Shown here: positions 1 to 64,000 of the stretch, in pieces
Position numbering within the stretch: the stretch's first letter is position 1
Layout: the number at the start of each line of letters is the position of its first letter
Assembly: GCA_036399055.1 (NCBI GenBank)
Contig: DASWNX010000016.1
Coordinates: 60,685-124,684, forward strand
DNA length: 64,000 nt
Source of the DNA: Jatrophihabitans sp.
GTDB lineage: Bacteria > Actinomycetota > Actinomycetes > Mycobacteriales > Jatrophihabitantaceae
Direction of reading: 5' to 3'
Notes under the pieces: generated by a model
Told to the model about the DNA's origin: nothing
What the model saw: the letters and a program-made list of their open reading frames with translations, nothing else
Databases searched by the model: none
Position numbers and translations under genes: made by a program

Positions 1-470
1 GCCAGCCGGCCCGGGAGCGCGATGCCCCAACGGTCACCGTCCCAGCCCATCCGGACGATGTCGACGCCACGGATCCTGGTCGCGGGGTCGAAGGCCCGCC
101 GTTGCGGCAGGTACCCGATGCGGGAGTTGTGCCGCCCGGGCGGGCCGCCCAGCACCTGGATCTGACCTGCGTTGGTCGGTAGCAGCCCGAGCACCGTCTT
201 GAGCAGCGTGGACTTGCCGACGCCGTTGGGTCCCAGCACCGCCACGAACTCACCGGCCCGCACCCGCAGGCTGACGTCGGAGAAGATCGCCCGGCCGCCG
301 ATGGCGCCGGTGACGCCGGTGAGGCTGAGCACCTCGGCCGGCTGCTGCACTGCAGGCCCTGCTGACCCGCCTGGCGCCGACCCGCCTGGCGCCGACCCGC
401 CTGGCGCCGAGTCCTGGGCCGTGGACACTCCCGCCGCGGCTGCGGCGGTGGTCGGGAACGGCTCGGTCAT
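1..470 (-). CDS. Zinc/manganese ABC transporter ATP-binding protein (3' end missing)
   Basis: The visible 156 residues are the N-terminal part of an ABC ATPase. A Walker A motif (GPNGVGKST) follows a Gly/Pro/Ser-rich leader, and the Q-loop region reads GYLPQRRAFD, as in the ZnuC/MntB family. The ATPase should energise import of a divalent metal delivered by the lipoprotein encoded just upstream. Its ATG (468-470) overlaps that gene's TGA as ATGA, so translation is probably coupled. The leader carries three SAPGG repeats encoded by a 15-bp tandem repeat, which is unusual for this family. The signature motif and Walker B lie outside the window. Zn versus Mn specificity is inferred from the Zur-like site upstream of the operon. 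Confidence 0.85.
   Translation of the reverse strand, partial: MTEPFPTTAAAAAGVSTAQDSAPGGSAPGGSAPGGSAGPAVQQPAEVLSLTGVTGAIGGRAIFSDVSLRVRAGEFVAVLGPNGVGKSTLLKTVLGLLPTNAGQIQVLGGPPGRHNSRIGYLPQRRAFDPATRIRGVDIVRMGWDGDRWGIALPGRL
364..408. repeat. 15-bp tandem repeat, three exact copies
   Basis: Three exact in-frame copies of GACCCGCCTGGCGCC lie inside the metal-transporter ATPase gene. On the minus strand they encode an SAPGG repeat in the leader before the ATPase domain. This looks like slippage expansion of a flexible linker. Confidence 0.9.
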
Positions 471-1387
471 CGCTCGGCCGACTGCTTCAACGCGGCCAGC
501 AACGCGCGCAGCTGGCTGACCTGCCACTGCTGAAAGCTGGCGTCGGGCGGGTTGATCGTCTCGGTGACGGCCACCACCGGCACGCCGGCCCGGCGCGCCG
601 TTGCCAACTGAGCCGCGACGTCCGGTGTGGCGTTCTGGCCGTTGTAGACATAGACCCTGACCGTCCGGCGGCTCAGTTGCGCTTCGCTGGCGGCCTTGTC
701 GGCGGCGCTGGGGTCAGTGCCCTCGCTGATCGCCTGCAGAAATCCGGCAGGGGTCGCCAGCTTCAGGCCGAGCGCCTGGGACATCGGCTCGAAGATGCTC
801 TCGCTGGCGCCGACGGCGACGCCGGGGTAGCGGGCTTTGATGTCGCTGATCAACTGGTGGTACTGGCCCAGGTCTTCGGCCTGGAAGCTGCGCCGCCGGT
901 TGTCGTAGTACTCGGCGTTGGCCGGATCGGCCCGCTTCAGACCGGCGCTGACCGCGTCGATGACCTTGGCGACGTCGGCGGGGGAGTACCAACGGTGCGG
1001 GTTGCCGCCGTCGGGCGTCCCGACCAGCTTGCCCACGTCGATGACCGTCCGGTTCTCATCGGGGCTGGCCGCCACGCTTCGTGCCGCCCACGGGTCATAG
1101 CCGACCCCGTTCTGGACGAAGACCCGCGAGCCGGCGATCGTCCGGGCGTCGGCCGGAGTCGGCTCGTAGGCGTGCGGGTCCGTCTGCGGATTGGAGATGA
1201 TCGCGGTGGCACGGACGTGGCTGCCGCCGAGCTGGCTGAGGATGCTTCCCCAGACATTGGTGCTGGCGGCGACCTCGATCGGGCCGCCGGGAGCGGCCGG
1301 GGCGCTGGGAGTGGTGGCGCAGCCGGCCACTGCGACGGTCGTCACAACGGCGGCTAGCAATGCACGCCAAGGGGCTTGAGCAGGCAT
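467..1387 (-). CDS. Zinc/manganese ABC transporter substrate-binding lipoprotein
   Basis: This 306-residue lipoprotein of the ZnuA/TroA family captures a divalent metal outside the membrane for the ABC importer. The chosen ATG has AGGAGA upstream and gives a signal peptide ending in a VAGC lipobox (Cys23). A longer frame to 1474 would bury the signal peptide. DPHAYEP (His72) and NPHRWY match the first two metal-ligand regions. The third and fourth regions read GASESIFEP and VYNGQNATP, where many homologues have His and Asp/Glu, so the ligand set may be atypical. It overlaps the ATPase gene by 4 bp. No permease gene is visible; it probably lies beyond the left edge. Confidence 0.85.
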   Translation of the reverse strand: MPAQAPWRALLAAVVTTVAVAGCATTPSAPAAPGGPIEVAASTNVWGSILSQLGGSHVRATAIISNPQTDPHAYEPTPADARTIAGSRVFVQNGVGYDPWAARSVAASPDENRTVIDVGKLVGTPDGGNPHRWYSPADVAKVIDAVSAGLKRADPANAEYYDNRRRSFQAEDLGQYHQLISDIKARYPGVAVGASESIFEPMSQALGLKLATPAGFLQAISEGTDPSAADKAASEAQLSRRTVRVYVYNGQNATPDVAAQLATARRAGVPVVAVTETINPPDASFQQWQVSQLRALLAALKQSAER

Positions 1388-1481
1388 CGAGTCTCTCCTG
1401 GCGGTGCGATGAGCGAAGCGCTGTGACGAGCGGAGGCAGTCGCCTTCCCGGTAGCGCTGCCAGCGACCAGCCAACTCTTAA

Positions 1482-1496
1482 TGACATTGATTGTCA
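1482..1496. promoter_or_regulatory. Zur/Fur-type operator
   Basis: TGACATTGATTGTCA has perfect 5-bp inverted arms around a 5-bp centre. It lies about 95 bp upstream of the metal-binding lipoprotein start. Layout and AT-rich centre resemble actinobacterial Zur boxes, which implies repression when zinc is plentiful. Assignment to Zur rather than another Fur-family protein is inference. Confidence 0.6.
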
Positions 1497-1515
1497 ATTT
1501 CGATAGAACGGGAAG

Positions 1516-1974
1516 TCATCCCTCGTGATCCCTGCGCACCCGGCCGCGAACCAGGTAGTCCAGTCGGCGCAGCGACTCCCGGTTGCGCGGCGCCAGCGCC
1601 AGTTGCCGCAGCGCAGGCAGCACCAGCAGCCCCGGACCGCTGATGGTGTCCTCACGGATCGTCACGGTGCAGGTGCCCAGCCCCGGGCGCTCGGTGAGTT
1701 CGATCTCGACCAGCGACTCACCCAACGGCCGGGTACGGGCAAGCAGCCGCAGGATGTGCTCAGGTCGGCAGGTCAGCACCTCGGTGTCGTCGTCGAGCAG
1801 CAGCGGCCAGCTGCCGACGGAGTGCGAGATCGTGGCGCCGACGGCCGGCCACCGCGGATCGACTTCGCGGATTCGGGAGGCGCCGACGACCCAACCGGCA
1901 TACAGCCAGCCGTCGCTGAGCACCGCCCACACCTGCTCGGGAGTCGCCTCGATCGGCCTTGATGTCGAGATCAT
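1516..1974 (-). CDS. SRPBCC-fold (polyketide cyclase/dehydrase-like) protein
   Basis: A 152-residue protein with the START/SRPBCC pattern: N-terminal ISTSRPIEATPEQVWAVLSD, a WVVGASRIREVDPRWPAVG segment, and a basic C-terminal helix. These proteins bind hydrophobic ligands in a helix-grip fold; the ligand cannot be told from sequence. The ATG at 1974 was chosen because GGTGGA precedes it and the fold begins immediately. The 39-codon extension to 2091 has no fold features. The gene ends about 20 bp before the Zur-like site and is read in the same direction as the metal operon. Confidence 0.7.
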   Translation of the reverse strand: MISTSRPIEATPEQVWAVLSDGWLYAGWVVGASRIREVDPRWPAVGATISHSVGSWPLLLDDDTEVLTCRPEHILRLLARTRPLGESLVEIELTERPGLGTCTVTIREDTISGPGLLVLPALRQLALAPRNRESLRRLDYLVRGRVRRDHEG

Positions 1975-2293
1975 CGTTCCACCGTAGATGGCCTTGACGC
2001 GTCGAGGCGAAGTCGGCCCGGACGGCTCTCGGTTGAACCGAACGGGCCTGGACCGCGATGCCGCTGCAGCGACACACGGCCTGAGCGCCACTGTGCCCGT
2101 GCGCCCGGGGTCACCGCAAGCTGGAGTGGATCAGCTATCTCAACGCGCTCCGCCGGGCCCCAAGCCGGTAACCTGCGCGCGCCCGCCCGGCCGACCAGGG
2201 CGCGAGCCGGCAGGTTATGGTCGAGAGGGCTAAGCCAGCCAGGTAGCTGTCGCGCAACCGACCGGTGAACACGCCGCATGGAGTCAAGGCCTG

Positions 2294-3862
2294 ATGAGCA
2301 GCACAACGCAGGAGCGTCGCCACGGTGAGCCCACCCCGGCGGTGACCGGTGAGTACGACTTCGTCGTCGTGGCCAACCGGTTACCGCTGGACCGCGTCGA
2401 GGAGCCGGATGGGCAGGTGTCCTGGCGGCGCAGCCCCGGCGGGCTGGTGACCGCGTTGCAACCGGTGATGCAGCAGGCCGACGGCGCCTGGATCGGCTGG
2501 ACCGGAGCTCCCGGCCCGGCGCCGGAGCCCTTCGACGAGGCAGGCATGCGGCTGGTCGGCGTCAGCCTGTCGAGTGAGGAGATTCGCGACTATTACGAGG
2601 GATTCTCCAACGACACGTTGTGGCCGCTGTATCACGACGTGATCGCCCCGCCGAGATTTCGGCGCGCGTGGTGGGACGCCTATGTCAAGGTCAACCAGCG
2701 GTTCGCCCGGGCCGCGGCCGAGCAGGCCGCCGACGCGGCGGTGGTGTGGGTGCAGGACTACCAGTTGCAGCTGGTGCCGGGCATGTTACGAGCCCAGCGC
2801 CCGGACCTGCGGATCGGATTCTTCAACCACATTCCCTTTCCCGGCTATGAGATCTTCGCCCAGTTGCCGTGGCGGCGGCAGATCATCGAGGGTCTGCTGG
2901 GGGCTGACCTGCTGGGATTCCAGCGTCAGGGCGACGCCACCAACTTCTTGCGGGCCTGCCGCCGGGCCGCCGGGCTGGCCACCCGCGGCCCGTTGGTGCG
3001 GGTTCCGCGGGTCTGGTCCGGTGACGCCGCCCGCAGTCCGGCCGGGAACTCCACCGGTCGCCGACGGGCAGGGCCGGCAGCCGCCGAGGACGACCGGACG
3101 GTGCGGGCGGCGACCTTTCCGATCTCGATCGACTCGGCCGGCTTCGAGGCTCTCGCACGCCGGCCTGAGGTCAAAGCCCGGGCAGCGGAGATCAGGCAGG
3201 CCCTCGGCAATCCCAAGACCCTGCTGCTGGGCGTGGACCGGCTGGACTACACCAAGGGGATCGCGCACCGGCTCAAGGCCTACGGCGAGCTGCTGCAGGA
3301 AGGTCGGCTGACCTCACCGCAGGACGTCCTGGTGCTGGTGGCCAGTCCTAGCCGGGAGCGGGTCGAGCAGTACCGCAAGCTGCGCGACGAGGTCGAGGTG
3401 ACCGTCGGCCGGATCAACGGCGAGTTCGGCGAGGTGGGCAGCGCCCCGGTGCACTACCTGCACCAGTCCTATCCGCAGGAGGAGATGGCCGCGCTCTACC
3501 TGGCAGCCGACGTCATGCTGGTCACCTCGCTGCGCGACGGCATGAACCTGGTCGCCAAGGAGTACGTGGCGTGCCGTTATGACGAGTCCGGCGCTCTGGT
3601 GCTGAGCGAGTTCACCGGCGCCGCCGACGAGCTCGGCAGCGCCTTCATGGTGAACCCGCACGACATTGCCGGGCTCAAGGACGCGATCGTCCGGGCCGCG
3701 CGGATCTCGCCGCAGGAAGCCCGGCGGCGGATGCGCTCGTTGCGGCGGCGGGTGCGCGAGTACGACGTCGCGCACTGGGCCCAGACCTTCTTGGACGCCC
3801 TGCACGGCGAGCCCGAGCTCCCGCTTGAGCCTGAGCCGACGTCGATCACGAGTTCGGAGTAG
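2294..3862 (+). CDS. otsA: Alpha,alpha-trehalose-6-phosphate synthase
   Basis: A GT20 enzyme of 522 residues that joins UDP- (or ADP-) glucose to glucose-6-phosphate to make trehalose-6-phosphate. Family hallmarks include VVVANRLPL near the N-terminus, [25 protein letters not shown], the nucleotide-sugar region [14 protein letters not shown], and [18 protein letters not shown] Pro/Arg/Ala-rich insertion of about 40 residues sits between the two Rossmann domains. The gene has two TTA leucine codons (2381 and 2786), rare in this genome style. No trehalose phosphatase gene is adjacent. The 194 bp after the stop hold only the promoter region of the next gene. Confidence 0.95.
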
Positions 3863-4056
3863 TTCCCGCTGCGAGCTGGTGGCCTGCTCAGCTGCAAATC
3901 ATGACCCTGGGGCTGTTCGGCCTGCTGCTGGCGAGTGGATCTGCCTGGACTATCCCCTGCTGAGAGAGCGCTCGATCGGCGCGGACGGGGCAACACAGCA
4001 ATCCGGGTTAGGCTTGTCGGGTTTGCTCGTCACTTGTTCACCCGGTTGGGGATTTT

Positions 4057-5067
4057 GTGTTCTCTCGTTCGCGCTTTGTGCTCGCCTCCTTCGTCCTGCC
4101 GATCTCGCTGCTCACCGCCTGCGGCTCCGGCGATGAGCCCGACGCCCCGCCTGCCAGCTCCGGCGCTGCCTCTGCTTCGACCTCGGGGTCGGCGTCACCG
4201 GCTGCCAGCGCGGTGAAGGGCGTGGCCGACGCCTCGGTCAAGGGCGGCTTCGGCGTCAAGCCGGTCGTCACCGTGGCCGACAAGCCGGCGCCCAGCCAGC
4301 TCTCCGAGCAGGTCATCACCAGCGGCTCTGGCGACACGGTGGCCAAGGGCGACACCCTGGTGGCCAACTACAGCGGCCAGACCTGGGCGCCCAAGGACGG
4401 CAAGGTCAAGGTCTTCGACAGCTCCTTCGACCGGGGCGCCCCGGCCGCGTTCGTGATCGGCGCCGGCGCGGTGATCCCGGGCTGGGACAAGACCCTGGTG
4501 GGTAAGCGGCTCGGCAGCCGGGTGCTGCTGTCAATCCCGCCGGCTGACGGCTATGGCGCCCAGGGGCAGCCGCAAGCCGGCATCGCCGGTACCGACACGC
4601 TGGTCTTCGTCGTCGACCTGATCGCGACCTACAAGCCGAACGCCTCGGCGCCGGGCACCGCCGTGACCCGCCTGCCGGCCGGGCTGCCCAAGATCACCAA
4701 TGTCGCTGCCAAGGCGCCGACGGTGATCAGCACAGCCGGGGTCAAGCTCGGCAAGAAGCCCGCCGCCACCCTGCTGGTGACCGGCTCCGGAGCGAAGATC
4801 GACCCGGCCAAGACCCTCGTCCTGCAGGTCGTGCAGACCGACGCCGCCACCGGAAAGAACACCCAGTCCACCTGGGGCAAGGCGCCCCAGACGGTGGCCG
4901 CGCGCAACGTGCTCACCGTGGCCAGCGTGCTCAACGGGCGCAACATCGGCAGCCGCGCGCTGATCCTGGTGCCCGCGATCGCCGCGAAGCCGGCCTCCGG
5001 CGGCCAGCAGGCCCAGCCTGCCTCGCCGGCCCAGATCCTGATCGTGGACGTGGTCGGGCAGTTCTAA
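4057..5067 (+). CDS. FKBP-type peptidyl-prolyl isomerase lipoprotein
   Basis: A 336-residue exported protein. The GTG start has a GGTTGGGGA ribosome site, and the signal peptide ends in a LLTAC lipobox (Cys22). A Ser/Ala/Pro-rich linker follows. The FKBP domain at about 85-190 has GDTLVANYSGQTW, FDSSFDRGAPAAFVIGAGAVIPGWD and LLSIPPADGYG, close to the FKBP12 active-site pattern. Residues about 215-336 form a second, degenerate FKBP-like module (GSRALILVPA, ending ILIVDVVGQF). It should assist folding of exported proteins at the outer face of the membrane. It is monocistronic in view. Confidence 0.88.
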   Translation: MFSRSRFVLASFVLPISLLTACGSGDEPDAPPASSGAASASTSGSASPAASAVKGVADASVKGGFGVKPVVTVADKPAPSQLSEQVITSGSGDTVAKGDTLVANYSGQTWAPKDGKVKVFDSSFDRGAPAAFVIGAGAVIPGWDKTLVGKRLGSRVLLSIPPADGYGAQGQPQAGIAGTDTLVFVVDLIATYKPNASAPGTAVTRLPAGLPKITNVAAKAPTVISTAGVKLGKKPAATLLVTGSGAKIDPAKTLVLQVVQTDAATGKNTQSTWGKAPQTVAARNVLTVASVLNGRNIGSRALILVPAIAAKPASGGQQAQPASPAQILIVDVVGQF

Positions 5068-5256
5068 GGGCTTCGGCGGGCCGGCCCTGCGGTTTGATTC
5101 CCTTTGTCAACGGCCAATGAATGACGTACCGTCAATGACAGGCTGGGAACGCAGCCTTGGCGTCACGTGGTGGCCACGCGGATGACCCGCGTTGGTGCTC
5201 GCGCCGGCTGATTCAGCCGGCCCCCGAGGTGGCGATCCCTGCAGAGCGGATTATCC

Positions 5257-5532
5257 GTGACAGCGTTGTTGCCGTCTCCCGAGCATCTCTCCTCCATCCC
5301 GACCCTTCCGGCGTCAGTGACGCTGCCGGCGTCGACGGGCGCCCTGCTGGCAGGCGTCGTCGAGCGGCTCTACCGCGAGCAGGAGTGCTGCCTGCCGCTG
5401 AGCACCGTCATCGAGGTGGTCACCGGCTGCCTGGACGACATCCAGGCGACTCCGGTCGAAGCGTTGCCCGAACTGGCCGAGCGGCTGGCTCGACATCGGT
5501 TGGCCCAGATCGGCCACCCGGGCCGGCCATGA
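5257..5532 (+). CDS. Small helical protein (three-helix-bundle dimerisation type)
   Basis: A 91-residue protein with a disordered first 25 residues, then an amphipathic helical region (VVERLYREQECCLPLSTVI; LPELAERLARHRL). The pattern resembles small actinobacterial three-helix-bundle dimerisation proteins, which have no assigned enzymatic role. It starts at GTG with a weak GAGCGGA site. Its TGA overlaps the helicase ATG as ATGA, so the two are translationally coupled and may act together. The 190 bp upstream contain no gene. Confidence 0.65.
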   Translation: MTALLPSPEHLSSIPTLPASVTLPASTGALLAGVVERLYREQECCLPLSTVIEVVTGCLDDIQATPVEALPELAERLARHRLAQIGHPGRP

Positions 5533-7163
5533 CCCTGGCGGCATCGGTCGAACGCCAGCTCGGCGCCGCGGTCCGGCAACTGCTCGGCGACGTCGAGCTG
5601 CGGCCGGGGCAGGCCGAAGCGCTGGAGGCGGTGCTTGAGCGCGACACCCTCGCGGTTCTGGCGACCGGCACCGGAAAGTCGCTGATCTACCGGGTGGCCG
5701 GTCAGCTGCTGCCCGGGGCGACGGTGATCGTGTCGCCGACAGTCGCCCTGCAGCAGGATCAGTTGGTGGCGCTGTCCACGGCGGGCCCACCGGCGGCGGC
5801 TCTCAACAGCCTGATGACCGCCGCCCAGCAACGCCGCGTGCTGGAGCGGATGGCCACCGGCGAGTTGGAGTTCCTGCTGTTGTCACCGGAGCAACTGGCG
5901 CGCGAAGAGGTGCTGCAGGCGCTGACCGCGACGAAGGTGTCCTTGTTCGTCGTGGACGAGGCGCACTGCGTGAGCTCGTGGGGCCACGACTTCCGACCGG
6001 ACTACCTGGCCCTGCCGACGGTGATCGCGGCCCTGGGCCGGCCCCGGGTGCTGGCGCTGACAGCCACCGCCTCGCCGCGCGTGCGCGGCGAGATCGTCAG
6101 CGCCCTGAAGATGACCGAGCCGGCCGTGATCGTGGGGGAGTTCGACCGTCCCAACATCTGGCTGGGCAGCCAGCTGGCCACCGACGCGGCCGCAGCCGAC
6201 GCCCAGGTGCTGCAGGCACTGCAGGACCAGGTGCGCGACGGAACGGGCACCGCCATCGTCTATGTCGCCAGCCGTCGGCGCAGCGAGGAGCTGGCCGAGG
6301 CGGTGGCCGGGCTGGGCCTGGCCGCCGTCCACTACCACGGCTCGATGGCACGCAAGCTGCGCGACGCCGCCCACGCCGCCTTCCTCGACGGCTCGGTGTC
6401 GGTCGTGGTGGCCACCAACGCCTTCGGCCTGGGCATCGACAAGCCGGACGTGCGGCTGATCGTGCACGCCGACCCGCCCGAGGACCTCGACGCCTACTAC
6501 CAGCAGATCGGGCGCGCCGGCCGTGACGGAGAACCGGCCCGAGCGATCCTGCTCAACCGGCCGAACGGCTACGCCCTGGCCCGTTACTTCAGCGCCGGCC
6601 AGGGCCCGTCGGCCGGCGACCTGACGGCGCTGCTGGCGGCGCTGGACAGCCGCGCGACCAAGCTCAGCGTGGTGGCCGACCGAGCCGGCCTGTCGGCTGC
6701 CCGGGTCCGACGGGCTGCCAACGCCCTGATCGCCGTGGACGCGGTAGCCGAGCGGCGCGGCAGCCTGCGCCGGGTCTGCGAGCCCGACGCCGCCGATCAC
6801 GCCGTCGAAGACGCCGAGCACTCAGCCCGACAGCGCCGGGCGCAGGCCGAGACCGCGGTCGAGCTGGTGCGGCGCTACGCCGAGACCGGTGACTGCCGTC
6901 GGCGGCTCCTGCTGCAACTGCTCGGCGAGGACCGGGTGGATCCCTGTTCCCACTGCGACAACTGTGACGCCGGCACCTCCAGCACCGTCGAGCACCAGCC
7001 CTTTGCCTTGAGCCAGCGGGTCGAACACGCCCAGTGGGGGATCGGCGTCGTCCAGCAGTACGAGCCCGGCCGGGTCGTCGTCCTGTTCGACGACGTCGGC
7101 TTCCGGACCCTGGCGCTGGATGTCGTCGCCGAGCGCGGGCTGTTGACGCCGGTCGCCGGTTAG
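5529..7163 (+). CDS. recQ: RecQ-family ATP-dependent DNA helicase
   Basis: A 544-residue superfamily 2 helicase that unwinds DNA in recombination and repair. Walker A is ATGTGKS (Lys50). DEAH is followed by CVSSWGHDFRPDYL, diagnostic of RecQ. Motif V-VI reads NAFGLGIDKPDVR then QQIGRAGRDGEPA. The zinc-binding region is short (CRRRLL, then CSHCDNC). The C-terminus (about 485-544) resembles a small beta domain (QWGIGVVQQYEPGRVVVLFDD) rather than an HRDC domain. The ATG at 5529 overlaps the upstream stop. An upstream in-frame extension to 5157 has no helicase features and overlaps another gene. It converges on mntH with 6 bp between stops. Confidence 0.93.
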   Translation: MTLAASVERQLGAAVRQLLGDVELRPGQAEALEAVLERDTLAVLATGTGKSLIYRVAGQLLPGATVIVSPTVALQQDQLVALSTAGPPAAALNSLMTAAQQRRVLERMATGELEFLLLSPEQLAREEVLQALTATKVSLFVVDEAHCVSSWGHDFRPDYLALPTVIAALGRPRVLALTATASPRVRGEIVSALKMTEPAVIVGEFDRPNIWLGSQLATDAAAADAQVLQALQDQVRDGTGTAIVYVASRRRSEELAEAVAGLGLAAVHYHGSMARKLRDAAHAAFLDGSVSVVVATNAFGLGIDKPDVRLIVHADPPEDLDAYYQQIGRAGRDGEPARAILLNRPNGYALARYFSAGQGPSAGDLTALLAALDSRATKLSVVADRAGLSAARVRRAANALIAVDAVAERRGSLRRVCEPDAADHAVEDAEHSARQRRAQAETAVELVRRYAETGDCRRRLLLQLLGEDRVDPCSHCDNCDAGTSSTVEHQPFALSQRVEHAQWGIGVVQQYEPGRVVVLFDDVGFRTLALDVVAERGLLTPVAG

Positions 7164-7169
7164 CGGCTG

Positions 7170-8423
7170 TCACAGCCCCAGGATCGCGGTCGCCGACAGC
7201 ACGCTGATCCCGGCCGCGATCAGCTGGGCCAGCGTCCGCTGGCCGCGGCCGACCACCAGTGAGCCCATCAGCTTCCGGTCGCTGACGAAGGAGATCAGCG
7301 GGAACAGCACCATCGGCAGCACCAGGCTGAGCACCACCTGACTCCACACCAGCACGGTGCCCTCGGGCAGGCCGAGGACGCAGACGGCGCCGGCCGGCGC
7401 CAGGCAGCTCAACCGGCGGGCTACCGGAGCCAGCCTGAGCGCGGGCACCAGTTCGCGCAGCGACTCAGCCGCGGCCATTCCACCGGTGACCGAGGACGCC
7501 AGGCCGGCCGCGATCAGGCTGAGGGCGAACAACACTGACGTCGCCTGCCCCAGCACCGGCGCCAAGTCGCGGTAGGCGGCGCTGATGCCCTCGTTGCCGC
7601 CGGTCGGCCCGGCGGCCCGGGCGGTGATCGACATGATCGAGCAGTTCACGACGAAGGCGGCGAGCAGCGCGAGCGCGCTCGTTCTGATCGTGGAGGCGAG
7701 CAGGGTGCGGGCATGCGCAGGGTCAGTCGCCCGCGGGTCCTGAGCGCGAAGCTGCTTGGCCAGGCTTGAGTGGAGCAACAGGTTGTGCGGCATCACGATC
7801 GCGCCGATGATGCCCAGCGCCACCGGCAGGCCGCCGGGCGGAAGCGGGCGAGGCGCCAAGCCGGCGGCCGTCTCCTGCAGGCCCGAGCGGATCAGGACCG
7901 CCAGGTACACCACGGTGACGATCGACAGGCAGCCGTAGACGGCCAGCCGGCCGGCGCCGGCCGGCGCGGCGAGCACCGCGGTGAGCAGCACCGCGGCCAC
8001 CGCGACTGAGGCGCCGGCCGGCAGGCCGGTCAGCAACCGCACACCGACGATCACCCCGAGCACCTCGACCACTTCGGTGATCGCCAGCGCCAGGAGGATC
8101 GGTGGGGTGAGGGACCAGCGCACCAGCGGCGAGCAGCGCTGCCGCAGCAATTGCCCGAAGTCACAGCCGCTGCCCAGACCCAGCCGGGCCGCCAGTTGCT
8201 GCAGGAACAGCGCCAGCACGGTGGCGATGGCCACCACCCAGACCAGCCGCATTCCGAAGCGGGCGCCCGCGGCCAGGTCGGTGGCCCAGTTACCGGGATC
8301 GAGGTAGCCGGCCGAGATCAGCACCGCGGTGGCGCCGGTCCGCGTCCACAGCCGCGGTGTCCGCACGCCGACGGTGATCGGGGCGGCGATGCCCGGCTTG
8401 AGCGGGTCGGCGAAGGCCGTCAT
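7170..8423 (-). CDS. mntH: Nramp-family divalent metal (Mn2+/Fe2+) transporter
   Basis: A 417-residue polytopic membrane protein with about 11 hydrophobic segments. The metal-site motif of TM1 is SAGYLDPGNWATD (Asp42, Asn45). The TM6 motif is GAIVMPHNLLLHS with the metal-contacting Met. It should import Mn2+ with protons. Its ATG overlaps the stop of the small membrane protein upstream by ATGA. A manganese catalase gene lies about 340 bp upstream in the same direction, which fits manganese supply for that enzyme. The order is catalase, terminator hairpin, small protein, mntH, so the catalase is probably a separate transcript. Confidence 0.92.
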   Translation of the reverse strand: MTAFADPLKPGIAAPITVGVRTPRLWTRTGATAVLISAGYLDPGNWATDLAAGARFGMRLVWVVAIATVLALFLQQLAARLGLGSGCDFGQLLRQRCSPLVRWSLTPPILLALAITEVVEVLGVIVGVRLLTGLPAGASVAVAAVLLTAVLAAPAGAGRLAVYGCLSIVTVVYLAVLIRSGLQETAAGLAPRPLPPGGLPVALGIIGAIVMPHNLLLHSSLAKQLRAQDPRATDPAHARTLLASTIRTSALALLAAFVVNCSIMSITARAAGPTGGNEGISAAYRDLAPVLGQATSVLFALSLIAAGLASSVTGGMAAAESLRELVPALRLAPVARRLSCLAPAGAVCVLGLPEGTVLVWSQVVLSLVLPMVLFPLISFVSDRKLMGSLVVGRGQRTLAQLIAAGISVLSATAILGL

Positions 8424-8647
8424 CGACCGATCCTCGTCTCGAGGCGCTCAGCCAGGCGCAACCGCAGGACCAGCACGCCCACCAGCGCGGCGGTGACCAG
8501 CAGGGACGCGGGCGAGGGCGCCAGCGCCGCGACGACGGCGTAGAGGAGCAGCCACACCAGGGTGGCCGGCCGCCGGCAGCCGAACCTGGCCAAGCGCTGG
8601 GCGAGGCCGGCCGCTCGGCAGGAGGCGGTCTGGGCGCTGCTGGACAT
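8420..8647 (-). CDS. Small membrane protein coupled to mntH
   Basis: A 75-residue protein with a basic N-terminus and one or two hydrophobic segments (LVWLLLYAVVAALAPSPASL; LLVTAALVGVLVL). It ends in a charged amphipathic tail. Its ribosome site (AGGAGC) is good. The 4-bp overlap with mntH and matching direction suggest it works with the transporter, perhaps as an accessory or stability subunit. I do not recognise a family. Confidence 0.6.
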   Translation of the reverse strand: MSSSAQTASCRAAGLAQRLARFGCRRPATLVWLLLYAVVAALAPSPASLLVTAALVGVLVLRLRLAERLETRIGR

Positions 8648-8724
8648 GCGGGCTCCTTCACATCAGCGGTGACGACGGGTAGTCAGGGGGCCGAGCCGGG
8701 GGCAGTGACAGGAGGCAGGGGGCA

Positions 8725-8754
8725 GGGGGCAGGGGCGCGCTCGCCCCTGCCCCC
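8725..8754 (-). terminator. Hairpin downstream of the manganese catalase
   Basis: A perfect 13-bp stem (8725-8737 with 8742-8754) closes a 4-nt loop (CGCT). It begins 11 bp past the catalase stop codon. The arms are almost entirely G and C, with no U-tract, as is common for actinobacterial terminators. It sits between the catalase and the mntH pair and should separate their transcripts. Confidence 0.7.
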
Positions 8755-8764
8755 TGGCCGTCGC

Positions 8765-9679
8765 TCAGGTCAGGGTGTCCTTGACCTTGTTGACCACGTT
8801 CGAGATGCCCTGGGCGGTGGCCGCGCCCGCGGTGCCCGGCTTGCCGGCTCCACGGCTGCCGTCGTAGGTGGCGAACAGCTTCGGGTCCGGCGCCGGCAGC
8901 ACGCCGGTGTCATCGGTCAACGGGACCGGTTCGGCCAGGTAGACGATCTGCTGCTCGTCGACCAGCGTCTGGCCGCGCGCCCACCGGCCCTCGCCAGCCT
9001 GGCTGCCTTCGGAGAAGCTCCAGAAGGTGTGGTCGTGCTCCTTGTTCTCCTCCTCGAAGTTCGAGTCTTCGATGAGATCGGCCAGGCCGTCCTCCTGCAA
9101 CTGCTCGATGGCCAGCAACCACTGCTGCTGGTGGAAGGTGTCGCGGGCCAGGTTGAACGCCAACATGTCGCGCACGCCGCGGTCATCGGTCATGTTGTAG
9201 ATGCGGCTGGTCATCAACCGGCTCTGACCCTCGGCTGCGGCGTTGGATCGGAAGTCGGTGAGCATATTGCCGCTGGCGACGATGTAACCGGCGTTCCACG
9301 GCACTCCCTGGCTGTCGCGGGGCAGCCCGCCGCCTCCGGAGACGATGGCATGCTGAGGGTTCATCCCTCCGATCACCGCGGCCAGCACCGGATTGGCCGC
9401 CACCGCCTTCTCGGTGGTCTCTGCCGGGGCGCCCTCCAGCAGCCGGGCCAGCATCGTCGTGAGCATCTCGACGTGACCGATCTCCTCGGTGCCGATGTCC
9501 ATGATCATGTCCTTGTACTTACCGGGGATCCGGCAGTTCCAGCCCTGGAACAGGTACTGCATCATCACGGTCATCTCACCGAACTGACCGCCGAGGATCT
9601 CCTGGAACTTCATGGCGAACAAGGCGTCAGGCCGTTCCGGTTTGGCTTCGAACTGCAGGTTCTTTACGTGGCGGTACAT
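8765..9679 (-). CDS. Manganese (non-heme) catalase
   Basis: A 304-residue dimanganese catalase that splits hydrogen peroxide. Glu35 (GGQFGE), Glu66 and His69 (TEEIGHVEM) match the positions of the dimanganese ligands known in this family. Further family signatures are MMQYLFQGWNC and ARDTFHQQQWL. The C-terminal tail carries YLAEPVPLTDD and PDPKLFATYDG as in typical homologues. The start has AAGGA upstream. The nearby Nramp gene fits a manganese requirement. The roughly 270 bp between this start and the SARP gene hold the divergent promoters; I see no clear operator there. Confidence 0.95.
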   Translation of the reverse strand: MYRHVKNLQFEAKPERPDALFAMKFQEILGGQFGEMTVMMQYLFQGWNCRIPGKYKDMIMDIGTEEIGHVEMLTTMLARLLEGAPAETTEKAVAANPVLAAVIGGMNPQHAIVSGGGGLPRDSQGVPWNAGYIVASGNMLTDFRSNAAAEGQSRLMTSRIYNMTDDRGVRDMLAFNLARDTFHQQQWLLAIEQLQEDGLADLIEDSNFEEENKEHDHTFWSFSEGSQAGEGRWARGQTLVDEQQIVYLAEPVPLTDDTGVLPAPDPKLFATYDGSRGAGKPGTAGAATAQGISNVVNKVKDTLT

Positions 9680-9949
9680 ATGAGGTCATTCCTTTCGCAG
9701 ACGATGGCGGGGGGCCCGGCCCTGATGGCACGGACGCGCTCCGCGCTGACTGGGCCAGCCTGCGCGGGACTCATCTCATGACCGTGTGCGCCACCGGGCG
9801 CCGCGGCGTGCGCGTGGCCGTCACCACGGCGTTGCGCCGTCTCAGTGGCACAAGCCTTCTTCGCCGGGGCATACTCGATTGGTCGGCAGGTCTCCTCAAA
9901 GGCGCAGGTACTCCGCTGGCCCCCGCACACTCGCAAGGCTTGCTGCCCT

Positions 9950-10672
9950 ATGACTGATGGACCTGGCTGCGGCGTGCCGCAGCTGCAGTTGCAGTTGCTC
10001 GACAGCTTCGAGTTGAGCGACCAGCGAAAGCCGGTTCAGGTGCCGCGTCCGGCGCAGCGTTTGCTGGCGTACCTGGCTCTACGCGCGCGACCGGTGGGCC
10101 GCCGGGCCGCCGCTGCGGCGCTGTGGGCCGATCTCGACGAGCAGCAGGGCTTGGCGCGGTTGCGCTCGACCCTGTGGCGGTTGCCGACGGTGGCTGGCAA
10201 CCAGCTTGTCCTCACGGTGCAATCCCGGTTGAGCCTGGCGTCGGAGGTTCAGGTGGATGTGCAGCAAACCCAGGATGAAAGCCATTTCGACGAGCTCGAC
10301 CTCGGCCGCCTCAGCTCTGACGTGCTGCCGGACTGGGAAGAGGACTGGGTCGGTGTCGAACGTGAGCGGTTCCGCCAGGTGCGCTTGCACTTGCTGGAGC
10401 GACTGGCCCAGCGAGCCAGCGAACGCCGGCACTATGATCGCGCGCTGCAGGCGGCCCTGACGGCGGTGGCCAGTGATCCGCTGCGCGAGAGCGCGCACCG
10501 GCAGGTGATGACCATCCATCTGGCTGAGCAGAATCCCGCTGAGGCGCTGCGTCAGTACGAGGCATGCCGCCGGGTGCTGCGGACCGAGCTGGGACTGGCG
10601 CCCTCACCGGCCACCCGTGCGGTCGTGGAGGTGCTGCTGGGCAGGCCGCTGGACATGGCGACCGGGGCCTAG
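9950..10672 (+). CDS. SARP/BTAD-family transcriptional regulator
   Basis: A 240-residue regulator with an OmpR-like winged-helix DNA-binding domain at about 8-95 (LDSFELSDQRKPVQVPRPAQRLLAYL; RLRSTLWRLP). A bacterial transcriptional activation domain follows at about 100-235 (DVLPDWEEDWVGVERERFRQ; EQNPAEALRQYEACRRVLRTELG). There is no ATPase or TPR extension, so it is the small SARP type that usually activates secondary-metabolite genes. Start 9950 gives the family-standard N-terminus; the frame is open upstream to 9845. No biosynthetic gene is adjacent, so its target is unknown. Confidence 0.85.
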   Translation: MTDGPGCGVPQLQLQLLDSFELSDQRKPVQVPRPAQRLLAYLALRARPVGRRAAAAALWADLDEQQGLARLRSTLWRLPTVAGNQLVLTVQSRLSLASEVQVDVQQTQDESHFDELDLGRLSSDVLPDWEEDWVGVERERFRQVRLHLLERLAQRASERRHYDRALQAALTAVASDPLRESAHRQVMTIHLAEQNPAEALRQYEACRRVLRTELGLAPSPATRAVVEVLLGRPLDMATGA

Positions 10673-10697
10673 GACGTGGCTGTGCGGTGGCCGACCC

Positions 10698-10910
10698 TCA
10701 GCCGACTTGGACCTCCACCTCGTCGCACCTGAGGCACTGACGAAACTCGATGATCACCCGCTGGGTGCTCATCCGGTAGTCCCAGCGGTGACCACACCAC
10801 CAGCAGCGATCTCGCACGCTCAGGTGCTGGCGGCGATCCAGAGCGGACCCGCGGCGGCGGCCAGGCTGCGGTGGCAGGCCCGGCGGGAGGAACTGAAAGA
10901 CAGAGATCAT
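10698..10910 (-). CDS. Small putative zinc-ribbon protein
   Basis: A 70-residue reading frame whose second half has two CxxC knuckles (CWWCGHRW and CLRC) about 20 residues apart, consistent with a zinc ribbon. The first 30 residues are Pro/Arg-rich and may not be part of the protein. It converges on the SARP gene with 25 bp between stops. The ribosome site is weak. The paired CxxC motifs are the only support, so this could be chance. Confidence 0.4.
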   Translation of the reverse strand: MISVFQFLPPGLPPQPGRRRGSALDRRQHLSVRDRCWWCGHRWDYRMSTQRVIIEFRQCLRCDEVEVQVG

Positions 10911-11022
10911 GGCCGCATCCCAGACTCGGGCGAACCTGGCTGCCTTTCCAGCTCTATTCGACTTTAACCCTGGAAAGAAGGCGGGTTCAAGCGGTGACTG
11001 CCTGTGACGGCAATCAGGGTTC

Positions 11023-11787
11023 TCAGCCTGCGAGCAGGCTCAGCTGAAAGCTGTACCGGGTCGCGGCATAGACGTGGCTGCCGTACTCGACGGCCACGCC
11101 GCGGTCGTCATAGGTGGTGCGTCGCATGGTCAGCAGGGCCGCCGACCTGGATTCGCCGAGCAGCCGGGCCTCGGCCGCGTTGGCACTGCGAGCCCCGATC
11201 ACCTGGGTGGCCGAGTGCAGGTGGATCCCGGCGGCGCGCAGCAGCTCATACAACCCCCGGGACTCCAGCGCCTCGGCGCTGATCTCAAGCAGGCCGGCAG
11301 GCAAGAAGTTCGTCATCTTCGCGATAGGCCGCTCCAGCGCCGACCGGAGCCGGACGATCTGGAGCACCGGGTCGGCGACCGGCAGGCTCATCGCCGTGGC
11401 GACCTCGGCCGGCGCCGGGACCTGGCCCAGGGACAGCAGTTTGGTCGAGGGACGCTGGCCTTCACGGGTCAGGTCGTCGTGCAGGCTGGTCAGCTTCAGC
11501 GAGCGGCGGACCTTCGGCGACACCACGCGGGTTCCGACACCCCGTCGGCGAACCAGCAGGCCCTGGTCGACCAGATGCTGCATCGCGCGTCGCATGGTGG
11601 GCCGGGAAAGTCCCAGTTTCTCTGCCAACTCCAGCTCGTTCTCGAACCGGGTGCCGGGAACCAGCGAGCCGTTCTCAATCGCCTGCTCCAGATGCCGCGC
11701 GACCTGGTAGTACAGCGGGACCGGGCTCAACCGATCCAGGACGATCCCCTCGAAGGGTGACACCCCGGAGGAGACGGCGGCCGACAT
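11023..11787 (-). CDS. GntR/HutC-family regulator of the inositol locus
   Basis: A 254-residue repressor-type protein. The winged helix at about 20-90 contains PLYYQVARHLEQAIENGSL, ENELELAEKLGLSRPTMRRAM and LVRRRGVGTRV. A UTRA effector-binding domain fills about 105-250 (AEARLLGESRSAALLTMRRTTYDDRGVAVEYGSH). It diverges from iolA across a region with palindromic sites. Control of the inositol genes, with an inositol-derived effector, is inferred from that arrangement. Confidence 0.88.
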   Translation of the reverse strand: MSAAVSSGVSPFEGIVLDRLSPVPLYYQVARHLEQAIENGSLVPGTRFENELELAEKLGLSRPTMRRAMQHLVDQGLLVRRRGVGTRVVSPKVRRSLKLTSLHDDLTREGQRPSTKLLSLGQVPAPAEVATAMSLPVADPVLQIVRLRSALERPIAKMTNFLPAGLLEISAEALESRGLYELLRAAGIHLHSATQVIGARSANAAEARLLGESRSAALLTMRRTTYDDRGVAVEYGSHVYAATRYSFQLSLLAG

Positions 11788-11830
11788 GAGTGAAAGTATG
11801 TCAGCTCATAACTACAAAGTCACGGGACCA

Positions 11831-11844
11831 TTTGTCATGACAAA
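11831..11844. promoter_or_regulatory. Palindromic operator between GntR and iolA
   Basis: TTTGTCATGACAAA is a perfect 14-bp palindrome, followed four bases later by TTGACA (11848-11853), a good -35 match reading toward iolA. A second palindrome, CGTCCGGACG, occupies 11861-11870. Binding by the adjacent GntR protein is inferred from position; no clear -10 box is visible. Confidence 0.55.
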
Positions 11845-12002
11845 GTCTTGACAGAATAGACGTCCGGACGGTTTCCTGAGGAACGCGGCACGACGGTGTG
11901 ACAGCCGTCGTGAACGTGGGCGGCACCTCAGTCGCGCAAGCGTGGGCTCGTCGGCGGACGGGCCGCGGCGCAAGCGGCGGTCAACACGGCGAAGGGCAGA
12001 TG

Positions 12003-13502
12003 ATGGGGACGACGATCGAGCACTGGGTCGGCGGCAAGCGGCTGGCTGAGACGGGAGGCCGCCGGGCGCCGGTGTTCAACCCGGCCACCGGTCAGCAGCA
12101 GGCCCAGGTGGCGCTGGCGTCAGCGGCCGAGGTCAGCGACGCGGTGCAGGTGGCGTCCACGGCCTTTATCGACTGGTCCCAGAGCTCGCTGAGCCGGCGC
12201 GCCAAGATTCTCTTCAGCTTCCGCGAACTGGTCAACAGCCACATCGACGAGTTGGCCGAGCTGATCACCGACGAGCACGGCAAGGTGCTCAGCGACGCCC
12301 GTGGCGAGGTGCAGCGCGGCCTGGAGGTCGTCGAGTTCGCCTGCGGCATCCCGCACCTGCTCAAGGGCGAGTACTCCGACCAGGTCTCGGCCGGCATCGA
12401 CACCTACTCCTTTCGCGAGCCGCTGGGCGTGGTCGCCGGCATCACCCCGTTCAACTTTCCGGTGATGGTCCCGATGTGGATGCACCCGGTCGCGATCGCC
12501 TGCGGCAACACCTTCGTGCTCAAGCCCAGCGAGCGCGACCCGTCGGCGTCGATGCTGGTCGCTGAGCTGTGGCAGCGAGCCGGCCTGCCCGACGGCGTGT
12601 TCAATGTCGTGCACGGTGACAAGGAGGCGGTGGACGCGCTGCTGGACTCACCCGACGTGGCAGCGGTGTCCTTCGTCGGCTCCACTCCGATCGCTCGCTA
12701 CATCCACCAGCGGGCCAGCGCGACGGGCAAGCGGGTGCAGGCGCTCGGCGGCGCCAAGAACCACGCGGTGGTGCTGCCTGACGCGGACCTCGACTTCGCC
12801 TCCGACCACCTGGTGGCAGCCGCCTTCGGCTCAGCCGGTGAGCGCTGCATGGCGGTCTCGGCGACCGTGGCGGTGGGCGCGGCGGCCGACCGGTTGGTCG
12901 AGGCGGTCTCAGCCAAGGCGCGTGCGGTCAAGGTCGGGCCGGGCCGCCAGAGCGACAGCGAGATGGGCCCGGTGATCACCCAGGCGGCCAAGGACCGCAT
13001 CGAGGGCCTGATCGGCAGCGGCGCCGAACAGGGCGCCCGGCTCAGCGTCGACGGCCGGGGCCTGCGGGTGGAAGGCGGCCAGGACGGCTTCTTCGTGGGC
13101 CCGACCGTGATCGACGAGGTCACCACCTCGATGGATGTCTACCGCGAGGAGATCTTCGGCCCGGTCCTGTCGGTGCTGCGGGTCCAGACGGTTGAAGAGG
13201 CGATCGACCTGATCAACGCCAATCCCTACGGAAACGGCACCGCGATCTTCACCTCCAGCGGCGACGCCGCCCGCAGGTTCCAGCGCGGCGTCAAGGTCGG
13301 CATGATCGGCGTCAACGTGCCTATCCCGGTTCCGATGGCCTACTACTCCTTCGGTGGCTGGAAGGACTCGTTGTTCGGCGACAAGCACGTGCACGGCGCC
13401 GAGGGAGTCTCGTTCTACACCCGCGGCAAGGTCGTGACCTCCCGGTGGCCTGAGCACCAGTCCGGCTCGGCCGCCAGCTACTCCTTCCCGACCGCCACCT
13501 AG
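12003..13502 (+). CDS. iolA: Methylmalonate-semialdehyde dehydrogenase, CoA-acylating
   Basis: A 499-residue aldehyde dehydrogenase. It converts malonic semialdehyde, the last inositol breakdown intermediate, to acetyl-CoA (or methylmalonate semialdehyde to propionyl-CoA). Signatures are [11 protein letters not shown] at the start, [26 protein letters not shown], and the catalytic Cys in [15 protein letters not shown] codons occur at 12000 and 12003. The second is preferred because GAAGGG lies 6 bp ahead. An in-frame extension to 11898 has no family similarity. It is the first gene after the operator region and heads the operon. Confidence 0.93.
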
Positions 13503-13570
13503 ACACCAGGCGCCAGGCACCAGACCAGCTCAGCACCCGCACCGACTGACAGAAGATGAGGCGATAGGAC

Positions 13571-14557
13571 ATGCGCGCAACGAAGTCGAGATGGCTGTTG
13601 GCCACCTTGCTCGTGCCGGTGCTGGCCATCTCGGCCTGCAGCAGCGAGAACGCGGTGAACCGGCAGACTGACAAGGCCGAGGGCGGCAGCGGCGGCTACG
13701 GCTTCAAGATCGCGGTGGTGACGCACGGCGGCGCCGGCGACGCCTTCTGGAGCATCGTCAAGGCCGGCGCCGTTCAAGCCGGCAAGGACATGGGTGACGC
13801 GGTCAGCTACCAGAGCGAGGGCGATCCGACCAACCAGTCCAAGCTGATCGACAATGCCGTCAACCAGAAGCCCGACGGCCTGGTGGTGTCGATGGCCAAT
13901 CCGCAGGCCGTCAAGGCGGCCGTGCAGCGGGCGGTCGCGGCCGGCATCCCGGTGATCACGATCAACGCCGGCGGCGCTGAGTCCAAGGCCTACGGCGCGC
14001 TGTCGCATATCGGCTCGGACGAGAGGGTCGCCGGCGAGGCGGTCGGCAGCAGGCTCAAGACAGAAAAAGTCACCAACGTCATCTGCGTCATCCACGAAGC
14101 CGGCAACGTAGGCCTGGAGACCCGCTGCGAGGGTGTCAAGAGCGCCCTCGGCGGCGCGGTCACCAATATCCAGGTCGACAACAACAACCTCCCCGCCGCT
14201 CAGGCCACCATCCGGGCCAAGCTGCAGCAGGACAAGTCCATCGACGGCGTCGTGACCCTCGGAGGCCAGGTGGCCTCGACTGCCCTGGGCGCGATCAGCG
14301 GGGCAGGCTCCAGCGCAAAGCTGGCCACCTTCGACCTGAACGCCGACGTCGCCAAGGGCGTGCTGGACGGCAAGATCGACTTCGCGGTGGACCAGCAGCC
14401 CTACCTGCAGGGCTACCTGGCGGTGCAGATGCTGACTCTCTACAAGACCAACCTCAACGTGCTCGGCGGCGGCCTGCCGGTGCTCACCGGCCCCGACCTG
14501 ATCACCAAGGAGAACGCCGCGGCGGTTCTCAAGCTCGCGGCCGGCGGCACCCGATGA
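13571..14557 (+). CDS. Sugar ABC transporter substrate-binding lipoprotein (probable myo-inositol)
   Basis: A 328-residue periplasmic-binding-protein-type lipoprotein with a lipobox at Cys23 (AISAC). It has the type I fold of ribose/inositol binding proteins (FKIAVVTHGGAGDAFWSIVKAGA; DGLVVSMANPQAV; IPVITINAGG; ending FAVDQQPYLQGYLAVQML). Myo-inositol is the likely ligand from the surrounding catabolic genes. Its TGA overlaps the permease ATG by ATGA. Confidence 0.9.
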   Translation: MRATKSRWLLATLLVPVLAISACSSENAVNRQTDKAEGGSGGYGFKIAVVTHGGAGDAFWSIVKAGAVQAGKDMGDAVSYQSEGDPTNQSKLIDNAVNQKPDGLVVSMANPQAVKAAVQRAVAAGIPVITINAGGAESKAYGALSHIGSDERVAGEAVGSRLKTEKVTNVICVIHEAGNVGLETRCEGVKSALGGAVTNIQVDNNNLPAAQATIRAKLQQDKSIDGVVTLGGQVASTALGAISGAGSSAKLATFDLNADVAKGVLDGKIDFAVDQQPYLQGYLAVQMLTLYKTNLNVLGGGLPVLTGPDLITKENAAAVLKLAAGGTR

Positions 14558-15594
14558 CCGCCGTGACCGTCGCCGGCGACGAGCGGGTGGCCAAGGTCAG
14601 CCCGCTGCGCCAGTTGCTGATCAAGCCCGAGTTCGGCTCGCTGATCGGCGCCATCGTCGTCTTCGCCTTCTTCGCCACCCAGTCGGAGGTGTTCCGTTCC
14701 ACCCGCGGGGTAGCCAACTGGCTCGACACGGCCTCCACGGTGGGGCTGATGGCGATTCCGGTGGCGTTGCTGATGATCGGCGGGCACTTCGACCTGTCGG
14801 CCGGCGTCCAGACCGGCACCGCCGGCTTGGCGACCGGCATCATGACCACCTACTGGGGCCTGCAGGTCTACGCCTCGCTGGCGGTGTCGCTGCTGCTGAT
14901 GCTGGCCATCGGATTCCTCAACGGCTACCTGGTGGTCAGGACCGGTCTGCCCAGTTTCATCATCACCCTGGGGACATTCCTGGGCCTGCAGGGCATCAAC
15001 CTCGGCGTCACCAAGCAGGTCACCAACACCGTGCAGGTCTCCAACCTCGACCTGGTGCCTGGTTACCAACCGTTGAAGGACGTCTTCGGCTCCACCATCT
15101 CCATCGCCGGCAGCGGTTTTCAGATCGCGATCCTGTGGTGGTTGCTGCTCACCGCGCTCGGCTCGTACCTGCTGCTCAAGACCCGGTTCGGCAACTGGAT
15201 CTTCGCCACCGGCGGTGACCCCGACGCCAGCAAGAACGTCGGCGTGCCGACGGGCCGCACCACCATCACCCTGTTCATGCTCACCTCGGCCTTCGCCTGG
15301 TTCGTGGGCAACACCCAGATCATTCGGTTCGGCACCATCCAGGCGCAGGTGGGCATCGGCCAGGAGCTGATCTTCATCGTGGCCGCCGTGATCGGCGGCT
15401 GCCTGCTGACCGGCGGTTACGGCTCGGTCATCGGCGCGGCGGTGGGTGCGTTGATCTTTGGCATGACCCAGCAGGGCATTGTCTACGCGGGCTGGAATTC
15501 GGACTGGTTCAAGCTGTTCGTCGGGGCGATGCTGCTGCTGGCGGTGCTGGCCAACCAGATCGTGCGGCGCTATGCCGAACAGAGCAGGAGGTAG
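14554..15594 (+). CDS. Sugar ABC transporter permease (RbsC type)
   Basis: A 346-residue integral membrane protein with about 9-10 hydrophobic segments and the BPD_transp_2 pattern ([67 protein letters not shown]). It forms the channel of the inositol importer. It overlaps the binding-protein gene by 4 bp and ends 4 bp before the ATPase gene. Confidence 0.92.
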
Positions 15595-15598
15595 GCCC

Positions 15599-16528
15599 AT
15601 GACCGACGCCGAGATCACGTTCGACAGCGCGCGGCAGGTTCGCCAGGGGGCCCCGGACTCCGGCGCGCCGCTGCTGGAGATCCAGAACATCACCAAGACC
15701 TTCGGCAGCGTCATCTCGCTGTTCGACATCTCCACCACGGTGCGGGCCGGCCAGGTGACCTCCGTGCTGGGTGACAACGGCGCCGGCAAGTCCACGTTCA
15801 TCAAGACGCTGGCCGGCGTCTACCAGCCCGATCAGGGCCAACTGCTGATCGACGGCAAGCCGGTCACGCTGTCCTCTCCGCGGGACTCCCTCGACGCCGG
15901 GATCGCCACTGTCTACCAGGACCTGGCGATGGTTCCGCTGATGGCCATCTGGCGCAACTTCTTCCTGGGCTCCGAGCCGACCAAGGGCTGGGGGCCGTTC
16001 CGCCGCTTCGACGCCGACAAGGCCAAGGCCATCACCCGCAAGGAGCTGGCCGACATGGGAATCGACATCCGCGATCCCGACCAGCCGGTCGGCACGCTGT
16101 CCGGCGGCGAGCGGCAGTCGGTGGCGATCGCCCGGGCCGTCTACTTCGGCGCCCGGCTGCTGATCTTGGACGAGCCGACGTCCGCGCTCGGGGTCAAGCA
16201 GGCGGGTGTGGTGCTCAAATACATCGTGCAGGCCCGCGACCGAGGCCTGGGCGTCATCTTCATCACCCACAATCCGCATCACGCCTACCCGGTGGGGGAC
16301 CGGTTCCTGCTGCTCAAGCGGGGCCGCAGCCTGGGTGACTTCGCCAAGTCCGAGATCTCGCTGGCCGAGCTGACCGGCCTGATGGCCGGCGGCGCGGAGT
16401 TGGAGCAACTGGCGCATGAGCTGCAGCGCCCGGATCAGGCCGGCTCTGATGACCACCATTCCTCCGCCACCGCCGCTGAGGAGCCTGGGCGCGGCATGCT
16501 GCGCGACAGCTCCCATCTGGGCCAGTGA
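15599..16528 (+). CDS. Sugar ABC transporter ATP-binding protein, single domain
   Basis: A 309-residue ATPase. Walker A is GDNGAGKST, the signature is LSGGERQ, Walker B is [11 protein letters not shown]. Unlike the usual RbsA/MglA partner of such permeases it has one ABC domain rather than two, so it likely works as a homodimer. The start has a near-perfect CAGGAGG at 15585-15591. The last 50 residues are His/Asp/Ser-rich and look disordered. Confidence 0.92.
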
Positions 16529-16597
16529 GCCGGACCGCTCGGGCGAGCGGCGCAGCCGCCGGGCCGGGCCGCGCGTGAGGCGAGAGGAAGTCCGCAG

Positions 16598-17650
16598 ATG
16601 ACGGTGGGCGTCGCGATCATCGGCACCGGGGTGATGGGCGCCGAGCACGCCCGGCTGCTGGACCGTGAGGTCTCCGCGGCACAGGTGCGCGGGGTGTTCG
16701 ACCTCGACGCCGAGCGCGCTGCGGCCACGGTCGCCCGGGTGCCCTCGGCCCGGGCCTTCGACGACCCGTTCGAGCTGATCGCCGACAGCGCGGTCGACGC
16801 CGTGGTGGTGGCCTCGGCGGACCCGACCCATGAGCGATTCGTGCTGGCCGCGCTCGCCGGCCGCAAGCCGGTGCTGTGCGAGAAGCCGCTGGCGCCGGAC
16901 GTGGCCGGTTGCGAGCGGATCATCGCCGCGGAGCTGGCGGTCGGCCGACGGTTGGTCAGCGTCGGCTTCATGCGCCGGTTCGACCCCGGGTACTTGCGGC
17001 TCAAGCAGGCGGTCGACGCCGGCGGGCTGGGTTTGCCGCTGATGCTGCACTGCACGCACCGCAACCAGCAGGCGCCAGCGGGCCTGCCGAGCGAGTCGCT
17101 GATCTCAGGCTCGGCCGTTCACGAGCTCGACATCGCTCGCTGGTTGCTGGGGGAGGAGCTGAGCCGGATCACCGTGCACCGTCCGCGCAGCTCGCGGGCG
17201 TCGCTGCCGACCGAGGATCCGCTGTTCCTGGTGGTGGAATCGAGCAGCGGCGTGATCATCGACATCGAGGTCTTCGTCAACTCCGGCTACGGTTACGAGG
17301 TCCGCTGTGAGCTGGTCGCCGAGCGGGGCACCGTCTCGCTGGACGCCCCGGCGCCGGTCGTCGAGCGGCGCGCCGGAGCAGTGCTGCGGGCGGTGCCGGC
17401 GGACTGGCGGCCGCGCTTCGCGGCGGCGTACCGGAGCGAGCTGCAGAATTGGGTCGACTCGATCGAGTACGGCGCGCCCTGTGACGCGGCCACCAGCTGG
17501 GACGGCTACGCGGCCACGGTCACCGCTCAGGCCGGCATCCTGGCGCTGCGGACCGGCCTCGCCCAGCCCGTCAGCCACCTGGACCGGCCCGAGCTGTACC
17601 CGGCGCCGACCGGCGGCGCGCGACCGGCTCAGAGCACGGCGCCCGGGTGA
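16598..17650 (+). CDS. iolG: Inositol 2-dehydrogenase, Gfo/Idh/MocA family
   Basis: A 350-residue NAD-dependent dehydrogenase that oxidises myo-inositol to scyllo-inosose, the first step. Rossmann motif GTGVMG near residue 9, then CEKPLAPD with the catalytic Lys, and GSAVHELDIARWLLG with the substrate-binding Asp/His region. GAGGCGAGAGGAAG precedes the start. Its stop overlaps the iolC GTG start. Confidence 0.88.
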   Translation: MTVGVAIIGTGVMGAEHARLLDREVSAAQVRGVFDLDAERAAATVARVPSARAFDDPFELIADSAVDAVVVASADPTHERFVLAALAGRKPVLCEKPLAPDVAGCERIIAAELAVGRRLVSVGFMRRFDPGYLRLKQAVDAGGLGLPLMLHCTHRNQQAPAGLPSESLISGSAVHELDIARWLLGEELSRITVHRPRSSRASLPTEDPLFLVVESSSGVIIDIEVFVNSGYGYEVRCELVAERGTVSLDAPAPVVERRAGAVLRAVPADWRPRFAAAYRSELQNWVDSIEYGAPCDAATSWDGYAATVTAQAGILALRTGLAQPVSHLDRPELYPAPTGGARPAQSTAPG

Positions 17651-18636
17651 GCGGCGTGGAGGCGATGGCCGAGGTGCTGACGGTCGGCCGGGTGGGCGTC
17701 GACCTGTACCCGCAGCAGTCCGGCGTGCCGCTGGCGCAGGTGAGCACCTTCGCCAGGTCCTTGGGAGGAACCGCCACTAATGTCGCGGTCGGCGCGGCCC
17801 GTCTGGGCCGGCGCAGCGCGGTGCTGACCAAGGTGGGGCCAGACGGTTTCGGAAGTTACGTGCGCCAGGCGCTGGCCGACTTCGGGGTCGACAACCGGTT
17901 CGTCGGCACCGCGCCCGAGCTGTTGACGCCGGTGGTGTTCTGCGCGCTGGACCCGCCGGAGGATCCTCCGCTGCTGTTCTACCGGCTTCCCACCGCTCCG
18001 GACCTGACCCTGACGGCGCAGGACGTGCCCTGGGATCTGGTCGCCGAGGTGCCGCTGTTGTGGGTCACCGGGACTGGCGTGTCGGCAGAGCCGGCCCGCT
18101 CGACCCAGCTGGAGATGCTGAGCAGGCGGGGCCGGCCGGATTCGGCCGCCGGCCGCTGGACAGTGCTCGACCTGGACTGGCGTCCGATGTTCTGGCAGTC
18201 ACCGGCCCAAGCGCGTGAGCAGTACCAGCGGATGCTGCCCCATGTCAGCGTGGCGGTCGGCAACCGTCGCGAGGTCGAGGTGGCGGTGGGAACCAGCGAC
18301 CCGCGGCTGGCCGCTCGCCGGCTGCTCGAGTGCGGCGTCGAGCTCGCCCTGGTGAAGCTGGGCGCCGACGGGGTGCTGGTGGCCACAGCCGATTCGATGA
18401 CCGTCGTCGCGCCGCTGGGCGTCGAGGTGGTCTGCGGGCTCGGCGCCGGTGACGCCTTCGGCGCCGCCGTCGTGCACGGCCTGCTGTCGGGCTGGTCGCC
18501 GGTCAGCATCGCCGAGCACGCCAACGCGGCCGGAGCGATCGTGGCCTCCCGGCTGGCCTGCGCCGACGCCATGCCGAGCCTGGCCGAGCTGGCCGAGCTG
18601 CTCGGCCGGCGTCGGGAAAGCGAAGGCGGCAGCTGA
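17647..18636 (+). CDS. iolC: 5-dehydro-2-deoxygluconokinase
   Basis: A 329-residue PfkB-family kinase that phosphorylates 5-dehydro-2-deoxygluconate. The family signatures are GGTATNVAVGAARLG near 38-52, and GLGAGDAFGAAVVHGLL with the catalytic Asp. The GTG start overlaps the iolG stop, and its TGA shares one base with the next ATG (TGATG). It lacks the C-terminal aldolase-like domain found fused to IolC in some Gram-negative bacteria; a related protein is encoded next. Confidence 0.92.
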   Translation: MSGVEAMAEVLTVGRVGVDLYPQQSGVPLAQVSTFARSLGGTATNVAVGAARLGRRSAVLTKVGPDGFGSYVRQALADFGVDNRFVGTAPELLTPVVFCALDPPEDPPLLFYRLPTAPDLTLTAQDVPWDLVAEVPLLWVTGTGVSAEPARSTQLEMLSRRGRPDSAAGRWTVLDLDWRPMFWQSPAQAREQYQRMLPHVSVAVGNRREVEVAVGTSDPRLAARRLLECGVELALVKLGADGVLVATADSMTVVAPLGVEVVCGLGAGDAFGAAVVHGLLSGWSPVSIAEHANAAGAIVASRLACADAMPSLAELAELLGRRRESEGGS

Positions 18637-19553
18637 TGCCGGACCGGATCTCCGACGAGCGGTACCAGCGGTTGCTGGATCTGCGCGCTGAGCGCCCGCA
18701 GGCGATCGCCGAGGCCTACGCCGCGCGCAAGCGCCCACCGCGATTGCTCAACGACCGGGGCACGATATTCCTGGTGGCCGCTGACCACCCGGCCCGCGGC
18801 GCGCTGGCGACCGGGGGCGACCCGCTGGCGATGGCTGACCGGCGGAGTCTGCTGCGTCGATTGGTGACGGCCCTGGCGCATCCTGACGTCGATGGCGTGC
18901 TCGGATCACCTGATGTCATCGAGGAGTTGCTGCTGCTGGGCGCCCTGGAGGGCAAGGTCGTGATCGGCTCGATGAACCGCGGTGGCCTCGACGGCGCGAG
19001 CTGGACGATGGATGACCGGTTCACCGGCTATGACGCCGCGAGCATCGCCGCCTGCAATCTCGAGGGCGGCAAGATGCTGCTGCGCCTCGATGACCATGAC
19101 GCAGGCACCGCCACCACCCTTGAAGGATGCGCTCAGGCTGTCAGCGAGCTCGCGGCCCACCGCCTGATGGCGATGGTGGAGCCATTGCCCTACCACCGTG
19201 ACGACAGCGGCGCCCTGGTGCTGCGGACCGACGTCGGCTCGCTGTGCCGGGCGATGACGGTGGCCTCGGCCCTGGGGACGACCAGCGCCTACACCTGGCT
19301 GAAGATGCCTGCCTGCGAGGACCCCGACACGGTCTACGCCTGCACCACGCTTCCGTGCGTGGTGCTCGGCGGCGTCGCCGAAGCCGACCAGGCGGCGCAG
19401 GTCGCCTTCTGGGCCCGGACCCTGCGCCAGCCCGTGGTGCGCGGCCTGGTGGTGGGCCGGACAGTGCTGTATCCCGCCGACGGCGACGTCGCCACCGCGG
19501 TGGACGCCGCCGCTCAGGTGCTGCGCGCCGCCAGCGCGACAGGCTTGCGATGA
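18636..19553 (+). CDS. Cgl0159-family (beta/alpha)8 protein, candidate aldolase of inositol breakdown
   Basis: A 305-residue protein of the Cgl0159 family, which sits beside iolC in Corynebacterium inositol clusters. Segments such as GTIFLVAADHPARGAL, KVVIGSMNRGG, GGKMLLRLDDHD and SAYTWLKMPACED suggest a TIM barrel of the class I aldolase type. The Lys in WLKMP is a plausible Schiff-base residue. No iolJ-type aldolase gene occurs in the locus. I infer that it cleaves 2-deoxy-5-keto-gluconate-6-phosphate to dihydroxyacetone phosphate and malonic semialdehyde. Confidence 0.85.
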   Translation: MPDRISDERYQRLLDLRAERPQAIAEAYAARKRPPRLLNDRGTIFLVAADHPARGALATGGDPLAMADRRSLLRRLVTALAHPDVDGVLGSPDVIEELLLLGALEGKVVIGSMNRGGLDGASWTMDDRFTGYDAASIAACNLEGGKMLLRLDDHDAGTATTLEGCAQAVSELAAHRLMAMVEPLPYHRDDSGALVLRTDVGSLCRAMTVASALGTTSAYTWLKMPACEDPDTVYACTTLPCVVLGGVAEADQAAQVAFWARTLRQPVVRGLVVGRTVLYPADGDVATAVDAAAQVLRAASATGLR

Positions 19554-20551
19554 CCGGCATCATCCCGGCCGGCGCCGGCCCGGCCGAACAGGCCCGCGCC
19601 GAAGGGCTGGGTCAGTCGCAGCTGCTGCTGGATCTCAGGCCAGAGGACGCGGGCTGGAGCTACGCCGGCCTGCGGGTCCTCGAACTGGCGCCCGACATCC
19701 CGGTGCGGCTGAGCACCGGGGACAGCGAGCTGTTCGTCCTGCCGCTGTCCGGCGGCGCGACAGTCGAGGTCTACGGGCCGGACGGCGCCGTCGAACGCCG
19801 GCTCACCTTGACCGGCCGGCCCTCGGTGTTCACCCACGTCAGTGATTTCGCCTATGTGGGCAGGGACAGCGAGGTGAGCCTTTCCAGCGCGGCGCCGGCG
19901 GTTCTGGCGCTGCCCTCGGCACGCTGCGAGCAGCGCCGGCCGCCGGCGTACGGCCCGGCGACAGGCGTTCCGGTCGAGGTCCGCGGCGCCGGGGCGGCGA
20001 CCCGGCAGGTCAACAACTTCGGCGTCCCGGGCGTCTGGGAGCACGCCGAACGGCTCATCTGCTGCGAGTTGCTCACCCCGCCGGGCAACTGGTCGAGCTA
20101 TCCGCCGCACAAGCACGATGCCAGCGCGCCGTGCCCGGTGGTCAACGAGGAGATCTACTACTACCGGATCGCCGGCGCCGACCAGGTCACCCCGAGCCGG
20201 CAGGGCTTCGGCGTGCATCGCAGCTACACCGGACCGGAGCACGAGGCGGCCGGCCTTGCCCCGATCGATGACCTGATCGAGGTGCGTGACGGTGATGTGG
20301 CGCTGATCCGGCATGGCTATCACGGCCCGTGCGTGGCTGCGCCGGGGTATCCGATGTATTACCTCAATGTCCTGGCCGGGCCGGGTCCGCAGCGCTCGAT
20401 GGCGTTCTGCGACGACCCGGCGCATGGTTGGGTGCGAGACAGCTGGGCCGGGCAGCCGACGGATCCGCGGTGCCCGATGACCTCGGCGGCCGGACCGGCG
20501 GGGCCCGGCGTCGAACCGGCGTCCGACATCATCCCAGGGAGCTGCCGATGA
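19550..20551 (+). CDS. iolB: 5-deoxy-glucuronate isomerase
   Basis: A 333-residue bicupin isomerase that turns 5-deoxy-glucuronate into 5-dehydro-2-deoxygluconate, the IolC substrate. Metal-site pattern PPHKHDASAPCPVVNEEIYY and downstream RHGYHGPCVAAPGYPMYYLNV are characteristic. It is coupled by ATGA overlaps on both sides (19550 and 20548). The last roughly 25 residues are low-complexity. Confidence 0.92.
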   Translation: MTGIIPAGAGPAEQARAEGLGQSQLLLDLRPEDAGWSYAGLRVLELAPDIPVRLSTGDSELFVLPLSGGATVEVYGPDGAVERRLTLTGRPSVFTHVSDFAYVGRDSEVSLSSAAPAVLALPSARCEQRRPPAYGPATGVPVEVRGAGAATRQVNNFGVPGVWEHAERLICCELLTPPGNWSSYPPHKHDASAPCPVVNEEIYYYRIAGADQVTPSRQGFGVHRSYTGPEHEAAGLAPIDDLIEVRDGDVALIRHGYHGPCVAAPGYPMYYLNVLAGPGPQRSMAFCDDPAHGWVRDSWAGQPTDPRCPMTSAAGPAGPGVEPASDIIPGSCR

Positions 20552-22437
20552 CCGAGGACGACCAGCCCACCGTCCGGCTGAGCACTGCCCAGGCGCTGGT
20601 GCGCTGGATGCTCGCGCAGCGCTCGGAGCTCCTCGACGGCGCCGAAGCGCCTTTGTTCGGCGGGGTGTTCGCCATTTTCGGCCATGGCAACGTGCTGGGA
20701 CTGGGAACCGCGCTTGCCGAGGCGCGCGAGCAACTGCCGGTCTGGCGCGGCCAGACCGAAGAGGGCATGGCACTGGCCGCGGTGGCCTACGCGCGTGCCA
20801 CCGACCGGCGGCAGGTGATGGCCGCGACGTCCTCGATCGGACCGGGCGCCCTCAACATGGTGACGGCCGCCGGCGTGGCGCACGCCAACCGGTTGCCGGT
20901 GCTGCTGCTGCCCGGTGACACCTTCGCCGGCCGCGCGCCTGACCCGGTGCTGCAGCAGGTCGAGCACTTCGGTGACCCGACGATCAGCGTCAACGACGCG
21001 TTCCGGCCGGTCGCCCGCTACTTCGACCGGATCACCCGGCCGGAGCAGCTGCTGGCCACCCTGCCCCAGGTCGCTCGGGTGCTGACCGATCCGGCTGACA
21101 CCGGACCGGTCGTGCTGGCCCTGCCGCAGGACGTCCAGGTCGAGGAGTTCGACTTTCCGGCGCGGATGTTTCAGCCCAGGCTGCACCGGGTGCCCCGGCA
21201 GCGGCCCGATGCCCGCGACCTGGCCGATGCGGCGGGCATCCTGCGCGCCGCCGAGCGGCCGTTGATAGTCGCCGGCGGCGGCGTCCGCTACTCCGGCGCG
21301 GCTGGGCAGTTGCTCGCATTCGCCCAAGCCCATCAGATCCCGGTCGCCGAGACCTCGGCCGGCAGGACCCTGATGCCCGACCCGCACCCGCTCAACGCCG
21401 GTGGCCTGGGCACGATCGGGTCAGCGTCAGCCAACGCGCTGGCAGCCGTCGCCGACGTCGTGCTCGCGGTGGGCACCAGGCTGCAGGACTTCACGACGTC
21501 GTCCTGGAGCGTGTTCGCGGCGGACGTTCGGATCGTCTCGGTCAACGCGGCCCGCTTCGACGCGGTCAAGCACGCGGGTTCGGCCGTGGTCGGCGACGCT
21601 CAGGCGACGCTGGCCGAACTGGACCGCGCCCTTGCCGGCTGGCACGCGCCGCCGGCCTGGGCCGAGCGGGCTGTCACCGAGCGGGCCGCCTGGGACGCCC
21701 ACATCGACACGCTGCGCGCTGGCGCCTCCGACGGCTCGCTGAGCTACGCCCAGGTGGTGGGGGTGGTGAACGAGGCCAGCACCGCCGAGGATTACGTGCT
21801 GGGCAGCTCCGGGGGCATACCGGGTGAGCTCAACGGCGGCTGGCGGGCCACAGCGGTGGCCAGCATGGATCTGGAATACGGCTTCTCATGCATGGGATAC
21901 GAGATCGCCGGGCCCTGGGGCGCCTCGATCGCCTGGGCCGCCAGCCACCCCAACGGGATAGTGACGGCTCTGCTCGGCGACGGCTCGTACCTGATGCTGA
22001 ACTCGGAGCTGTTCTCGGCGGCTTTCGCCGGACACCGGTTCGTGGCCGTGCTCTGCGACAACGGCGGCTACGCCGTCATCCATCGGTTGCAGACCGGTCA
22101 GGGCGCCGCCGGCTTCAACAACCTGCTCGCAGACTGCGCCGGTCCCGGCGCCGAGCCGGGTGGCGTGCGAGTGGACTTCGCCGCTCACGCCGCGTCACTG
22201 GGCTGCGCGGTGGTCGACGTGCCAGCCGGCGCCGACGTCGCCCAGCTGCGGGCCGGCTATGCCAGGGCGCGTGAGCTGGCAGTCGCCGAGAACCGCCCGG
22301 CGGTGCTGGTCTGCCGGACCGATCCGTCGGCCTGGACGGAGTCAGGCGCCTGGTGGGAGGTCGGGGTGCCGCGCTCGTTGCCCGGATTCGACGCCCACCA
22401 GCAGGGCAAGGCCGGCCAGCTCAGATGGAGCCGGTGA
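20548..22437 (+). CDS. iolD: 3D-(3,5/4)-trihydroxycyclohexane-1,2-dione hydrolase
   Basis: A 629-residue thiamine-diphosphate enzyme that opens the inositol ring after dehydration. The N-terminal domain has GVFAIFGHGNVLGLG and the active-site Glu region QTEEGMALAAVAYAR. The C-terminal ThDP motif is GDGSYLMLNSELFSA. AGGGAG precedes the start, which overlaps iolB. The 3' end overlaps the convergent dehydrogenase gene by 17 bp. Confidence 0.94.
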   Translation: MTEDDQPTVRLSTAQALVRWMLAQRSELLDGAEAPLFGGVFAIFGHGNVLGLGTALAEAREQLPVWRGQTEEGMALAAVAYARATDRRQVMAATSSIGPGALNMVTAAGVAHANRLPVLLLPGDTFAGRAPDPVLQQVEHFGDPTISVNDAFRPVARYFDRITRPEQLLATLPQVARVLTDPADTGPVVLALPQDVQVEEFDFPARMFQPRLHRVPRQRPDARDLADAAGILRAAERPLIVAGGGVRYSGAAGQLLAFAQAHQIPVAETSAGRTLMPDPHPLNAGGLGTIGSASANALAAVADVVLAVGTRLQDFTTSSWSVFAADVRIVSVNAARFDAVKHAGSAVVGDAQATLAELDRALAGWHAPPAWAERAVTERAAWDAHIDTLRAGASDGSLSYAQVVGVVNEASTAEDYVLGSSGGIPGELNGGWRATAVASMDLEYGFSCMGYEIAGPWGASIAWAASHPNGIVTALLGDGSYLMLNSELFSAAFAGHRFVAVLCDNGGYAVIHRLQTGQGAAGFNNLLADCAGPGAEPGGVRVDFAAHAASLGCAVVDVPAGADVAQLRAGYARARELAVAENRPAVLVCRTDPSAWTESGAWWEVGVPRSLPGFDAHQQGKAGQLRWSR

Positions 22438-23605
22438 GCGCGACCCACTCTCCGCGGCTGACCGAGTCAGCCATCGCGTGCAGGGCTGTCGCGCTGTGCA
22501 CGGCGTCCTCGACGCTCGCGCCGTGCGGTGTGCCCGATTCGATGGACCGCAGGAAGCGAGCCGCCTCGATGACCTTGAGGTCGTCATAGCTCATCGCGAT
22601 GCCGGCGCCGGGTTGGAACCGCGCGAAGTCACCGCTGCCGGGACCGACATGCTCGACCGCGCTGGGCTCGTTCTGGTAGTCCTGCCCGTGCGCCAGCCGC
22701 AGCTCGCCCATCCTGCGGAAGTCCCAGGAGATCGCGCCGCGGCTGCCGGAGATGGTGAAGCCGTAGTTGTTCTGCTGGCCGACCGCGGTCCGGCTGGCTT
22801 CCAGCGTCCCGTGCGCGCCGCTGGCAAAGCGCAGCAGGCAGTTGAGGTAGTCCTCGTTCTCCACCGCGCCCGACTCGCCGCCCTCGGCTGTGGCGAAGTG
22901 ACTCGCCGCGCCGACGGGTCTGGGCCGGGCGCCGATGAAGATCGCGCTGTCGGCCATCACCGAGGCGATGTCGCCGAGCAGGTGCCGGGCCAGGTCCACA
23001 CCGTGCGAGGCCAGGTCGCCCAGCACTCCCGAGCCCCCCTGAGCTCGCTCGAAACGCCAGGACAGGGCACCCTGCGGGTGGGCGGCGTAGTCACTGAGCA
23101 GCCGGAACCGGGCGTTGGTGACCTCGCCGATGGCGCCGTGCCGCAGCAGCTCCCGAGCCCGGTCGACAGCCGGCGCGTAGCGGTAGTTGAAGCCCACCGT
23201 GGCCTGCACGCCGCCGGCCCGCACCGCCTCGGCCACCGCGCGCGCGTCATCCAGGGTCAGCCCTACCGGCTTTTCGATCCACAGGTGCTTGCCGGCCCCA
23301 GCCAGCGCCACCGCGATCTCACGGTGCAAGAAGTTCGGCGCCGTGACGCTGACCGCCTCCACCCGGTCGTCGTGGAGGACCGCACGCCAGTCCGGCGTCG
23401 AGTCGCTGAATCCGTACCGCCGGATGGCGTCCTCGCGGCGGTCGGGCTCGGGATCGGCGACCGTGACCAGGTGCGCGAGAAGGCCCAGCTCGGGGTAGTG
23501 GTGGGGGAGCCGGAGGTACCCGCGACTGTGCGCGTGGCCCATCCACCCGCAGCCGATGACGGCGACCCCCAGGCGTCGTCGGCCACCGGCAGGCAGGCTC
23601 ATCAT
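22421..23605 (-). CDS. Gfo/Idh/MocA-family oxidoreductase
   Basis: A 394-residue NAD(P)-dependent dehydrogenase. It has GCGWMGHAHSRGY (dinucleotide fold), WIEKPVGLTLDD with the catalytic Lys, and GDLASHGVDLARHLLG. It is longer than IolG and belongs to a different subfamily; similar proteins act on other inositol isomers or inosose-type sugars. The start is at tandem ATG codons with a weak ribosome site, 10 bp after the iolE stop. The substrate is unknown. Confidence 0.85.
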   Translation of the reverse strand: MMSLPAGGRRRLGVAVIGCGWMGHAHSRGYLRLPHHYPELGLLAHLVTVADPEPDRREDAIRRYGFSDSTPDWRAVLHDDRVEAVSVTAPNFLHREIAVALAGAGKHLWIEKPVGLTLDDARAVAEAVRAGGVQATVGFNYRYAPAVDRARELLRHGAIGEVTNARFRLLSDYAAHPQGALSWRFERAQGGSGVLGDLASHGVDLARHLLGDIASVMADSAIFIGARPRPVGAASHFATAEGGESGAVENEDYLNCLLRFASGAHGTLEASRTAVGQQNNYGFTISGSRGAISWDFRRMGELRLAHGQDYQNEPSAVEHVGPGSGDFARFQPGAGIAMSYDDLKVIEAARFLRSIESGTPHGASVEDAVHSATALHAMADSVSRGEWVALTGSI

Positions 23606-23615
23606 GCGGGCCCAG

Positions 23616-24509
23616 TCATCGGGCGCTGGTCGCCACGCCGAGCAGGTAGTCGATGCTGCGGCCGACGTCGGCGATCGGGCCCTGCCCGGCGGCGGGCTCG
23701 CCTTCCAGCGCGCTGTCCTGCTCAAGCACGTACCAGCCTTGATAGCCGGCAGCCTCCAGGGCGGCCACGATCGCGGGGATGTCGAGGTCCCCGGCGCCCA
23801 GCGGGGCGTACAACCCGGCTCGCACCGCTTCCAGGTAACTCATCCGGCCGGCGGCCACCGGCTGGGCGACGGCGGAGCGGACGTCCTTGAGGTGGACGTG
23901 AGCGATCCGGCCGGCGAAGCGTCGCAGCAACTCCAGCGGCTGCATGCCGCCGATCAGCAGGTGGCCGGTGTCCAGGCACAGTCCGATGTCGCTTGACTCC
24001 AGCAGCCGCAGCACCGACTCGGGGCTCTCGATGGCGGTGCCGACATGCGGATGCAACGTCGCGCGCATGCCGTGGTCGGCCACCAGCCTCTCCAACCGGT
24101 CGAGATTGGCGAGCAGGATCGGCCACTGGGCATCGCTGGGCGCGAGCTTGTGGTCATAGCCGCCGTCAGCCGACCTCGCGGCCAGCACCACCACCTCGGC
24201 GCCGGCCGCGCCCAGAGTGGCGATGGCGTGCTCGGCTTGTGACAAGTCCAGGCAGGCCTGGATGTGCAGCGGCACCGGCAGGAAGCCGCCGATCAGCCGC
24301 AGGCCGTGCTCATCGAGGCGGGCCCGCACCTCGGCTCCGCCGGCGCCCAGGTAGCCCGTCGGTCCCAGCTCGGTCGCGCCCAGGCCCAGCGTCGCCATCT
24401 CGGCGAGCACCCGGTCAGCGGCTAGCTCATGGCCCCAGCCCGGCGCCTCGCAGACTCCCCACGAGATCGGCGCTCCGGCGATCCGATCACGCAGCGACAA
24501 GCTTGGCAT
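23616..24509 (-). CDS. iolE: Inosose dehydratase-like sugar isomerase
   Basis: A 297-residue TIM-barrel protein with APISWGVCEAPGWGHELAADR and LGLGATELGPTGYLG at the start, the pattern of IolE and close relatives. CLDTGHLLIGG and HVHLKDV carry likely metal ligands. It should dehydrate scyllo-inosose. GAGAGGAG precedes ATG 24509. It is transcribed away from lacI and leads the convergent two-gene operon. Confidence 0.82.
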   Translation of the reverse strand: MPSLSLRDRIAGAPISWGVCEAPGWGHELAADRVLAEMATLGLGATELGPTGYLGAGGAEVRARLDEHGLRLIGGFLPVPLHIQACLDLSQAEHAIATLGAAGAEVVVLAARSADGGYDHKLAPSDAQWPILLANLDRLERLVADHGMRATLHPHVGTAIESPESVLRLLESSDIGLCLDTGHLLIGGMQPLELLRRFAGRIAHVHLKDVRSAVAQPVAAGRMSYLEAVRAGLYAPLGAGDLDIPAIVAALEAAGYQGWYVLEQDSALEGEPAAGQGPIADVGRSIDYLLGVATSAR

Positions 24510-24549
24510 GCTGCTCCTCTCGGCAGGCGGCGTCACCATGCGGCCACTT

Positions 24550-24563
24550 CTAGAGCGCTCTAG
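24550..24563. promoter_or_regulatory. LacI-type operator between iolE and its regulator
   Basis: CTAGAGCGCTCTAG is a perfect 14-bp palindrome with the central CG typical of LacI-family sites. It lies 41 bp upstream of the iolE start and 77 bp upstream of the lacI start, so it can control both. Confidence 0.75.
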
Positions 24564-24639
24564 GACCCAATGAGTATTCTCACCCCGAGCTGCGGCGGTG
24601 TCAACGTCGCGGTGTCGACGAGGAAGGGGCGTGACCAGC

Positions 24640-25665
24640 ATGTCGAACCCTCATCCCAGGCGGGCCCGACCGCCGACTCTGCAGGACGTCGCGACGCGCG
24701 CGGGGGTCTCACGCGCCCTGGTCTCGATTGTGATCCGCGGGGTTCCGGGCGCCAGCGAGGCGACCAGGCAGCGGGTGCTGGGCGTCGCCGAGGAACTCGG
24801 CTACCGCCCGGACGGCCGGGCCAGGCTGCTGGCGGCCGGCCGCAGCAAGCTGATCGGCGTCACCCTGACCCTGAACAATCCGTTTCACTCAGACGTGGCC
24901 GAGGGAATCTATGCCGCCGCCGAGTCGAGCGGCTACCAAGTCGTGCTCAGCGCGGTGACCGGGCGCCGCGCGCCTGAGCGGGCGGTCGAGACGCTGCTGG
25001 ACTACCGGTGCGAGGCAGCGATCCTGCTGGGGCCGCTGGTCGCCAGGCGCGCCCTGCAAGAGCTGGCCGAGCGGCTTCCCGTCGTGGTGGTCGGCCAACC
25101 GTCGAGCGCGCCGGCGGCTGACGTGGTCAGGGTCTCCGACGCCGATGGCGTCGGCCTGGCCGTCGAGCACCTGGTGGGCCTGGGACACCGGTTGATCGCC
25201 CACGTCGACGGCGGCCGCTCAGCCGGCGCGGCGCAGCGCCGCGCCGCCTTCCGGGCGGCTCACCGCCGGCACGGGTTGCCCGGTCCGGCCCGCGTCATCA
25301 CCGGCGGGCCGGGGGAGGAGGACGGCGCGGCGGCCGCCAGGCGACTGGTTGACCAGGGCCTGCCGACCGCGGTGCTGGCCTACAACGACGCCTGCGCCGT
25401 GGGCCTGCTCGACATGCTCCTTCGGCTGGGAGTGCCGGTTCCCGGGCGGGTCTCGGTGGTCGGCTATGACGACAGCCCGGTGGCCAGGCTGTCCTACCTG
25501 CGTCTGACCACGGTCAGCCAGGACGGCCGTCAACTGGCGACGGTGGCGGTGGAGCGCCTGGTGAGCCGGCTGTCCGGGTCGGCGGTGGCGCAGCGGCAGG
25601 TGCTGTTGCGACCGGCCCTGGTGCTGCGGGCGACGACTGAGCAGTGCGCGAGCACTCAGCTCTGA
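24640..25665 (+). CDS. LacI-family transcriptional regulator
   Basis: A 341-residue repressor. The HTH and hinge at about 10-62 read TLQDVATRAGVSRALVSIVIRG and RPDGRARLLAAGRSKLIGV. The rest is a periplasmic-binding-protein effector domain (VVGYDDSPVARLSYLRLTTV). ATG 24640 is chosen; a GTG at 24631 with closer AGGAAGGGG spacing is an alternative. It probably binds the palindrome at 24550 and responds to an inositol intermediate. Second regulator of the locus. Confidence 0.88.
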   Translation: MSNPHPRRARPPTLQDVATRAGVSRALVSIVIRGVPGASEATRQRVLGVAEELGYRPDGRARLLAAGRSKLIGVTLTLNNPFHSDVAEGIYAAAESSGYQVVLSAVTGRRAPERAVETLLDYRCEAAILLGPLVARRALQELAERLPVVVVGQPSSAPAADVVRVSDADGVGLAVEHLVGLGHRLIAHVDGGRSAGAAQRRAAFRAAHRRHGLPGPARVITGGPGEEDGAAAARRLVDQGLPTAVLAYNDACAVGLLDMLLRLGVPVPGRVSVVGYDDSPVARLSYLRLTTVSQDGRQLATVAVERLVSRLSGSAVAQRQVLLRPALVLRATTEQCASTQL

Positions 25666-25702
25666 GGAACCTCAGCGGCGCTCCCGGCGCCCGCTTGGCA
25701 CA

Positions 25703-26110
25703 ATGACGGGCATGGCAGGTGAATCACGGCACCTCGGTGTCTGGATCGGTCGGCCGGCCGCCGAGGTCTATGACTACGTCTCACAGCCGGCCAACCTGCC
25801 GGAGTGGGCCGCCGGTCTGGGCAGCTCGATCGAGTGGATCGACGGTCAGTGGGTCGCCCAGTCACCGCTGGGGCCGGTCGTGGTGGCGATGGCCGAGCCC
25901 AACCCGTACGGGGTCGCAGACCACTGGGTCACCCTGGCCACCGGGGAGCGCTTCTACAACCCGATGCGGGTGATCGCCGACGGCGACGGCTGCGAGCTGG
26001 TGTTCACGTTGCGCCGGCAGCCGGGCATGAGCGACGCCGATTTCGAGCGGGACGCCGCGGCGGTGAGCGCGGACCTGGCCGCCGTGCGGCGCTTGCTCCA
26101 GACCCGCTGA
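25703..26110 (+). CDS. SRPBCC-fold protein
   Basis: A 135-residue helix-grip protein (RHLGVWIGRPAAEVYDYVSQPANLPEWAAGL; VFTLRRQPGMSDADFERD). No catalytic residues can be assigned. ATG codons occur at 25703 and 25712, neither with a clear ribosome site. It follows the LacI gene by 37 bp and may be read through with it. A strong hairpin follows its stop. Confidence 0.75.
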   Translation: MTGMAGESRHLGVWIGRPAAEVYDYVSQPANLPEWAAGLGSSIEWIDGQWVAQSPLGPVVVAMAEPNPYGVADHWVTLATGERFYNPMRVIADGDGCELVFTLRRQPGMSDADFERDAAAVSADLAAVRRLLQTR

Positions 26111-26118
26111 GCCGGCCG

Positions 26119-26148
26119 GCGACGGGCGCCCCGCTCAGCGCCCGTCGC
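26119..26148. terminator. Bidirectional hairpin terminator
   Basis: A perfect 11-bp stem (26119-26129 with 26138-26148) and an 8-nt loop sit between two convergent genes, 8 bp past the SRPBCC stop. No U-tract is visible on either side. Confidence 0.7.
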
Positions 26149-26193
26149 GGCTGGGCCACCCGCGGTGGGCCGGTCGGCCGCCCGCGGTGTGAG

Positions 26194-26409
26194 TCAGGCG
26201 TCCTCGCGCGGGCCGGTCGGAGATCGGTCGCCGGCCAGTTCCTCCGCGGAGGCCTTGGCGGCCTCGACATCGGTCGTGGCGCCCTCGGACTCCCGCTCGA
26301 AGACGTCGCTGTACTTGAGGTCGCTGGCGGTCTGACCCGCCACCTGCTGGACCATCTCCTCATCGCTGAGGCCTTCACCAGCCGGGTGCACGTTCGGCTC
26401 GTCGCTCAT
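26194..26409 (-). CDS. Small acidic hypothetical protein
   Basis: A 71-residue acidic protein (SDEPNVHPAGEGLSDEEMVQ; YSDVFERESEGATTDVEAAKA) with no Cys and no membrane segment, probably disordered or helical. AAGGGAAG precedes ATG 26409. The longer frame to 26592 is low complexity. I do not recognise a function; similar short acidic proteins are common in actinobacteria. Confidence 0.6.
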   Translation of the reverse strand: MSDEPNVHPAGEGLSDEEMVQQVAGQTASDLKYSDVFERESEGATTDVEAAKASAEELAGDRSPTGPREDA

Positions 26410-26632
26410 CTGCACTTCCCTTCTCGATGTCCGGTCTCCGAGGCTAACCGTGGCAGCGGCGGCGCCGTCGACCAGGCCCGAGGAAGACGTTCTCCGGCCG
26501 CCGGCTGCGCGCCGCGAGGAAGGATCAGGGCCATCGGCGGGCGTCAGCCCGCCTGAGCCGAGCCGGTTCAGGCGGTGCGGCGCTCTGACCACAAGGGCGT
26601 GGCTCAGGCCGGCAGGACGAATGCCCCGAATC

Positions 26633-27397
26633 TCAGCGCGCCACCCGCAAGTGCGGTCGGCGCCGTGGCGGTCCGGGCCTCGGGCAGTGCTCCAGCAGCT
26701 CGACGCCGCCGGGCCGCTCCAGCGCGCCGGTCTCGATCACATCCGCCGCGATGGACGCGATCTTGACGTGCGCGCGTTGGCTGGTCCGACGCAACAGGTC
26801 GAAGGCCTGGTCGCTGGTCAGCTTGTGCATGGCCATCAGGATTCCCATGGCCGCGCCGATCTCACGGTTGCTGTGGAGCGCGCGTTGCAGGTTGTCGATC
26901 TTGGCTGCCAGCTGTTCGCGTTGCACCAGTGCGATCGCGCGCTCGACCAGCAGGTGTCCTAAGAGCACGTCGGTCAGGGTGGGCCGTGATCCGTGAAAGC
27001 TCATCGTGAACGCGCCCCGGTAGGGGAGCTGCCCCTCGGTGAACGACGGGTTGATCGGAATGACGACGGTGTCTTCGCGGGCGAGGACACCGTCGGCCTC
27101 AGCGGGGGTCGGGCTGCCTGCCTTGGCGCTCTGGCAAGCCCGCTGGTCGCACCCGTCGCTGTCGGTCACCCGGAAAGTGACCTGGCTGGGCTGCTCTCCC
27201 GCTGTGCAGATCCAGACACTGCTGGAAGCGCAGAGCAGCGGCACCACTATCCGAGTCAGACTCTTGAAGACCTCTGCCGGCTCCGACGCCGGTTCAAGCC
27301 GGCGCATCAACTCCGACAGCTCCGCCGATGACGAGGTGATCGACGGCCGAGTCGTGGCAGACAGCAATTCGGTGAGAGGAGTCGAGAAGACTGACAT
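26633..27397 (-). CDS. GAF-ANTAR RNA-binding antitermination regulator
   Basis: A 254-residue protein. A GAF-like sensor covers about 45-165, and an ANTAR domain covers about 170-235 (LQRALHSNREIGAAMGILMAMHKLTSDQAFDLLRRTSQ). ANTAR domains bind paired RNA hairpins to block termination. GGAGGTGACC directly precedes ATG 27397, an excellent site. The GAF domain has several Cys residues (LLCASS, WICTAG, DGCDQRACQ) that might sense redox or metal; this is inference. Confidence 0.85.
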   Translation of the reverse strand: MSVFSTPLTELLSATTRPSITSSSAELSELMRRLEPASEPAEVFKSLTRIVVPLLCASSSVWICTAGEQPSQVTFRVTDSDGCDQRACQSAKAGSPTPAEADGVLAREDTVVIPINPSFTEGQLPYRGAFTMSFHGSRPTLTDVLLGHLLVERAIALVQREQLAAKIDNLQRALHSNREIGAAMGILMAMHKLTSDQAFDLLRRTSQRAHVKIASIAADVIETGALERPGGVELLEHCPRPGPPRRRPHLRVAR

Positions 27398-27929
27398 GGT
27401 CACCTCCGGTGCCTGGTCCGTGCCTGGACGCACGTGAGCTCAACGCTGAGTCATGCGCTGTCCGGTTTGGACGCGGAGTCAGTCTAAATCGCTTCCGGTA
27501 AGCAGACTGTAAGTAGTCGCAATGTAACCGGCTGACAAGTAGTCCGGTCGGGTGCGCACCGTGATTCTCCCGGGTTGACGTGATTTTCCCGGTTGCCGTC
27601 CGGCGCCCGCGAGCCGCGGTGGCGGCCCCACCGCAACCGATTACTGACAGTGTCCGGAGACGCACGCGCTGGAGCCATGAGGCCCGACCGGGGCTCAGGC
27701 ATCGAGGCGCCCGCGAGACTGCGCCCGCGAGACTGCGCCCGCGCCGGCTGGTCGCGTGTCCACTCGCGGGCGCCGGTCAGTGGCTCGCATCGAGCGACGG
27801 CGCCCGAAAGGCCCAGCAGGCCTCCGGCTGCGCATCGGCTCCAGAGGCTAACGGGCATACTGCTTGTGCCGGTCCGACCCGTAAACCTCGGGGGCTGTCC
27901 GGTCCAGTCGATCTTCGAGGCCGTAACAG
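27398..27929. other. Intergenic region between GAF-ANTAR gene and malQ
   Basis: About 530 bp without a supportable gene. It contains the divergent promoters and a 14-bp tandem repeat. Reading frames here are opposite-strand shadows with no family features. I see no clear RNA structure. Confidence 0.6.
27707..27745. repeat. 14-bp tandem repeat
   Basis: Two exact copies of GCGCCCGCGAGACT (27707-27734) followed by a partial third lie in the noncoding region upstream of malQ. Function unknown. Confidence 0.85.
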
Positions 27930-29870
27930 ATGATCTTGGAAGAACCAGGTCAGCCCGTCGCGCCGACCTACCTGGATTCTGAGGGAGTGCCGCACAGCAT
28001 CGCAGCGGAGACGATCCAGCGATTGAGCCGGACGCTGGGCGGCCCGCCCGCCGGCGCCGAGGACAGCGCTCCGATCGTCGTGCGCCGCGGCCAGCCGACG
28101 CCGGTGACCGGCCGGGTGCTGTTAGAGGGCGGCGGCTCGCTGGAGGTCGACGGCGTTCTTCCTGCCGACTGCCCACTCGGCTACCACAGCCTCATCGGAC
28201 CAACCGGTCAGCAGCGACGGTTGATCGTGGGCCCCGGCCGCTGTCACCTGCCCGCCGAGCGCCTCTGGGGCTGGACCGTGCAGCTCTATGCCGCCCGTTC
28301 CCGGCTCAGCTGGGGGATCGGAGACCTCGGGGACCTCCGCACGCTGACCCAGTGGGCTGCCGAGCAGGGCGCCGGCTTCGTCCTGATCAACCCGCTGCAC
28401 GCCGTCGCGCCCACCTTTCCGCAACAGGCCAGCCCGTACTCACCGACCAGCAGGGCATTCCGCAATCCGATCTACCTGCGGGTCGAGGACGTGCCCGGCG
28501 CTGACCAGGTGGACCTGCGCGACTTGCAGCAAGCCGGCCGGGCCGCCAACGCCGAAACCTTGATCGACCGGGACAGGGTGTGGCACATCAAGCGCTCGGC
28601 GCTGCTGCAGATCTTCACCCACACGGGCTCGGACGACCGCTTCACGACCTGGCGAGCGGGCCAGGGGCACACTCTGGAGCGGTTTGCGACCTGGTGCGCG
28701 CTGGCAGAGCTGCATGGGACCAGCTGGCGGGACTGGCCGGCCGAGCTGCGCCGTCCCGACAGCGCCGCGGTGCTGCGCTTCCAGGACCAGGCGAGCGCCG
28801 CGATCAGCTTTCACGCCTGGTTGCAGTGGTCGCTCACCCTTCAGCTCGCCGACCTGGCGCCGGGTGTGGCAGTCATCCAGGACCTGCCGATCGGCGTCGA
28901 CCCTGACGGCGCGGACACCTGGTCCTGGCAGGAGGTGATGGCCGAGGGCGTCTCGGTGGGCGCCCCGCCGGACACGTTCAACGTCAGCGGGCAGGATTGG
29001 GGACTGCACCCGTTCGTGCCGTGGCGGTTACGGCAAGCCGACTACCAGCCGTTCATCGAGGCCCTCCGATCCACGCTGGCCCACCACGGCGGGTTGCGCA
29101 TCGATCACGTGATGGGCCTGCTCAGGTTGTGGTGGATCCCGCAGGGCTGCTCGCCGGCCGACGGCGGTTACGTCCACTACCCCGTGCACGACCTGCTTGA
29201 GATCGTGGCGCTGGAGAGCCACCGGTTCCAGGCTGTGGTGGTCGGCGAGGACCTCGGAACGGTGGCGCCGGGGCTGCGTGAGGAGATGGAAGCCCGCGGC
29301 CTCCTCTCCTACCGGCTGTTGTGGTTCGAGGAGGAGCCGGCCCGGACCTGGCCGGTCACGGCGCTGGCAGCGGTGAGCACCCACGACCTGCCCACCGTGG
29401 CCGGCCTGTGGACGGGTGCTGACTTGGCCGACCAGCGCGCCCACGGCCTGGACGCCAACGCGGTCAGCACCGAGCGACTGCGCGATCACCTGGCGGAGGT
29501 GACCGGCCTGGCAGACGGCGCCGACGTCCACGACGTGATCGGCGCGGCGTACCGAGCTTTGGCTCAGGCGCCGTCACGGTTGCTGGCCGCGACCCTGGAG
29601 GACGCCGTCGGCGTCGAGCTCAGGCCGAACCTGCCGGGCACCGTGAGGCAGCAGAACTGGTCGGTGCCGTTGCCCCTCACCTTGGAGGAGCTGCGAACGG
29701 CGCCGGGGCCGGCGGCCATCGCCCGCACGCTGGACCAAGCCTGCCGCGACGGCGCCCTCGGCGCGGCGCCGGCGCGAGTGCGCCCGGCCGGCGCCGGCAG
29801 TCAGCCGGGCCGCTCGGAATCGAACCGGCAGCCGGTCGATTACGGTGGCAGGAGAGCTGGGAACGAGTGA
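27930..29870 (+). CDS. malQ: 4-alpha-glucanotransferase (amylomaltase)
   Basis: A 646-residue GH77 enzyme that transfers maltosyl units between alpha-1,4-glucans. It has an N-terminal extension of about 110 residues typical of actinobacterial MalQ. Catalytic-domain motifs are WGIGDLGDLRTL, NPLHAVAPTFPQQASPYSP, the Asp nucleophile region GLRIDHVMGL, GEDLGTVAPGLREEM and STHDLPTVAG. Two TTA codons occur (28122, 29028). The last 40 residues are low complexity. It is followed 10 bp later by the CDGSH gene. Confidence 0.93.
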   Translation: MILEEPGQPVAPTYLDSEGVPHSIAAETIQRLSRTLGGPPAGAEDSAPIVVRRGQPTPVTGRVLLEGGGSLEVDGVLPADCPLGYHSLIGPTGQQRRLIVGPGRCHLPAERLWGWTVQLYAARSRLSWGIGDLGDLRTLTQWAAEQGAGFVLINPLHAVAPTFPQQASPYSPTSRAFRNPIYLRVEDVPGADQVDLRDLQQAGRAANAETLIDRDRVWHIKRSALLQIFTHTGSDDRFTTWRAGQGHTLERFATWCALAELHGTSWRDWPAELRRPDSAAVLRFQDQASAAISFHAWLQWSLTLQLADLAPGVAVIQDLPIGVDPDGADTWSWQEVMAEGVSVGAPPDTFNVSGQDWGLHPFVPWRLRQADYQPFIEALRSTLAHHGGLRIDHVMGLLRLWWIPQGCSPADGGYVHYPVHDLLEIVALESHRFQAVVVGEDLGTVAPGLREEMEARGLLSYRLLWFEEEPARTWPVTALAAVSTHDLPTVAGLWTGADLADQRAHGLDANAVSTERLRDHLAEVTGLADGADVHDVIGAAYRALAQAPSRLLAATLEDAVGVELRPNLPGTVRQQNWSVPLPLTLEELRTAPGPAAIARTLDQACRDGALGAAPARVRPAGAGSQPGRSESNRQPVDYGGRRAGNE

Positions 29871-29880
29871 GGGGGAGCCC

Positions 29881-30096
29881 ATGACGGAGTTCAGCGAGCC
29901 GCCGGCGACCATCACTGCCTATCCCGACGGGCCGCTGATCGTGCGAGGCGCCTTCGAGCTGTGCGAGCTCGACGGCACTCCCATCCCGCGCAGCGGCAGG
30001 ACGGTCGCGCTGTGCCGGTGCGGACGCTCGGCGCTCAAGCCGTTCTGTGACGGCAGCCACAAACTGGCGGCCGGCGCCCGTTCCAGGACCGACTGA
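29881..30096 (+). CDS. CDGSH iron-sulfur domain protein
   Basis: A 71-residue protein with the full CDGSH signature CRCGRSALKPFCDGSH, whose three Cys and one His bind a [2Fe-2S] cluster. It starts at ATG 29881 with GAGGGGGAG upstream, inside the same transcript as malQ. It is probably an electron-transfer or redox-sensing protein; the partner is unknown. The next gene is convergent. Confidence 0.88.
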   Translation: MTEFSEPPATITAYPDGPLIVRGAFELCELDGTPIPRSGRTVALCRCGRSALKPFCDGSHKLAAGARSRTD

Positions 30097-30136
30097 TCCG
30101 TCCCGACCGAGCTGACTGACCCCTGCCTGACCGAAC

Positions 30137-31105
30137 TCAGCCCGAATTCTGCTGACGGCTGCTCTGGCGTAACTCAGCAGCCGTGTGCGCCGCGCGCCAG
30201 ATCCGACCGCCCGAATAACGCACTCCGCCGAACAGCACCCGGGTGGCCACCGCCAGCCATGAGCAGATCGAACGCTCGGCCAGCCAGGCCGGAGTGAACC
30301 AGACCGAGCCGGGCGCGAAGACGGCTTGACCCTGCCCCCGGCGCCGGCCGATCTCGGCCAGGCCCACCGCCGCGCCCAGTAACGCGCCCAGGCCAAGCGG
30401 GCGCCGCCGGAGCAGGACGAAGGCCGGCAGCAGCGCCAGTTCCAGCGTCATCCGACCAGGTTGGGCGAAACTGTCATAGGCCTGTCTGACCCGCTGCCGG
30501 ACGAAGTGCCGGGTGCTGGGCGGCAACCGCCGCACGTACAGGTCAAGCATCAGCCGTTCCCGGCCTCCGGCGGCGCGGACCGTGCGGATCAATTCCAGAT
30601 TCTCAAAGAGCACGTCACCGTCGTAGCCGGTCGCTCGCAGTTGCGGGCTCAGCCGCAGCGCCAGGGTTCCGGGGAAGTCGCCGCCGGCCACCGCGCGGTT
30701 GAGCAGCGAGCGAGCGGTGTCCCAACGGGCATGCCAGGGCAGCGGCCTGAAGTAGTTCTGCGGGCGCACCAGCTCGGCGGTGTCCAGGGCCAGTTCCAAG
30801 CGGTGCAGCTGGGCCGGCTCGTAGCGAACGTCGTCGTCGGCGATGACCACCTTGTCCGAGCCGCACAGCCGGAAGCCGGTGAGGACGCCATTGACTTTGC
30901 CGTTGCGAAAGCACACGTCCTCAGCCGGGCGGACATGGGTGACGGCCGAACTCAGCAGCGCTCGGTGGGCGTCGAAGACCTCCGGCGGCGAGCCGTCGAC
31001 CACGATCACCTGCGCGGACTCGCTCAGCCCGTTGAGATAATGGGCGAGCTCGCCGATGTCCCGGCCCTGGTCGCTCTTGATGGGCAGGACGTAGTTCAAG
31101 GCCAT
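30137..31105 (-). CDS. Family 2-type glycosyltransferase
   Basis: A 322-residue GT-A fold protein. The N-terminus reads NYVLPIKSDQGRDIGELAHYL, and the metal-binding motif is ADDDVRYEP near 90. A C-terminal region with two hydrophobic stretches (LALLPAFVLLRRRPLGLGALLGAAVGL) suggests membrane association. It starts 10 bp after the diiron-protein stop, so the two are co-transcribed. Donor and acceptor are unknown. Confidence 0.8.
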   Translation of the reverse strand: MALNYVLPIKSDQGRDIGELAHYLNGLSESAQVIVVDGSPPEVFDAHRALLSSAVTHVRPAEDVCFRNGKVNGVLTGFRLCGSDKVVIADDDVRYEPAQLHRLELALDTAELVRPQNYFRPLPWHARWDTARSLLNRAVAGGDFPGTLALRLSPQLRATGYDGDVLFENLELIRTVRAAGGRERLMLDLYVRRLPPSTRHFVRQRVRQAYDSFAQPGRMTLELALLPAFVLLRRRPLGLGALLGAAVGLAEIGRRRGQGQAVFAPGSVWFTPAWLAERSICSWLAVATRVLFGGVRYSGGRIWRAAHTAAELRQSSRQQNSG

Positions 31106-31115
31106 CACGGCGTGT

Positions 31116-32171
31116 TCACCCGACCACGGCGCCAGAGTCGGTCTCGCTCGCCCGGTAGCCGGTGAGGCGCTCGGTCTCGACGACGCGCAGCGAGGACCTT
31201 CCCGAGGCCCAGCAGCGCAACAAGTGAGCGGCGAACAAGTTGTCCAGGTGTAGCGCGCAGGCGGCGCCGAACAGGACGTCATCGGCCAGGTCCGGCTCAT
31301 CGGCCACCACTGAGCCGCACAGGTCGTGAGCTGCCAGCTGCTCGTGCAGGGCGTCGGCGGTCACGTGCTCGTCGTAGAACCGGGTGGCCGCGGCGTCGCC
31401 CCCGAGCCGCCTCAGGCCTTTGCCGTAACGGCGATTGGGCATCGAGGAGGTCATCTCGAAGGCAGCCAGGTGCCCTACCAGCGCGCCGCGGTTCTCCCGG
31501 TGCAGGCCGAAATAGGACATCAGGTTGCTGATCGCCAGCGTCACACCCGGCGCCTGGTCGAGATAGCAGCCGTAGCTGTCGTCGAGGCCGAGACTGCGCA
31601 TGGTCGTTCGGAACAACTCCGAGTGCATCCGGCTCAGCGAGCCGGCGCCGTACTCGTCGAACTGGATCTCAATCAACGCGGCCTTGGCCTTGCCCCGCAG
31701 CCGCGGGATCGCCCAGCTGTGCGGATCGGCCTCCTTGAGGTGGTAGAGCGAGCGATGCGTGACGAACTCCCGGAACTCCTCGACAGTGGCGCTGGACTGC
31801 AGATGACGAGACAGCGCAGGGCCGTCGTCGGCGTCGACCAGGGCTCGCAGCCGGTCGGCGATCGAATCTCCGCCCGGCGTCGGGGCGGGGGAGACGCAGC
31901 TGCGCAGCGCGGAGCCGAACAGGCCCTCCAGGGCCCTGGTCCAGGACATCAACTCCGGCTCCCACTCCCAGCCGGGCTCGGCGTCGGTGAAACCGGCGTA
32001 ATGCAGCTCGTAACAGATCCAGAGCCCGAGCTGCAGGTCGTCGTCGGACAGCGCGGCCGCCGGCGAATCGAGGGCCAGGCCTGCGCCGAACAGCTGCACC
32101 GAGCCGGCCGGCTGGCGCAGGGCGGCGATCAACTCGTCGGTCAGCGGACCGCGAGCAGCGGGCAACCTCAC
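31116..32171 (-). CDS. Heme-oxygenase-like diiron oxidase family protein
   Basis: A 351-residue protein of the iron-containing redox enzyme group (HDO fold). The core segment HRSLYHLKEADPHSWAIPRLRGKAK, then EIQFDEYGAGSLSRMHSELF and RFYDEHVTADALHEQ, supplies Glu, His and Asp ligands for a di-metal site. Relatives carry out oxidative C-C or N-oxygenation chemistry. GTG 32171 was chosen because CGAGGG lies at good distance; the longer frame begins at TTG without a site. Pairing with a glycosyltransferase suggests a small biosynthetic unit. Confidence 0.78.
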   Translation of the reverse strand: MRLPAARGPLTDELIAALRQPAGSVQLFGAGLALDSPAAALSDDDLQLGLWICYELHYAGFTDAEPGWEWEPELMSWTRALEGLFGSALRSCVSPAPTPGGDSIADRLRALVDADDGPALSRHLQSSATVEEFREFVTHRSLYHLKEADPHSWAIPRLRGKAKAALIEIQFDEYGAGSLSRMHSELFRTTMRSLGLDDSYGCYLDQAPGVTLAISNLMSYFGLHRENRGALVGHLAAFEMTSSMPNRRYGKGLRRLGGDAAATRFYDEHVTADALHEQLAAHDLCGSVVADEPDLADDVLFGAACALHLDNLFAAHLLRCWASGRSSLRVVETERLTGYRASETDSGAVVG

Positions 32172-32435
32172 TGCGGACCCTCGGCGGAGGCCAGGCGGTC
32201 GTCTGACAAGAGAACTGACATGGGCGGGATCCTGACGCAAGACCCGCGAGGACTCGATGAGGCAATGTCAGGCGCGGGGCCGTTCAACGCTCTGTTTCGA
32301 GCGGTTCTCATGCTAGCCCACCGGCCAGTCGACTGGCAGCGTGCGCGTGGCCATCCAGCCGGAACGTCCTGAAGCCGGTAGCCTCACCCGAATATGACCG
32401 ATTTGCCCCTGATATCGGCACCCCCAAGGAGAACA

Positions 32436-34271
32436 ATGTCGCTGACGCTGGCGTTTCCGAGGACCCCTCGGTCACTGCGCCCGATGCTGGCCGCTGCCGG
32501 CAGTCTCTGCCTGTTGACCGCGGTGACCACGGCGCAGCCGGGCGCGTCGGCCGAAGCGGCCGGTCTGTCCACTGCCGGCGTGAGCACGTCGAACCTGGCG
32601 ACCAGCGCTGCCAGCAGCGTGTTGGCCAGCATGTCGCAGGCGCAACGGGTCGGCCAGCTGTTCATGGTGGGCACCCCGGCGGCTTCGGTGAGCAGCCAGA
32701 CCGTCACCGACATCCAGACCTATCACGCCGGCAGCGTGATGCTGACCGGGCGAAGCTCCGCCGGGGTGGCGGCGACCGCGTCGGTCAGCGCGTCCCTGCA
32801 GTCCAAGGCAGACATCGCCGCCACTGCCGGGGTGCCGCTCTACATCGCCACCGATCAGGAGGGTGGACAGGTGCAGGTGCTGTCCGGCGCCGGCTTCTCC
32901 AGCATTCCCAGCGCGCTCACCCAAGGCAGCTCGTCGGTGGCTACCCTGCGCGCCAACGCCAAGGTGTGGGGCGGCCAGCTCAAAGCCGCCGGCGTGCACA
33001 TGAACCTGGCGCCGGTGCTCGACACCGTTCCCAGCGCGGCATTCGCCCCGTACAACCTGCCGATCGGCTATTACGACCGCGAATACGGCTTCGACCCGGT
33101 GACCGTGGGCGCCAAGGGAACCGCCTTCGCCCAAGGCATGGCCGACGCCGGCGTCGACGCCTCGATCAAGCACTTCCCAGGCCTGGGACGGGTGCGCGCC
33201 AATCCCGACGTCAGCTCAGGGGTCACCGACTCCCAGACCACCAGGACCGACAGCTACCTCCAGCCCTTCGCCCAGGCGGTGAACGCCGGCGCGCCGGTGC
33301 TGATGATGTCGACGGCCTACTACAGCATGATCGATGCGGCGAACCCCGCTGCCTTCTCCTCGACCATCGTCACCGGAATGGTGCGCGGGGACCTGGGGTT
33401 CAACGGGGTCATCGTCAGCGACGACCTCGGTCAGGCGGCTCAAGTCCAGGCCTGGACCCCCGGCGCCCGCGCGATCAACTTCCTCAATGCCGGCGGTGAC
33501 ATGGTGCTCACCGTCGACCCGTCGGTGATGCCCGCGATGTACAACGCGGTGCTGCAGAAGGCCAACGCCGACTCGGCCTTCCGCGCCAAGGTGGACGCCT
33601 CGGTGCTGCGGATCCTCACGGCCAAGGACAACCGCGGTCTGATCAGCCGGGGGATGGACGTCTCCAGCGCGCAGGGCAACGTCGGATGGCAGGCCGCCTA
33701 CAACAACGGCGCCCGGTTCGCCTACGTCAAGGCGACCGAAGGCGCCTCCTACGTAAACCCGTACTTCGCCCAGCAGTACAACGGCTCCTACAACGTGGGC
33801 ATGGTCCGCGGCGCCTACCACTACGCGACCCCGAGCAGCTCGACCGGCCTCACCCAGGCCGACTACTTCATCGCCCACGGCGGTGGCTGGTCCGGCGACG
33901 GCAGGACCCTGCCGCCGGCCTTGGTGTTGCAGCCGGGCGCCAGCGCCACCTGCCACGGGTTGTCCCAGGCCTCGATGGTGAGCTGGATCCGGGCCTTCTC
34001 CGACCGGATGCACTCCCGTACTGCCAAGTACCCGATGATCTACACGAATTTCGACTGGTGGAACACCTGCACCGGCAACACCAGCGTGTTCGCCGCCACC
34101 AACCCGTTCTGGATCGCGCGCTACGGCGCCAGCCCGCCGGTGTCGATTCCTGCGGGCAGCGCCACCTGGACGATGTGGCAGAGCGCCTCCTCCGGGCTGC
34201 TGCCCGGCGGCCAGGACCGGTTCAACGGCAGCTACCTGCAACTGCGCGCGCTGGCCACGAACCCGGACTAG
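32436..34271 (+). CDS. Secreted GH3 beta-N-acetylglucosaminidase / GH25 muramidase fusion
   Basis: A 611-residue exported protein with a signal peptide at about 1-42. A GH3 (NagZ-like) domain spans about 60-400 with KHFPGLGRVRANPDVSSG and catalytic-loop ATDQEGG. A GH25 lysozyme domain spans about 408-605 with GMDVSSAQGNVGW, VKATEGASYVNPYF, RGAYHYATPS and YTNFDWW. Together they could cut both the GlcNAc and MurNAc bonds of peptidoglycan outside the cell. AAGGAGAACA precedes ATG 32436. Having both activities in one chain is unusual to my knowledge. The 264-bp divergent region upstream holds the promoter. Confidence 0.9.
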   Translation: MSLTLAFPRTPRSLRPMLAAAGSLCLLTAVTTAQPGASAEAAGLSTAGVSTSNLATSAASSVLASMSQAQRVGQLFMVGTPAASVSSQTVTDIQTYHAGSVMLTGRSSAGVAATASVSASLQSKADIAATAGVPLYIATDQEGGQVQVLSGAGFSSIPSALTQGSSSVATLRANAKVWGGQLKAAGVHMNLAPVLDTVPSAAFAPYNLPIGYYDREYGFDPVTVGAKGTAFAQGMADAGVDASIKHFPGLGRVRANPDVSSGVTDSQTTRTDSYLQPFAQAVNAGAPVLMMSTAYYSMIDAANPAAFSSTIVTGMVRGDLGFNGVIVSDDLGQAAQVQAWTPGARAINFLNAGGDMVLTVDPSVMPAMYNAVLQKANADSAFRAKVDASVLRILTAKDNRGLISRGMDVSSAQGNVGWQAAYNNGARFAYVKATEGASYVNPYFAQQYNGSYNVGMVRGAYHYATPSSSTGLTQADYFIAHGGGWSGDGRTLPPALVLQPGASATCHGLSQASMVSWIRAFSDRMHSRTAKYPMIYTNFDWWNTCTGNTSVFAATNPFWIARYGASPPVSIPAGSATWTMWQSASSGLLPGGQDRFNGSYLQLRALATNPD

Positions 34272-34366
34272 GCGGATGTGGCTCGTCCAGGACCGCTGGC
34301 ATACTGCTGGCGCGACAGCCGGTTTTCCTGATGCCAGCGCATCGATGACGAAGGAGAGACGCTTTC

Positions 34367-35281
34367 ATGCCCAAGGTTTTTCGCTTTCGAGAGTACGGCG
34401 GTCCGCAGACCCAGGAGTTCGCCGAGGTCGACAAGCCTGAGCCTGGACCCGGTCAGCTGCTGCTCCAGGTGCGGGCGGCCGGGGTGAACCCCTATGACCA
34501 CAAAGTGCGCAGCGGCCTGTTCAAGGACGGTCGTGAGCTGCCCTCCGAGTTCGGCGGCGAGGTCTCGGGCGTTATCGAGCAAATCGGCGCGGGCGTCGAG
34601 GGTTTCTCTGTGGGCGATGCGGTGTTCGGCTGGCCGGCGCCCGGCTATGGCGCGTTCTCTGAGTACACGATCGTGGCCCAGGACGGGGTGGTGGCCAAGC
34701 CGCCGCAGGTCAGCTTTGTCGACGCCGCGGCGCTGCCGGTGGCCTCAGCCACCGCCTACGACGGCCTGGCGCAACTGGGCCTGTCCGCTGGGCAGACGCT
34801 GCTGATCACCGGCATCGGCGGCGGGGTCGGCGTCGCCGCGGTTCAACTGGCCCGCAACGCAGGCATCCGCGTCGTCGGAACCGGCAGCCAGAGCAAGCGG
34901 GCACTGGTCGAGTCCCTGGGCGCGGAGCTGGTCGACTACGGCGACGGGGTCTCCGAGCGGCTCAGCGAGTTGCTGCCCGACGGTGTCGACGGCGTCTTTG
35001 ACCTTGTCAGCGGGCCGGCGCTGTCTGCGGTGGCCGGGTTGGTCAAGGACCCAGGCAAGCTGATCAGCGCGGTCAGCCCCGAGACCGTGACCGAGCTGGG
35101 CGGCGCGTTCATCCGCCGGGACAGCGGCCTGCGGGGGCTGGCCGAGGTCGCGAGACTGGCCGCAGAGGGCGTGTTGAACCCTCAGGTCACCAGCGTGGTG
35201 GCGTTTTCCGACGCGCCGAAGGCCATCGCAGCGGTCGAGTCCGGGCATCCGCTGGGCAAGGTCGTGCTACAGGTCAGCTGA
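34367..35281 (+). CDS. NADPH-dependent quinone oxidoreductase-like (MDR) protein
   Basis: A 304-residue zinc-free medium-chain reductase: MPKVFRFREYGGPQ, VRAAGVNPYDHKVRSG, GGEVSGVIEQIGAGVEGFSVGD and nucleotide-fold GIGGGVGVAAVQLAR. It lacks the structural-zinc Cys cluster, as in quinone oxidoreductases. AAGGAGAG precedes the start. The substrate is unknown. Confidence 0.88.
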   Translation: MPKVFRFREYGGPQTQEFAEVDKPEPGPGQLLLQVRAAGVNPYDHKVRSGLFKDGRELPSEFGGEVSGVIEQIGAGVEGFSVGDAVFGWPAPGYGAFSEYTIVAQDGVVAKPPQVSFVDAAALPVASATAYDGLAQLGLSAGQTLLITGIGGGVGVAAVQLARNAGIRVVGTGSQSKRALVESLGAELVDYGDGVSERLSELLPDGVDGVFDLVSGPALSAVAGLVKDPGKLISAVSPETVTELGGAFIRRDSGLRGLAEVARLAAEGVLNPQVTSVVAFSDAPKAIAAVESGHPLGKVVLQVS

Positions 35282-35315
35282 TCGGCACACCGATCGGCGT
35301 GGGCCGGCCGACGGC

Positions 35316-35507
35316 TCACCAGTCCTCGTAGTCATCCCGTGGCACCTCAAGGTGCTGCTCGATCACATCGGCGGGGTTGGCGGCGCCGGTGTCCAGGACG
35401 GGCGGGTCGTACTGGGCCTCTTCGGCCCCGGTGTCCGGCCCTGCGTCCTGCAACTGCTCCAACCGGTCTGCCTCGGGGACCTCGATGCCGAATTCCAAGT
35501 CTGGCAC
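35316..35507 (-). CDS. Small acidic hypothetical protein
   Basis: A 63-residue acidic protein (DLEFGIEVPEADRLEQLQDA; ADVIEQHLEVPRDDYEDW) with a GTG start and AAGGA upstream. It resembles short actinobacterial proteins that end in a V-P-x-D-D/E motif and have no known function. It converges on the MDR reductase gene. Confidence 0.65.
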   Translation of the reverse strand: MPDLEFGIEVPEADRLEQLQDAGPDTGAEEAQYDPPVLDTGAANPADVIEQHLEVPRDDYEDW

Positions 35508-35611
35508 GTTCCAACATCCTTCCTATGCGATCCTGACCGGCGTCGAACGGCGCCCGGGCCACAGACAACGTAATTCGCGGGTGGGCTCTCTGACGAGGGG
35601 CGGTCGACAGC

Positions 35612-36712
35612 TCAGCCGGTCCAGACGCCGGTGAGCGGCGCAGCCTGCGCAGCGGCTCCGAACGGCGTCAGCCGGTGGCTGGCCAGCAAGGTCGCCAGCA
35701 AGCCGTAATGGTCGATCCGAGTGCTGTACCGCCCTGGCTTCACGTGCGCCCCGACGATGATGGTGGCGATCCGGTTCCCGTGGTCCTTGTCATCCTCGTC
35801 TGCGGTGACGATCAGCAGGCTGTTATGGGTGATGCTCCAGTCCGCGTACTCGCCCAGATGCTCCTGCAGCCATCGATCACCCTGGGCGACGCTGCCGTCG
35901 TGCATGTCGTTCTCCAGGTTGGGGACCACGAACGAGACGTGCGGCAGGCGGTTGAAGTCACTCGGAAACGCCGTCATCGGCTGGTTGACGCTGCCGGGCA
36001 GGTTGGTGAAATTCACCCAGGGGTTGTGCTTGCGGACGTAATCACCGCTATCGCAACCGGTGAAGCCGGCCGCGGGCAGGTCCTCGGAGTAACCGATGAA
36101 AGTCAGGCCCGCTGCCATCAGCGCGCTGGCCAGGTTCGGCGCGGTGAAGCTGTGCGGGCAGGAGTTGCTGGTCACGCCCTGGGTGGAGCCGGAGAACATG
36201 GCCAGGTAGTTGGGCTGGCTGGGGTAGGTGACCCCGTAAGACTGGGTCAGCAGCGCGCCACGAGCGGCGAGTGAGTTCAGGAACGGCGCTCGCGAGCGAC
36301 CGATTATGTCGGTGTAGGCGTGATTTTCCTCCACCACCACCACGATGTGATCGAAGCGGGGGACCCCTGCTGCCGGCCTGGCCGCCGGACTGCTGGCCTC
36401 CGTCGGGGAGTTGGCCGGCGCCGAAGCCGAAGGTGGCCGCTGACTGCCCTCAGCCTGGTCGCCGGAAGCCTGCCCCGACCCTCCGCCGCCGCAGGCCGAA
36501 CTCGCCAGCACGGCGGTGAGCAGGACGGCAAGCCCTCTCGTTCGCGCCGTGATCGCCCCGCCGGTGCGGGCACGTGATGGGACCACCTCGTGCGCCGGGG
36601 CTGCCGAGGCTGCCGTTAGGATGAGGTTCCGTTCGGCCACGAGCGACAGTTGTCCCGCAGTGGCCGCTTCCGGCCTGCTGCGCCTGAAAAGAAGGCATTG
36701 CAGAGAAGCCAT
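35612..36712 (-). CDS. Lipoprotein phosphoesterase (acid phosphatase/phospholipase C-like)
   Basis: A 366-residue alkaline-phosphatase-fold hydrolase. The catalytic core has DHIVVVVEENHAYTDIIG, THNSLLIVTADEDDKDHGNRI (metal ligands) and STRIDHYGLLATLL. A lipobox-like segment LAVLLTAVLASSAC sits about 60 residues in. ATG 36712 is supported by GGGAGGGG, but a start at GTG 36586 would give a normal signal peptide without the extension. A disordered Ser/Pro/Ala linker precedes the enzyme domain. Confidence 0.85.
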   Translation of the reverse strand: MASLQCLLFRRSRPEAATAGQLSLVAERNLILTAASAAPAHEVVPSRARTGGAITARTRGLAVLLTAVLASSACGGGGSGQASGDQAEGSQRPPSASAPANSPTEASSPAARPAAGVPRFDHIVVVVEENHAYTDIIGRSRAPFLNSLAARGALLTQSYGVTYPSQPNYLAMFSGSTQGVTSNSCPHSFTAPNLASALMAAGLTFIGYSEDLPAAGFTGCDSGDYVRKHNPWVNFTNLPGSVNQPMTAFPSDFNRLPHVSFVVPNLENDMHDGSVAQGDRWLQEHLGEYADWSITHNSLLIVTADEDDKDHGNRIATIIVGAHVKPGRYSTRIDHYGLLATLLASHRLTPFGAAAQAAPLTGVWTG

Positions 36713-36764
36713 CGATGAACCCCTCCCTTGAGCCAGCTGCCGACCCCCGTACCGGCGGCGCCCG

Positions 36765-36938
36765 ATGATCGCTCTCCTGGCGCTCGCGGTCAGCGTGTCG
36801 ATCGTCGCCGCCAACGTGGCGATGGTCGCGGTCTTCGTCCTGCGGTGGGACCGGCGTGCCGCCGACCCGGACGCTGCAGACGGCCGGGCCGCCGCTTCAC
36901 ACAACGCCGAGCCGCCGACCGGTGCGTTGGCTAGCTGA
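36765..36938 (+). CDS. Possible 57-residue single-pass membrane protein
   Basis: A short frame whose first 26 residues form one hydrophobic helix (LLALAVSVSIVAANVAMVAV) followed by WDRR and a polar tail, a plausible N-in or N-out single-pass topology. It fills the divergent gap between the phosphoesterase and the CBS gene end. The ribosome site is weak. Identified from the sequence directly. Confidence 0.35.
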   Translation: MIALLALAVSVSIVAANVAMVAVFVLRWDRRAADPDAADGRAAASHNAEPPTGALAS

Positions 36939-36967
36939 TCGCGGGCCAGCGGCCGGTCGTTCGACAG

Positions 36968-37387
36968 TCAGTTGTTCGGGGCGGCGGCGCTGATGTCGGC
37001 CAGCGCTGAGTTCTCGTCCAACACCATCGCGAGGTCACCCAGGCTGAGGATGCCCACCGCGTGGTCGTTCTCCACCACCGGCAGCCGGCGCACGGCGTTG
37101 CCGCGCATCAGCTGAACCGCCTGCGCCAGCGAGGTGTCCGGCCCGACGGTCTGCAGGTCGGTGGTAGAGCAGACCTGCCGCACCGGCGTCGATGAGTCCT
37201 TGCCCTCAGCCACGACTCGGACGGCGATGTCACGGTCAGTGAGGATGCCCACGACCCGGCCGTTGTCGAGCACGATCACGTCACCGCTGTCGGCGTCACG
37301 CATCCGACGGGCAGCCTCGAGGACCGGCTCGTCGGCTTCGATGGTCTCGGGGTCTCTTGTCATCACATCGGACACGGTTGCAGCCAT
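36968..37387 (-). CDS. Tandem CBS-domain protein
   Basis: A 139-residue protein made of two CBS motifs (VSDVMTRDPETIEADEPVLEA...VGILTDRDIAVRVV and TVGPDTSLAQAVQLM...VGILSLGDLAMVL). CBS pairs bind adenosine nucleotides and sense energy state. Tandem ATG codons follow GAGGAGG; 37387 has the better spacing. No partner domain is present. Confidence 0.9.
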   Translation of the reverse strand: MAATVSDVMTRDPETIEADEPVLEAARRMRDADSGDVIVLDNGRVVGILTDRDIAVRVVAEGKDSSTPVRQVCSTTDLQTVGPDTSLAQAVQLMRGNAVRRLPVVENDHAVGILSLGDLAMVLDENSALADISAAAPNN

Positions 37388-37923
37388 CATGACCTCCTCG
37401 TTGAGCCGGCATCGCCTCACAGCAGGCCCGAACGCGGGGTGGCGCGGCGCTGGTGAGGGATCGGCGGGCACTGGATCGCTTCTGACCAGACCCCGTCACG
37501 GTAGTCCGAAGCCACGTGATCGCACCAGCAGTCAGGCAGGGCCGTCATGCGCCGGGCGCCGGGGCCGCTGGGTCGTTCAGAGCCGTGCCGGCGAACCGGG
37601 GAGCGTCAGGGGCGTCCTACGGCGCAGCGACCGCCCCATTCGCGGTGATCGCCAGTGGCGCGCCCTTTGCCCGCATGAACGCACACTCACCAGCCATCAA
37701 GCCGGCCGAATAGCTGTGGCATGCAGTCAGCAAACAGATATAACGCTTTACTTCTCTGGCGCGCCGGTCATACTATGAACCGCCAACGCGGGCTTTGCGG
37801 AGAATGCGAAATTCGCGTGATGTATCTAGACAGCTCACCTTATCCGGCGATAGCAGAGATCGCGTCGATTCAACCCCCGTGCCCTGACCGAACTCGCCTA
37901 GACTCATCGAGGAGCTTCTAGCA
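37388..37923. other. Long non-coding, locally AT-richer intergenic region
   Basis: About 535 bp between the CBS gene and the heme N-oxygenase-like gene. Roughly 37715-37890 is richer in A/T than its surroundings and holds several TATAAT-like tracts (for example GATATAACG near 37738), consistent with promoter DNA. A 66-codon frame at 37721-37921 ends 2 bp before the next start, but has no recognisable features. Nothing else can be supported. Confidence 0.5.
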
Positions 37924-38694
37924 TTGAACGCCAACGGTGTGACTCATGCTTCTGACACGCAGGCGTCGTTGCTGCGCCATCCCCATGACATCCCAGTCGA
38001 CGGCTGGCAACACGAGGCCGCCGCAGCCTTCTCCGCACGCATGCTGAGCGAGGAGTCCCTATTTCCGTGCATTTTCGGCGTCACCGCGGTGCGAAAAGGA
38101 ACAGTACGGTACAGCTTCATCCCCGCGGGTGAGGCGCGGGTCGCCACGTTAGCGGCCGCGCTCACCGAATTCACATCCATCGCGGCCACGCTCGGCAACC
38201 GCACCTCCTTGATCTGCTTCTTCGACTTCCAGGCCGGCGTGGAGACACTCGACGAGCACCGTGACCATTTCTGGGCACTGTTGAGCGATCTTTCTGCGAT
38301 TGACCCCAGTGAATGGCCTCCTGGCATCTCGCAGAATCCCGAGGACTCGACCTGGGAATTCTCCTTCAACTCCACGCCTATGTTCGTCGTCGCGAACACG
38401 CCCCGACATGTGGCTCGCCGCAGTCGCAAGTCCCGGTACCTCACGATCACGTTCCAACCACGATTCGTCTTCGACGACCTGAAGGCCGGCACGCCGACAG
38501 GGGACAAGGCGCGCGCCGTCATCCGCAGGCGGCTTGACTCCTACGACTCGGTGGAGCGGACCCCGCTGCTGGGTAGTTTCGGCGAACCGGGCAATGTGGA
38601 GTGGAGCCAGTACTTTCTCAATGACGACAACGCGCCTGCCGACCTGGCCGCCGGCTGCCCGATGAGGCACGCTCGGTCAGCAGGCGCTGGCTGA
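37924..38694 (+). CDS. YqcI/YcgG-family protein, putative heme-dependent N-oxygenase
   Basis: A 256-residue protein with family marks LFPCIFGVTAVRKGTVRYSFIP and YLTITFQPRFVFDDL. Characterised relatives are heme enzymes that N-hydroxylate arginine- or aminoimidazole-type substrates in natural-product pathways. The start is probably TTG 37924 with GAGGAG nine bases upstream; GTG 37939 is an alternative. One TTA codon (38149). A cupin gene follows 42 bp later. The substrate here is unknown. Confidence 0.78.
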   Translation: MNANGVTHASDTQASLLRHPHDIPVDGWQHEAAAAFSARMLSEESLFPCIFGVTAVRKGTVRYSFIPAGEARVATLAAALTEFTSIAATLGNRTSLICFFDFQAGVETLDEHRDHFWALLSDLSAIDPSEWPPGISQNPEDSTWEFSFNSTPMFVVANTPRHVARRSRKSRYLTITFQPRFVFDDLKAGTPTGDKARAVIRRRLDSYDSVERTPLLGSFGEPGNVEWSQYFLNDDNAPADLAAGCPMRHARSAGAG

Positions 38695-38736
38695 CGTCCC
38701 GGCCGAAATCGAACAACGACATCTCGAGGAGTCCTC

Positions 38737-39099
38737 ATGGGATCGCCGATCATCACCACCGAGCCGGAGCTGCCGCTGGCCGAGCGACTGGCCCAGTTCG
38801 TCCCGGAGCAGGGCAGCTTCGAGTACCAGCATGACGGCGCCGGCAAGACGCACAACTGGCACAAGCACAGCCTGAACGAGACCCTCTTCGTGCTGCAGGG
38901 CGGCATGGAGGTGTTCTGGTTCCAGGACGGCGCGGTGCGGCGGCAGAGCTGCGGCGTCGGCACCAGGATCGCCTTGCCTGCCGAGACGGTGCACGGATCG
39001 ACAGCGGGACCCGCTGGTTGCACCTATATCATCGCCCCTGAGAACGGCGTCACCGCTAAGACCACCTTTCTTCCGATGGAGGAGCATCCCAAGGAATGA
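38737..39099 (+). CDS. Single-domain cupin protein
   Basis: A 120-residue cupin. Motif 1 carries the ligand set WHKHSLNETLFVLQGGMEVFW (two His and a Glu), and motif 2 has LPAETVHGST with the third His. Thus a metal-binding centre is likely. It could be a small dioxygenase, an isomerase or a binding protein. It lies between the N-oxygenase-like gene and the permease in one direction. Confidence 0.82.
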   Translation: MGSPIITTEPELPLAERLAQFVPEQGSFEYQHDGAGKTHNWHKHSLNETLFVLQGGMEVFWFQDGAVRRQSCGVGTRIALPAETVHGSTAGPAGCTYIIAPENGVTAKTTFLPMEEHPKE

Positions 39100-39151
39100 G
39101 TGCGCCACAGGGTGCTGAGTCGCCAGTGCCCGCCCCGGTAGGCCAGCGATC

Positions 39152-40474
39152 ATGACCGCCTCGTCACCGGCCACCGTCCCAGAGAGCACTCCGACGCCCC
39201 AGGGCCGGCTCAGCGCGCATCTGGGCCTGCCCGGCGCCACCGCACTGGCCATCACCGTCGTGGTGGGCAGCGGTGCGCTGGTGCTGCCGGGGATCGCCTA
39301 CCGGCAGGCAGGCCAGGACGCCGTCTTCGCCTGGATGGTCGCCGCGGCCGTCACCGTTCCGCTTCTGATCGTGTTCGCGCGCCTGGGAGCGCGCTACCCC
39401 GGCGCAGGCGGCGTCGCGGGCTTCGTCCACGCGGGCTTCGGCCGAACCGCCGCCGCCGCCGTCGAGGTGCTCCTGCTCGGCACATTCGCCCTGGGCATCC
39501 CCGCCATCGCGCTCACCGGCGGCAACTACGTGGTGCGCGCGCTGGGGCTGTCTGTGCGGCCCGGTCCGGCGGCCGCGGTCCTGGTCATCGGCGCGGGAGT
39601 CGTCGTGGCCATCGGGGTCCGGTTGTCCGGACGGCTGCAGACGGTGCTGGCCTTGATGCTCACCATCGGCCTGTTCTGCGCGGCGTTCCTGGCCCTCCGA
39701 AACCCGGTCACCTCAGTGACCGTGCACGTTCCCACCGACACCGAGCACCTGCTCATCGTCGCCGCCACGGTCGGCACGGTGTTCTTCGCCTTCACCGGCT
39801 GGGAGATGATCTCGTTCACCACCGAGGAATACCGCAATCCGCGACGTGACTTCCCCCGAGTGCTGGTGCTCAGCTTCGTTCTGGTCACCGTCATGTACGT
39901 CCTGCTCGCGATGGGGTTACAGGCCCAGCTGCCCTCGAATCATCCCGGCCTGAGCGGTGCGCCGGTCGGCGAGATGGTCGAGCAGGCAGCCGGCAACGGC
40001 GCGGCTCAGGCCACCACCGTGCTGGGAGTCACGGCGATCGCGGCGAATCTGGTAGGCGCGTTCTGGGGGGTGTCGCGGCTGGTGATGTCCAGTGCCCGAG
40101 CCGGCCTGCTGCCTCGTCCACTGGCCCACGTGCACGCCAAGAGCTCCTCGCCTCGCCGCGCGGTCGCGGCGTGCGTGGCGACCTGTCTGGTGATCATCGG
40201 CCTCCAGACGGCCGGCCTGTTCTCCCTCGACATCATGTTGAGCCTGGCTGGCCGCAATTTCTACGTGGTCTACCTGTTGAGCGCCCTGGCCTACGCGCGC
40301 CTGTTCACCGGTCGGGCGCGGGTTTTCGGCGTCATCGTGGCCGTAGCCCTGGCAACGCTGACTCTCGGCTTCGGGCTCACCTCGTGGGCTTACCTGCTGA
40401 CGCTGCTGGCAGTGGGCGCCCTGGCGCACCGGCAGCGCGGCCGGCGAGCCGCCCAGGCGGGCACGCTCACCTGA
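39152..40474 (+). CDS. APC-superfamily amino acid/amine permease
   Basis: A 440-residue membrane protein with about 12 hydrophobic segments, starting with GLPGATALAITVVVGSGALVLPGIAY, the TM1 pattern of APC carriers, and FAFTGWEMISFTTEEYRNPRRDFPR after TM6. It may import a precursor or export an amino-acid-like product of the neighbouring locus. One TTA codon (39917). The roughly 270 bp after it form the promoter region of the ligase operon. Confidence 0.87.
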   Translation: MTASSPATVPESTPTPQGRLSAHLGLPGATALAITVVVGSGALVLPGIAYRQAGQDAVFAWMVAAAVTVPLLIVFARLGARYPGAGGVAGFVHAGFGRTAAAAVEVLLLGTFALGIPAIALTGGNYVVRALGLSVRPGPAAAVLVIGAGVVVAIGVRLSGRLQTVLALMLTIGLFCAAFLALRNPVTSVTVHVPTDTEHLLIVAATVGTVFFAFTGWEMISFTTEEYRNPRRDFPRVLVLSFVLVTVMYVLLAMGLQAQLPSNHPGLSGAPVGEMVEQAAGNGAAQATTVLGVTAIAANLVGAFWGVSRLVMSSARAGLLPRPLAHVHAKSSSPRRAVAACVATCLVIIGLQTAGLFSLDIMLSLAGRNFYVVYLLSALAYARLFTGRARVFGVIVAVALATLTLGFGLTSWAYLLTLLAVGALAHRQRGRRAAQAGTLT

Positions 40475-40743
40475 GACGCTCGCCCCGCTAGACCTTTCAC
40501 GCTGCCGACGCCCGATTAGTCCCTGGCAGCGTCAATACGAAGGTCGACCTATTTTGTCCAGTGCAAAGGGAAGTTCGCAGTCGGTGAGCTAGTGAAATCG
40601 CGTATGCAGGTGACTACAAGCGCAATGACATGAAGGTGCGAAGAGCGTAAGGTCTGCGGCGTCCGTTAGGACTGCCCACCCATCGGAATCGCTCGCATTC
40701 CTCAGCACTGCGCCCGCATCGATAGAAGTCTTGGAGCCCTCGC

Positions 40744-42138
40744 ATGACCATGGAGCAGCGGGCGGATCCGTCGTGGGCGACCGATGCCGGCTGGGTGGAG
40801 GAGATCCTGCTGGCCGGGCGCGATGACCAGGTCTGCTTTCGCCTGCACGACATCATCGACCGCGCCACGTTGCGCAGGCTGGTGGCCGATCGCCGGGACC
40901 GGCTCAGTGCCGCCGGCCTGCGGCCAGGCGGCGCGGCCGCGTTGCGGCTGCCGCCGTCGATCGCCTACGTGGCCAACCTGCTCGCGGTCTGGCAGCTGGG
41001 CGCCCAGGCGATCCTGCTCGATTACCGGCTCACCGACCACGAGGTGGAGCAGGCCCGGCAACGGCTGTCGCCACAGGTGAGCGTCGCACCGGTGCGGGTG
41101 GCCGGCGGGCTGCGGGTCTTCTTCGACGTCGAGGACGCCATCACCCGGCACGGCGACGAGCCGGCTGGCAGCGAGCACGCGGTCGTGCAGCTGAGCTCGG
41201 GCTCGACCGGGCCGTCCAAGGTGATCGGCCGGACTGCCGCGGACCTGATCGCCGAGGTCCGGCGCTACACCCAGATCGAGGGGGTGGCGTTGCCGGGTGA
41301 GCGGATCATCCTGCTGCCCTCGATGACGCATGTGCTGGGATTGGTCGGCGGCCTGCTGTACGGCCTGCACGCAGGTGTCGAGCTGGTCCCGCCGCAGCGG
41401 CTCACCGGCGACAGCATCCTGGACGCGATCGAGAGCGCCGACAGCCCCGCGACGGTGCTGGGAGTGCCGTTTCACATCACCCTGCTCAACGCCACGGCTG
41501 CGCAGCGGCGGCCCCGGCAGCTGCGCCGGATGATCACCGGCGGCGAGCTGGTGCCAGCTGCGACGGTGGCCGGTTTTCTCGACCGGTACCAGGCGCCGCT
41601 GGGAAACATGTACGGGATGACCGAGGTCGGCGTGATCGGGACAGACCTGGACGGCAGTCACCGGCCGGCGGTTCGTCCCGCGCCAGGCATCACGGTCCGG
41701 GCCCAGGACGGTGAGTTGCAGATCGCGCGGGCCGCCACCCCCTACCTGGGAGAGGCTGTGCCTGGGCGTTGGTCCGAGGGCTGGTTGCGGACTCGGGACG
41801 CGGGCGTCGTGGATCCCGCCACCGGGTTGGTCACCATCCTCGGACGGCTGGACTCCCAGGTCACCATCGGCGGGATGCAGGTCGACCTGGCCGAGGTGGA
41901 GAGCAGCATCGGCGCCCTGCCCGGCGTGGTGGCGGCGGTGGTGCTGTTCGACGAGGCGATCGTCGCCTATCTGCAGCTGGAGCAGCGGCATCGGATCGAA
42001 GACGTCGAAGCGCGGCTGGCCACCCAGCTAGCCCGCTTCAAGCAGCCGCGGGTCTTTCGGGTCTTCGATCAATTCCCCCGGACCGCGACCGGCAAGCTGG
42101 TCCGCGACCCTGCCGCGCTGCGTGCGGGCGCGGCATGA
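40744..42138 (+). CDS. AMP-dependent acyl/aryl-acid ligase
   Basis: A 464-residue ANL-superfamily enzyme. Phosphate loop QLSSGSTGPSKVIGR near 155, aromatic motif NMYGMTEVGVIG, GRLDSQVTIGGMQVDLAEVE, and catalytic Lys in TATGKLVRDP near the C-terminus. It should adenylate a carboxylic acid and load a carrier protein. It is short for the family because the N-terminal subdomain is trimmed. It heads an operon that includes two carrier proteins and hydroxyphenylglycine genes, so an aryl or amino acid substrate is plausible but unproven. Confidence 0.9.
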   Translation: MTMEQRADPSWATDAGWVEEILLAGRDDQVCFRLHDIIDRATLRRLVADRRDRLSAAGLRPGGAAALRLPPSIAYVANLLAVWQLGAQAILLDYRLTDHEVEQARQRLSPQVSVAPVRVAGGLRVFFDVEDAITRHGDEPAGSEHAVVQLSSGSTGPSKVIGRTAADLIAEVRRYTQIEGVALPGERIILLPSMTHVLGLVGGLLYGLHAGVELVPPQRLTGDSILDAIESADSPATVLGVPFHITLLNATAAQRRPRQLRRMITGGELVPAATVAGFLDRYQAPLGNMYGMTEVGVIGTDLDGSHRPAVRPAPGITVRAQDGELQIARAATPYLGEAVPGRWSEGWLRTRDAGVVDPATGLVTILGRLDSQVTIGGMQVDLAEVESSIGALPGVVAAVVLFDEAIVAYLQLEQRHRIEDVEARLATQLARFKQPRVFRVFDQFPRTATGKLVRDPAALRAGAA

Positions 42139-42218
42139 CCGAGGTCGTGCTCGACAGCGTCCGGGCCGGCGCCGGGACCGATCGCGTTCACGGAGAGAAG
42201 GTGTCTCATGCGGGATGA
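42135..42218 (+). CDS. Possible 27-residue coupling micro-ORF
   Basis: Starts at the ATGA overlapping the ligase stop and ends 11 bp into the following carrier-protein gene (start 42208). It may translate through the 69-bp gap and couple the two genes. The encoded sequence has no features. Could be chance. Confidence 0.25.
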   Translation: MTEVVLDSVRAGAGTDRVHGEKVSHAG

Positions 42219-42477
42219 GGTTCGCCGGTTCATCGTCTCCTCATTGGCGGAGATGAACTATGACGTCACAGCCCTCGATGACGCCACGACGCTCGGGCCG
42301 GCTGGCCTGGACCTGGAATCCCTCGCCCTGGCCGATCTGCTGATGCGAGCCGAGGAGCGCTATAGCATCACCTTCACCGAAGCTGAGTGCAAGGAGCTTT
42401 CCCTGATGAACGTCGGCGATTTAACCGAGGCAGTCGTCGATCGGATCGGCCAGACCGCCGGCAGCCGGCAGTCCTGA
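42208..42477 (+). CDS. Acyl/peptidyl carrier protein
   Basis: An 89-residue carrier protein. The phosphopantetheine serine is Ser38 in GLDLESLALADLL. Helix II and III patterns (EERYSITFTEAECKELSLMNVGDLTEAV) are typical. GAGAGAAGG precedes the start. It contains a TTA codon (42421). Its stop and the next ATG share a base (TGATG). It is the probable acceptor for the upstream ligase. Confidence 0.88.
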   Translation: MRDEVRRFIVSSLAEMNYDVTALDDATTLGPAGLDLESLALADLLMRAEERYSITFTEAECKELSLMNVGDLTEAVVDRIGQTAGSRQS

Positions 42478-42719
42478 TGCCTGATCACTCAGCCCTGCAA
42501 AGGGCGGACGTTCTCGCGATGCTGGCCGAGCTCGGAACCCGTGGCCCGGATGCGGTGTGGGAGCGGCTGAGCTCGATGGAGGTCGCCTGGCTGGTGCATC
42601 AGGTCGAGCAGCGCTATGACGTCGAACTGGACCTCGACGACGACGAGCTGACGCGACTACGCACGATCTCGGACGCGGTGAGCCTGCTGGACGAGTCCGT
42701 CCGGGCCAGACGTGGCTGA
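42477..42719 (+). CDS. Second, divergent carrier-protein-like protein
   Basis: An 80-residue ACP-like helical protein. The prosthetic-group motif reads ERLSSMEVAWLVHQVEQRY; Ser33 is in the expected place but the preceding Asp of the usual DSM motif is Ser. Acidic C-terminal half (DLDDDEL). It overlaps the next gene by 8 bp. It could be a specialised carrier or a non-modified partner protein. Confidence 0.75.
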   Translation: MPDHSALQRADVLAMLAELGTRGPDAVWERLSSMEVAWLVHQVEQRYDVELDLDDDELTRLRTISDAVSLLDESVRARRG

Positions 42720-43803
42720 GGCCAGGCCGGTCGGCATCGCGGGCCTGGCGGTGCTCAGCGCGCTCGGCCGTGGCGCCGAGCCGCAGCTGGCCGCCGCCCT
42801 CTCCGGCGTCGCGGCGTTCGGACCGGTGGACCGCTTCGATGTCAGCGGCCGGCGAGTCGGGGTGGCGGCCACCCTGGGGCAGGTCGACACGCTGACCGCC
42901 GAGCTGGCCGAGGTCATCGAAGCCGCCTGCGCCGACGCCGGCCTCAACGCCGCGCAGCGAGCCGGCAGCCTGCTGTTGCTTGCGCTGCATGGATATCCCG
43001 GGGCCACCGCGTGCGCCCTCGACCTGGCCGAGCGCGCCGGACTGGCCGGCGTCGGCCGGGTCTACATCGGCGCCTGCGTGTCTGCCAGCACCGCGGTCGC
43101 CGATGCGGCCGCGATGATCGGCCGAGGGGTGGACCGGGTAGTGGTCGCCGCTGGCTATCTGGTGGAGTCCGATCAGTTTGCCCTGTTTGACTCTGGCCAA
43201 GCGCTGTCGACCGACGGCGCGGTCCGTCCTTTCAGCGCCGGCCGGCAGGGCTCGCTGCTCGGCGACGGAGTCGCGGCGGTGGTGCTCGAATCCGGTGCGG
43301 CCGCCGCCGGTAGAGGCCATCAGCCGGCGGTCGAGCTGGTGGGCTGGGGTCGAGCCGGAGACGCCTACCACCCGTGCCAGCCGGCGCGGGACGGCCGAGG
43401 CCTGGCCCGGGCGATCGAGGCGGCGTTGCGACGGGCTGACGTCTCGGCGCACGCGATCGGTTACGTCAACGCCAACGCCACCGGGACCCTGCTCAGCGAC
43501 ACCGCCGAGGCCGCAGCGCTGCACCGCGCGCTGGGCAGCGCCGCGGCTCGGGTGCCGATCAGCTCGACCAAGGCGGTGCACGGCCATGCGCTGGAGGCCT
43601 CCGGCCTGCTGGAACTGGTGATCACAGTGCTGTCCTTGCAGGCGGGGAAGCTGCCGGTCAACGCCGGTTACCTCGGGCCGGACGACAGCTGTGAGCTCGA
43701 CGTCATCCTGGCTTCACCTCGAACGGTGGCCAGCCCCTACGCGTTGAGCCTGAATTCGGCTTTCGGCGGCGCCAACACCGCCCTCCTGGTGCGTGTCGCA
43801 TGA
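42712..43803 (+). CDS. Beta-ketoacyl synthase with Cys-Asn-His site
   Basis: A 363-residue thiolase-fold condensing enzyme of the FabF/KS-alpha type, shorter than the usual 410-420. Cys122 (IGACVSAST) is the acyl-binding residue. His292 (AVHGHALEASG) matches the second catalytic His. The first is replaced: VNANATGTLLSD has Asn255 where VNAHGTxT is normal. It starts at GTG overlapping the carrier gene and overlaps the next gene by ATGA. Loss of one His may impair decarboxylation and favour acyl transfer or another condensation. It is immediately followed by a half-length KS-like protein. Confidence 0.88.
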   Translation: MAEARPVGIAGLAVLSALGRGAEPQLAAALSGVAAFGPVDRFDVSGRRVGVAATLGQVDTLTAELAEVIEAACADAGLNAAQRAGSLLLLALHGYPGATACALDLAERAGLAGVGRVYIGACVSASTAVADAAAMIGRGVDRVVVAAGYLVESDQFALFDSGQALSTDGAVRPFSAGRQGSLLGDGVAAVVLESGAAAAGRGHQPAVELVGWGRAGDAYHPCQPARDGRGLARAIEAALRRADVSAHAIGYVNANATGTLLSDTAEAAALHRALGSAAARVPISSTKAVHGHALEASGLLELVITVLSLQAGKLPVNAGYLGPDDSCELDVILASPRTVASPYALSLNSAFGGANTALLVRVA

Positions 43804-44468
43804 GCGCTCCTGGCGCGTGCGAGGTCAGGACAGCCAGCCCGCTGGTGGTCCTGAGCGAGTGCCGGTGGCCAAGCGGGCCGGACGAGCAGCCGCCGCCTCC
43901 GCTTCCCGGCTACGTGCTGTCATCGTTCAGCCCGCTGGTCGCAGCGGTCGCTGACGGCTGCCTGACCGAGCACTACGCCCAACCCTCGGCCTCAGCAGCG
44001 TCCCGGCAGCGCACCGCCGTGCTGCTGGTCAGCCGCGGCAATGACGTGGTCAGCGCCGAGCACGTGCGCGACAAGGTCGCCAGCGGCCGGCGGGTCGGCC
44101 CGTTGTTCTTCTTCCAAGCCGCCCCCAACAGCGTGGTGGGCCAGGTCACCGCGCACTGGGGCCTGGGCGGTCCGGTGGTGTGCATCAGCCCGGTCGGCGA
44201 CCCGCTCGCCGACGGGATGGCCGAGGCGGCGCTGCTGCTGGAGGACGGTGACGCCGACGAGGTGCTGCTGATCCTGGTCGAGCAGGGCGGCGATGCCGCG
44301 GACTCGGCTGACCGAGCCCACGCGCTCCTGCTCTCCACGACGGAAATCTCCACGACGGAAATCTCCACGACGGAGGTCGGGCCGGCCAGCCGCGGCTCGA
44401 GTCCGCCTGACCCGCCGGTCGCCGCGGGCGTCGCTGACCATCACCAACCCGAGGGGATCACCCAATGA
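43800..44468 (+). CDS. Half-length ketosynthase-like protein
   Basis: A 222-residue protein resembling the short N-terminal ketosynthase-type partner subunits found next to ketosynthases in aryl polyene loci (RTAVLLVSRGND; LFFFQAAPNSVVGQVTAHWGLGGPVVCIS). It has no active-site Cys. Probably a chain-length-factor-like partner of the preceding KS. Its C-terminal 45 residues contain a STTEI repeat. ATGA overlaps lie at both ends (43800, 44465). Confidence 0.7.
   Translation: MSAPGACEVRTASPLVVLSECRWPSGPDEQPPPPLPGYVLSSFSPLVAAVADGCLTEHYAQPSASAASRQRTAVLLVSRGNDVVSAEHVRDKVASGRRVGPLFFFQAAPNSVVGQVTAHWGLGGPVVCISPVGDPLADGMAEAALLLEDGDADEVLLILVEQGGDAADSADRAHALLLSTTEISTTEISTTEVGPASRGSSPPDPPVAAGVADHHQPEGITQ
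44334..44378. repeat. 15-bp tandem repeat, three copies
   Basis: TCCACGACGGAAATC is repeated three times, the third copy with two changes, giving STTEI-STTEI-STTEV near the end of the half-length ketosynthase-like protein. Confidence 0.9.
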
Positions 44469-45571
44469 CCATCTTCGGAATAGACCACCTGGAGCTGTTC
44501 GTCGGCGACGCTCAGCAGGCGGCTTACTACTTCGGAGCGGCCTTCGGCCTGGAGGTGGCCGGCCGGGGCGGGCCCGAGACCGGGCTGTTCGGCCAGCGGT
44601 CGGTGCTGATGGCGCACGACCAGGTGCAGATAATGCTGACCTCGGGCCTGTACGCCGACCATTCGGCCAACCACTACGTCCACCAGCACGGCGACGGCGT
44701 GGCGGTGGTGGCGATGCGGGTCGATGACGTGGCCGACTGCTTCGCCGAGCTGGTGAGCCGCGGCGCGGAGCCGATGTCGCCGCCGAGGTCATTCTCCGAT
44801 GGCGTCACGAGCGTGGCCTTCGCCGACGTCAGGGGCTTCGGCGACGTGGTGCACCGGCTGGTGCAGCGCGATGGCGAGGGCGACAGCTTTCTGCCGGGCC
44901 CGATCGAGATGCTCGAACGCGAGCCCACCGAGCACCCGATGTTCCACAAGATCGACCACCTGGCGATCTGTGTGCCGGCCGGCCAGCTTCAAGCGACCTC
45001 GCGGTTCTACCAGCAGGTGTACGGCTTCGCCGAGATCTTCACCGAGTACATCGAGGTGGCCGGCCAGGGGATGAACTCGGTGGTCGTGCAGAGCCCGTCC
45101 GGAGGGGTCACCTTCACCCTGATCGAGCCGGACACCGAGCGGCGGGCCGGCCAGATCGATGACTTCCTGCAGTGGCACGCCGGCGCCGGCGTGCAACACG
45201 TGGCTCTGATCACCGACGACATCGTCTCCACGGTGGATCGGCTCGGCAGCCGCGGCGTCCGGTTCCTCAGCACCCCGGCCGCCTACTACCAGAGCCTGGA
45301 GGCCCGGGTCGGCGCCGTGGACGCGCCGATCGCCGAGCTGAGCCGGCTCGGCATCCTGGTCGACCGCGACCATTGGGGTCAGTTGCTGCAGATCTTCACC
45401 GAGTCCACCCATGTCCGGCGCACCTTGTTCATCGAGGTGATCGAGCGGCGCGGCGCCCGCACCTTCGGCAGCGGCAACATCAAAGCGCTGTACGAGGCCA
45501 AGGAACGTGAGATGGTGCACGCGCCGACACCGATGGCTGCCGATCCCGACCCCGAGCCGATGGAAGTGTGA
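44465..45571 (+). CDS. hmaS: 4-hydroxymandelate synthase (HPPD-like dioxygenase)
   Basis: A 368-residue two-domain non-heme iron enzyme. Iron ligands are His165 (HKIDHLAI), His245 (GVQHVALI) and Glu324 (LFIEVIER). The C-terminal stretch TFGSGNIKALYEAKERE is like hydroxymandelate synthases rather than the GFGxGNFKALFEAIE of HPPDs, and the co-located oxidase and aminotransferase complete the 4-hydroxyphenylglycine route. It should turn 4-hydroxyphenylpyruvate into 4-hydroxymandelate. HPPD activity (homogentisate formation) remains an alternative. Confidence 0.85.
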   Translation: MTIFGIDHLELFVGDAQQAAYYFGAAFGLEVAGRGGPETGLFGQRSVLMAHDQVQIMLTSGLYADHSANHYVHQHGDGVAVVAMRVDDVADCFAELVSRGAEPMSPPRSFSDGVTSVAFADVRGFGDVVHRLVQRDGEGDSFLPGPIEMLEREPTEHPMFHKIDHLAICVPAGQLQATSRFYQQVYGFAEIFTEYIEVAGQGMNSVVVQSPSGGVTFTLIEPDTERRAGQIDDFLQWHAGAGVQHVALITDDIVSTVDRLGSRGVRFLSTPAAYYQSLEARVGAVDAPIAELSRLGILVDRDHWGQLLQIFTESTHVRRTLFIEVIERRGARTFGSGNIKALYEAKEREMVHAPTPMAADPDPEPMEV

Positions 45572-46479
45572 TGATGTCCAGCAGCGAGTTCAGCCTCACC
45601 GCCGAGGAAGCGTCGCTCCTGCCTTCTGAGGAGGACGTCCGGTTCTACGCCGAGCACGGCTGGTACCTGTCCGACAAGCTGTTCAGCGACGACGAGATCG
45701 ACGCGCTGGTGGCGGCCAGTGACGATTACTACGACGGTGTCCGCGACCACCGGCTGCCGACCCGGCCGGCGAAGTTGGCCTACTGGCGACCCGAGCACGG
45801 TGAGGTGCAACGGCACAACGACTACGTGCACTACGAAAGCGACGCGATCGCCAAGATCCTGCGCAAGCCGTTGCTGGGCGCGGTCGCGGCCAGGCTCGCG
45901 CAGGCGCCCGAAATCCGGATCTTCCAGTCCACCATGATCTACAAACCACCGGTCGCGGCTGAGCCGACCAATGTGGTTCCCTGGCACTTCGACAAGCATT
46001 ACTGGGCTTCCTCGACCTCGGAGCGGATGCTCACGGCCTTCTTGCCGTTTCACGACTGCCCTCCGGAGATGGGCACCATCACCATGGTCGACGGCAGCCA
46101 TCGGTGGCGCGAGATCGGCAACGACGACAGCACGGTGCGGCACTTCGCCGAGCGAGACAAAGCCCAACTGGACGACATGTTGGCCAAGAACGCCGCCTAC
46201 AACGGCGTCGAGGTGGTCAAGGTCCCGATCACGATTCCCAAGGGGCATATGAGCTTTCACCACTGCCGCACCTACCACGGCAGCGGTCCCAACCTGAGCG
46301 ACCGCCCGCGCCGGGCGATCTCGCTGCATCTGCAGGACGGCGCCAACGCCTACCGGGAATTCCGGCTCTCCAACGGGACGCTGGCCGGTTACAACCACGA
46401 CAGCCTGGTGCGGCGCACCGCCGACGGCCGACCTGACTACGCCGACCCGGCCTACTGCCCGACTCTCTGGCGCGACTAG
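45571..46479 (+). CDS. Phytanoyl-CoA dioxygenase-family Fe(II)/2-oxoglutarate oxygenase
   Basis: A 302-residue cupin-fold oxygenase. The iron triad is His139 and Asp141 (PWHFDKHYW) and His236 (TYHGSGPN). Arg in SDRPRRAISLH should bind 2-oxoglutarate. It likely hydroxylates or desaturates a carrier-bound or small intermediate. ATG 45571 overlaps the hmaS stop; 45574 or GTG 45568 are alternatives. Confidence 0.88.
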   Translation: MMSSSEFSLTAEEASLLPSEEDVRFYAEHGWYLSDKLFSDDEIDALVAASDDYYDGVRDHRLPTRPAKLAYWRPEHGEVQRHNDYVHYESDAIAKILRKPLLGAVAARLAQAPEIRIFQSTMIYKPPVAAEPTNVVPWHFDKHYWASSTSERMLTAFLPFHDCPPEMGTITMVDGSHRWREIGNDDSTVRHFAERDKAQLDDMLAKNAAYNGVEVVKVPITIPKGHMSFHHCRTYHGSGPNLSDRPRRAISLHLQDGANAYREFRLSNGTLAGYNHDSLVRRTADGRPDYADPAYCPTLWRD

Positions 46480-46493
46480 GCCCGGGAAGAAGA

Positions 46494-47435
46494 ATGCCGC
46501 TGGACCCGCAGGCACAGCAATGGCGCGAGCGCCGGATCGCCGATCAGGTGCGCCCGCTGTACACCCTGACCCTTGCCGAGGCGCGGGCTGCCGACCTCGC
46601 TGAGATCCGGGCCGGCGGCGGTGACCCTGAGCCGGTCCACGAGGTCCTGGATCTGCGGCTGCCCGCCAGTGGTGGTGAGCTGCCGCTGCGGCTGTACCGG
46701 CCCTCCGGTCAGGCTGAGCTGCCCGCGCTGGTCTACTTCTTCGGCGGCGGCTGGACTCTGGGCCAGATCGACACCTGCGACGGCATCTGCCGCACGCTGG
46801 CCAACGCCGTCGGGTGCGTGGTGATCGCCGCCGGCTACCGGTTGGCGCCGGAGCACAAGTTTCCGAGCGCGGTGCAGGACTGCTATGACGCCGTCAGCTG
46901 GATCGCCGAGCACGCCGGGGAACTCGGCGTCGATCCGAGCCGACTGGCTGTCGGCGGTGACAGCGCCGGCGGCAACCTGGCCGCGGCCGTCACGCTGCTG
47001 GCCAGGCAGCAGGCCGGCCCGCCGCTGGCCGCGCAACTGCTGGTCTATCCCAACACCTGCTTCGACGCCGACACCCCGTCGATGCGGCAGAACGACGACC
47101 CGAGCATGTTCAACCGGCGCTCGGTGGACTGGTACTGGGAGCACTACCTGCCCTCGGCCGCCGAGGGCAAGAATCCGCTGGCCTCGCCGCTGCTGGCCTC
47201 TGATCACGCCGGGCTGCCGGCCGCGCTGGTGATCACCGCTGAGTACGACCCGCTGCGTGATGAGGCCGAGGAGTACGCCTCCCGGTTGCGGGCGGCCGGC
47301 GTGCCCACCGAGTTGAGCCGTTACGACGGCATGATGCACGGCTTCTTCCTGATGTATCCCCTGTTGAAGAGCGGCCGCCGGGCAGTGGACCAGGCCGTTG
47401 ACTTTCTGCGAGCCCGGTTGGGGCTGAGCCGGTGA
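46494..47435 (+). CDS. HSL-family alpha/beta hydrolase (esterase/lipase type)
   Basis: A 313-residue hydrolase. The nucleophile elbow is GGDSAGGN, with Asp in YDPLRDEAEEY and His in MMHGFF. The oxyanion-hole motif reads YFFGGGW, whereas most members have HGGGW; Phe-Gly replaces the His. It overlaps hmo by ATGA, so it works in the same pathway, perhaps product release or deacylation. Confidence 0.9.
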   Translation: MPLDPQAQQWRERRIADQVRPLYTLTLAEARAADLAEIRAGGGDPEPVHEVLDLRLPASGGELPLRLYRPSGQAELPALVYFFGGGWTLGQIDTCDGICRTLANAVGCVVIAAGYRLAPEHKFPSAVQDCYDAVSWIAEHAGELGVDPSRLAVGGDSAGGNLAAAVTLLARQQAGPPLAAQLLVYPNTCFDADTPSMRQNDDPSMFNRRSVDWYWEHYLPSAAEGKNPLASPLLASDHAGLPAALVITAEYDPLRDEAEEYASRLRAAGVPTELSRYDGMMHGFFLMYPLLKSGRRAVDQAVDFLRARLGLSR

Positions 47436-48523
47436 CCGAGCCGGCGATGGTGTCGCTGCTCGACTTCGAGGCCCGCGCGAAGGCCTTGCTGCCGGCCGAC
47501 GTCTGGGACTTCATCGACGGCGGCAGCGGCTGCGAGATCACCATGCGGGCCAACCGGCAGGCGCTGGACTCGGTCTCGGTCTATCCCCGAGTGCTGGGCG
47601 GCGCCCTGAGCGGCACCGAGGTGAGTCTGCTCGGCGCCTCGATGGCGATGCCGGTCGCGGTGGCGCCGATGGCCTATCAGCGCCTGGTGCACCCGGCTGG
47701 CGAGATCGCGATGGCCGAGGCTGCCTGCCAGGCAGGGATACCGCTGATGCTCAGCGCGCTGAGCAGTTGCGCGGTCGAAGAGGTCGCGCGAACCGGCGCC
47801 ACGATCTGGTTCCAGCTGTACTGGCTGCGCGAACGACCCAGGTTGGAGCAGTTGATCGAGCGAGCGCAGGCTGCCGGCAGCACCGCTCTGGTGGTCACCC
47901 TGGACGTGCCGATCATGGGCCGGCGACTGCGTGATGTCCGGAACCAGTTCGCGTTGCCTGCCGGGGTGACGGCCGCCAACCTCGCCGACGGCCCGGCCAG
48001 CAGAGCGCATCTGAGCAGTGTGGGGGAATCGGCGGTCGCGGCGCACACCAGCGAGTTGTTCGGGTCAGCGCTGACCTGGTCGGACCTGCAATGGTTGCGC
48101 AGTCGATCGAGTTTGCCGCTCGTGGTCAAGGGTATTCTCGATCCACGCGACGCGGTGCGAGCTGTCGAGGTCGGCGCCGACGCGGTTGTGGTGTCCAATC
48201 ACGGTGGTCGCCAGCTTGACGGGGCGCCGGCCAGCGTCATCGCGTTGAGCGCCGTCGTGGCCGAGGTCGGCCAGCAGTGCCCCGTGCTTGTGGACAGCGG
48301 CATCCGCAGCGGGATGGACGTGCTTCGCGCGCTGGCGCTGGGCGCGTCCGGGGTGCTGGTCGGCCGGCCGCTGCTGTGGGCGCTGGCAGCCGGCGGGGCA
48401 GCCGGCGCGGCGCAGGCCTTGTCGCTGCTGGGCGCGGAGTTCCGGGAGTCGCTGATCCTGGCCGGTTGCGCCGATCCGGCGGCCGCTGGACAGCTGCGCA
48501 CCGACCTGAGCAGTCATCGGTGA
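47432..48523 (+). CDS. hmo: 4-hydroxymandelate oxidase (FMN-dependent alpha-hydroxyacid oxidase)
   Basis: A 363-residue flavoenzyme of the glycolate/lactate oxidase family. Catalytic Lys233 (VVKGI), His257 and Arg260 (VSNHGGRQLDG), and FMN-binding AVAPMAYQRLVHP are present. It is expected to oxidise 4-hydroxymandelate to 4-hydroxyphenylglyoxylate. The ATGA overlap at its start and GTGA overlap at its end couple it to its neighbours. Confidence 0.87.
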   Translation: MTEPAMVSLLDFEARAKALLPADVWDFIDGGSGCEITMRANRQALDSVSVYPRVLGGALSGTEVSLLGASMAMPVAVAPMAYQRLVHPAGEIAMAEAACQAGIPLMLSALSSCAVEEVARTGATIWFQLYWLRERPRLEQLIERAQAAGSTALVVTLDVPIMGRRLRDVRNQFALPAGVTAANLADGPASRAHLSSVGESAVAAHTSELFGSALTWSDLQWLRSRSSLPLVVKGILDPRDAVRAVEVGADAVVVSNHGGRQLDGAPASVIALSAVVAEVGQQCPVLVDSGIRSGMDVLRALALGASGVLVGRPLLWALAAGGAAGAAQALSLLGAEFRESLILAGCADPAAAGQLRTDLSSHR

Positions 48524-49872
48524 GCACCCCTGCCGACCGCCCGCGCAGCGGCGCGCTGCGCACCGAGGAGTTGTTCGGCGCGCTGCGCACCGAGGAGTTG
48601 TTCGGCGCGCTGGAGGACCCGGCGCTGAACTCGATGAACTTTCTCAACGAGATCTCTCACCGGTACCCGGATGCGATCTCTCTGGCCGCCGGCCGGCCGG
48701 CCGAGCAGTTCTTCCAGACCGACTCGATCGAGCGCTACCTGCGCAGGTTCTGCCTGCACCTGGAACAAGACCTGGGGTACTCCGAGGAGGAGGTGCGCCG
48801 CACCCTCTTCCAGTACGGGCGCACCAAGGGGATCGTGCACCACCTGATCGCGGCGAACCTGGCGCTGGACGAAGGCGTCTTCATCGACCCCGAGTCGATC
48901 GTGGTCACCGTCGGCTGCCAGGAGGCGATGTACCTGGTGCTGCGGGCGTTGCGCACCGCCGCCTCGGACGTGCTGTTGACGGTGGCCCCGACCTACGTCG
49001 GTCTGACCGGCGCGGCCCGGCTGGTCGAGATGCCGGTGCTGCCGGTCGCCTCCAGCAGGGGAGGGGTCGACCTTGACGACCTCCTGCGCCAGATCCGGCA
49101 GGCCCGAGCCGCGGGCCTGCGTCCCCGTGCCTGCTACGTGATGCCTGACTTCGCCAACCCGTCCGGCGTCAGCATGGACCTCGCCGACCGCCGGCGGCTG
49201 CTGGCCATCGCGGCCGCCGAAGGCATCCTGCTGCTGGAGGACAACCCGTACGGGCTGTTCCCCCACACCGACAGCCAGCGCCAGCCGACCCTCAAATCCC
49301 TCGACGAGCAGCGGACGGTGGTCTACCTCGGCTCGTTCGCCAAGACAGCGATGCCCGGCGCCCGGGTGGGCTACGTGGTCGCCGACCAGTCGGTGGTCGA
49401 TTCCAGCGGCAGGACAGGCCTGCTCGCCGACCAGTTGTCCAAGATCAAGAGCATGTTGACGGTGAACACCTCACCGATCGCCCAGGCTGTCGTGGGCGGC
49501 AAGCTGCTGGAGAACGGCTGCAGCCTGCTGGCGGCAACCGAGGGCGAGCGGGCCGTCTACACCGACAACATGCGCGTGATGGTGGAGGGACTGGCGGCGC
49601 GGTTTCCCGATGTTGAAGGCGGCGTTGGGCACAATGCGCCGACCGGCGGCTTCTTCGTCGTGGTGACGGTGCCGTTTCGGGTCGACGACGCGCTGCTGGA
49701 GCGCTCGGCAGCCGACTACGGCGTGCTGTGGACCTCGATGCACCACTTCTACGAGCCGGGCATGCCGGTGAACGCGATACGGCTCAGCTGCAGCACCGTG
49801 ACCCCGCAGCAGATCGAGACCGGGCTCGACCGGCTGGCGCGGCTGATCAACGACCAGTTGCGCGGCCGCTGA
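48520..49872 (+). CDS. hpgT: Hydroxyphenylglycine aminotransferase
   Basis: A 450-residue PLP-dependent aminotransferase of fold type I. The PLP lysine is Lys275 (YLGSFAKTAMPG), with VTVGCQEAMYLVLRAL and MPDFANPSGVSM upstream. It should aminate 4-hydroxyphenylglyoxylate to 4-hydroxyphenylglycine. The GTG start overlaps hmo. Residues 11-28 contain a 9-residue direct duplication encoded by two exact 27-bp copies. It ends at a bidirectional hairpin. Confidence 0.87.
   Translation: MSTPADRPRSGALRTEELFGALRTEELFGALEDPALNSMNFLNEISHRYPDAISLAAGRPAEQFFQTDSIERYLRRFCLHLEQDLGYSEEEVRRTLFQYGRTKGIVHHLIAANLALDEGVFIDPESIVVTVGCQEAMYLVLRALRTAASDVLLTVAPTYVGLTGAARLVEMPVLPVASSRGGVDLDDLLRQIRQARAAGLRPRACYVMPDFANPSGVSMDLADRRRLLAIAAAEGILLLEDNPYGLFPHTDSQRQPTLKSLDEQRTVVYLGSFAKTAMPGARVGYVVADQSVVDSSGRTGLLADQLSKIKSMLTVNTSPIAQAVVGGKLLENGCSLLAATEGERAVYTDNMRVMVEGLAARFPDVEGGVGHNAPTGGFFVVVTVPFRVDDALLERSAADYGVLWTSMHHFYEPGMPVNAIRLSCSTVTPQQIETGLDRLARLINDQLRGR
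48550..48603. repeat. 27-bp tandem duplication in hpgT
   Basis: Two exact, in-frame 27-bp copies give a doubled GALRTEELF segment at the N-terminus of the aminotransferase. Sequence identity is complete, which suggests a recent event. Confidence 0.92.
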
Positions 49873-49888
49873 GGGTGGGGCTCAGCGG
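49866..49888. terminator. Bidirectional hairpin overlapping two stop codons
   Basis: CCGCTGAG (49866-49873) pairs perfectly with CTCAGCGG (49881-49888) around a 7-nt loop. The stops of hpgT and the convergent coiled-coil gene both lie in its arms. It probably ends both transcripts. Confidence 0.65.
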
Positions 49889-50268
49889 ATCGGGTCGCCG
49901 TCGGTGCGCTCGCTCTGCGCCGTGCGGTCCTCGCGCAGGCGCGGGTCCAGGGTGCTGGCGCGCTCCTGCAGTCGCTGGGCCTCGGCCCGCTCGCGCTCAG
50001 CCTCAGCCATCCGCTGCTGGGCGTCACGCTCGTTGTCACTGGCGCGCAACTCGGCTTCGGCGCGTTCCCGCCGGGCCCGTGCGGCCTGCTCCTCGGCCGC
50101 TGCCTGGGCCGACTCCGCTCGGGCGGAGCGCTCGTTGGCTTCTTCTAGGTGGTGCTGAGCCTCGACCCGCTTGCGCTCGGTGGCCCGGCCTCGCATCCGG
50201 GGCAGCATGACCAGGGCGATCACGGCGAGCACTACGACGATGACGATGACGATGACGAGCGTTTCCAT
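49882..50268 (-). CDS. Membrane-anchored coiled-coil protein
   Basis: A 128-residue protein with an N-terminal hydrophobic helix (TLVIVIVIVVVLAVIALVML) followed by a long Ala/Glu/Arg-rich coiled coil (about 30-105). The body should lie in the cytoplasm as the membrane-anchor is followed by basic residues. Function unknown; similar proteins occur widely in actinobacteria. Confidence 0.75.
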   Translation of the reverse strand: METLVIVIVIVVVLAVIALVMLPRMRGRATERKRVEAQHHLEEANERSARAESAQAAAEEQAARARRERAEAELRASDNERDAQQRMAEAERERAEAQRLQERASTLDPRLREDRTAQSERTDGDPIR

Positions 50269-50381
50269 GACAACGTCCCTTCTTGTTGGAAAAGACGTTA
50301 ACGTCCCGCGCCGTCAGACGCCACCATGAAGGGCCAGAAGCGCTGGCGACCGCCGCCAGGACGGGGTCTAGCCCGCGAGGC

Positions 50382-51158
50382 CTAAGCGGTCGGCAGCACT
50401 CCGGTGCGGCACAGCTGGTCGCTGACGTCGCGGAGCTTGGTGTGGGTGTGCTGGGACGCCTTCACCAGCAGCGCGAACGCCGCGTCCGGGGTCACCCGGT
50501 AGCGCTCCATCAGGATGCCCTTGGCCTGGCCGATGACATCGCGGCTGGACAGCGCGGCCGTCATGTTGCGCCGCCACTCATCGCCGGCCAGCGCGAGGGT
50601 GATGTTGGCGGCGAAGACGGCGGCCATCGCCTGGGACTCCTCGTCGAAAGCGTCAGGGGTTGCCGAAGCCAGGCTCAGCGAGCCGTAGATCCGGTCCTGG
50701 ATCATCAAGGGGGTGCACATCATGCTGCCGACCCCTAAAGGAATGGCCCCGGCGGCGAACTGAGGCCAGCGTGTCTCGGTCGCCAGGTTCGCAACCCACA
50801 CCACGCCCAGCTGCTTGACCGCGTCCAGGCACGGACCTTCACCCACCTCGTTCTGCAGCGCGATGATCTGCGGCGGCAGCGGGCCGGTGACCGCGCAGGC
50901 CTCCAGCCGGCTAGGACCAGTGAGAATGACCAGAGCCGCCAATTCGGCGCCCGGGACGATGTCGATCGCGCCCTGAGTGATCACCGTCAGCGGATCGGCG
51001 CCGTTGTGGACGGTCAGCGCCAACTCGGTGAGCGCTGCTCCGAACCGGGCGGCGCCACTCTTGCTTTCCTTGCTGACCAGCTGCTGTCCGGCTCGGATGA
51101 CGGGCGGAGGCTCCGGGGAGGATTGTGACATCTCTACCTGCTCAAGCAGCTCTGACAT
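50382..51158 (-). CDS. GAF-ANTAR RNA-binding antitermination regulator
   Basis: A 258-residue regulator. GAF domain at about 35-185 (GEGPCLDAVKQLGVVWVANL; GVGSMMCTPLMIQDRIYGSL), ANTAR domain at about 190-250 (DVIGQAKGILMERYRVTPDAAFALLVKASQ). GGGAGGAACT precedes ATG 51158. It is the second such protein in this window and has a more canonical ANTAR motif than the first. Confidence 0.9.
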   Translation of the reverse strand: MSELLEQVEMSQSSPEPPPVIRAGQQLVSKESKSGAARFGAALTELALTVHNGADPLTVITQGAIDIVPGAELAALVILTGPSRLEACAVTGPLPPQIIALQNEVGEGPCLDAVKQLGVVWVANLATETRWPQFAAGAIPLGVGSMMCTPLMIQDRIYGSLSLASATPDAFDEESQAMAAVFAANITLALAGDEWRRNMTAALSSRDVIGQAKGILMERYRVTPDAAFALLVKASQHTHTKLRDVSDQLCRTGVLPTA

Positions 51159-51300
51159 AGTTCCTCCCGCTCTGGACACACCCGATCGACGCGACTGTCC
51201 GTGAAAGCGATGCACATCGACCTGTCACATGTGGCGCCGTCACCGGAGTGTAACCGGAAGCGATTGCGGAAACGAGTGACGCGCTGCGGCCGCCCACCGC

Positions 51301-52176
51301 TCAGGGGCCGGCTTCGATGCGCTCGCGCATGGCCGTCAACGGCCAGGGGCGACCCTCCTGCCAGCCATAGCGCCAGGGATGCACCGCCTCCACCCACCAG
51401 GTGGCCCCGGCGTCGCGATGCTCGGCGTGACGCTCGATCCGTCCGGGGTCATCGCCCTGGGTCTCGCCAGGGACGGCGATGTCATAGGGCGTGTCCGTCC
51501 CGGGCGAGGAGGCCGCGCGTAACGAGGCCATCCGGGCCGCGACAGCCGCGGTGTCGGCGACCTCCCAGCCTCCGTCCAGGCGCATCGGCGCCACCCCGTC
51601 CCAGCGAGCGGCCCGGCGGAACGGACGCGTCCCGGGCCAGGTGCCACCGACCCAGATCGGAATGCGTGGCTGCTGCAGTGGAGGCGGATAGCAGACAGCC
51701 GACCAGTCGGGGCCGGCCGTGCGGTAATGCCGGCCCTGGTGATGGACGGGTTCGCCGGTCCACAGCCGCTCCAACAACTCCAGATGCTCATCGAGCATCT
51801 CGCCGCGGATCACCGCCTCGGTTTGCTCGCCGCAGTAATCCCATTCGAAGGGGCCGCCGCCGATGCCGACCCCCAGCACCAGCCGGCCCTGGCTGAGCCG
51901 GTCAAGAGTGACGGTCTGACGCGCCACCACGATTGGGCGGCGCCGCGGCAACGGCGTGACCATGGTGCCCAGCCGGATGCGCCGGGTGGCGCAGGCGGCC
52001 GCGGTCAGCGCGATCCAGGGGTCGACGACGTCGACCGGGCCGGGAGCGAAGGCGAACAGGTGATCCCAGAGGAAGAAGCCGTCCCAGCCGGCAGCCTCCG
52101 CCGAGGCCGCCCAGTCCGCCACCAGAGCAGCATCCAACCCGGTTCCGAAACAGGGGACCGAGACCGCGTGACGCAT
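51301..52176 (-). CDS. Luciferase-like (LLM) flavin-dependent oxidoreductase
   Basis: A 291-residue TIM-barrel protein of the F420/FMN monooxygenase-like family. Motifs are GWDGFFLWDHLF near 30, IRLGTMVTPLPRRRPIVVARQTVTLDRLSQGRLVLGVGIG, and PIWVGGTWPGTRPFRRAARWDG. The substrate is unknown; a F420 cofactor is plausible in actinobacteria. Confidence 0.9.
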   Translation of the reverse strand: MRHAVSVPCFGTGLDAALVADWAASAEAAGWDGFFLWDHLFAFAPGPVDVVDPWIALTAAACATRRIRLGTMVTPLPRRRPIVVARQTVTLDRLSQGRLVLGVGIGGGPFEWDYCGEQTEAVIRGEMLDEHLELLERLWTGEPVHHQGRHYRTAGPDWSAVCYPPPLQQPRIPIWVGGTWPGTRPFRRAARWDGVAPMRLDGGWEVADTAAVAARMASLRAASSPGTDTPYDIAVPGETQGDDPGRIERHAEHRDAGATWWVEAVHPWRYGWQEGRPWPLTAMRERIEAGP

Positions 52177-52228
52177 CCGGCGAACCTACCGCGTGGGCCT
52201 GGGTTTCGCGGCGCGGACGGCGTGCGAG

Positions 52229-52441
52229 TCAGGAGTCGCTGTCGTCGGGTGAGACGTCGTTCTGCCGCTGCTGGAAGTCACAGGAGCCGGGATGCCGCTC
52301 GGGAAGCAGGCAGATCCGGCCGGTGGCCAGGTGGGTCATGCCGCAACGGTGCGCCTGAGCCGCCGCGGTGTTGATCTGGCTGTTGTGGCTCTCGGCGCGT
52401 ATCTCCTCGGACGAGGAGACGATCTTGTCAGGAGAGGTCAT
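52229..52441 (-). CDS. Small His/Cys-containing hypothetical protein
   Basis: A 70-residue protein whose C-terminal half has a regular Cys/His pattern (HRCGMTHLATGRICLLPERHPGSC), possibly a structural zinc site. The ribosome site is weak. No family recognised. It lies in the same direction as the LLM gene, 52 bp downstream of the divergent start. Confidence 0.5.
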   Translation of the reverse strand: MTSPDKIVSSSEEIRAESHNSQINTAAAQAHRCGMTHLATGRICLLPERHPGSCDFQQRQNDVSPDDSDS

Positions 52442-52761
52442 GTCGATGCCGTTCTGCCGCTTGTCGGACTACACGGAAGGCCCTCTGGCCAAACGCGGTA
52501 GTTGGCACGGGAGGCGCCTGCGCGGCGGTCAGCCTAACCTGCGACCGGTTTCGGCAAGGTGAGCAACAGGTTTCGAGATTGGCGCCTCAGCGGGGCGGTG
52601 GCGCGGATCGGTTGATCCGGGTCTTTTCCAGGTGAGCGCTGCGACGAGTCGGCCGAGGTTCACCGCCTCGGCCACTGGGCATTGCTCATCGGCAGACGCC
52701 GACCGCGGTCGGCTGTGAGGCATGAGTGGGGGAGGACAAGCAGGAAAACAAGGAGGAAACC

Positions 52762-52836
52762 ATGCGTCGTCGACCTAATGGGCACGCTGACACGCAGGCA
52801 GCGCCGCACCGCCAGGCTAACGGTGGTCACCGCTAG
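52762..52836 (+). CDS. Possible 24-residue micro-ORF with strong ribosome site
   Basis: AGGAGGAAACC, a near-ideal Shine-Dalgarno element, precedes an ATG that opens a 24-codon frame rich in Arg/His. Its stop lies inside a large inverted repeat. It may be a leader peptide or a fortuitous match. No other gene fits the 455-bp gap 52442-52896. Confidence 0.35.
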   Translation: MRRRPNGHADTQAAPHRQANGGHR

Positions 52837-52844
52837 CCTGGCGG
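52809..52844. terminator. Large imperfect hairpin
   Basis: CCGCCAGGCTA (52809-52819) pairs exactly with TAGCCTGGCGG (52834-52844), and a short inner stem (CGGT with ACCG) extends it. No U-tract. It may terminate the transcript of the micro-ORF or the convergent membrane-protein gene that ends at 52897. Confidence 0.55.
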
Positions 52845-52896
52845 CCGAGCAGAGCGAGCGGTGAAGCCCGCTCAGGTCAGCGCAGCGGCTGGCTGA

Positions 52897-53445
52897 CTAC
52901 ATGCTGAGCCTGCGGGCCAGCCCGCCCAGCACCGCGTGCGGGCGCTGCTGCTCGCCCGCGTACGCGGTGATGATGACCAACGCGCCGGTCAGGGCCGGTA
53001 TCGCCCACTGCAGAGCGGTGAGTTGCTTCTGGGCAGCGGCCACCTCGGCCGGGGTTCCGGCGGTCGGCGTCGTGGCGTCAGCGGCCGGAACCGCGTGGTG
53101 CTGGGAGACCTTGCGGCCCAGCACCCGGGAGTAACCGGTGGCTGCCAGCGCCGCGGCGGTGACTCCGGTCTTGACCACCGCCATGGTGGCGACGCCGTGC
53201 TGGCTTGCCAGCCGATCGCGGTTGTCCAGCAGCTGGCCGACGCTGCCGATCAGGTGCGCGCCGATCGCCGCGGCGTTCACCGGCGTCCAGCGGTCCCATC
53301 CGGCGTTGGCCACCGCGCCGGTCGAGCTGGCGTCGCCGGCCTCTGCGGCGGCGGCGTTGAGCGCCACCGCGTTGGCCAGCGTGCCACCGAACCAGGTGGC
53401 CAGGCCGACGTCATGCATCGAGCGCGTAACAACATTGAAAAGCAC
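52897..53445 (-). CDS. Predicted membrane protein
   Basis: A 182-residue protein with about four hydrophobic segments (LATWFGGTLANAVALNAAAA; AIGAHLIGSVGQLL; MAVVKTGVTAAALAATGYSRVL; LQWAIPALTGALVIITAYAG). GTG start with GGAG upstream. Known only as an actinobacterial membrane protein of unknown role. The 270 bp upstream hold no gene. Confidence 0.78.
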   Translation of the reverse strand: MLFNVVTRSMHDVGLATWFGGTLANAVALNAAAAEAGDASSTGAVANAGWDRWTPVNAAAIGAHLIGSVGQLLDNRDRLASQHGVATMAVVKTGVTAAALAATGYSRVLGRKVSQHHAVPAADATTPTAGTPAEVAAAQKQLTALQWAIPALTGALVIITAYAGEQQRPHAVLGGLARRLSM

Positions 53446-53715
53446 AGGAACTCCAAAAAGGAGAAGCGATGCGCACCTCGCGGCGCACGCAGGATCGCTG
53501 CTGATCCGCGGGGCCCAGAGGCCCGTGATCCCACCGTAACCTCCGGGGGCTACCCCGACAACGCCCCTCCACTCACCGGTGGCCGCCGCGCTGCTTATAG
53601 ACAGCTGCCCGCCGGGCGCCTAGCGTGGAGAGCGGCGGTGAGGGGTGAGCTGAACCCGCCGTCCCCATGAACAGCACTGGGACTTCTCACCGCGACACGA
53701 CACGGGAGAACGAGC

Positions 53716-54282
53716 ATGAGTGTGGGACGACTGGCGGCGCGTGCCGTCATAGGCGGCCTGTTCATCGGACACGGCACCCAGAAACTGTTCGGCTGGTTCG
53801 GCGGCCCCGGCCGTGCCGGCACCGAAGGGATGATGGAGTCCCTGCAGCTGCGTCCGGCCAAGGTGCACGCCACCCTGGCGGGGGTCACCGAGACCGCCGG
53901 CGGCGCCATGCTGGTGGCCGGCCTGGGCACTCCGTTGGCGGCTGCCGGCCTGACCGGGGTGATGACCACCGCGATCACCAAGGTCCACCTGCCCAACGGG
54001 CCCTGGGCGGCCAACGGGGGCTGGGAGTACAACGCGGTGCTGATCGCCGCGCTGGCCGCGCTGGTCGAGACCGGGCCGGGCGCGCTGTCGCTGGACCACT
54101 ACCTCGACAGGGAGCGCAAGGGAAGCCTCTGGGCGCTCACCGCGGTGGCTGCCGGTGTCGGCGCGGCGTTCGCCACCATGGCAGCCGGCCAGGCAGGCGC
54201 GCCGGCGCCGGAGTTGCAGGCGGTGGCGCCGCTGGCGGCCGAGGGCGACGCCGCCGGTGACCCGAGCACTGTCGGCGCCTGA
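53716..54282 (+). CDS. DoxX-family membrane protein
   Basis: A 188-residue protein with four hydrophobic segments and the DoxX signature (RAVIGGLFIGHGTQKLFGWFGG; VTETAGGAMLVAGLGTPLAA; ending NGGWEYNAVLIAALAAL). DoxX proteins are linked to quinone or thiosulfate redox at the membrane. It converges on the LigD-type gene with 8 bp between stops. Confidence 0.88.
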   Translation: MSVGRLAARAVIGGLFIGHGTQKLFGWFGGPGRAGTEGMMESLQLRPAKVHATLAGVTETAGGAMLVAGLGTPLAAAGLTGVMTTAITKVHLPNGPWAANGGWEYNAVLIAALAALVETGPGALSLDHYLDRERKGSLWALTAVAAGVGAAFATMAAGQAGAPAPELQAVAPLAAEGDAAGDPSTVGA

Positions 54283-54290
54283 CTCGCGGA

Positions 54291-55931
54291 CTAGTCGAGC
54301 GCCGGCAGCTGCTGGTCGGCGTTGAGCAGTGGCCGAAACAGCTCGCCTCGCTCGGCGATCCGGCGCGGGACCTCGCGCATCGCGAAGCCGTCCGGCCTGA
54401 GCCCGGGGTCATCGAGGCAGTCCCAGCTGATGGGCATCGACACCGGCGCGCCAGGCGCCGGCCGGGGGCTGTACGGCGCCACCAGCGTCTTGTTGACCGC
54501 ATTCTGGGTGTAGTCCAGCCGCGCCTTGCCGGCCCGGTCGCGTACCTCCCACTTCCAGCTGAGCAGTTCCGGCACGACCGCGCCGACGGTCTTGGACAGC
54601 TGCTCCACCCACCGCCTGGTGTCGCTGAAGCTCGGACCGCGGCTGATCGGCACCCAGATCTGGATGCCGCGGCGGCCGGTGACCTTGGGGAAGGCCCGCA
54701 CCCGCAGATGCTCGAAGGCGGTGCGGTGCAGCCGGGCGAGCGTCAGCACGTCCTGCCAGGATGTCGAGGCGCCGGGGTCGATGTCGATCAGGGCGTAGGT
54801 GGGCTGGTGCGGGCGGTCGGTGAGCGAGGTCCAGGCATGCCATTCCAGGGCGCCGAAGTTGGCCGCCCAGACCAGGGCGGCTGGCTCGTTGACCACCAGG
54901 TACGTGCGCGACTCGCCCTCCTCGGCCTCCGGGTTCTGCCAGCTGGGCAGCCAGCCGGGCGCGTGGCCGGGCAACTCCTTGTGCCAGAAGCCCTTGCTGC
55001 CCGCGCCCTGGGGGTAGCGGTGCATGTTGAGGGCACGACCGGCCAGGTAGGGCAGCGCGATCGGCGCGATCTGAGCGGTGTAGCGCAGGAACTCTCGCTT
55101 GGTGATCGGCTGGTGGTCCGCCGAACCGGGAAACAGCACCTTGTCGAGATTGGTGAGCCTCAGCTCGCGGCCGAAGACCTGCCACTGCCCTGACGAGGGC
55201 AGCTCGTCCAGGGCTGCCAGCTCGGCCGGGCTTGGCCGCTCGGTCTCCGGACGCCTGGACCCCTTGGCGGTGATCGAGTCCTTGAGGGCAATCGAGGCCT
55301 CGCCGGCCGGCAGATCCGAGCGCCACATCCGATCCGGGTCGGCCAGCACCTCGTCGTTGGTGCGCCCGCTCAGAACCGAGTGCGGATGCTTCTCCGGATC
55401 CCAGCCGTCCACCGCGAACTCGTCATGCTTGTGCAGCAGGAGCCACTGCTCCTTGCCTGCGGAGTCCCGGCCGGTGCGCACCAGGACGAAGCGACCGCGC
55501 AGCTTGCTCCCGTGCAGCTCGGCATGCAGCTCGCCAGCGGCCACCGCCGCGGCGGGGTCGGGCTCGCCCGGTTCCCAGGTGCCGGCGTCCCAGACGATGA
55601 CATCGCCGCCGCCGTACTCACCCGCCGGGATCACGCCTTCGAAGTCGATGTACTCGATCGGGTGGTCCTCGACGTGAAAGGCCGCGTGCCTGACGGATGG
55701 ATCCAGACTCGGGCCCTTCGGCACGGCCCAGCTCGCCAACACCCCGTCGATCTCGAACCGCACGTCGTAGTGCAGCCGCCGAGCCCGGTGGCGCTGCACC
55801 ACGAAACGGGGTGCGGCGACCGCGGCGACACCGCCGGAGGGGCTGCCGGCCGGCTCGGAGGTGCGGTTGAAGTCGCGCTTGCGCCGGTAGGCGGCCAGCT
55901 TCTCTGCCTCCGGCGACGGGGTCCTGGCCAT
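54291..55931 (-). CDS. ligD: LigD-type phosphoesterase-polymerase protein without ligase domain
   Basis: A 546-residue protein. An N-terminal 3'-phosphoesterase (PE) domain covers about 30-200 (RFVVQRHRARRLHYDVRFEI; HVEDHPIEYIDFEGVIP). A primase-polymerase (POL) domain covers about 265-540 (ELRLTNLDKVLFPG; YALIDIDPGASTSW; KVTGRRGIQIWVPI). These act in non-homologous end joining. The ATP-dependent ligase domain is absent and must be encoded elsewhere. ATG 55931 gives the family N-terminus; a GTG at 55982 extends it by 17 residues. No Ku gene is visible. Confidence 0.9.
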   Translation of the reverse strand: MARTPSPEAEKLAAYRRKRDFNRTSEPAGSPSGGVAAVAAPRFVVQRHRARRLHYDVRFEIDGVLASWAVPKGPSLDPSVRHAAFHVEDHPIEYIDFEGVIPAGEYGGGDVIVWDAGTWEPGEPDPAAAVAAGELHAELHGSKLRGRFVLVRTGRDSAGKEQWLLLHKHDEFAVDGWDPEKHPHSVLSGRTNDEVLADPDRMWRSDLPAGEASIALKDSITAKGSRRPETERPSPAELAALDELPSSGQWQVFGRELRLTNLDKVLFPGSADHQPITKREFLRYTAQIAPIALPYLAGRALNMHRYPQGAGSKGFWHKELPGHAPGWLPSWQNPEAEEGESRTYLVVNEPAALVWAANFGALEWHAWTSLTDRPHQPTYALIDIDPGASTSWQDVLTLARLHRTAFEHLRVRAFPKVTGRRGIQIWVPISRGPSFSDTRRWVEQLSKTVGAVVPELLSWKWEVRDRAGKARLDYTQNAVNKTLVAPYSPRPAPGAPVSMPISWDCLDDPGLRPDGFAMREVPRRIAERGELFRPLLNADQQLPALD

Positions 55932-56033
55932 GCCTTGAGTCAAGTGCCTGGCGCCAGGTCCTGCAATCCGAACCCGCGCCACCAGTCGGGCAACCCGCCG
56001 GCACGTCCCCTCAAGCCGCGGACGCCTGGCGTG

Positions 56034-56345
56034 CTATTCGGCGTGCAGCTCGGTCAAGCTGCTGGTGAGCATCTGCCAGTCGGCGAAACGTCCACGCGCC
56101 AGTGCCTGACGGGTGAACGCCCGCAACTCCTGATCGGGATCCAGGCCGGCCGGCACCGACTTTGTGAACAGCACGATCGCCCCGACCGGGCTCACCACGA
56201 TCCGAAGGTCGGTGATCGCCTCATCACCTGCTTCGGCGGCGAGATTCTCCGCGATCTCGTCGCCTACCGCCTTGCGGCTGTCGTCGGTGACCCCCGGCAT
56301 TCCAGGACGGGGCCCGACATCGATGATTGCCTCATATACAGGCAT
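56034..56345 (-). CDS. Small conserved hypothetical protein
   Basis: A 103-residue protein (PVYEAIIDVGPRPGMPGVTDD; EAGDEAITDLRIVVSPVGAIVLFTKSV) that may form a ferredoxin-like alpha/beta fold. GGAGGG precedes ATG 56345. No catalytic motif or family is recognised. Confidence 0.65.
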   Translation of the reverse strand: MPVYEAIIDVGPRPGMPGVTDDSRKAVGDEIAENLAAEAGDEAITDLRIVVSPVGAIVLFTKSVPAGLDPDQELRAFTRQALARGRFADWQMLTSSLTELHAE

Positions 56346-56438
56346 GCGTCCAGCCCTCCGTGAGTACCGCGCCTTCCGGCAACCGCGTCGGCAAACGATA
56401 CGGCGCCTCTGAACGATGAGCATGCGCGAGTAGGTGAC

Positions 56439-56624
56439 CTACCAATGCAACCCGTCATCGAGTGTGCTGAGAGGCGTCACCCCATCGCTTGCGACTGAGA
56501 CCTTCGCCGTGTCAACCGCCGCGTCACGGCTGATTGTGGCCGCGACCGGAAGCAGCAGGGCAAGGCCGCAAAGTAGCGAGGTGATTTTAAGCCTCGTGGT
56601 GCGGTCAGTGGCGCCAAAACTCAT
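56439..56624 (-). CDS. Small secreted-type peptide precursor
   Basis: A 61-residue protein. A basic N-terminus and hydrophobic core (LKITSLLCGLALLLPVAATI) form a signal-peptide-like segment. About 30 acidic/polar residues follow, ending LSTLDDGLHW. AGGAGTTCCAC gives a strong ribosome site. It sits 195 bp downstream of, and in the same direction as, a TrmB-LuxR-type regulator, which suggests a peptide signal or accessory factor. No modification enzyme lies nearby. Function is unknown. Confidence 0.7.
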   Translation of the reverse strand: MSFGATDRTTRLKITSLLCGLALLLPVAATISRDAAVDTAKVSVASDGVTPLSTLDDGLHW

Positions 56625-56734
56625 GTGGAACTCCTATGCTGGAGCGATCTGCTCGGGGGTGAGGTGATGAAGGCTCGAAACCTTACGGGTATAAATTCAC
56701 ACTTATCTCACCGCAAAAGGGGAGTTTGCCTTCG

Positions 56735-56760
56735 GCACAAGTTGTCGTGGCAGCTTGTGC
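56735..56760. promoter_or_regulatory. Inverted repeat upstream of the peptide gene
   Basis: GCACAAG (56735-56741) and CTTGTGC (56754-56760) form perfect 7-bp arms 12 bp apart, about 110-135 bp upstream of the peptide start. Possible binding site for the adjacent LuxR-type regulator; unproven. Confidence 0.45.
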
Positions 56761-56819
56761 ATTCGCGCCCGGGCGACCGGCGGGGCCTGACCCAGTGCGG
56801 CGGGCAGCCCCTGCGCGGG

Positions 56820-57845
56820 TCAGAGGGAACCTTGGACCCATCCTTTGATCGAGGCCCGCATGCCCGCCTCGAAGCGCGAGCTGGCCTCCAACCGGTTCAT
56901 CAGGTCAGCGATCTGGCGACGTACCGTGCGTACTGAGATCCCCATGTGGCGAGCCGCCGCTTCATCCTTGACGCCCATGCTCATCAATTGCAGCAACGTC
57001 CGGTCCAGGTCACTGGGGTCCGTTCCTGCCAGGTCCGTTCCGGCCAGGTTTCTGCCGTCCTCGGGGTCATCAGCCAGCTGGGTCGCCCCCGACCACGCCT
57101 GCTCGAACGTCAGAACCAGCATGGCGGTCATCGCTTGACCCTGGACCAGCACCGCTGCCCGGCCATTGTCCGCCGAGTGCAGCGGGATGATCGCCGTCTC
57201 GCGATCGAAGATCAGCATCCGCGTCTGCACCCGCTTGGCATAGCGGATCTGCGCGCCGTGACTGGTGACAGCGCGGTGATAGTGGTTGAAGAAGTCACTG
57301 GCCCTACTGGCCTCTGGGTAGATCGACCGCATTGCCACGCCGCGGCTGAGTGCTTGGGTATCGAGGCTTTGGGCCACCTCAAGGTCGTGTTCGGCGTATT
57401 CGGAGTTGGGGTGCATTGCCAGCACCTCGCGCTGAGCCGTCGCGCCGCAGCTCTTCACCACTTCCCGGATCGCGTCTATGTCCACGAGCTTGACGGCCTG
57501 GCCGACCTGCTCAGGTTGGGCGGTGGCCCCTAGGTAGTCCTTGACCAAGGCCTGCAATTCCAGCCGGGAGTTGGCGATGCTCTCCTGCTCGCGGGCCACG
57601 TCGGTCTCGCGCTTGCGCAAAGCCTGATCGATCGCGATCTCGGGGTGGACCAGCACCATCCTGCTTTCGTCCTCCCACGAGCGGCGCACCAACCCGGCCT
57701 CGATGAGTTGGGCGCGTGCTGCCCGGGCCTGCTCGGCGGTCAAGTTCAGCACCGTCGTGATCTCGACATCGGTGAGCTGGGGATCCCGCAGTAGCAGCCG
57801 GTAGGTGGCTTCTGTCTCGGGTGAGAAGCCGAACGATCGCAGCAC
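56820..57845 (-). CDS. TrmB-like/LuxR-type HTH transcriptional regulator
   Basis: A 341-residue regulator. The N-terminal helix-turn-helix resembles TrmB-type DNA-binding domains (GFSPETEATYRLLLRDPQLT; ITTVLNLTAEQARAARAQLIEAGLV). A central sensor region follows, and a LuxR-type HTH closes the protein (LLQLMSMGVKDEAAARHMGISVRTVRRQIADLMNRL). GTG start with GAGGGGG upstream. It diverges from the flavoprotein operon and lies upstream of the peptide gene, so it probably controls one or both. Confidence 0.85.
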   Translation of the reverse strand: MLRSFGFSPETEATYRLLLRDPQLTDVEITTVLNLTAEQARAARAQLIEAGLVRRSWEDESRMVLVHPEIAIDQALRKRETDVAREQESIANSRLELQALVKDYLGATAQPEQVGQAVKLVDIDAIREVVKSCGATAQREVLAMHPNSEYAEHDLEVAQSLDTQALSRGVAMRSIYPEASRASDFFNHYHRAVTSHGAQIRYAKRVQTRMLIFDRETAIIPLHSADNGRAAVLVQGQAMTAMLVLTFEQAWSGATQLADDPEDGRNLAGTDLAGTDPSDLDRTLLQLMSMGVKDEAAARHMGISVRTVRRQIADLMNRLEASSRFEAGMRASIKGWVQGSL

Positions 57846-58162
57846 GGGACCCCCTCACACCGGCGACGACTTCCGTCTGCACGACCGCTCGGGCTTAAGA
57901 CTAGCAAGTGCGCCGTCGCGAGCCGGTTTGCTAATCCCGGATGTCGAAGTACCGCAAACGCGGACACCTGTCGCCGAGCCTGCCTCCCACGTCCGGACGT
58001 GGCACTTCCTGCCATGGCACCTGCTCCGCGCCCAAATGGACAATTCACATGCCGCATAGCCCCCAAGCTGAAGGCCACAGCAACCTGGTCTCGTGCCTCA
58101 GGAGGCCGAGTCAGCTCGCCATCTCAGGTGGCATCGAGGTAAAAAACGAGAGGAGTTGCCCC
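57846..58162. promoter_or_regulatory. Divergent promoter region with 16-bp palindrome
   Basis: The 317-bp gap separates the LuxR-type regulator from the flavoprotein gene. CCACGTCCGGACGTGG at 57987-58002 is a perfect palindrome and a likely operator. A weaker pair (GTTTGC at 57926 and GCAAAC at 57954) lies 25 bp upstream. No gene is supported here. Confidence 0.6.
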
Positions 58163-59503
58163 GTGCCCAACCGGGTGGCAGTAATCGGCGCTGGTATCGC
58201 CGGGCTTTCCGCGGCCTATCAACTGCGGGACGAGGCCGAGCTGGTCATTTACGAACGCAACGACTATGTCGGCGGTCACGCCAATACGGTAGAAGTCATC
58301 GAAGACGGCACGACAATTGGTCTGGACACCGCTTTCATCGTCTTCAACCGGCCCAGCTATCCCGGACTCAGCGCATTCTTCGACGAGCTCGGCGTTCCGG
58401 TGCTGGCGCATGAGGGCGGCTTCAATATGTTCGACCTCGACACCGGCGTCGAGTTCGGAACCCTGGAATTCGACCTGCCTGAGCACGAGATCGTGGAGCG
58501 GTACCCGGAATCGTTTCTGGGCATCTGGCGCGACGCGCAGCGGTTTCACGCCGAGGCCCCCCGGCACTTCTTGCGCAAGCAGGCTGAGTTCGGGCTGGGC
58601 GCCTACCTGGACCTGCACGGGTACTCCGAAGCCTTCAAACGCGGGTTCGTGGTCCAGCTTGCGACCGCGGTGTGGTCGATTCCACCGGAGCTCATCTGGC
58701 AGATGCCGGCCAGCACCTTCATCGCCTTCTTCATGGCTCATGACGCCGAGGGCCTCGGTGGCCGCAGCGTGGCCTGGCACACGGTGCAGGGCGGCAGCGT
58801 CACCTACGTGCGCAAGGCGCTGGCCGCGATCGGCGCCGAGCTCCGGCTGGACGACCCGGTCGTGGCCGTCGAGGATCTCGGTCACTGGGTCGAGGTCCGG
58901 ACGCTGTCAGGCTCGTCCGAGCGTTACGACAGCGTGGTGCTGAGCACCCATGCAGATCAGGCATTGAGCATCCTGGGCAACCCGACACCGGCTCAGCAGG
59001 CGATCGAGGCCGTGCGGTACAACACCTCGAGCTGCCTTCTGCACACCGATGAGGCCGTGCTGTCCAAGGACCGGGCACGGTGGCGCAGCTGGAACTTCGG
59101 AACAGTGACCACGGACGGTCAGAGCCGGGCCTGGCCGGTGTATCACCTCAACCAACTGCAGGACCTGAACGCCCGTCAAGACTATTTCGTCACCCTGGAC
59201 TGCCCGATCGAGGTGGCGCCGGACAAGGTCATCAAGCGCATCACCTACTCGCATCCGATCATCACCTGCGAGGTGCGAGACCTCCAGTCGAGCATCTATC
59301 GGGCCCATTCCGGCAGCCGGGTGTTGCTCGCCGGTTCCTACTTCCACTCCAAGTCCCTCGGCCCTGACCAGATCGGCTCCCATGAAGCCGCTTTCAGCTC
59401 AGGAGTCGAGGCCGCCCGGGCAGTGCGTGCGGTGCTGGCCGACCCGCAGTTCAGCCGACGTGATCACGCGCATTCGAAGTCAACTCAGGAGGAAGCACTA
59501 TGA
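58163..59503 (+). CDS. COG2907-type FAD-dependent oxidoreductase
   Basis: A 446-residue flavoprotein. The dinucleotide motif GAGIAGLSAAYQL is at residue 8; YERNDYVGGHANTVEV and LDTAFIVFNRPSYPGL are typical of the amine-oxidase-like COG2907 group. The C-terminal FAD-binding end reads VLLAGSYFHSKSLGP. The GTG start follows AGGAG. It is the first gene of the ACP-thioesterase-PKS operon and may oxidise or desaturate the acyl product. The family is often found beside lipid-modifying genes. Confidence 0.85.
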   Translation: MPNRVAVIGAGIAGLSAAYQLRDEAELVIYERNDYVGGHANTVEVIEDGTTIGLDTAFIVFNRPSYPGLSAFFDELGVPVLAHEGGFNMFDLDTGVEFGTLEFDLPEHEIVERYPESFLGIWRDAQRFHAEAPRHFLRKQAEFGLGAYLDLHGYSEAFKRGFVVQLATAVWSIPPELIWQMPASTFIAFFMAHDAEGLGGRSVAWHTVQGGSVTYVRKALAAIGAELRLDDPVVAVEDLGHWVEVRTLSGSSERYDSVVLSTHADQALSILGNPTPAQQAIEAVRYNTSSCLLHTDEAVLSKDRARWRSWNFGTVTTDGQSRAWPVYHLNQLQDLNARQDYFVTLDCPIEVAPDKVIKRITYSHPIITCEVRDLQSSIYRAHSGSRVLLAGSYFHSKSLGPDQIGSHEAAFSSGVEAARAVRAVLADPQFSRRDHAHSKSTQEEAL

Positions 59504-59781
59504 CCGAACTTTCCGTTCCCAGCAAATCCAAGCAGGACATCGCACAGCGGTTGACCGAGATGGTAGGCAGCAGGCTCGGCGTGACGGCGGCCGACGTCGA
59601 TGTCAACCAGTTCTTCGACGACTTCGGCTTGGATTCGACCGAGGCGCTGGTGTTGGCCGGTGAGCTGGAGTCCTGGATCGGTGTGGAACTGCCAACCACC
59701 GCGCTCTGGTACCACCCGACGATCGCTGATCTGGCAGGGTTCATAGCAGAGGAATTGATGAGCAGTGTCAGCCCTGCTTGA
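59500..59781 (+). CDS. Acyl carrier protein
   Basis: A 93-residue carrier protein with Ser46 in FGLDSTEALVLAGEL as the phosphopantetheine site, and a typical helix III (TIADLAGFIAEELM). ATGA overlap with the flavoprotein; it overlaps the thioesterase start by 17 bp. A free-standing ACP in a type I PKS operon. Confidence 0.92.
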   Translation: MTELSVPSKSKQDIAQRLTEMVGSRLGVTAADVDVNQFFDDFGLDSTEALVLAGELESWIGVELPTTALWYHPTIADLAGFIAEELMSSVSPA

Positions 59782-60688
59782 TCGCCCGCCAGCCCGACGG
59801 CCCGACGTGACCCCGGTGCTGCGCACGTTGCGAACCGGCGATGCCAGCCGGCCGCGGTCAGTCTCGATCGTGCACCCCGGGGCCCTGCCCTCGTCGGTTT
59901 ACGACGGCCTGGCTGGGCGACTGCCGATCGAGTACGGCATCCATCTGCTGAACTTGCAGGGGCTGGCGCAGTACCAGCAGGCAGCCCTCACCGGTGGGCG
60001 CAGTGAGTTGAGCGTCGTCGACATCGCGGAGTTCTTCGCCCGCCGGGTGCGGGAAGTGCTTCGGCCTGGCGAGGATCATGCTTTGGTCGGCTGGTCGTTC
60101 GGCGGTGTGATCGCCCACGCCATGACCGCCCACCTGACCGCAGGCACGGCCCCGACGCAGCTCGTCCTGCTGGACAGCATCGCCGCCGTTCCCGGATACC
60201 AGGCTCAGATCGATGATCTGGACGAGCAGACGTTGTTGAGGTGGTTCGCCATGTACCTCGGCGCCAAGCGAGGGGCGCCGGCTCAGCCGGGCGCGGCCTG
60301 CCCTGGGTCGCTTGAGGACGTGTTGGCGGCGATGACCGACTCCGGCGTCCTGCTACCGGGCACCACGATCGCCGGGCTGGCTAAGGTCTTCGCGGTCTAC
60401 GTTGACGGGCTGCGCCGCAATAGCCTGCTGACCCGGGCCTTCCAGGCCGTCCCGAGTCAGATCGCCACCACCGTTGTGCGCGCGCGCCGAAGCCTGCTGG
60501 CTGAATCCGGGCCGATGGGCTGGGACCAGGTCTGCTCGCCGAGTCTGCAAGTGCTGACCGGCGAAGGCGACCACTACAGCATGCTCACCGACGCGGGGAC
60601 GACCGCGCTGGTAGCCGGCATCGTGCGATCGGTCCTGACTCCGACGGAGCGCGAACCTGTCGCCCGACACCTTGCAGAACCTCGATGA
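59765..60688 (+). CDS. Type II-like thioesterase / alpha/beta hydrolase
   Basis: A 307-residue hydrolase with nucleophile motif LVGWSFGGVIAH, an Asp in LLDSIA region and a late His in GEGDHYSMLTDAG. Long hydrophobic cap region at about 160-235. It should release or edit acyl chains from the carrier proteins. GTG start inside the ACP gene; its stop overlaps the micro-ORF. Confidence 0.85.
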   Translation: MSALLDRPPARRPDVTPVLRTLRTGDASRPRSVSIVHPGALPSSVYDGLAGRLPIEYGIHLLNLQGLAQYQQAALTGGRSELSVVDIAEFFARRVREVLRPGEDHALVGWSFGGVIAHAMTAHLTAGTAPTQLVLLDSIAAVPGYQAQIDDLDEQTLLRWFAMYLGAKRGAPAQPGAACPGSLEDVLAAMTDSGVLLPGTTIAGLAKVFAVYVDGLRRNSLLTRAFQAVPSQIATTVVRARRSLLAESGPMGWDQVCSPSLQVLTGEGDHYSMLTDAGTTALVAGIVRSVLTPTEREPVARHLAEPR

Positions 60689-60774
60689 CTTCTACCAAGG
60701 GCGTTGAGCACGTCTTGCCCCGGTGCGGCGCCGACCTCGATCGCACCACCTCTTATCTGGAGAGCCTCGTATGA
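60685..60774 (+). CDS. 29-residue micro-ORF coupled at both ends
   Basis: A short frame opens at the ATGA that overlaps the thioesterase stop (60685) and closes at the ATGA that overlaps the PKS start (60771). It fills the 82-bp gap exactly, so ribosomes could pass from thioesterase to PKS without a break. The peptide (MTSTKGVEHVLPRCGAD at the start) has one Cys and no known motif. Confidence 0.4.
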   Translation: MTSTKGVEHVLPRCGADLDRTTSYLESLV

Positions 60775-63700
60775 GCAACGACCTTGATCGCCGTCTGGCC
60801 GACACCCCCATCGCCATCGTGGGGCTGTCTGCGCTATTTCCGAAATCGCGTGACCTCCGTGAGTTCTGGAGCAATATCGTGGCCGCGCGTGACTGCATCG
60901 AGGACGTTCCCTCGACTCACTGGAACGTCGATGACTACTACGATCCAGACCCCTCGGCGCAAGACAAGACCTACTGCCGCAGAGGCGGATTCGTCCCGAC
61001 GACGGCGTTCAACCCACTGGAGTTCGGCATGCCGCCGAACACCCTTGAAGTCACCGACATCCTGCAGCTGTTGAGCCTGGTGGTGGCTCGTGAGGTACTG
61101 GCCGACGCCGGCGCGCCGGGTTCCAGCTGGTATGACCCGGCCCGTACCGGCGTCGTGCTCGGGATAACCGGAGCGAATTCGCTTACCCAACCATTGGCCA
61201 CCCGTCTTCAGACACCGGTGCTCAAAGAGGTCATACGAAGCTGTGGCCTGACCGGAGACGACGCCGAAGCGATAGCCGCGAAGTTCACCATGGCGTTCGC
61301 GCCGTGGGAGGAGAACTCCTTTCCCGGCATGCTGGGCAACGTCGTCGCGGGCCGGATCGCCAACCGCTTCGATCTCGGCGGCACGAACTGCACGCTGGAC
61401 GCTGCGTGCGCGAGCTCGCTGGCGGCGACCCGCATGGCCATCGACGAGCTGCTGCTGGGCCGCGCGGACATGATGATCACCGGCGGCTGTGATGCCGAGA
61501 ACACGATCCTGATGTACCTGTGCTTCAGCAAGACCCCGGCATTCTCCAAGACAGGAGTCATCCGTCCGTTCGACGAGCAGGCCGACGGAACTCTGATCGG
61601 GGAGGGCATCGGAATGCTGGCCCTCAAGCGGCTGGCTGACGCCGAACGCGACGGTGACCGGGTCTACGCGGTGATCTCGGGTATGGGCTCATCCAGCGAC
61701 GGCCGGTTCAAGAGCATCTACGCGCCGCGGGCAAGCGGCCAACAGCTCGCCCTGCAGCGGGCATACGCCGACGCCCGGATCAACGCCGGTGATATCGAGC
61801 TGATCGAGGCGCACGGCACCGGTACCGCCGTCGGCGATCACACCGAGCTGACTGCGCTGCGCGAGGTGTATTCCGCAGCCACGTCCGAACGCCAGTTCGC
61901 CGCCATCGGCAGCGTGAAGTCCCAGATCGGTCACACCAAGGCAGCAGCGGGCGCCGCCGGTCTCATCAAGCTGGCGCTGGCCTTGCATTCCAAGGTGCTG
62001 CCGCCCACCCTCAACGTGACGCAGCCGAGCAGCGCCGCAGACTTCGGCTCCTCGGCTTTCTATGTCAATTCGGTCGCCCGGCCCTGGATCCTGGATCCCG
62101 ACCGGCCGCGCCGCCGGGCGGCAGTGTCTGCGTTCGGCTTCGGTGGAACGAACTTTCATTGCGTGCTCGAAGAGCATGACGCCACCGCAGCGCATCGCGA
62201 GCCGGTCGCCACCCTGCATTCCGGGGCCCGGATCCTGAACTGGCACGCCTGCGATGTGCAGTCGCTGCGTGCTTTGCTGACCGGAGGCGCCGAGCCCAGC
62301 GATGAGCCGATAGCCGCCGATCACGCCCGGATCGTGTTCACCGCCCACGACCGCGATGGCGTTGAGCAGGCCAGGACACTGGCATTGAAGGCGTTGGACG
62401 GGCCTGGGTCCTCCTGGGCACTACCCAGTGGCGTCCACTTCCGCGAGCAGGCAATGCCCGCTACCAAGATCGGTGCGCTGTTCGCCGGCCAGGGTAGCCA
62501 GTACGTCGACATGGCACGCACCGCGGTGCTGTCGTATCCGCCGATGCGCTCTGCGCTGGACAAGGCCAACAGCTATGCCCTGGCGCCCACCACCCTGGCT
62601 AGGGTGATCTTCCCGCCGCCGCCGTTCTCAGATGCAGAACGCCAGTCCGCGGAGGAGACTCTGCGGCTGACCCAGCATGCCCAGCCCGCCATCGGCGCGA
62701 TCAGCGTCGCCCACTTCACCGTGCTGCGCGAGCTGGGCCTGCCGGTTGACGGTTACCTCGGCCATAGCTTCGGTGAGCTCACCGCGCTGTGGGCGGCCGG
62801 CTCGCTGACCGACCACGACTTCGCTATGCTCGCCCGGGCCCGGGGAGCGGCCATGGCCACCCCGCCCGGTGCGGGCTCAGACCCTGGCGCGATGGCTGCT
62901 GTCAACGCTGGCCGCGATCAGGTGACGGCCTTGATCGCCGGCCTGCACCAGGTCTGGATCTGCAACGACAACGCCCCCGACCAAATCGTGGTCGGTGGGG
63001 CGACGCAGGCCATCGAGCAACTGCTTACCCTTGCCGGCGAGCACGGTCTTCGCGCTCAGCGACTGCCGGTCTCGGCCGCCTTTCACACGCCATTCGTCTC
63101 TCATGCCGTCACCCACTTCGGCTCCTCTGTCGCGGCAGTCGACCTACGGGCGCCGTCCGGACCGGTGTACTCGACAACGCAAGGCCAGCGCTATGGCCGC
63201 GACATCGCGGCCAATCGTCAGTTGATCACCGGCCAGCTGACCACGGCCGTGGAGTTCCGTAGCCAGGTCGAGGCGATGTACGACGACGGGTTCGGCATTT
63301 TCGTCGAATTCGGTCCGAAGAACGTGCTCGCCACGCTGGTCGCTCGGTGCCTACCTGGACGGGATGTGCTCGTCGTGTCGATGGATCAGGGACCGCGCCG
63401 GGACTCCGAGCTGAGCATGAAGCAGGCCATCGCCGCGCTGGTGGCCGCTGGTGTCGAGCTGCGTGACGTCAACCGGTGGCAAACCGCTGCCCCGGTCGAG
63501 CAAGCCGCCAAGGGCATGGTGATCCAACTCGACGGTGTCAACTACGTCAGTGACAAGCGTCGTGCCGATTACCAAGAGGCGCTGGCCAACGGGTACCGCG
63601 TTGTCAACTCGGCGCCCATCGCCGCGCCTGTGGTCGCGGTTGTCGTGCCGGTCGCGGCTGCGGTGCTCACTCCGGTCGCGGCTGCGGTGCTCACTCCGGT

Positions 63701-64000
63701 CGCGGTTGTCGTGCCGGTCGCGGTTGTCGAGGCGCCGGTGGTCCGGGGGATTGACCGGGTTGAGTTGTCGTCTGCGTTGATCGGGATTGTCGCCTCGATC
63801 ACCGGTTATCCGGCTGACATGCTGGATGAGTCGATGGATATCGAGGCGGATTTGGGCATCGACTCGATCAAGCGGGTCGAGATTCTGGGTAACCTGCGCG
63901 ATGCGTTTCCGCAGGCGCCGGCTCTGGGGCCGCAGCATCTGGCCGACATCGCCACCCTGGCCGACATCGTCACCCTGCTCGCGGGCGACACCGCACCAGC
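60771..64000 (+). CDS. PfaA-like type I polyketide/PUFA synthase (3' end missing)
   Basis: The first 1076 residues of a multidomain synthase. The KS domain (about 10-460) has Cys213 (DAACASS), EAHGTGTAVGD and SVKSQIGHTKAAAG; its N-terminal HWNVDDYYDPDPSAQDKTYC and GFVPTTAFNPLEFGMPPN are the PfaA/PUFA-synthase pattern. The AT domain (about 570-880) has Ser666 (GHSFGE). After a repetitive linker an ACP begins, with Ser1032 in ADLGIDSIKRVEIL, the signature of PUFA-synthase tandem ACPs. GGAGAGCC precedes ATG 60771. Downstream KR/DH domains should follow beyond the window. The product is unknown. Confidence 0.93.
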   Translation, partial: MSNDLDRRLADTPIAIVGLSALFPKSRDLREFWSNIVAARDCIEDVPSTHWNVDDYYDPDPSAQDKTYCRRGGFVPTTAFNPLEFGMPPNTLEVTDILQLLSLVVAREVLADAGAPGSSWYDPARTGVVLGITGANSLTQPLATRLQTPVLKEVIRSCGLTGDDAEAIAAKFTMAFAPWEENSFPGMLGNVVAGRIANRFDLGGTNCTLDAACASSLAATRMAIDELLLGRADMMITGGCDAENTILMYLCFSKTPAFSKTGVIRPFDEQADGTLIGEGIGMLALKRLADAERDGDRVYAVISGMGSSSDGRFKSIYAPRASGQQLALQRAYADARINAGDIELIEAHGTGTAVGDHTELTALREVYSAATSERQFAAIGSVKSQIGHTKAAAGAAGLIKLALALHSKVLPPTLNVTQPSSAADFGSSAFYVNSVARPWILDPDRPRRRAAVSAFGFGGTNFHCVLEEHDATAAHREPVATLHSGARILNWHACDVQSLRALLTGGAEPSDEPIAADHARIVFTAHDRDGVEQARTLALKALDGPGSSWALPSGVHFREQAMPATKIGALFAGQGSQYVDMARTAVLSYPPMRSALDKANSYALAPTTLARVIFPPPPFSDAERQSAEETLRLTQHAQPAIGAISVAHFTVLRELGLPVDGYLGHSFGELTALWAAGSLTDHDFAMLARARGAAMATPPGAGSDPGAMAAVNAGRDQVTALIAGLHQVWICNDNAPDQIVVGGATQAIEQLLTLAGEHGLRAQRLPVSAAFHTPFVSHAVTHFGSSVAAVDLRAPSGPVYSTTQGQRYGRDIAANRQLITGQLTTAVEFRSQVEAMYDDGFGIFVEFGPKNVLATLVARCLPGRDVLVVSMDQGPRRDSELSMKQAIAALVAAGVELRDVNRWQTAAPVEQAAKGMVIQLDGVNYVSDKRRADYQEALANGYRVVNSAPIAAPVVAVVVPVAAAVLTPVAAAVLTPVAVVVPVAVVEAPVVRGIDRVELSSALIGIVASITGYPADMLDESMDIEADLGIDSIKRVEILGNLRDAFPQAPALGPQHLADIATLADIVTLLAGDTAP
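63633..63737. repeat. Mosaic tandem repeat in the PKS AT-ACP linker
   Basis: An 18-bp unit (63633-63650, again 63699-63716, and a variant at 63717-63737) brackets two exact 24-bp units (63651-63674, 63675-63698). It encodes a Val/Ala/Pro-rich linker between the AT and first ACP, as is common before tandem ACPs. Confidence 0.9.

Follow-up and report, generated by a model that had tools for sequence, protein, structure and literature searches.

What would be made by a locus that carries a ketosynthase (KS), carrier proteins, an AMP-forming ligase and a hydroxyphenylglycine (Hpg) route, with no nonribosomal peptide synthetase (NRPS) in view? This question is raised by ten linked genes at positions 40744-49872 of the window, by which we mean the whole 64,000-nucleotide stretch analyzed from Jatrophihabitans sp. 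(contig C16:60685-124684 of a 4.53-Mb genome in 46 contigs). The original prediction proposed a self-contained pathway: the ligase would load Hpg or its glyoxylate precursor onto a carrier for condensation or acyl transfer by an unusual ketosynthase. The ten genes are borne out at the place where it put them, all open and all on the plus strand (listed here with their flanks):

38737 to 40474, plus strand: left flank, common to G002 (a genome of the same genus); a cupin-like protein of 120 aa and a permease-like membrane protein of 440 aa, named by reading only.
40744 to 42138, plus strand: AMP-forming ligase (lig), 464 aa; PF00501/PF13193; His196 replaces the alpha-amino Asp.
42208 to 42477, plus strand: carrier protein ACP1, 89 aa; DLES Ser motif.
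42477 to 42719, plus strand: carrier protein ACP2, 80 aa; Ser motif SSME; in the relative L184 fused to a KS.
42712 to 43803, plus strand: ketosynthase KS1, 363 aa; PF02801/PF00109; Cys in ACVSAS, Asn for the HGTGT His, GH motif retained.
43800 to 44468, plus strand: half-size KS, or CYF-like partner, 222 aa; PF13723 at 30.8 bits (cut-off 25); CLF-like fold.
44465 to 45571, plus strand: hydroxymandelate synthase HmaS, 368 aa; NIKALY motif; TIGR01263 at 361 bits.
45568 to 46479, plus strand: PhyH-type Fe/2-oxoglutarate oxygenase, 303 aa; PhyH at 78 bits.
46494 to 47435, plus strand: LipP1-type alpha/beta esterase, 313 aa; LipP1 at 379.5 bits (cut-off 350).
47432 to 48523, plus strand: 4-hydroxymandelate oxidase Hmo, 363 aa; FMN_dh at 410 bits.
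48520 to 49872, plus strand: HpgT-like aminotransferase, 450 aa; PF00155 at 102.5 bits.
49882 to 52122, minus strand: right flank, common to G002 and G008 (a second genome of the genus); small protein, GAF-ANTAR regulator and luciferase-like oxidoreductase.

Overlaps of 1-20 bp had been claimed between the genes; they occur at seven of the nine junctions and measure 1-8 bases. For the aminotransferase we preferred the start at 48520 (450 aa) over the ORF start at 48277, and for ACP2 the ATG at 42477. The locus is not a product of chance, because its gene order recurs in other genomes and the dN/dS of the ten genes against two genomes of the same genus was 0.13-0.39 in 19 of 20 comparisons (in the twentieth, no match to ACP1 was found in G008). 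These ratios suggest that the genes remaining at the locus are under selection. RNA folding 3' of the last gene was nothing unusual (z -1.07). The cluster is real, conserved and of a known general kind, and its distinctive part is a His-deficient KS pair.

The original prediction had proposed searching for the gene order in actinobacterial genomes, and the search showed that other genomes have it too. Of 101 relative genomes, 13 hold a relative of the half-KS. For loci in named genomes we took the best 80 of 243 ligase relatives; by title, these comprise 36 Micromonospora, 14 Kribbella, 6 Saccharothrix, 5 Salinispora, 5 Catellatospora, 4 Actinophytocola and 10 others. Among these best 80, HmaS and PhyH occur together in 68, CYF in 60 and all three in 58. 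Adding the window and 10 of the 12 loci from the G-numbered genomes gave 91 loci; the two left out (L045 and L046) are without the ligase-KS-CYF-HmaS cassette. The usual order is lig-ACP1-ACP2-KS-CYF-lig2-KS2-HmaS-PhyH-DUF3050-E1a-E1b. Many family loci end at contig ends and the relatives' genes, like those of contig C26 discussed below, come from a simple gene caller that missed or shortened some small genes; with that reading, the 91 loci hold the ligase in 90, ACP2 in 87, PhyH in 78, HmaS in 77, lig2 in 76, ACP1 in 72, CYF in 71, E1 alpha in 69, E1 beta in 62, DUF3050 in 59, the esterase in 21, HpgT in 19 and Hmo in 17. We took L036/L048 and L040/L086 as duplicate records, since the contigs within each pair are of equal length. 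A literature search (MIBiG, preprints and most subscription papers lying outside its scope) found, in the titles and abstract starts of the papers listed, no description of the ligase-ACP-ACP-KS-CYF-HmaS-PhyH order.

HmaS, Hmo and HpgT genes that supply Hpg are known from glycopeptide antibiotics and CDA. The window genes resemble them in that HmaS and Hmo match the solved enzymes 2r5v and 5zzp and an aminotransferase adjoins, which supports the Hpg route of the original prediction; they differ in being embedded in a KS cluster with a PhyH oxygenase and an esterase. Against solved structures, HmaS scored 281 bits with PCZA361.1 (2r5v), which we take to be the A. orientalis HmaS, 282 with 3zgj and 222 with the HPPD 1t47. 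The C-terminal motif is NIKALY in HmaS and 2r5v and NFKALF in 1t47, and the other full-length HPPD-like gene of the genome (on contig C18, 38% identical to HmaS) also carries NFKALF. In the S. coelicolor Hms, the tunnel is lined by Ile355 and Tyr359, according to the portion of the source available to us (PMC3720870). These Ile and Tyr are retained in 75 of the 77 HmaS family members, the other two having one Val and one gap. A contrary sign is that HmaS passes the NCBIfam model named 4HPPD (TIGR01263, 361 bits against a cut-off of 277). Judged by sequence, HmaS is nonetheless of the hydroxymandelate-synthase type and not an HPPD: on the difference in score and the Ile/Tyr in place of Phe/Phe, we reject the HPPD reading, and with it homogentisate, the product that the original prediction had named as counting against itself.

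Hmo scored 353.8 bits with the 4-hydroxymandelate oxidase 5zzp, and the sole higher score came from a two-copy lactate oxidase chain that yields 176 bits per copy. The aminotransferase belongs to class I/II and adjoins Hmo in relatives; its structure matches include no solved HpgT. Matches to Hmo (E up to 1e-40) occur in 8 of 8 genomes and matches to HpgT in 9 of 9, all of which had been picked for holding the cassette. A second HpgT-like gene of the window genome (46% identical) lies on contig C2, ~11 kb from a condensation domain.

Which acid does the ligase activate? In an alignment with adenylation domains from its own genome, it has His196 where those carry the FDxx-motif Asp, and the second ligase (lig2) and AmcH-like ligases are likewise without this Asp. 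Since the residue that holds the amino group is absent, Hpg is probably not loaded, and the alignment points to an acid without an alpha-amino group. Of the two substrates first suggested, Hpg thus becomes unlikely, while the glyoxylate precursor fits better, as would hydroxymandelate. The next best match to the ligase in its own genome is 33% identical over part of its length. ACP1 and ACP2 gave weak NCBIfam matches and no match in a Pfam scan at 0.001, and the carrier Ser is kept in 72 of 72 ACP1 and 87 of 87 ACP2 family members. L184 has two fusions, of ACP2 with KS1 and of the ligase with a further domain that by eye is a DAHP synthase; its KS keeps both His.

The ketosynthase had been called unusual, and it is: one catalytic His is missing from KS1, whose active site reads Cys-Asn-His, with Asn where FabF-type enzymes carry the HGTGT His. 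Among 74 KS1 genes identified by neighbourhood, 62 are Cys-Asn-His, 10 are Cys-His-Gln and 2 (L043 and L103) are Cys-His-His, so that one of the two catalytic histidines is gone in 72 of 74; without the two duplicate records, the counts are 60, 10 and 2 of 72. KS2 genes are Cys-His-His in 68 of 68 cases, as is the KS2 on C26. The HGTGT His is required for decarboxylative condensation and its loss defines the non-elongating KS0, according to the part of the paper accessible to us (PMC4661987). KS1 has lost this His and retained the Cys, as KS0 domains have; it differs from them, as that part describes them, in being free-standing with a CLF-like partner, whereas KS0 domains sit in modular PKSs. 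The loss of one catalytic His in these KSs predicts a non-elongating, acyl-transferring KS. The original prediction had left both roles open: condensation is doubtful because the HGTGT His is Asn, and acyl transfer is the predicted role.

The half-KS is KS/CLF-like in its AlphaFold model (mean pLDDT 83, pTM 0.72), with the aryl polyene CLF ApeC (6qsp) as the best solved match (E 1e-9, TM 0.56 by query, rmsd 4.0). Although this fold is nearest ApeC, the locus differs from the aryl polyene pair ApeO-ApeC in that its ten genes include no KR or dehydratase and KS1 is His-deficient. Its best NCBIfam match is AmcG (31.6 bits, E 1.2e-7), and KS1 matches AmcF (145.9 bits, E 1.6e-42), neither reaching the curated cut-offs of 80 and 325; on these profile scores, the two are distantly related to AmcF-AmcG, the cispentacin pair. 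As described in the portion of the source that we could consult, AmcF-AmcG, with the ligase AmcH and the carrier AmcB, form a cyclopentenone from 2-oxoglutarate and malonyl-ACP (PMC10698177). The window shares with this cispentacin/coronafacate-type system an AMP ligase, an ACP, a KS and an adjoining half-size, motif-poor KS partner, but differs in its low scores, its apparently distant ligase, its linkage to an Hpg route and the lost His, both KSs examined beside a genuine AmcG being Cys-His-His.

We then compared the locus with its closest relatives. In G002, a fuller contiguous cluster lies between the same flanks, and the window is colinear with it save for three gaps: 2.9 kb between CYF and HmaS (lig2 and KS2 in G002), 6.9 kb between PhyH and the esterase, and 13.3 kb after the aminotransferase (E1, carrier protein, KASIII-like protein, C-like proteins, GT and ABC). 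G008 (L036/L048) has the same reduced order as the window, with the lig2-KS2 and E1 blocks absent and no detectable ACP1; because two genomes share this order, an assembly fault is an unlikely cause of the reduction. In the window genome itself, the nearest lig2 (58% identical to a Micromonospora copy) and E1 alpha (68%) both lie on contig C26, separate from C16, in a run comprising ACP1', KS2, E1 alpha/beta, a C-like protein, P450, OMT, a KASIII-like protein, a carrier protein, GT, deacetylase, TE, ABC, lig2, MbtH and three NRPS proteins. The C26 lig2 and KS2 are not a block cut from the window, as they are only 53% and 59% identical to the G002 copies. The right ends of C16 and C26 do not belong to one locus either, the window ending in another PKS and C26 in a glycosyltransferase.

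A C26-type lig2 is found in only three of nine genomes of the genus (the window genome, G000, with G002 and G008), adjoining NRPS genes in the latter two as well, and the same three hold the window locus. Among independent genomes, such a coincidence would arise by chance in 1 of 84 cases, but these genomes are not independent; of the six negative ones, two are incomplete (63% and 85%). G002 keeps both the fuller window-type cluster and a C26-type cluster, and given this the two could be separate pathways. One possible history is that lig2, KS2 and E1 of the resident cluster became redundant through a C26-type sub-cluster.

This second sub-cluster bears on the claim that no NRPS is involved. 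For the locus the claim stands: a genome search with 23 condensation-domain matches placed none in the window, and the single match on C16 (39032-40375 of the contig) lies ~61 kb before the cluster, outside the window. For the pathway it perhaps does not, and the self-contained reading, which we consider unlikely, is not supported, because the co-occurring C26 sub-cluster, which includes three NRPS proteins, has genes of the types absent from the window and is present in all three genus genomes holding the locus. That reading also has to accommodate a ligase without the amino-group Asp, a KS1 without the decarboxylation His and the cassette without HmaS in the stretch read of L043, L127 and L184. 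What speaks for it comes largely from relatives. In G066 (Micromonospora-type), Hmo and HpgT sit at the far end of its own cluster, and the 70 kb read around this cluster contain no condensation domain. A separate Hmo-HpgT pair of G066 (1347603-1349903) is surrounded by large NRPS frames, at about 1.30-1.37 Mb. Together, these findings suggest that the pair inside the cluster has a use outside NRPS assembly. Around the G002 cluster there are only short condensation-like frames (462-683 aa) and, further out, a 2283-aa KS-matching protein. These surroundings, with the second G066 pair, favour NRPS-free use in relatives. In the window genome, no Hpg-type NRPS module was identified, and no Hpg code was seen in the A domains read by eye, a part of the whole set that included 15 listed domains. 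Conversely, L072, L111, L113 and L126 (Saccharothrix, Labedaea) carry both halves side by side, and their clusters include an NRPS-like protein whose C and A motifs are degraded and whose carrier Ser is kept. An NRPS-free reading is not safe for the window organism.

Two further explanations concern the ligase and the KS pair. By analogy with AmcF-AmcG, the ligase might load a 2-oxo diacid (e.g. 2-oxoglutarate), and KS and CYF might add one malonyl unit and cyclize to a cyclopentenone, to which Hpg would then be joined. The profile matches to both Amc proteins agree with this, as does the grouping of ligase, ACP, KS and CYF as in the 'minimal type' clusters of the part of PMC10698177 at hand; but those matches fall far under the curated cut-offs, the ligase shares just 33% identity (across 152 aa) and 27% (across 426 aa) with the ligases that accompany two genuine AmcG, and KS1 lacks their Cys-His-His site, so that we rate this less probable again. 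Least probable in our estimate is that the locus is a mere Hpg supply operon for an NRPS, with the ligase-KS-CYF part a decaying relic. The absence of lig2, KS2 and E1 from the locus, and of any ACP1 match in G008, would suit decay, yet lig, KS and CYF have dN/dS of 0.14-0.31, the KS Cys is retained and the reduced form is common to two species.

The reading that we prefer, and hold at a little short of even confidence, is that the locus belongs to a widespread, uncharacterised actinobacterial cluster family and encodes one part of a biosynthetic pathway whose other part lies in a second sub-cluster. In this pathway, HmaS would convert 4-hydroxyphenylpyruvate into 4-hydroxymandelate, which Hmo would oxidize to 4-hydroxyphenylglyoxylate and HpgT would turn into Hpg. 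The ligase would load ACP2 with an aryl acid that has no amino group, either hydroxymandelate or the glyoxylate. KS1-CYF would take the acyl group onto its Cys without malonate decarboxylation and pass it on, probably to ACP1, where the Cys-His-His KS2 of the second locus could elongate it. PhyH may hydroxylate and the esterase may remove an acyl group. The second locus, with its three NRPS proteins, carrier, C-like protein, E1 alpha/beta, glycosyltransferase and ABC exporter, would receive Hpg and the acyl unit, and the exported product would be an aryl glycosylated peptide-polyketide hybrid. It is possible, though more doubtful than the two-locus reading, that the pair represents a new class of type II KS-CLF-like heterodimers without decarboxylation (through two alternative His losses), acting as a carrier-to-carrier acyl shuttle or a non-decarboxylative coupling enzyme on tyrosine-derived 2-hydroxy/2-oxo aryl acids, in a large cluster family that in this genus is spread over two loci.

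If our interpretation is right, it points to a large cluster family of Micromonospora, Kribbella, Salinispora, Saccharothrix and other actinobacteria, for which our literature search found no product, and to a KS-CLF-like pair whose use in transfer, and not in elongation, can be put to the test. It would also illustrate how reading a single locus can make a split pathway seem free of NRPSs.

In the loci of Saccharothrix and Labedaea (L072, L111, L113 and L126), NRPS-like proteins adjoin HpgT, an enzyme of the hydroxyphenylglycine route. The active-site motifs of their C and A domains are degraded, whereas the carrier serine is intact. Within the Jatrophihabitans genome itself, three other NRPS proteins, each an open frame of ~1.1 kaa, share the A4 motif DMSQG (C46:72015, C43:3816 and C16:39032).

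The second sub-cluster, on contig C26, encodes the second AMP ligase of the cluster family, lig2 (L139:542-2167), with a degenerate P-loop that reads SSGTTRTPAA, in contrast to TSGTTGVPKA in the Micromonospora lig2. The same contig carries an NRPS protein of 1934 aa (L138:14278 to L139:82) with a C-A-T organization followed by a further C-terminal part that, by eye, resembles the N-type region of lantibiotic dehydratases. At the right end of the window, only the start of a KS-AT-ACP polyketide synthase is present (60770-64000, domains read by eye), which continues past the contig end; a thioesterase gene and an amine oxidase-like gene precede it.

Ahead of the cluster in Micromonospora and Salinispora loci (L039, L060, L087 and others) lies a block that includes a KS-KS pair as well as a gene resembling biotin carboxylase, and the Micromonospora-type genome G066 has a second Hmo-HpgT pair surrounded by large NRPS frames (C1:1347603-1349903). 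At L184 (626-14074), the ligase is fused C-terminally to a DAHP-synthase-like domain and ACP2 is joined to KS1. PabAB-, AurF- and UbiD-like genes, recognized by eye, accompany them; here, the cassette would belong to a different aromatic pathway. In the same-genus genome G002, a seryl-tRNA-synthetase-like protein (L182:10996-11913) adjoins a phosphopantetheinyl transferase, with a carrier protein nearby, and is possibly an amino acid:carrier ligase.
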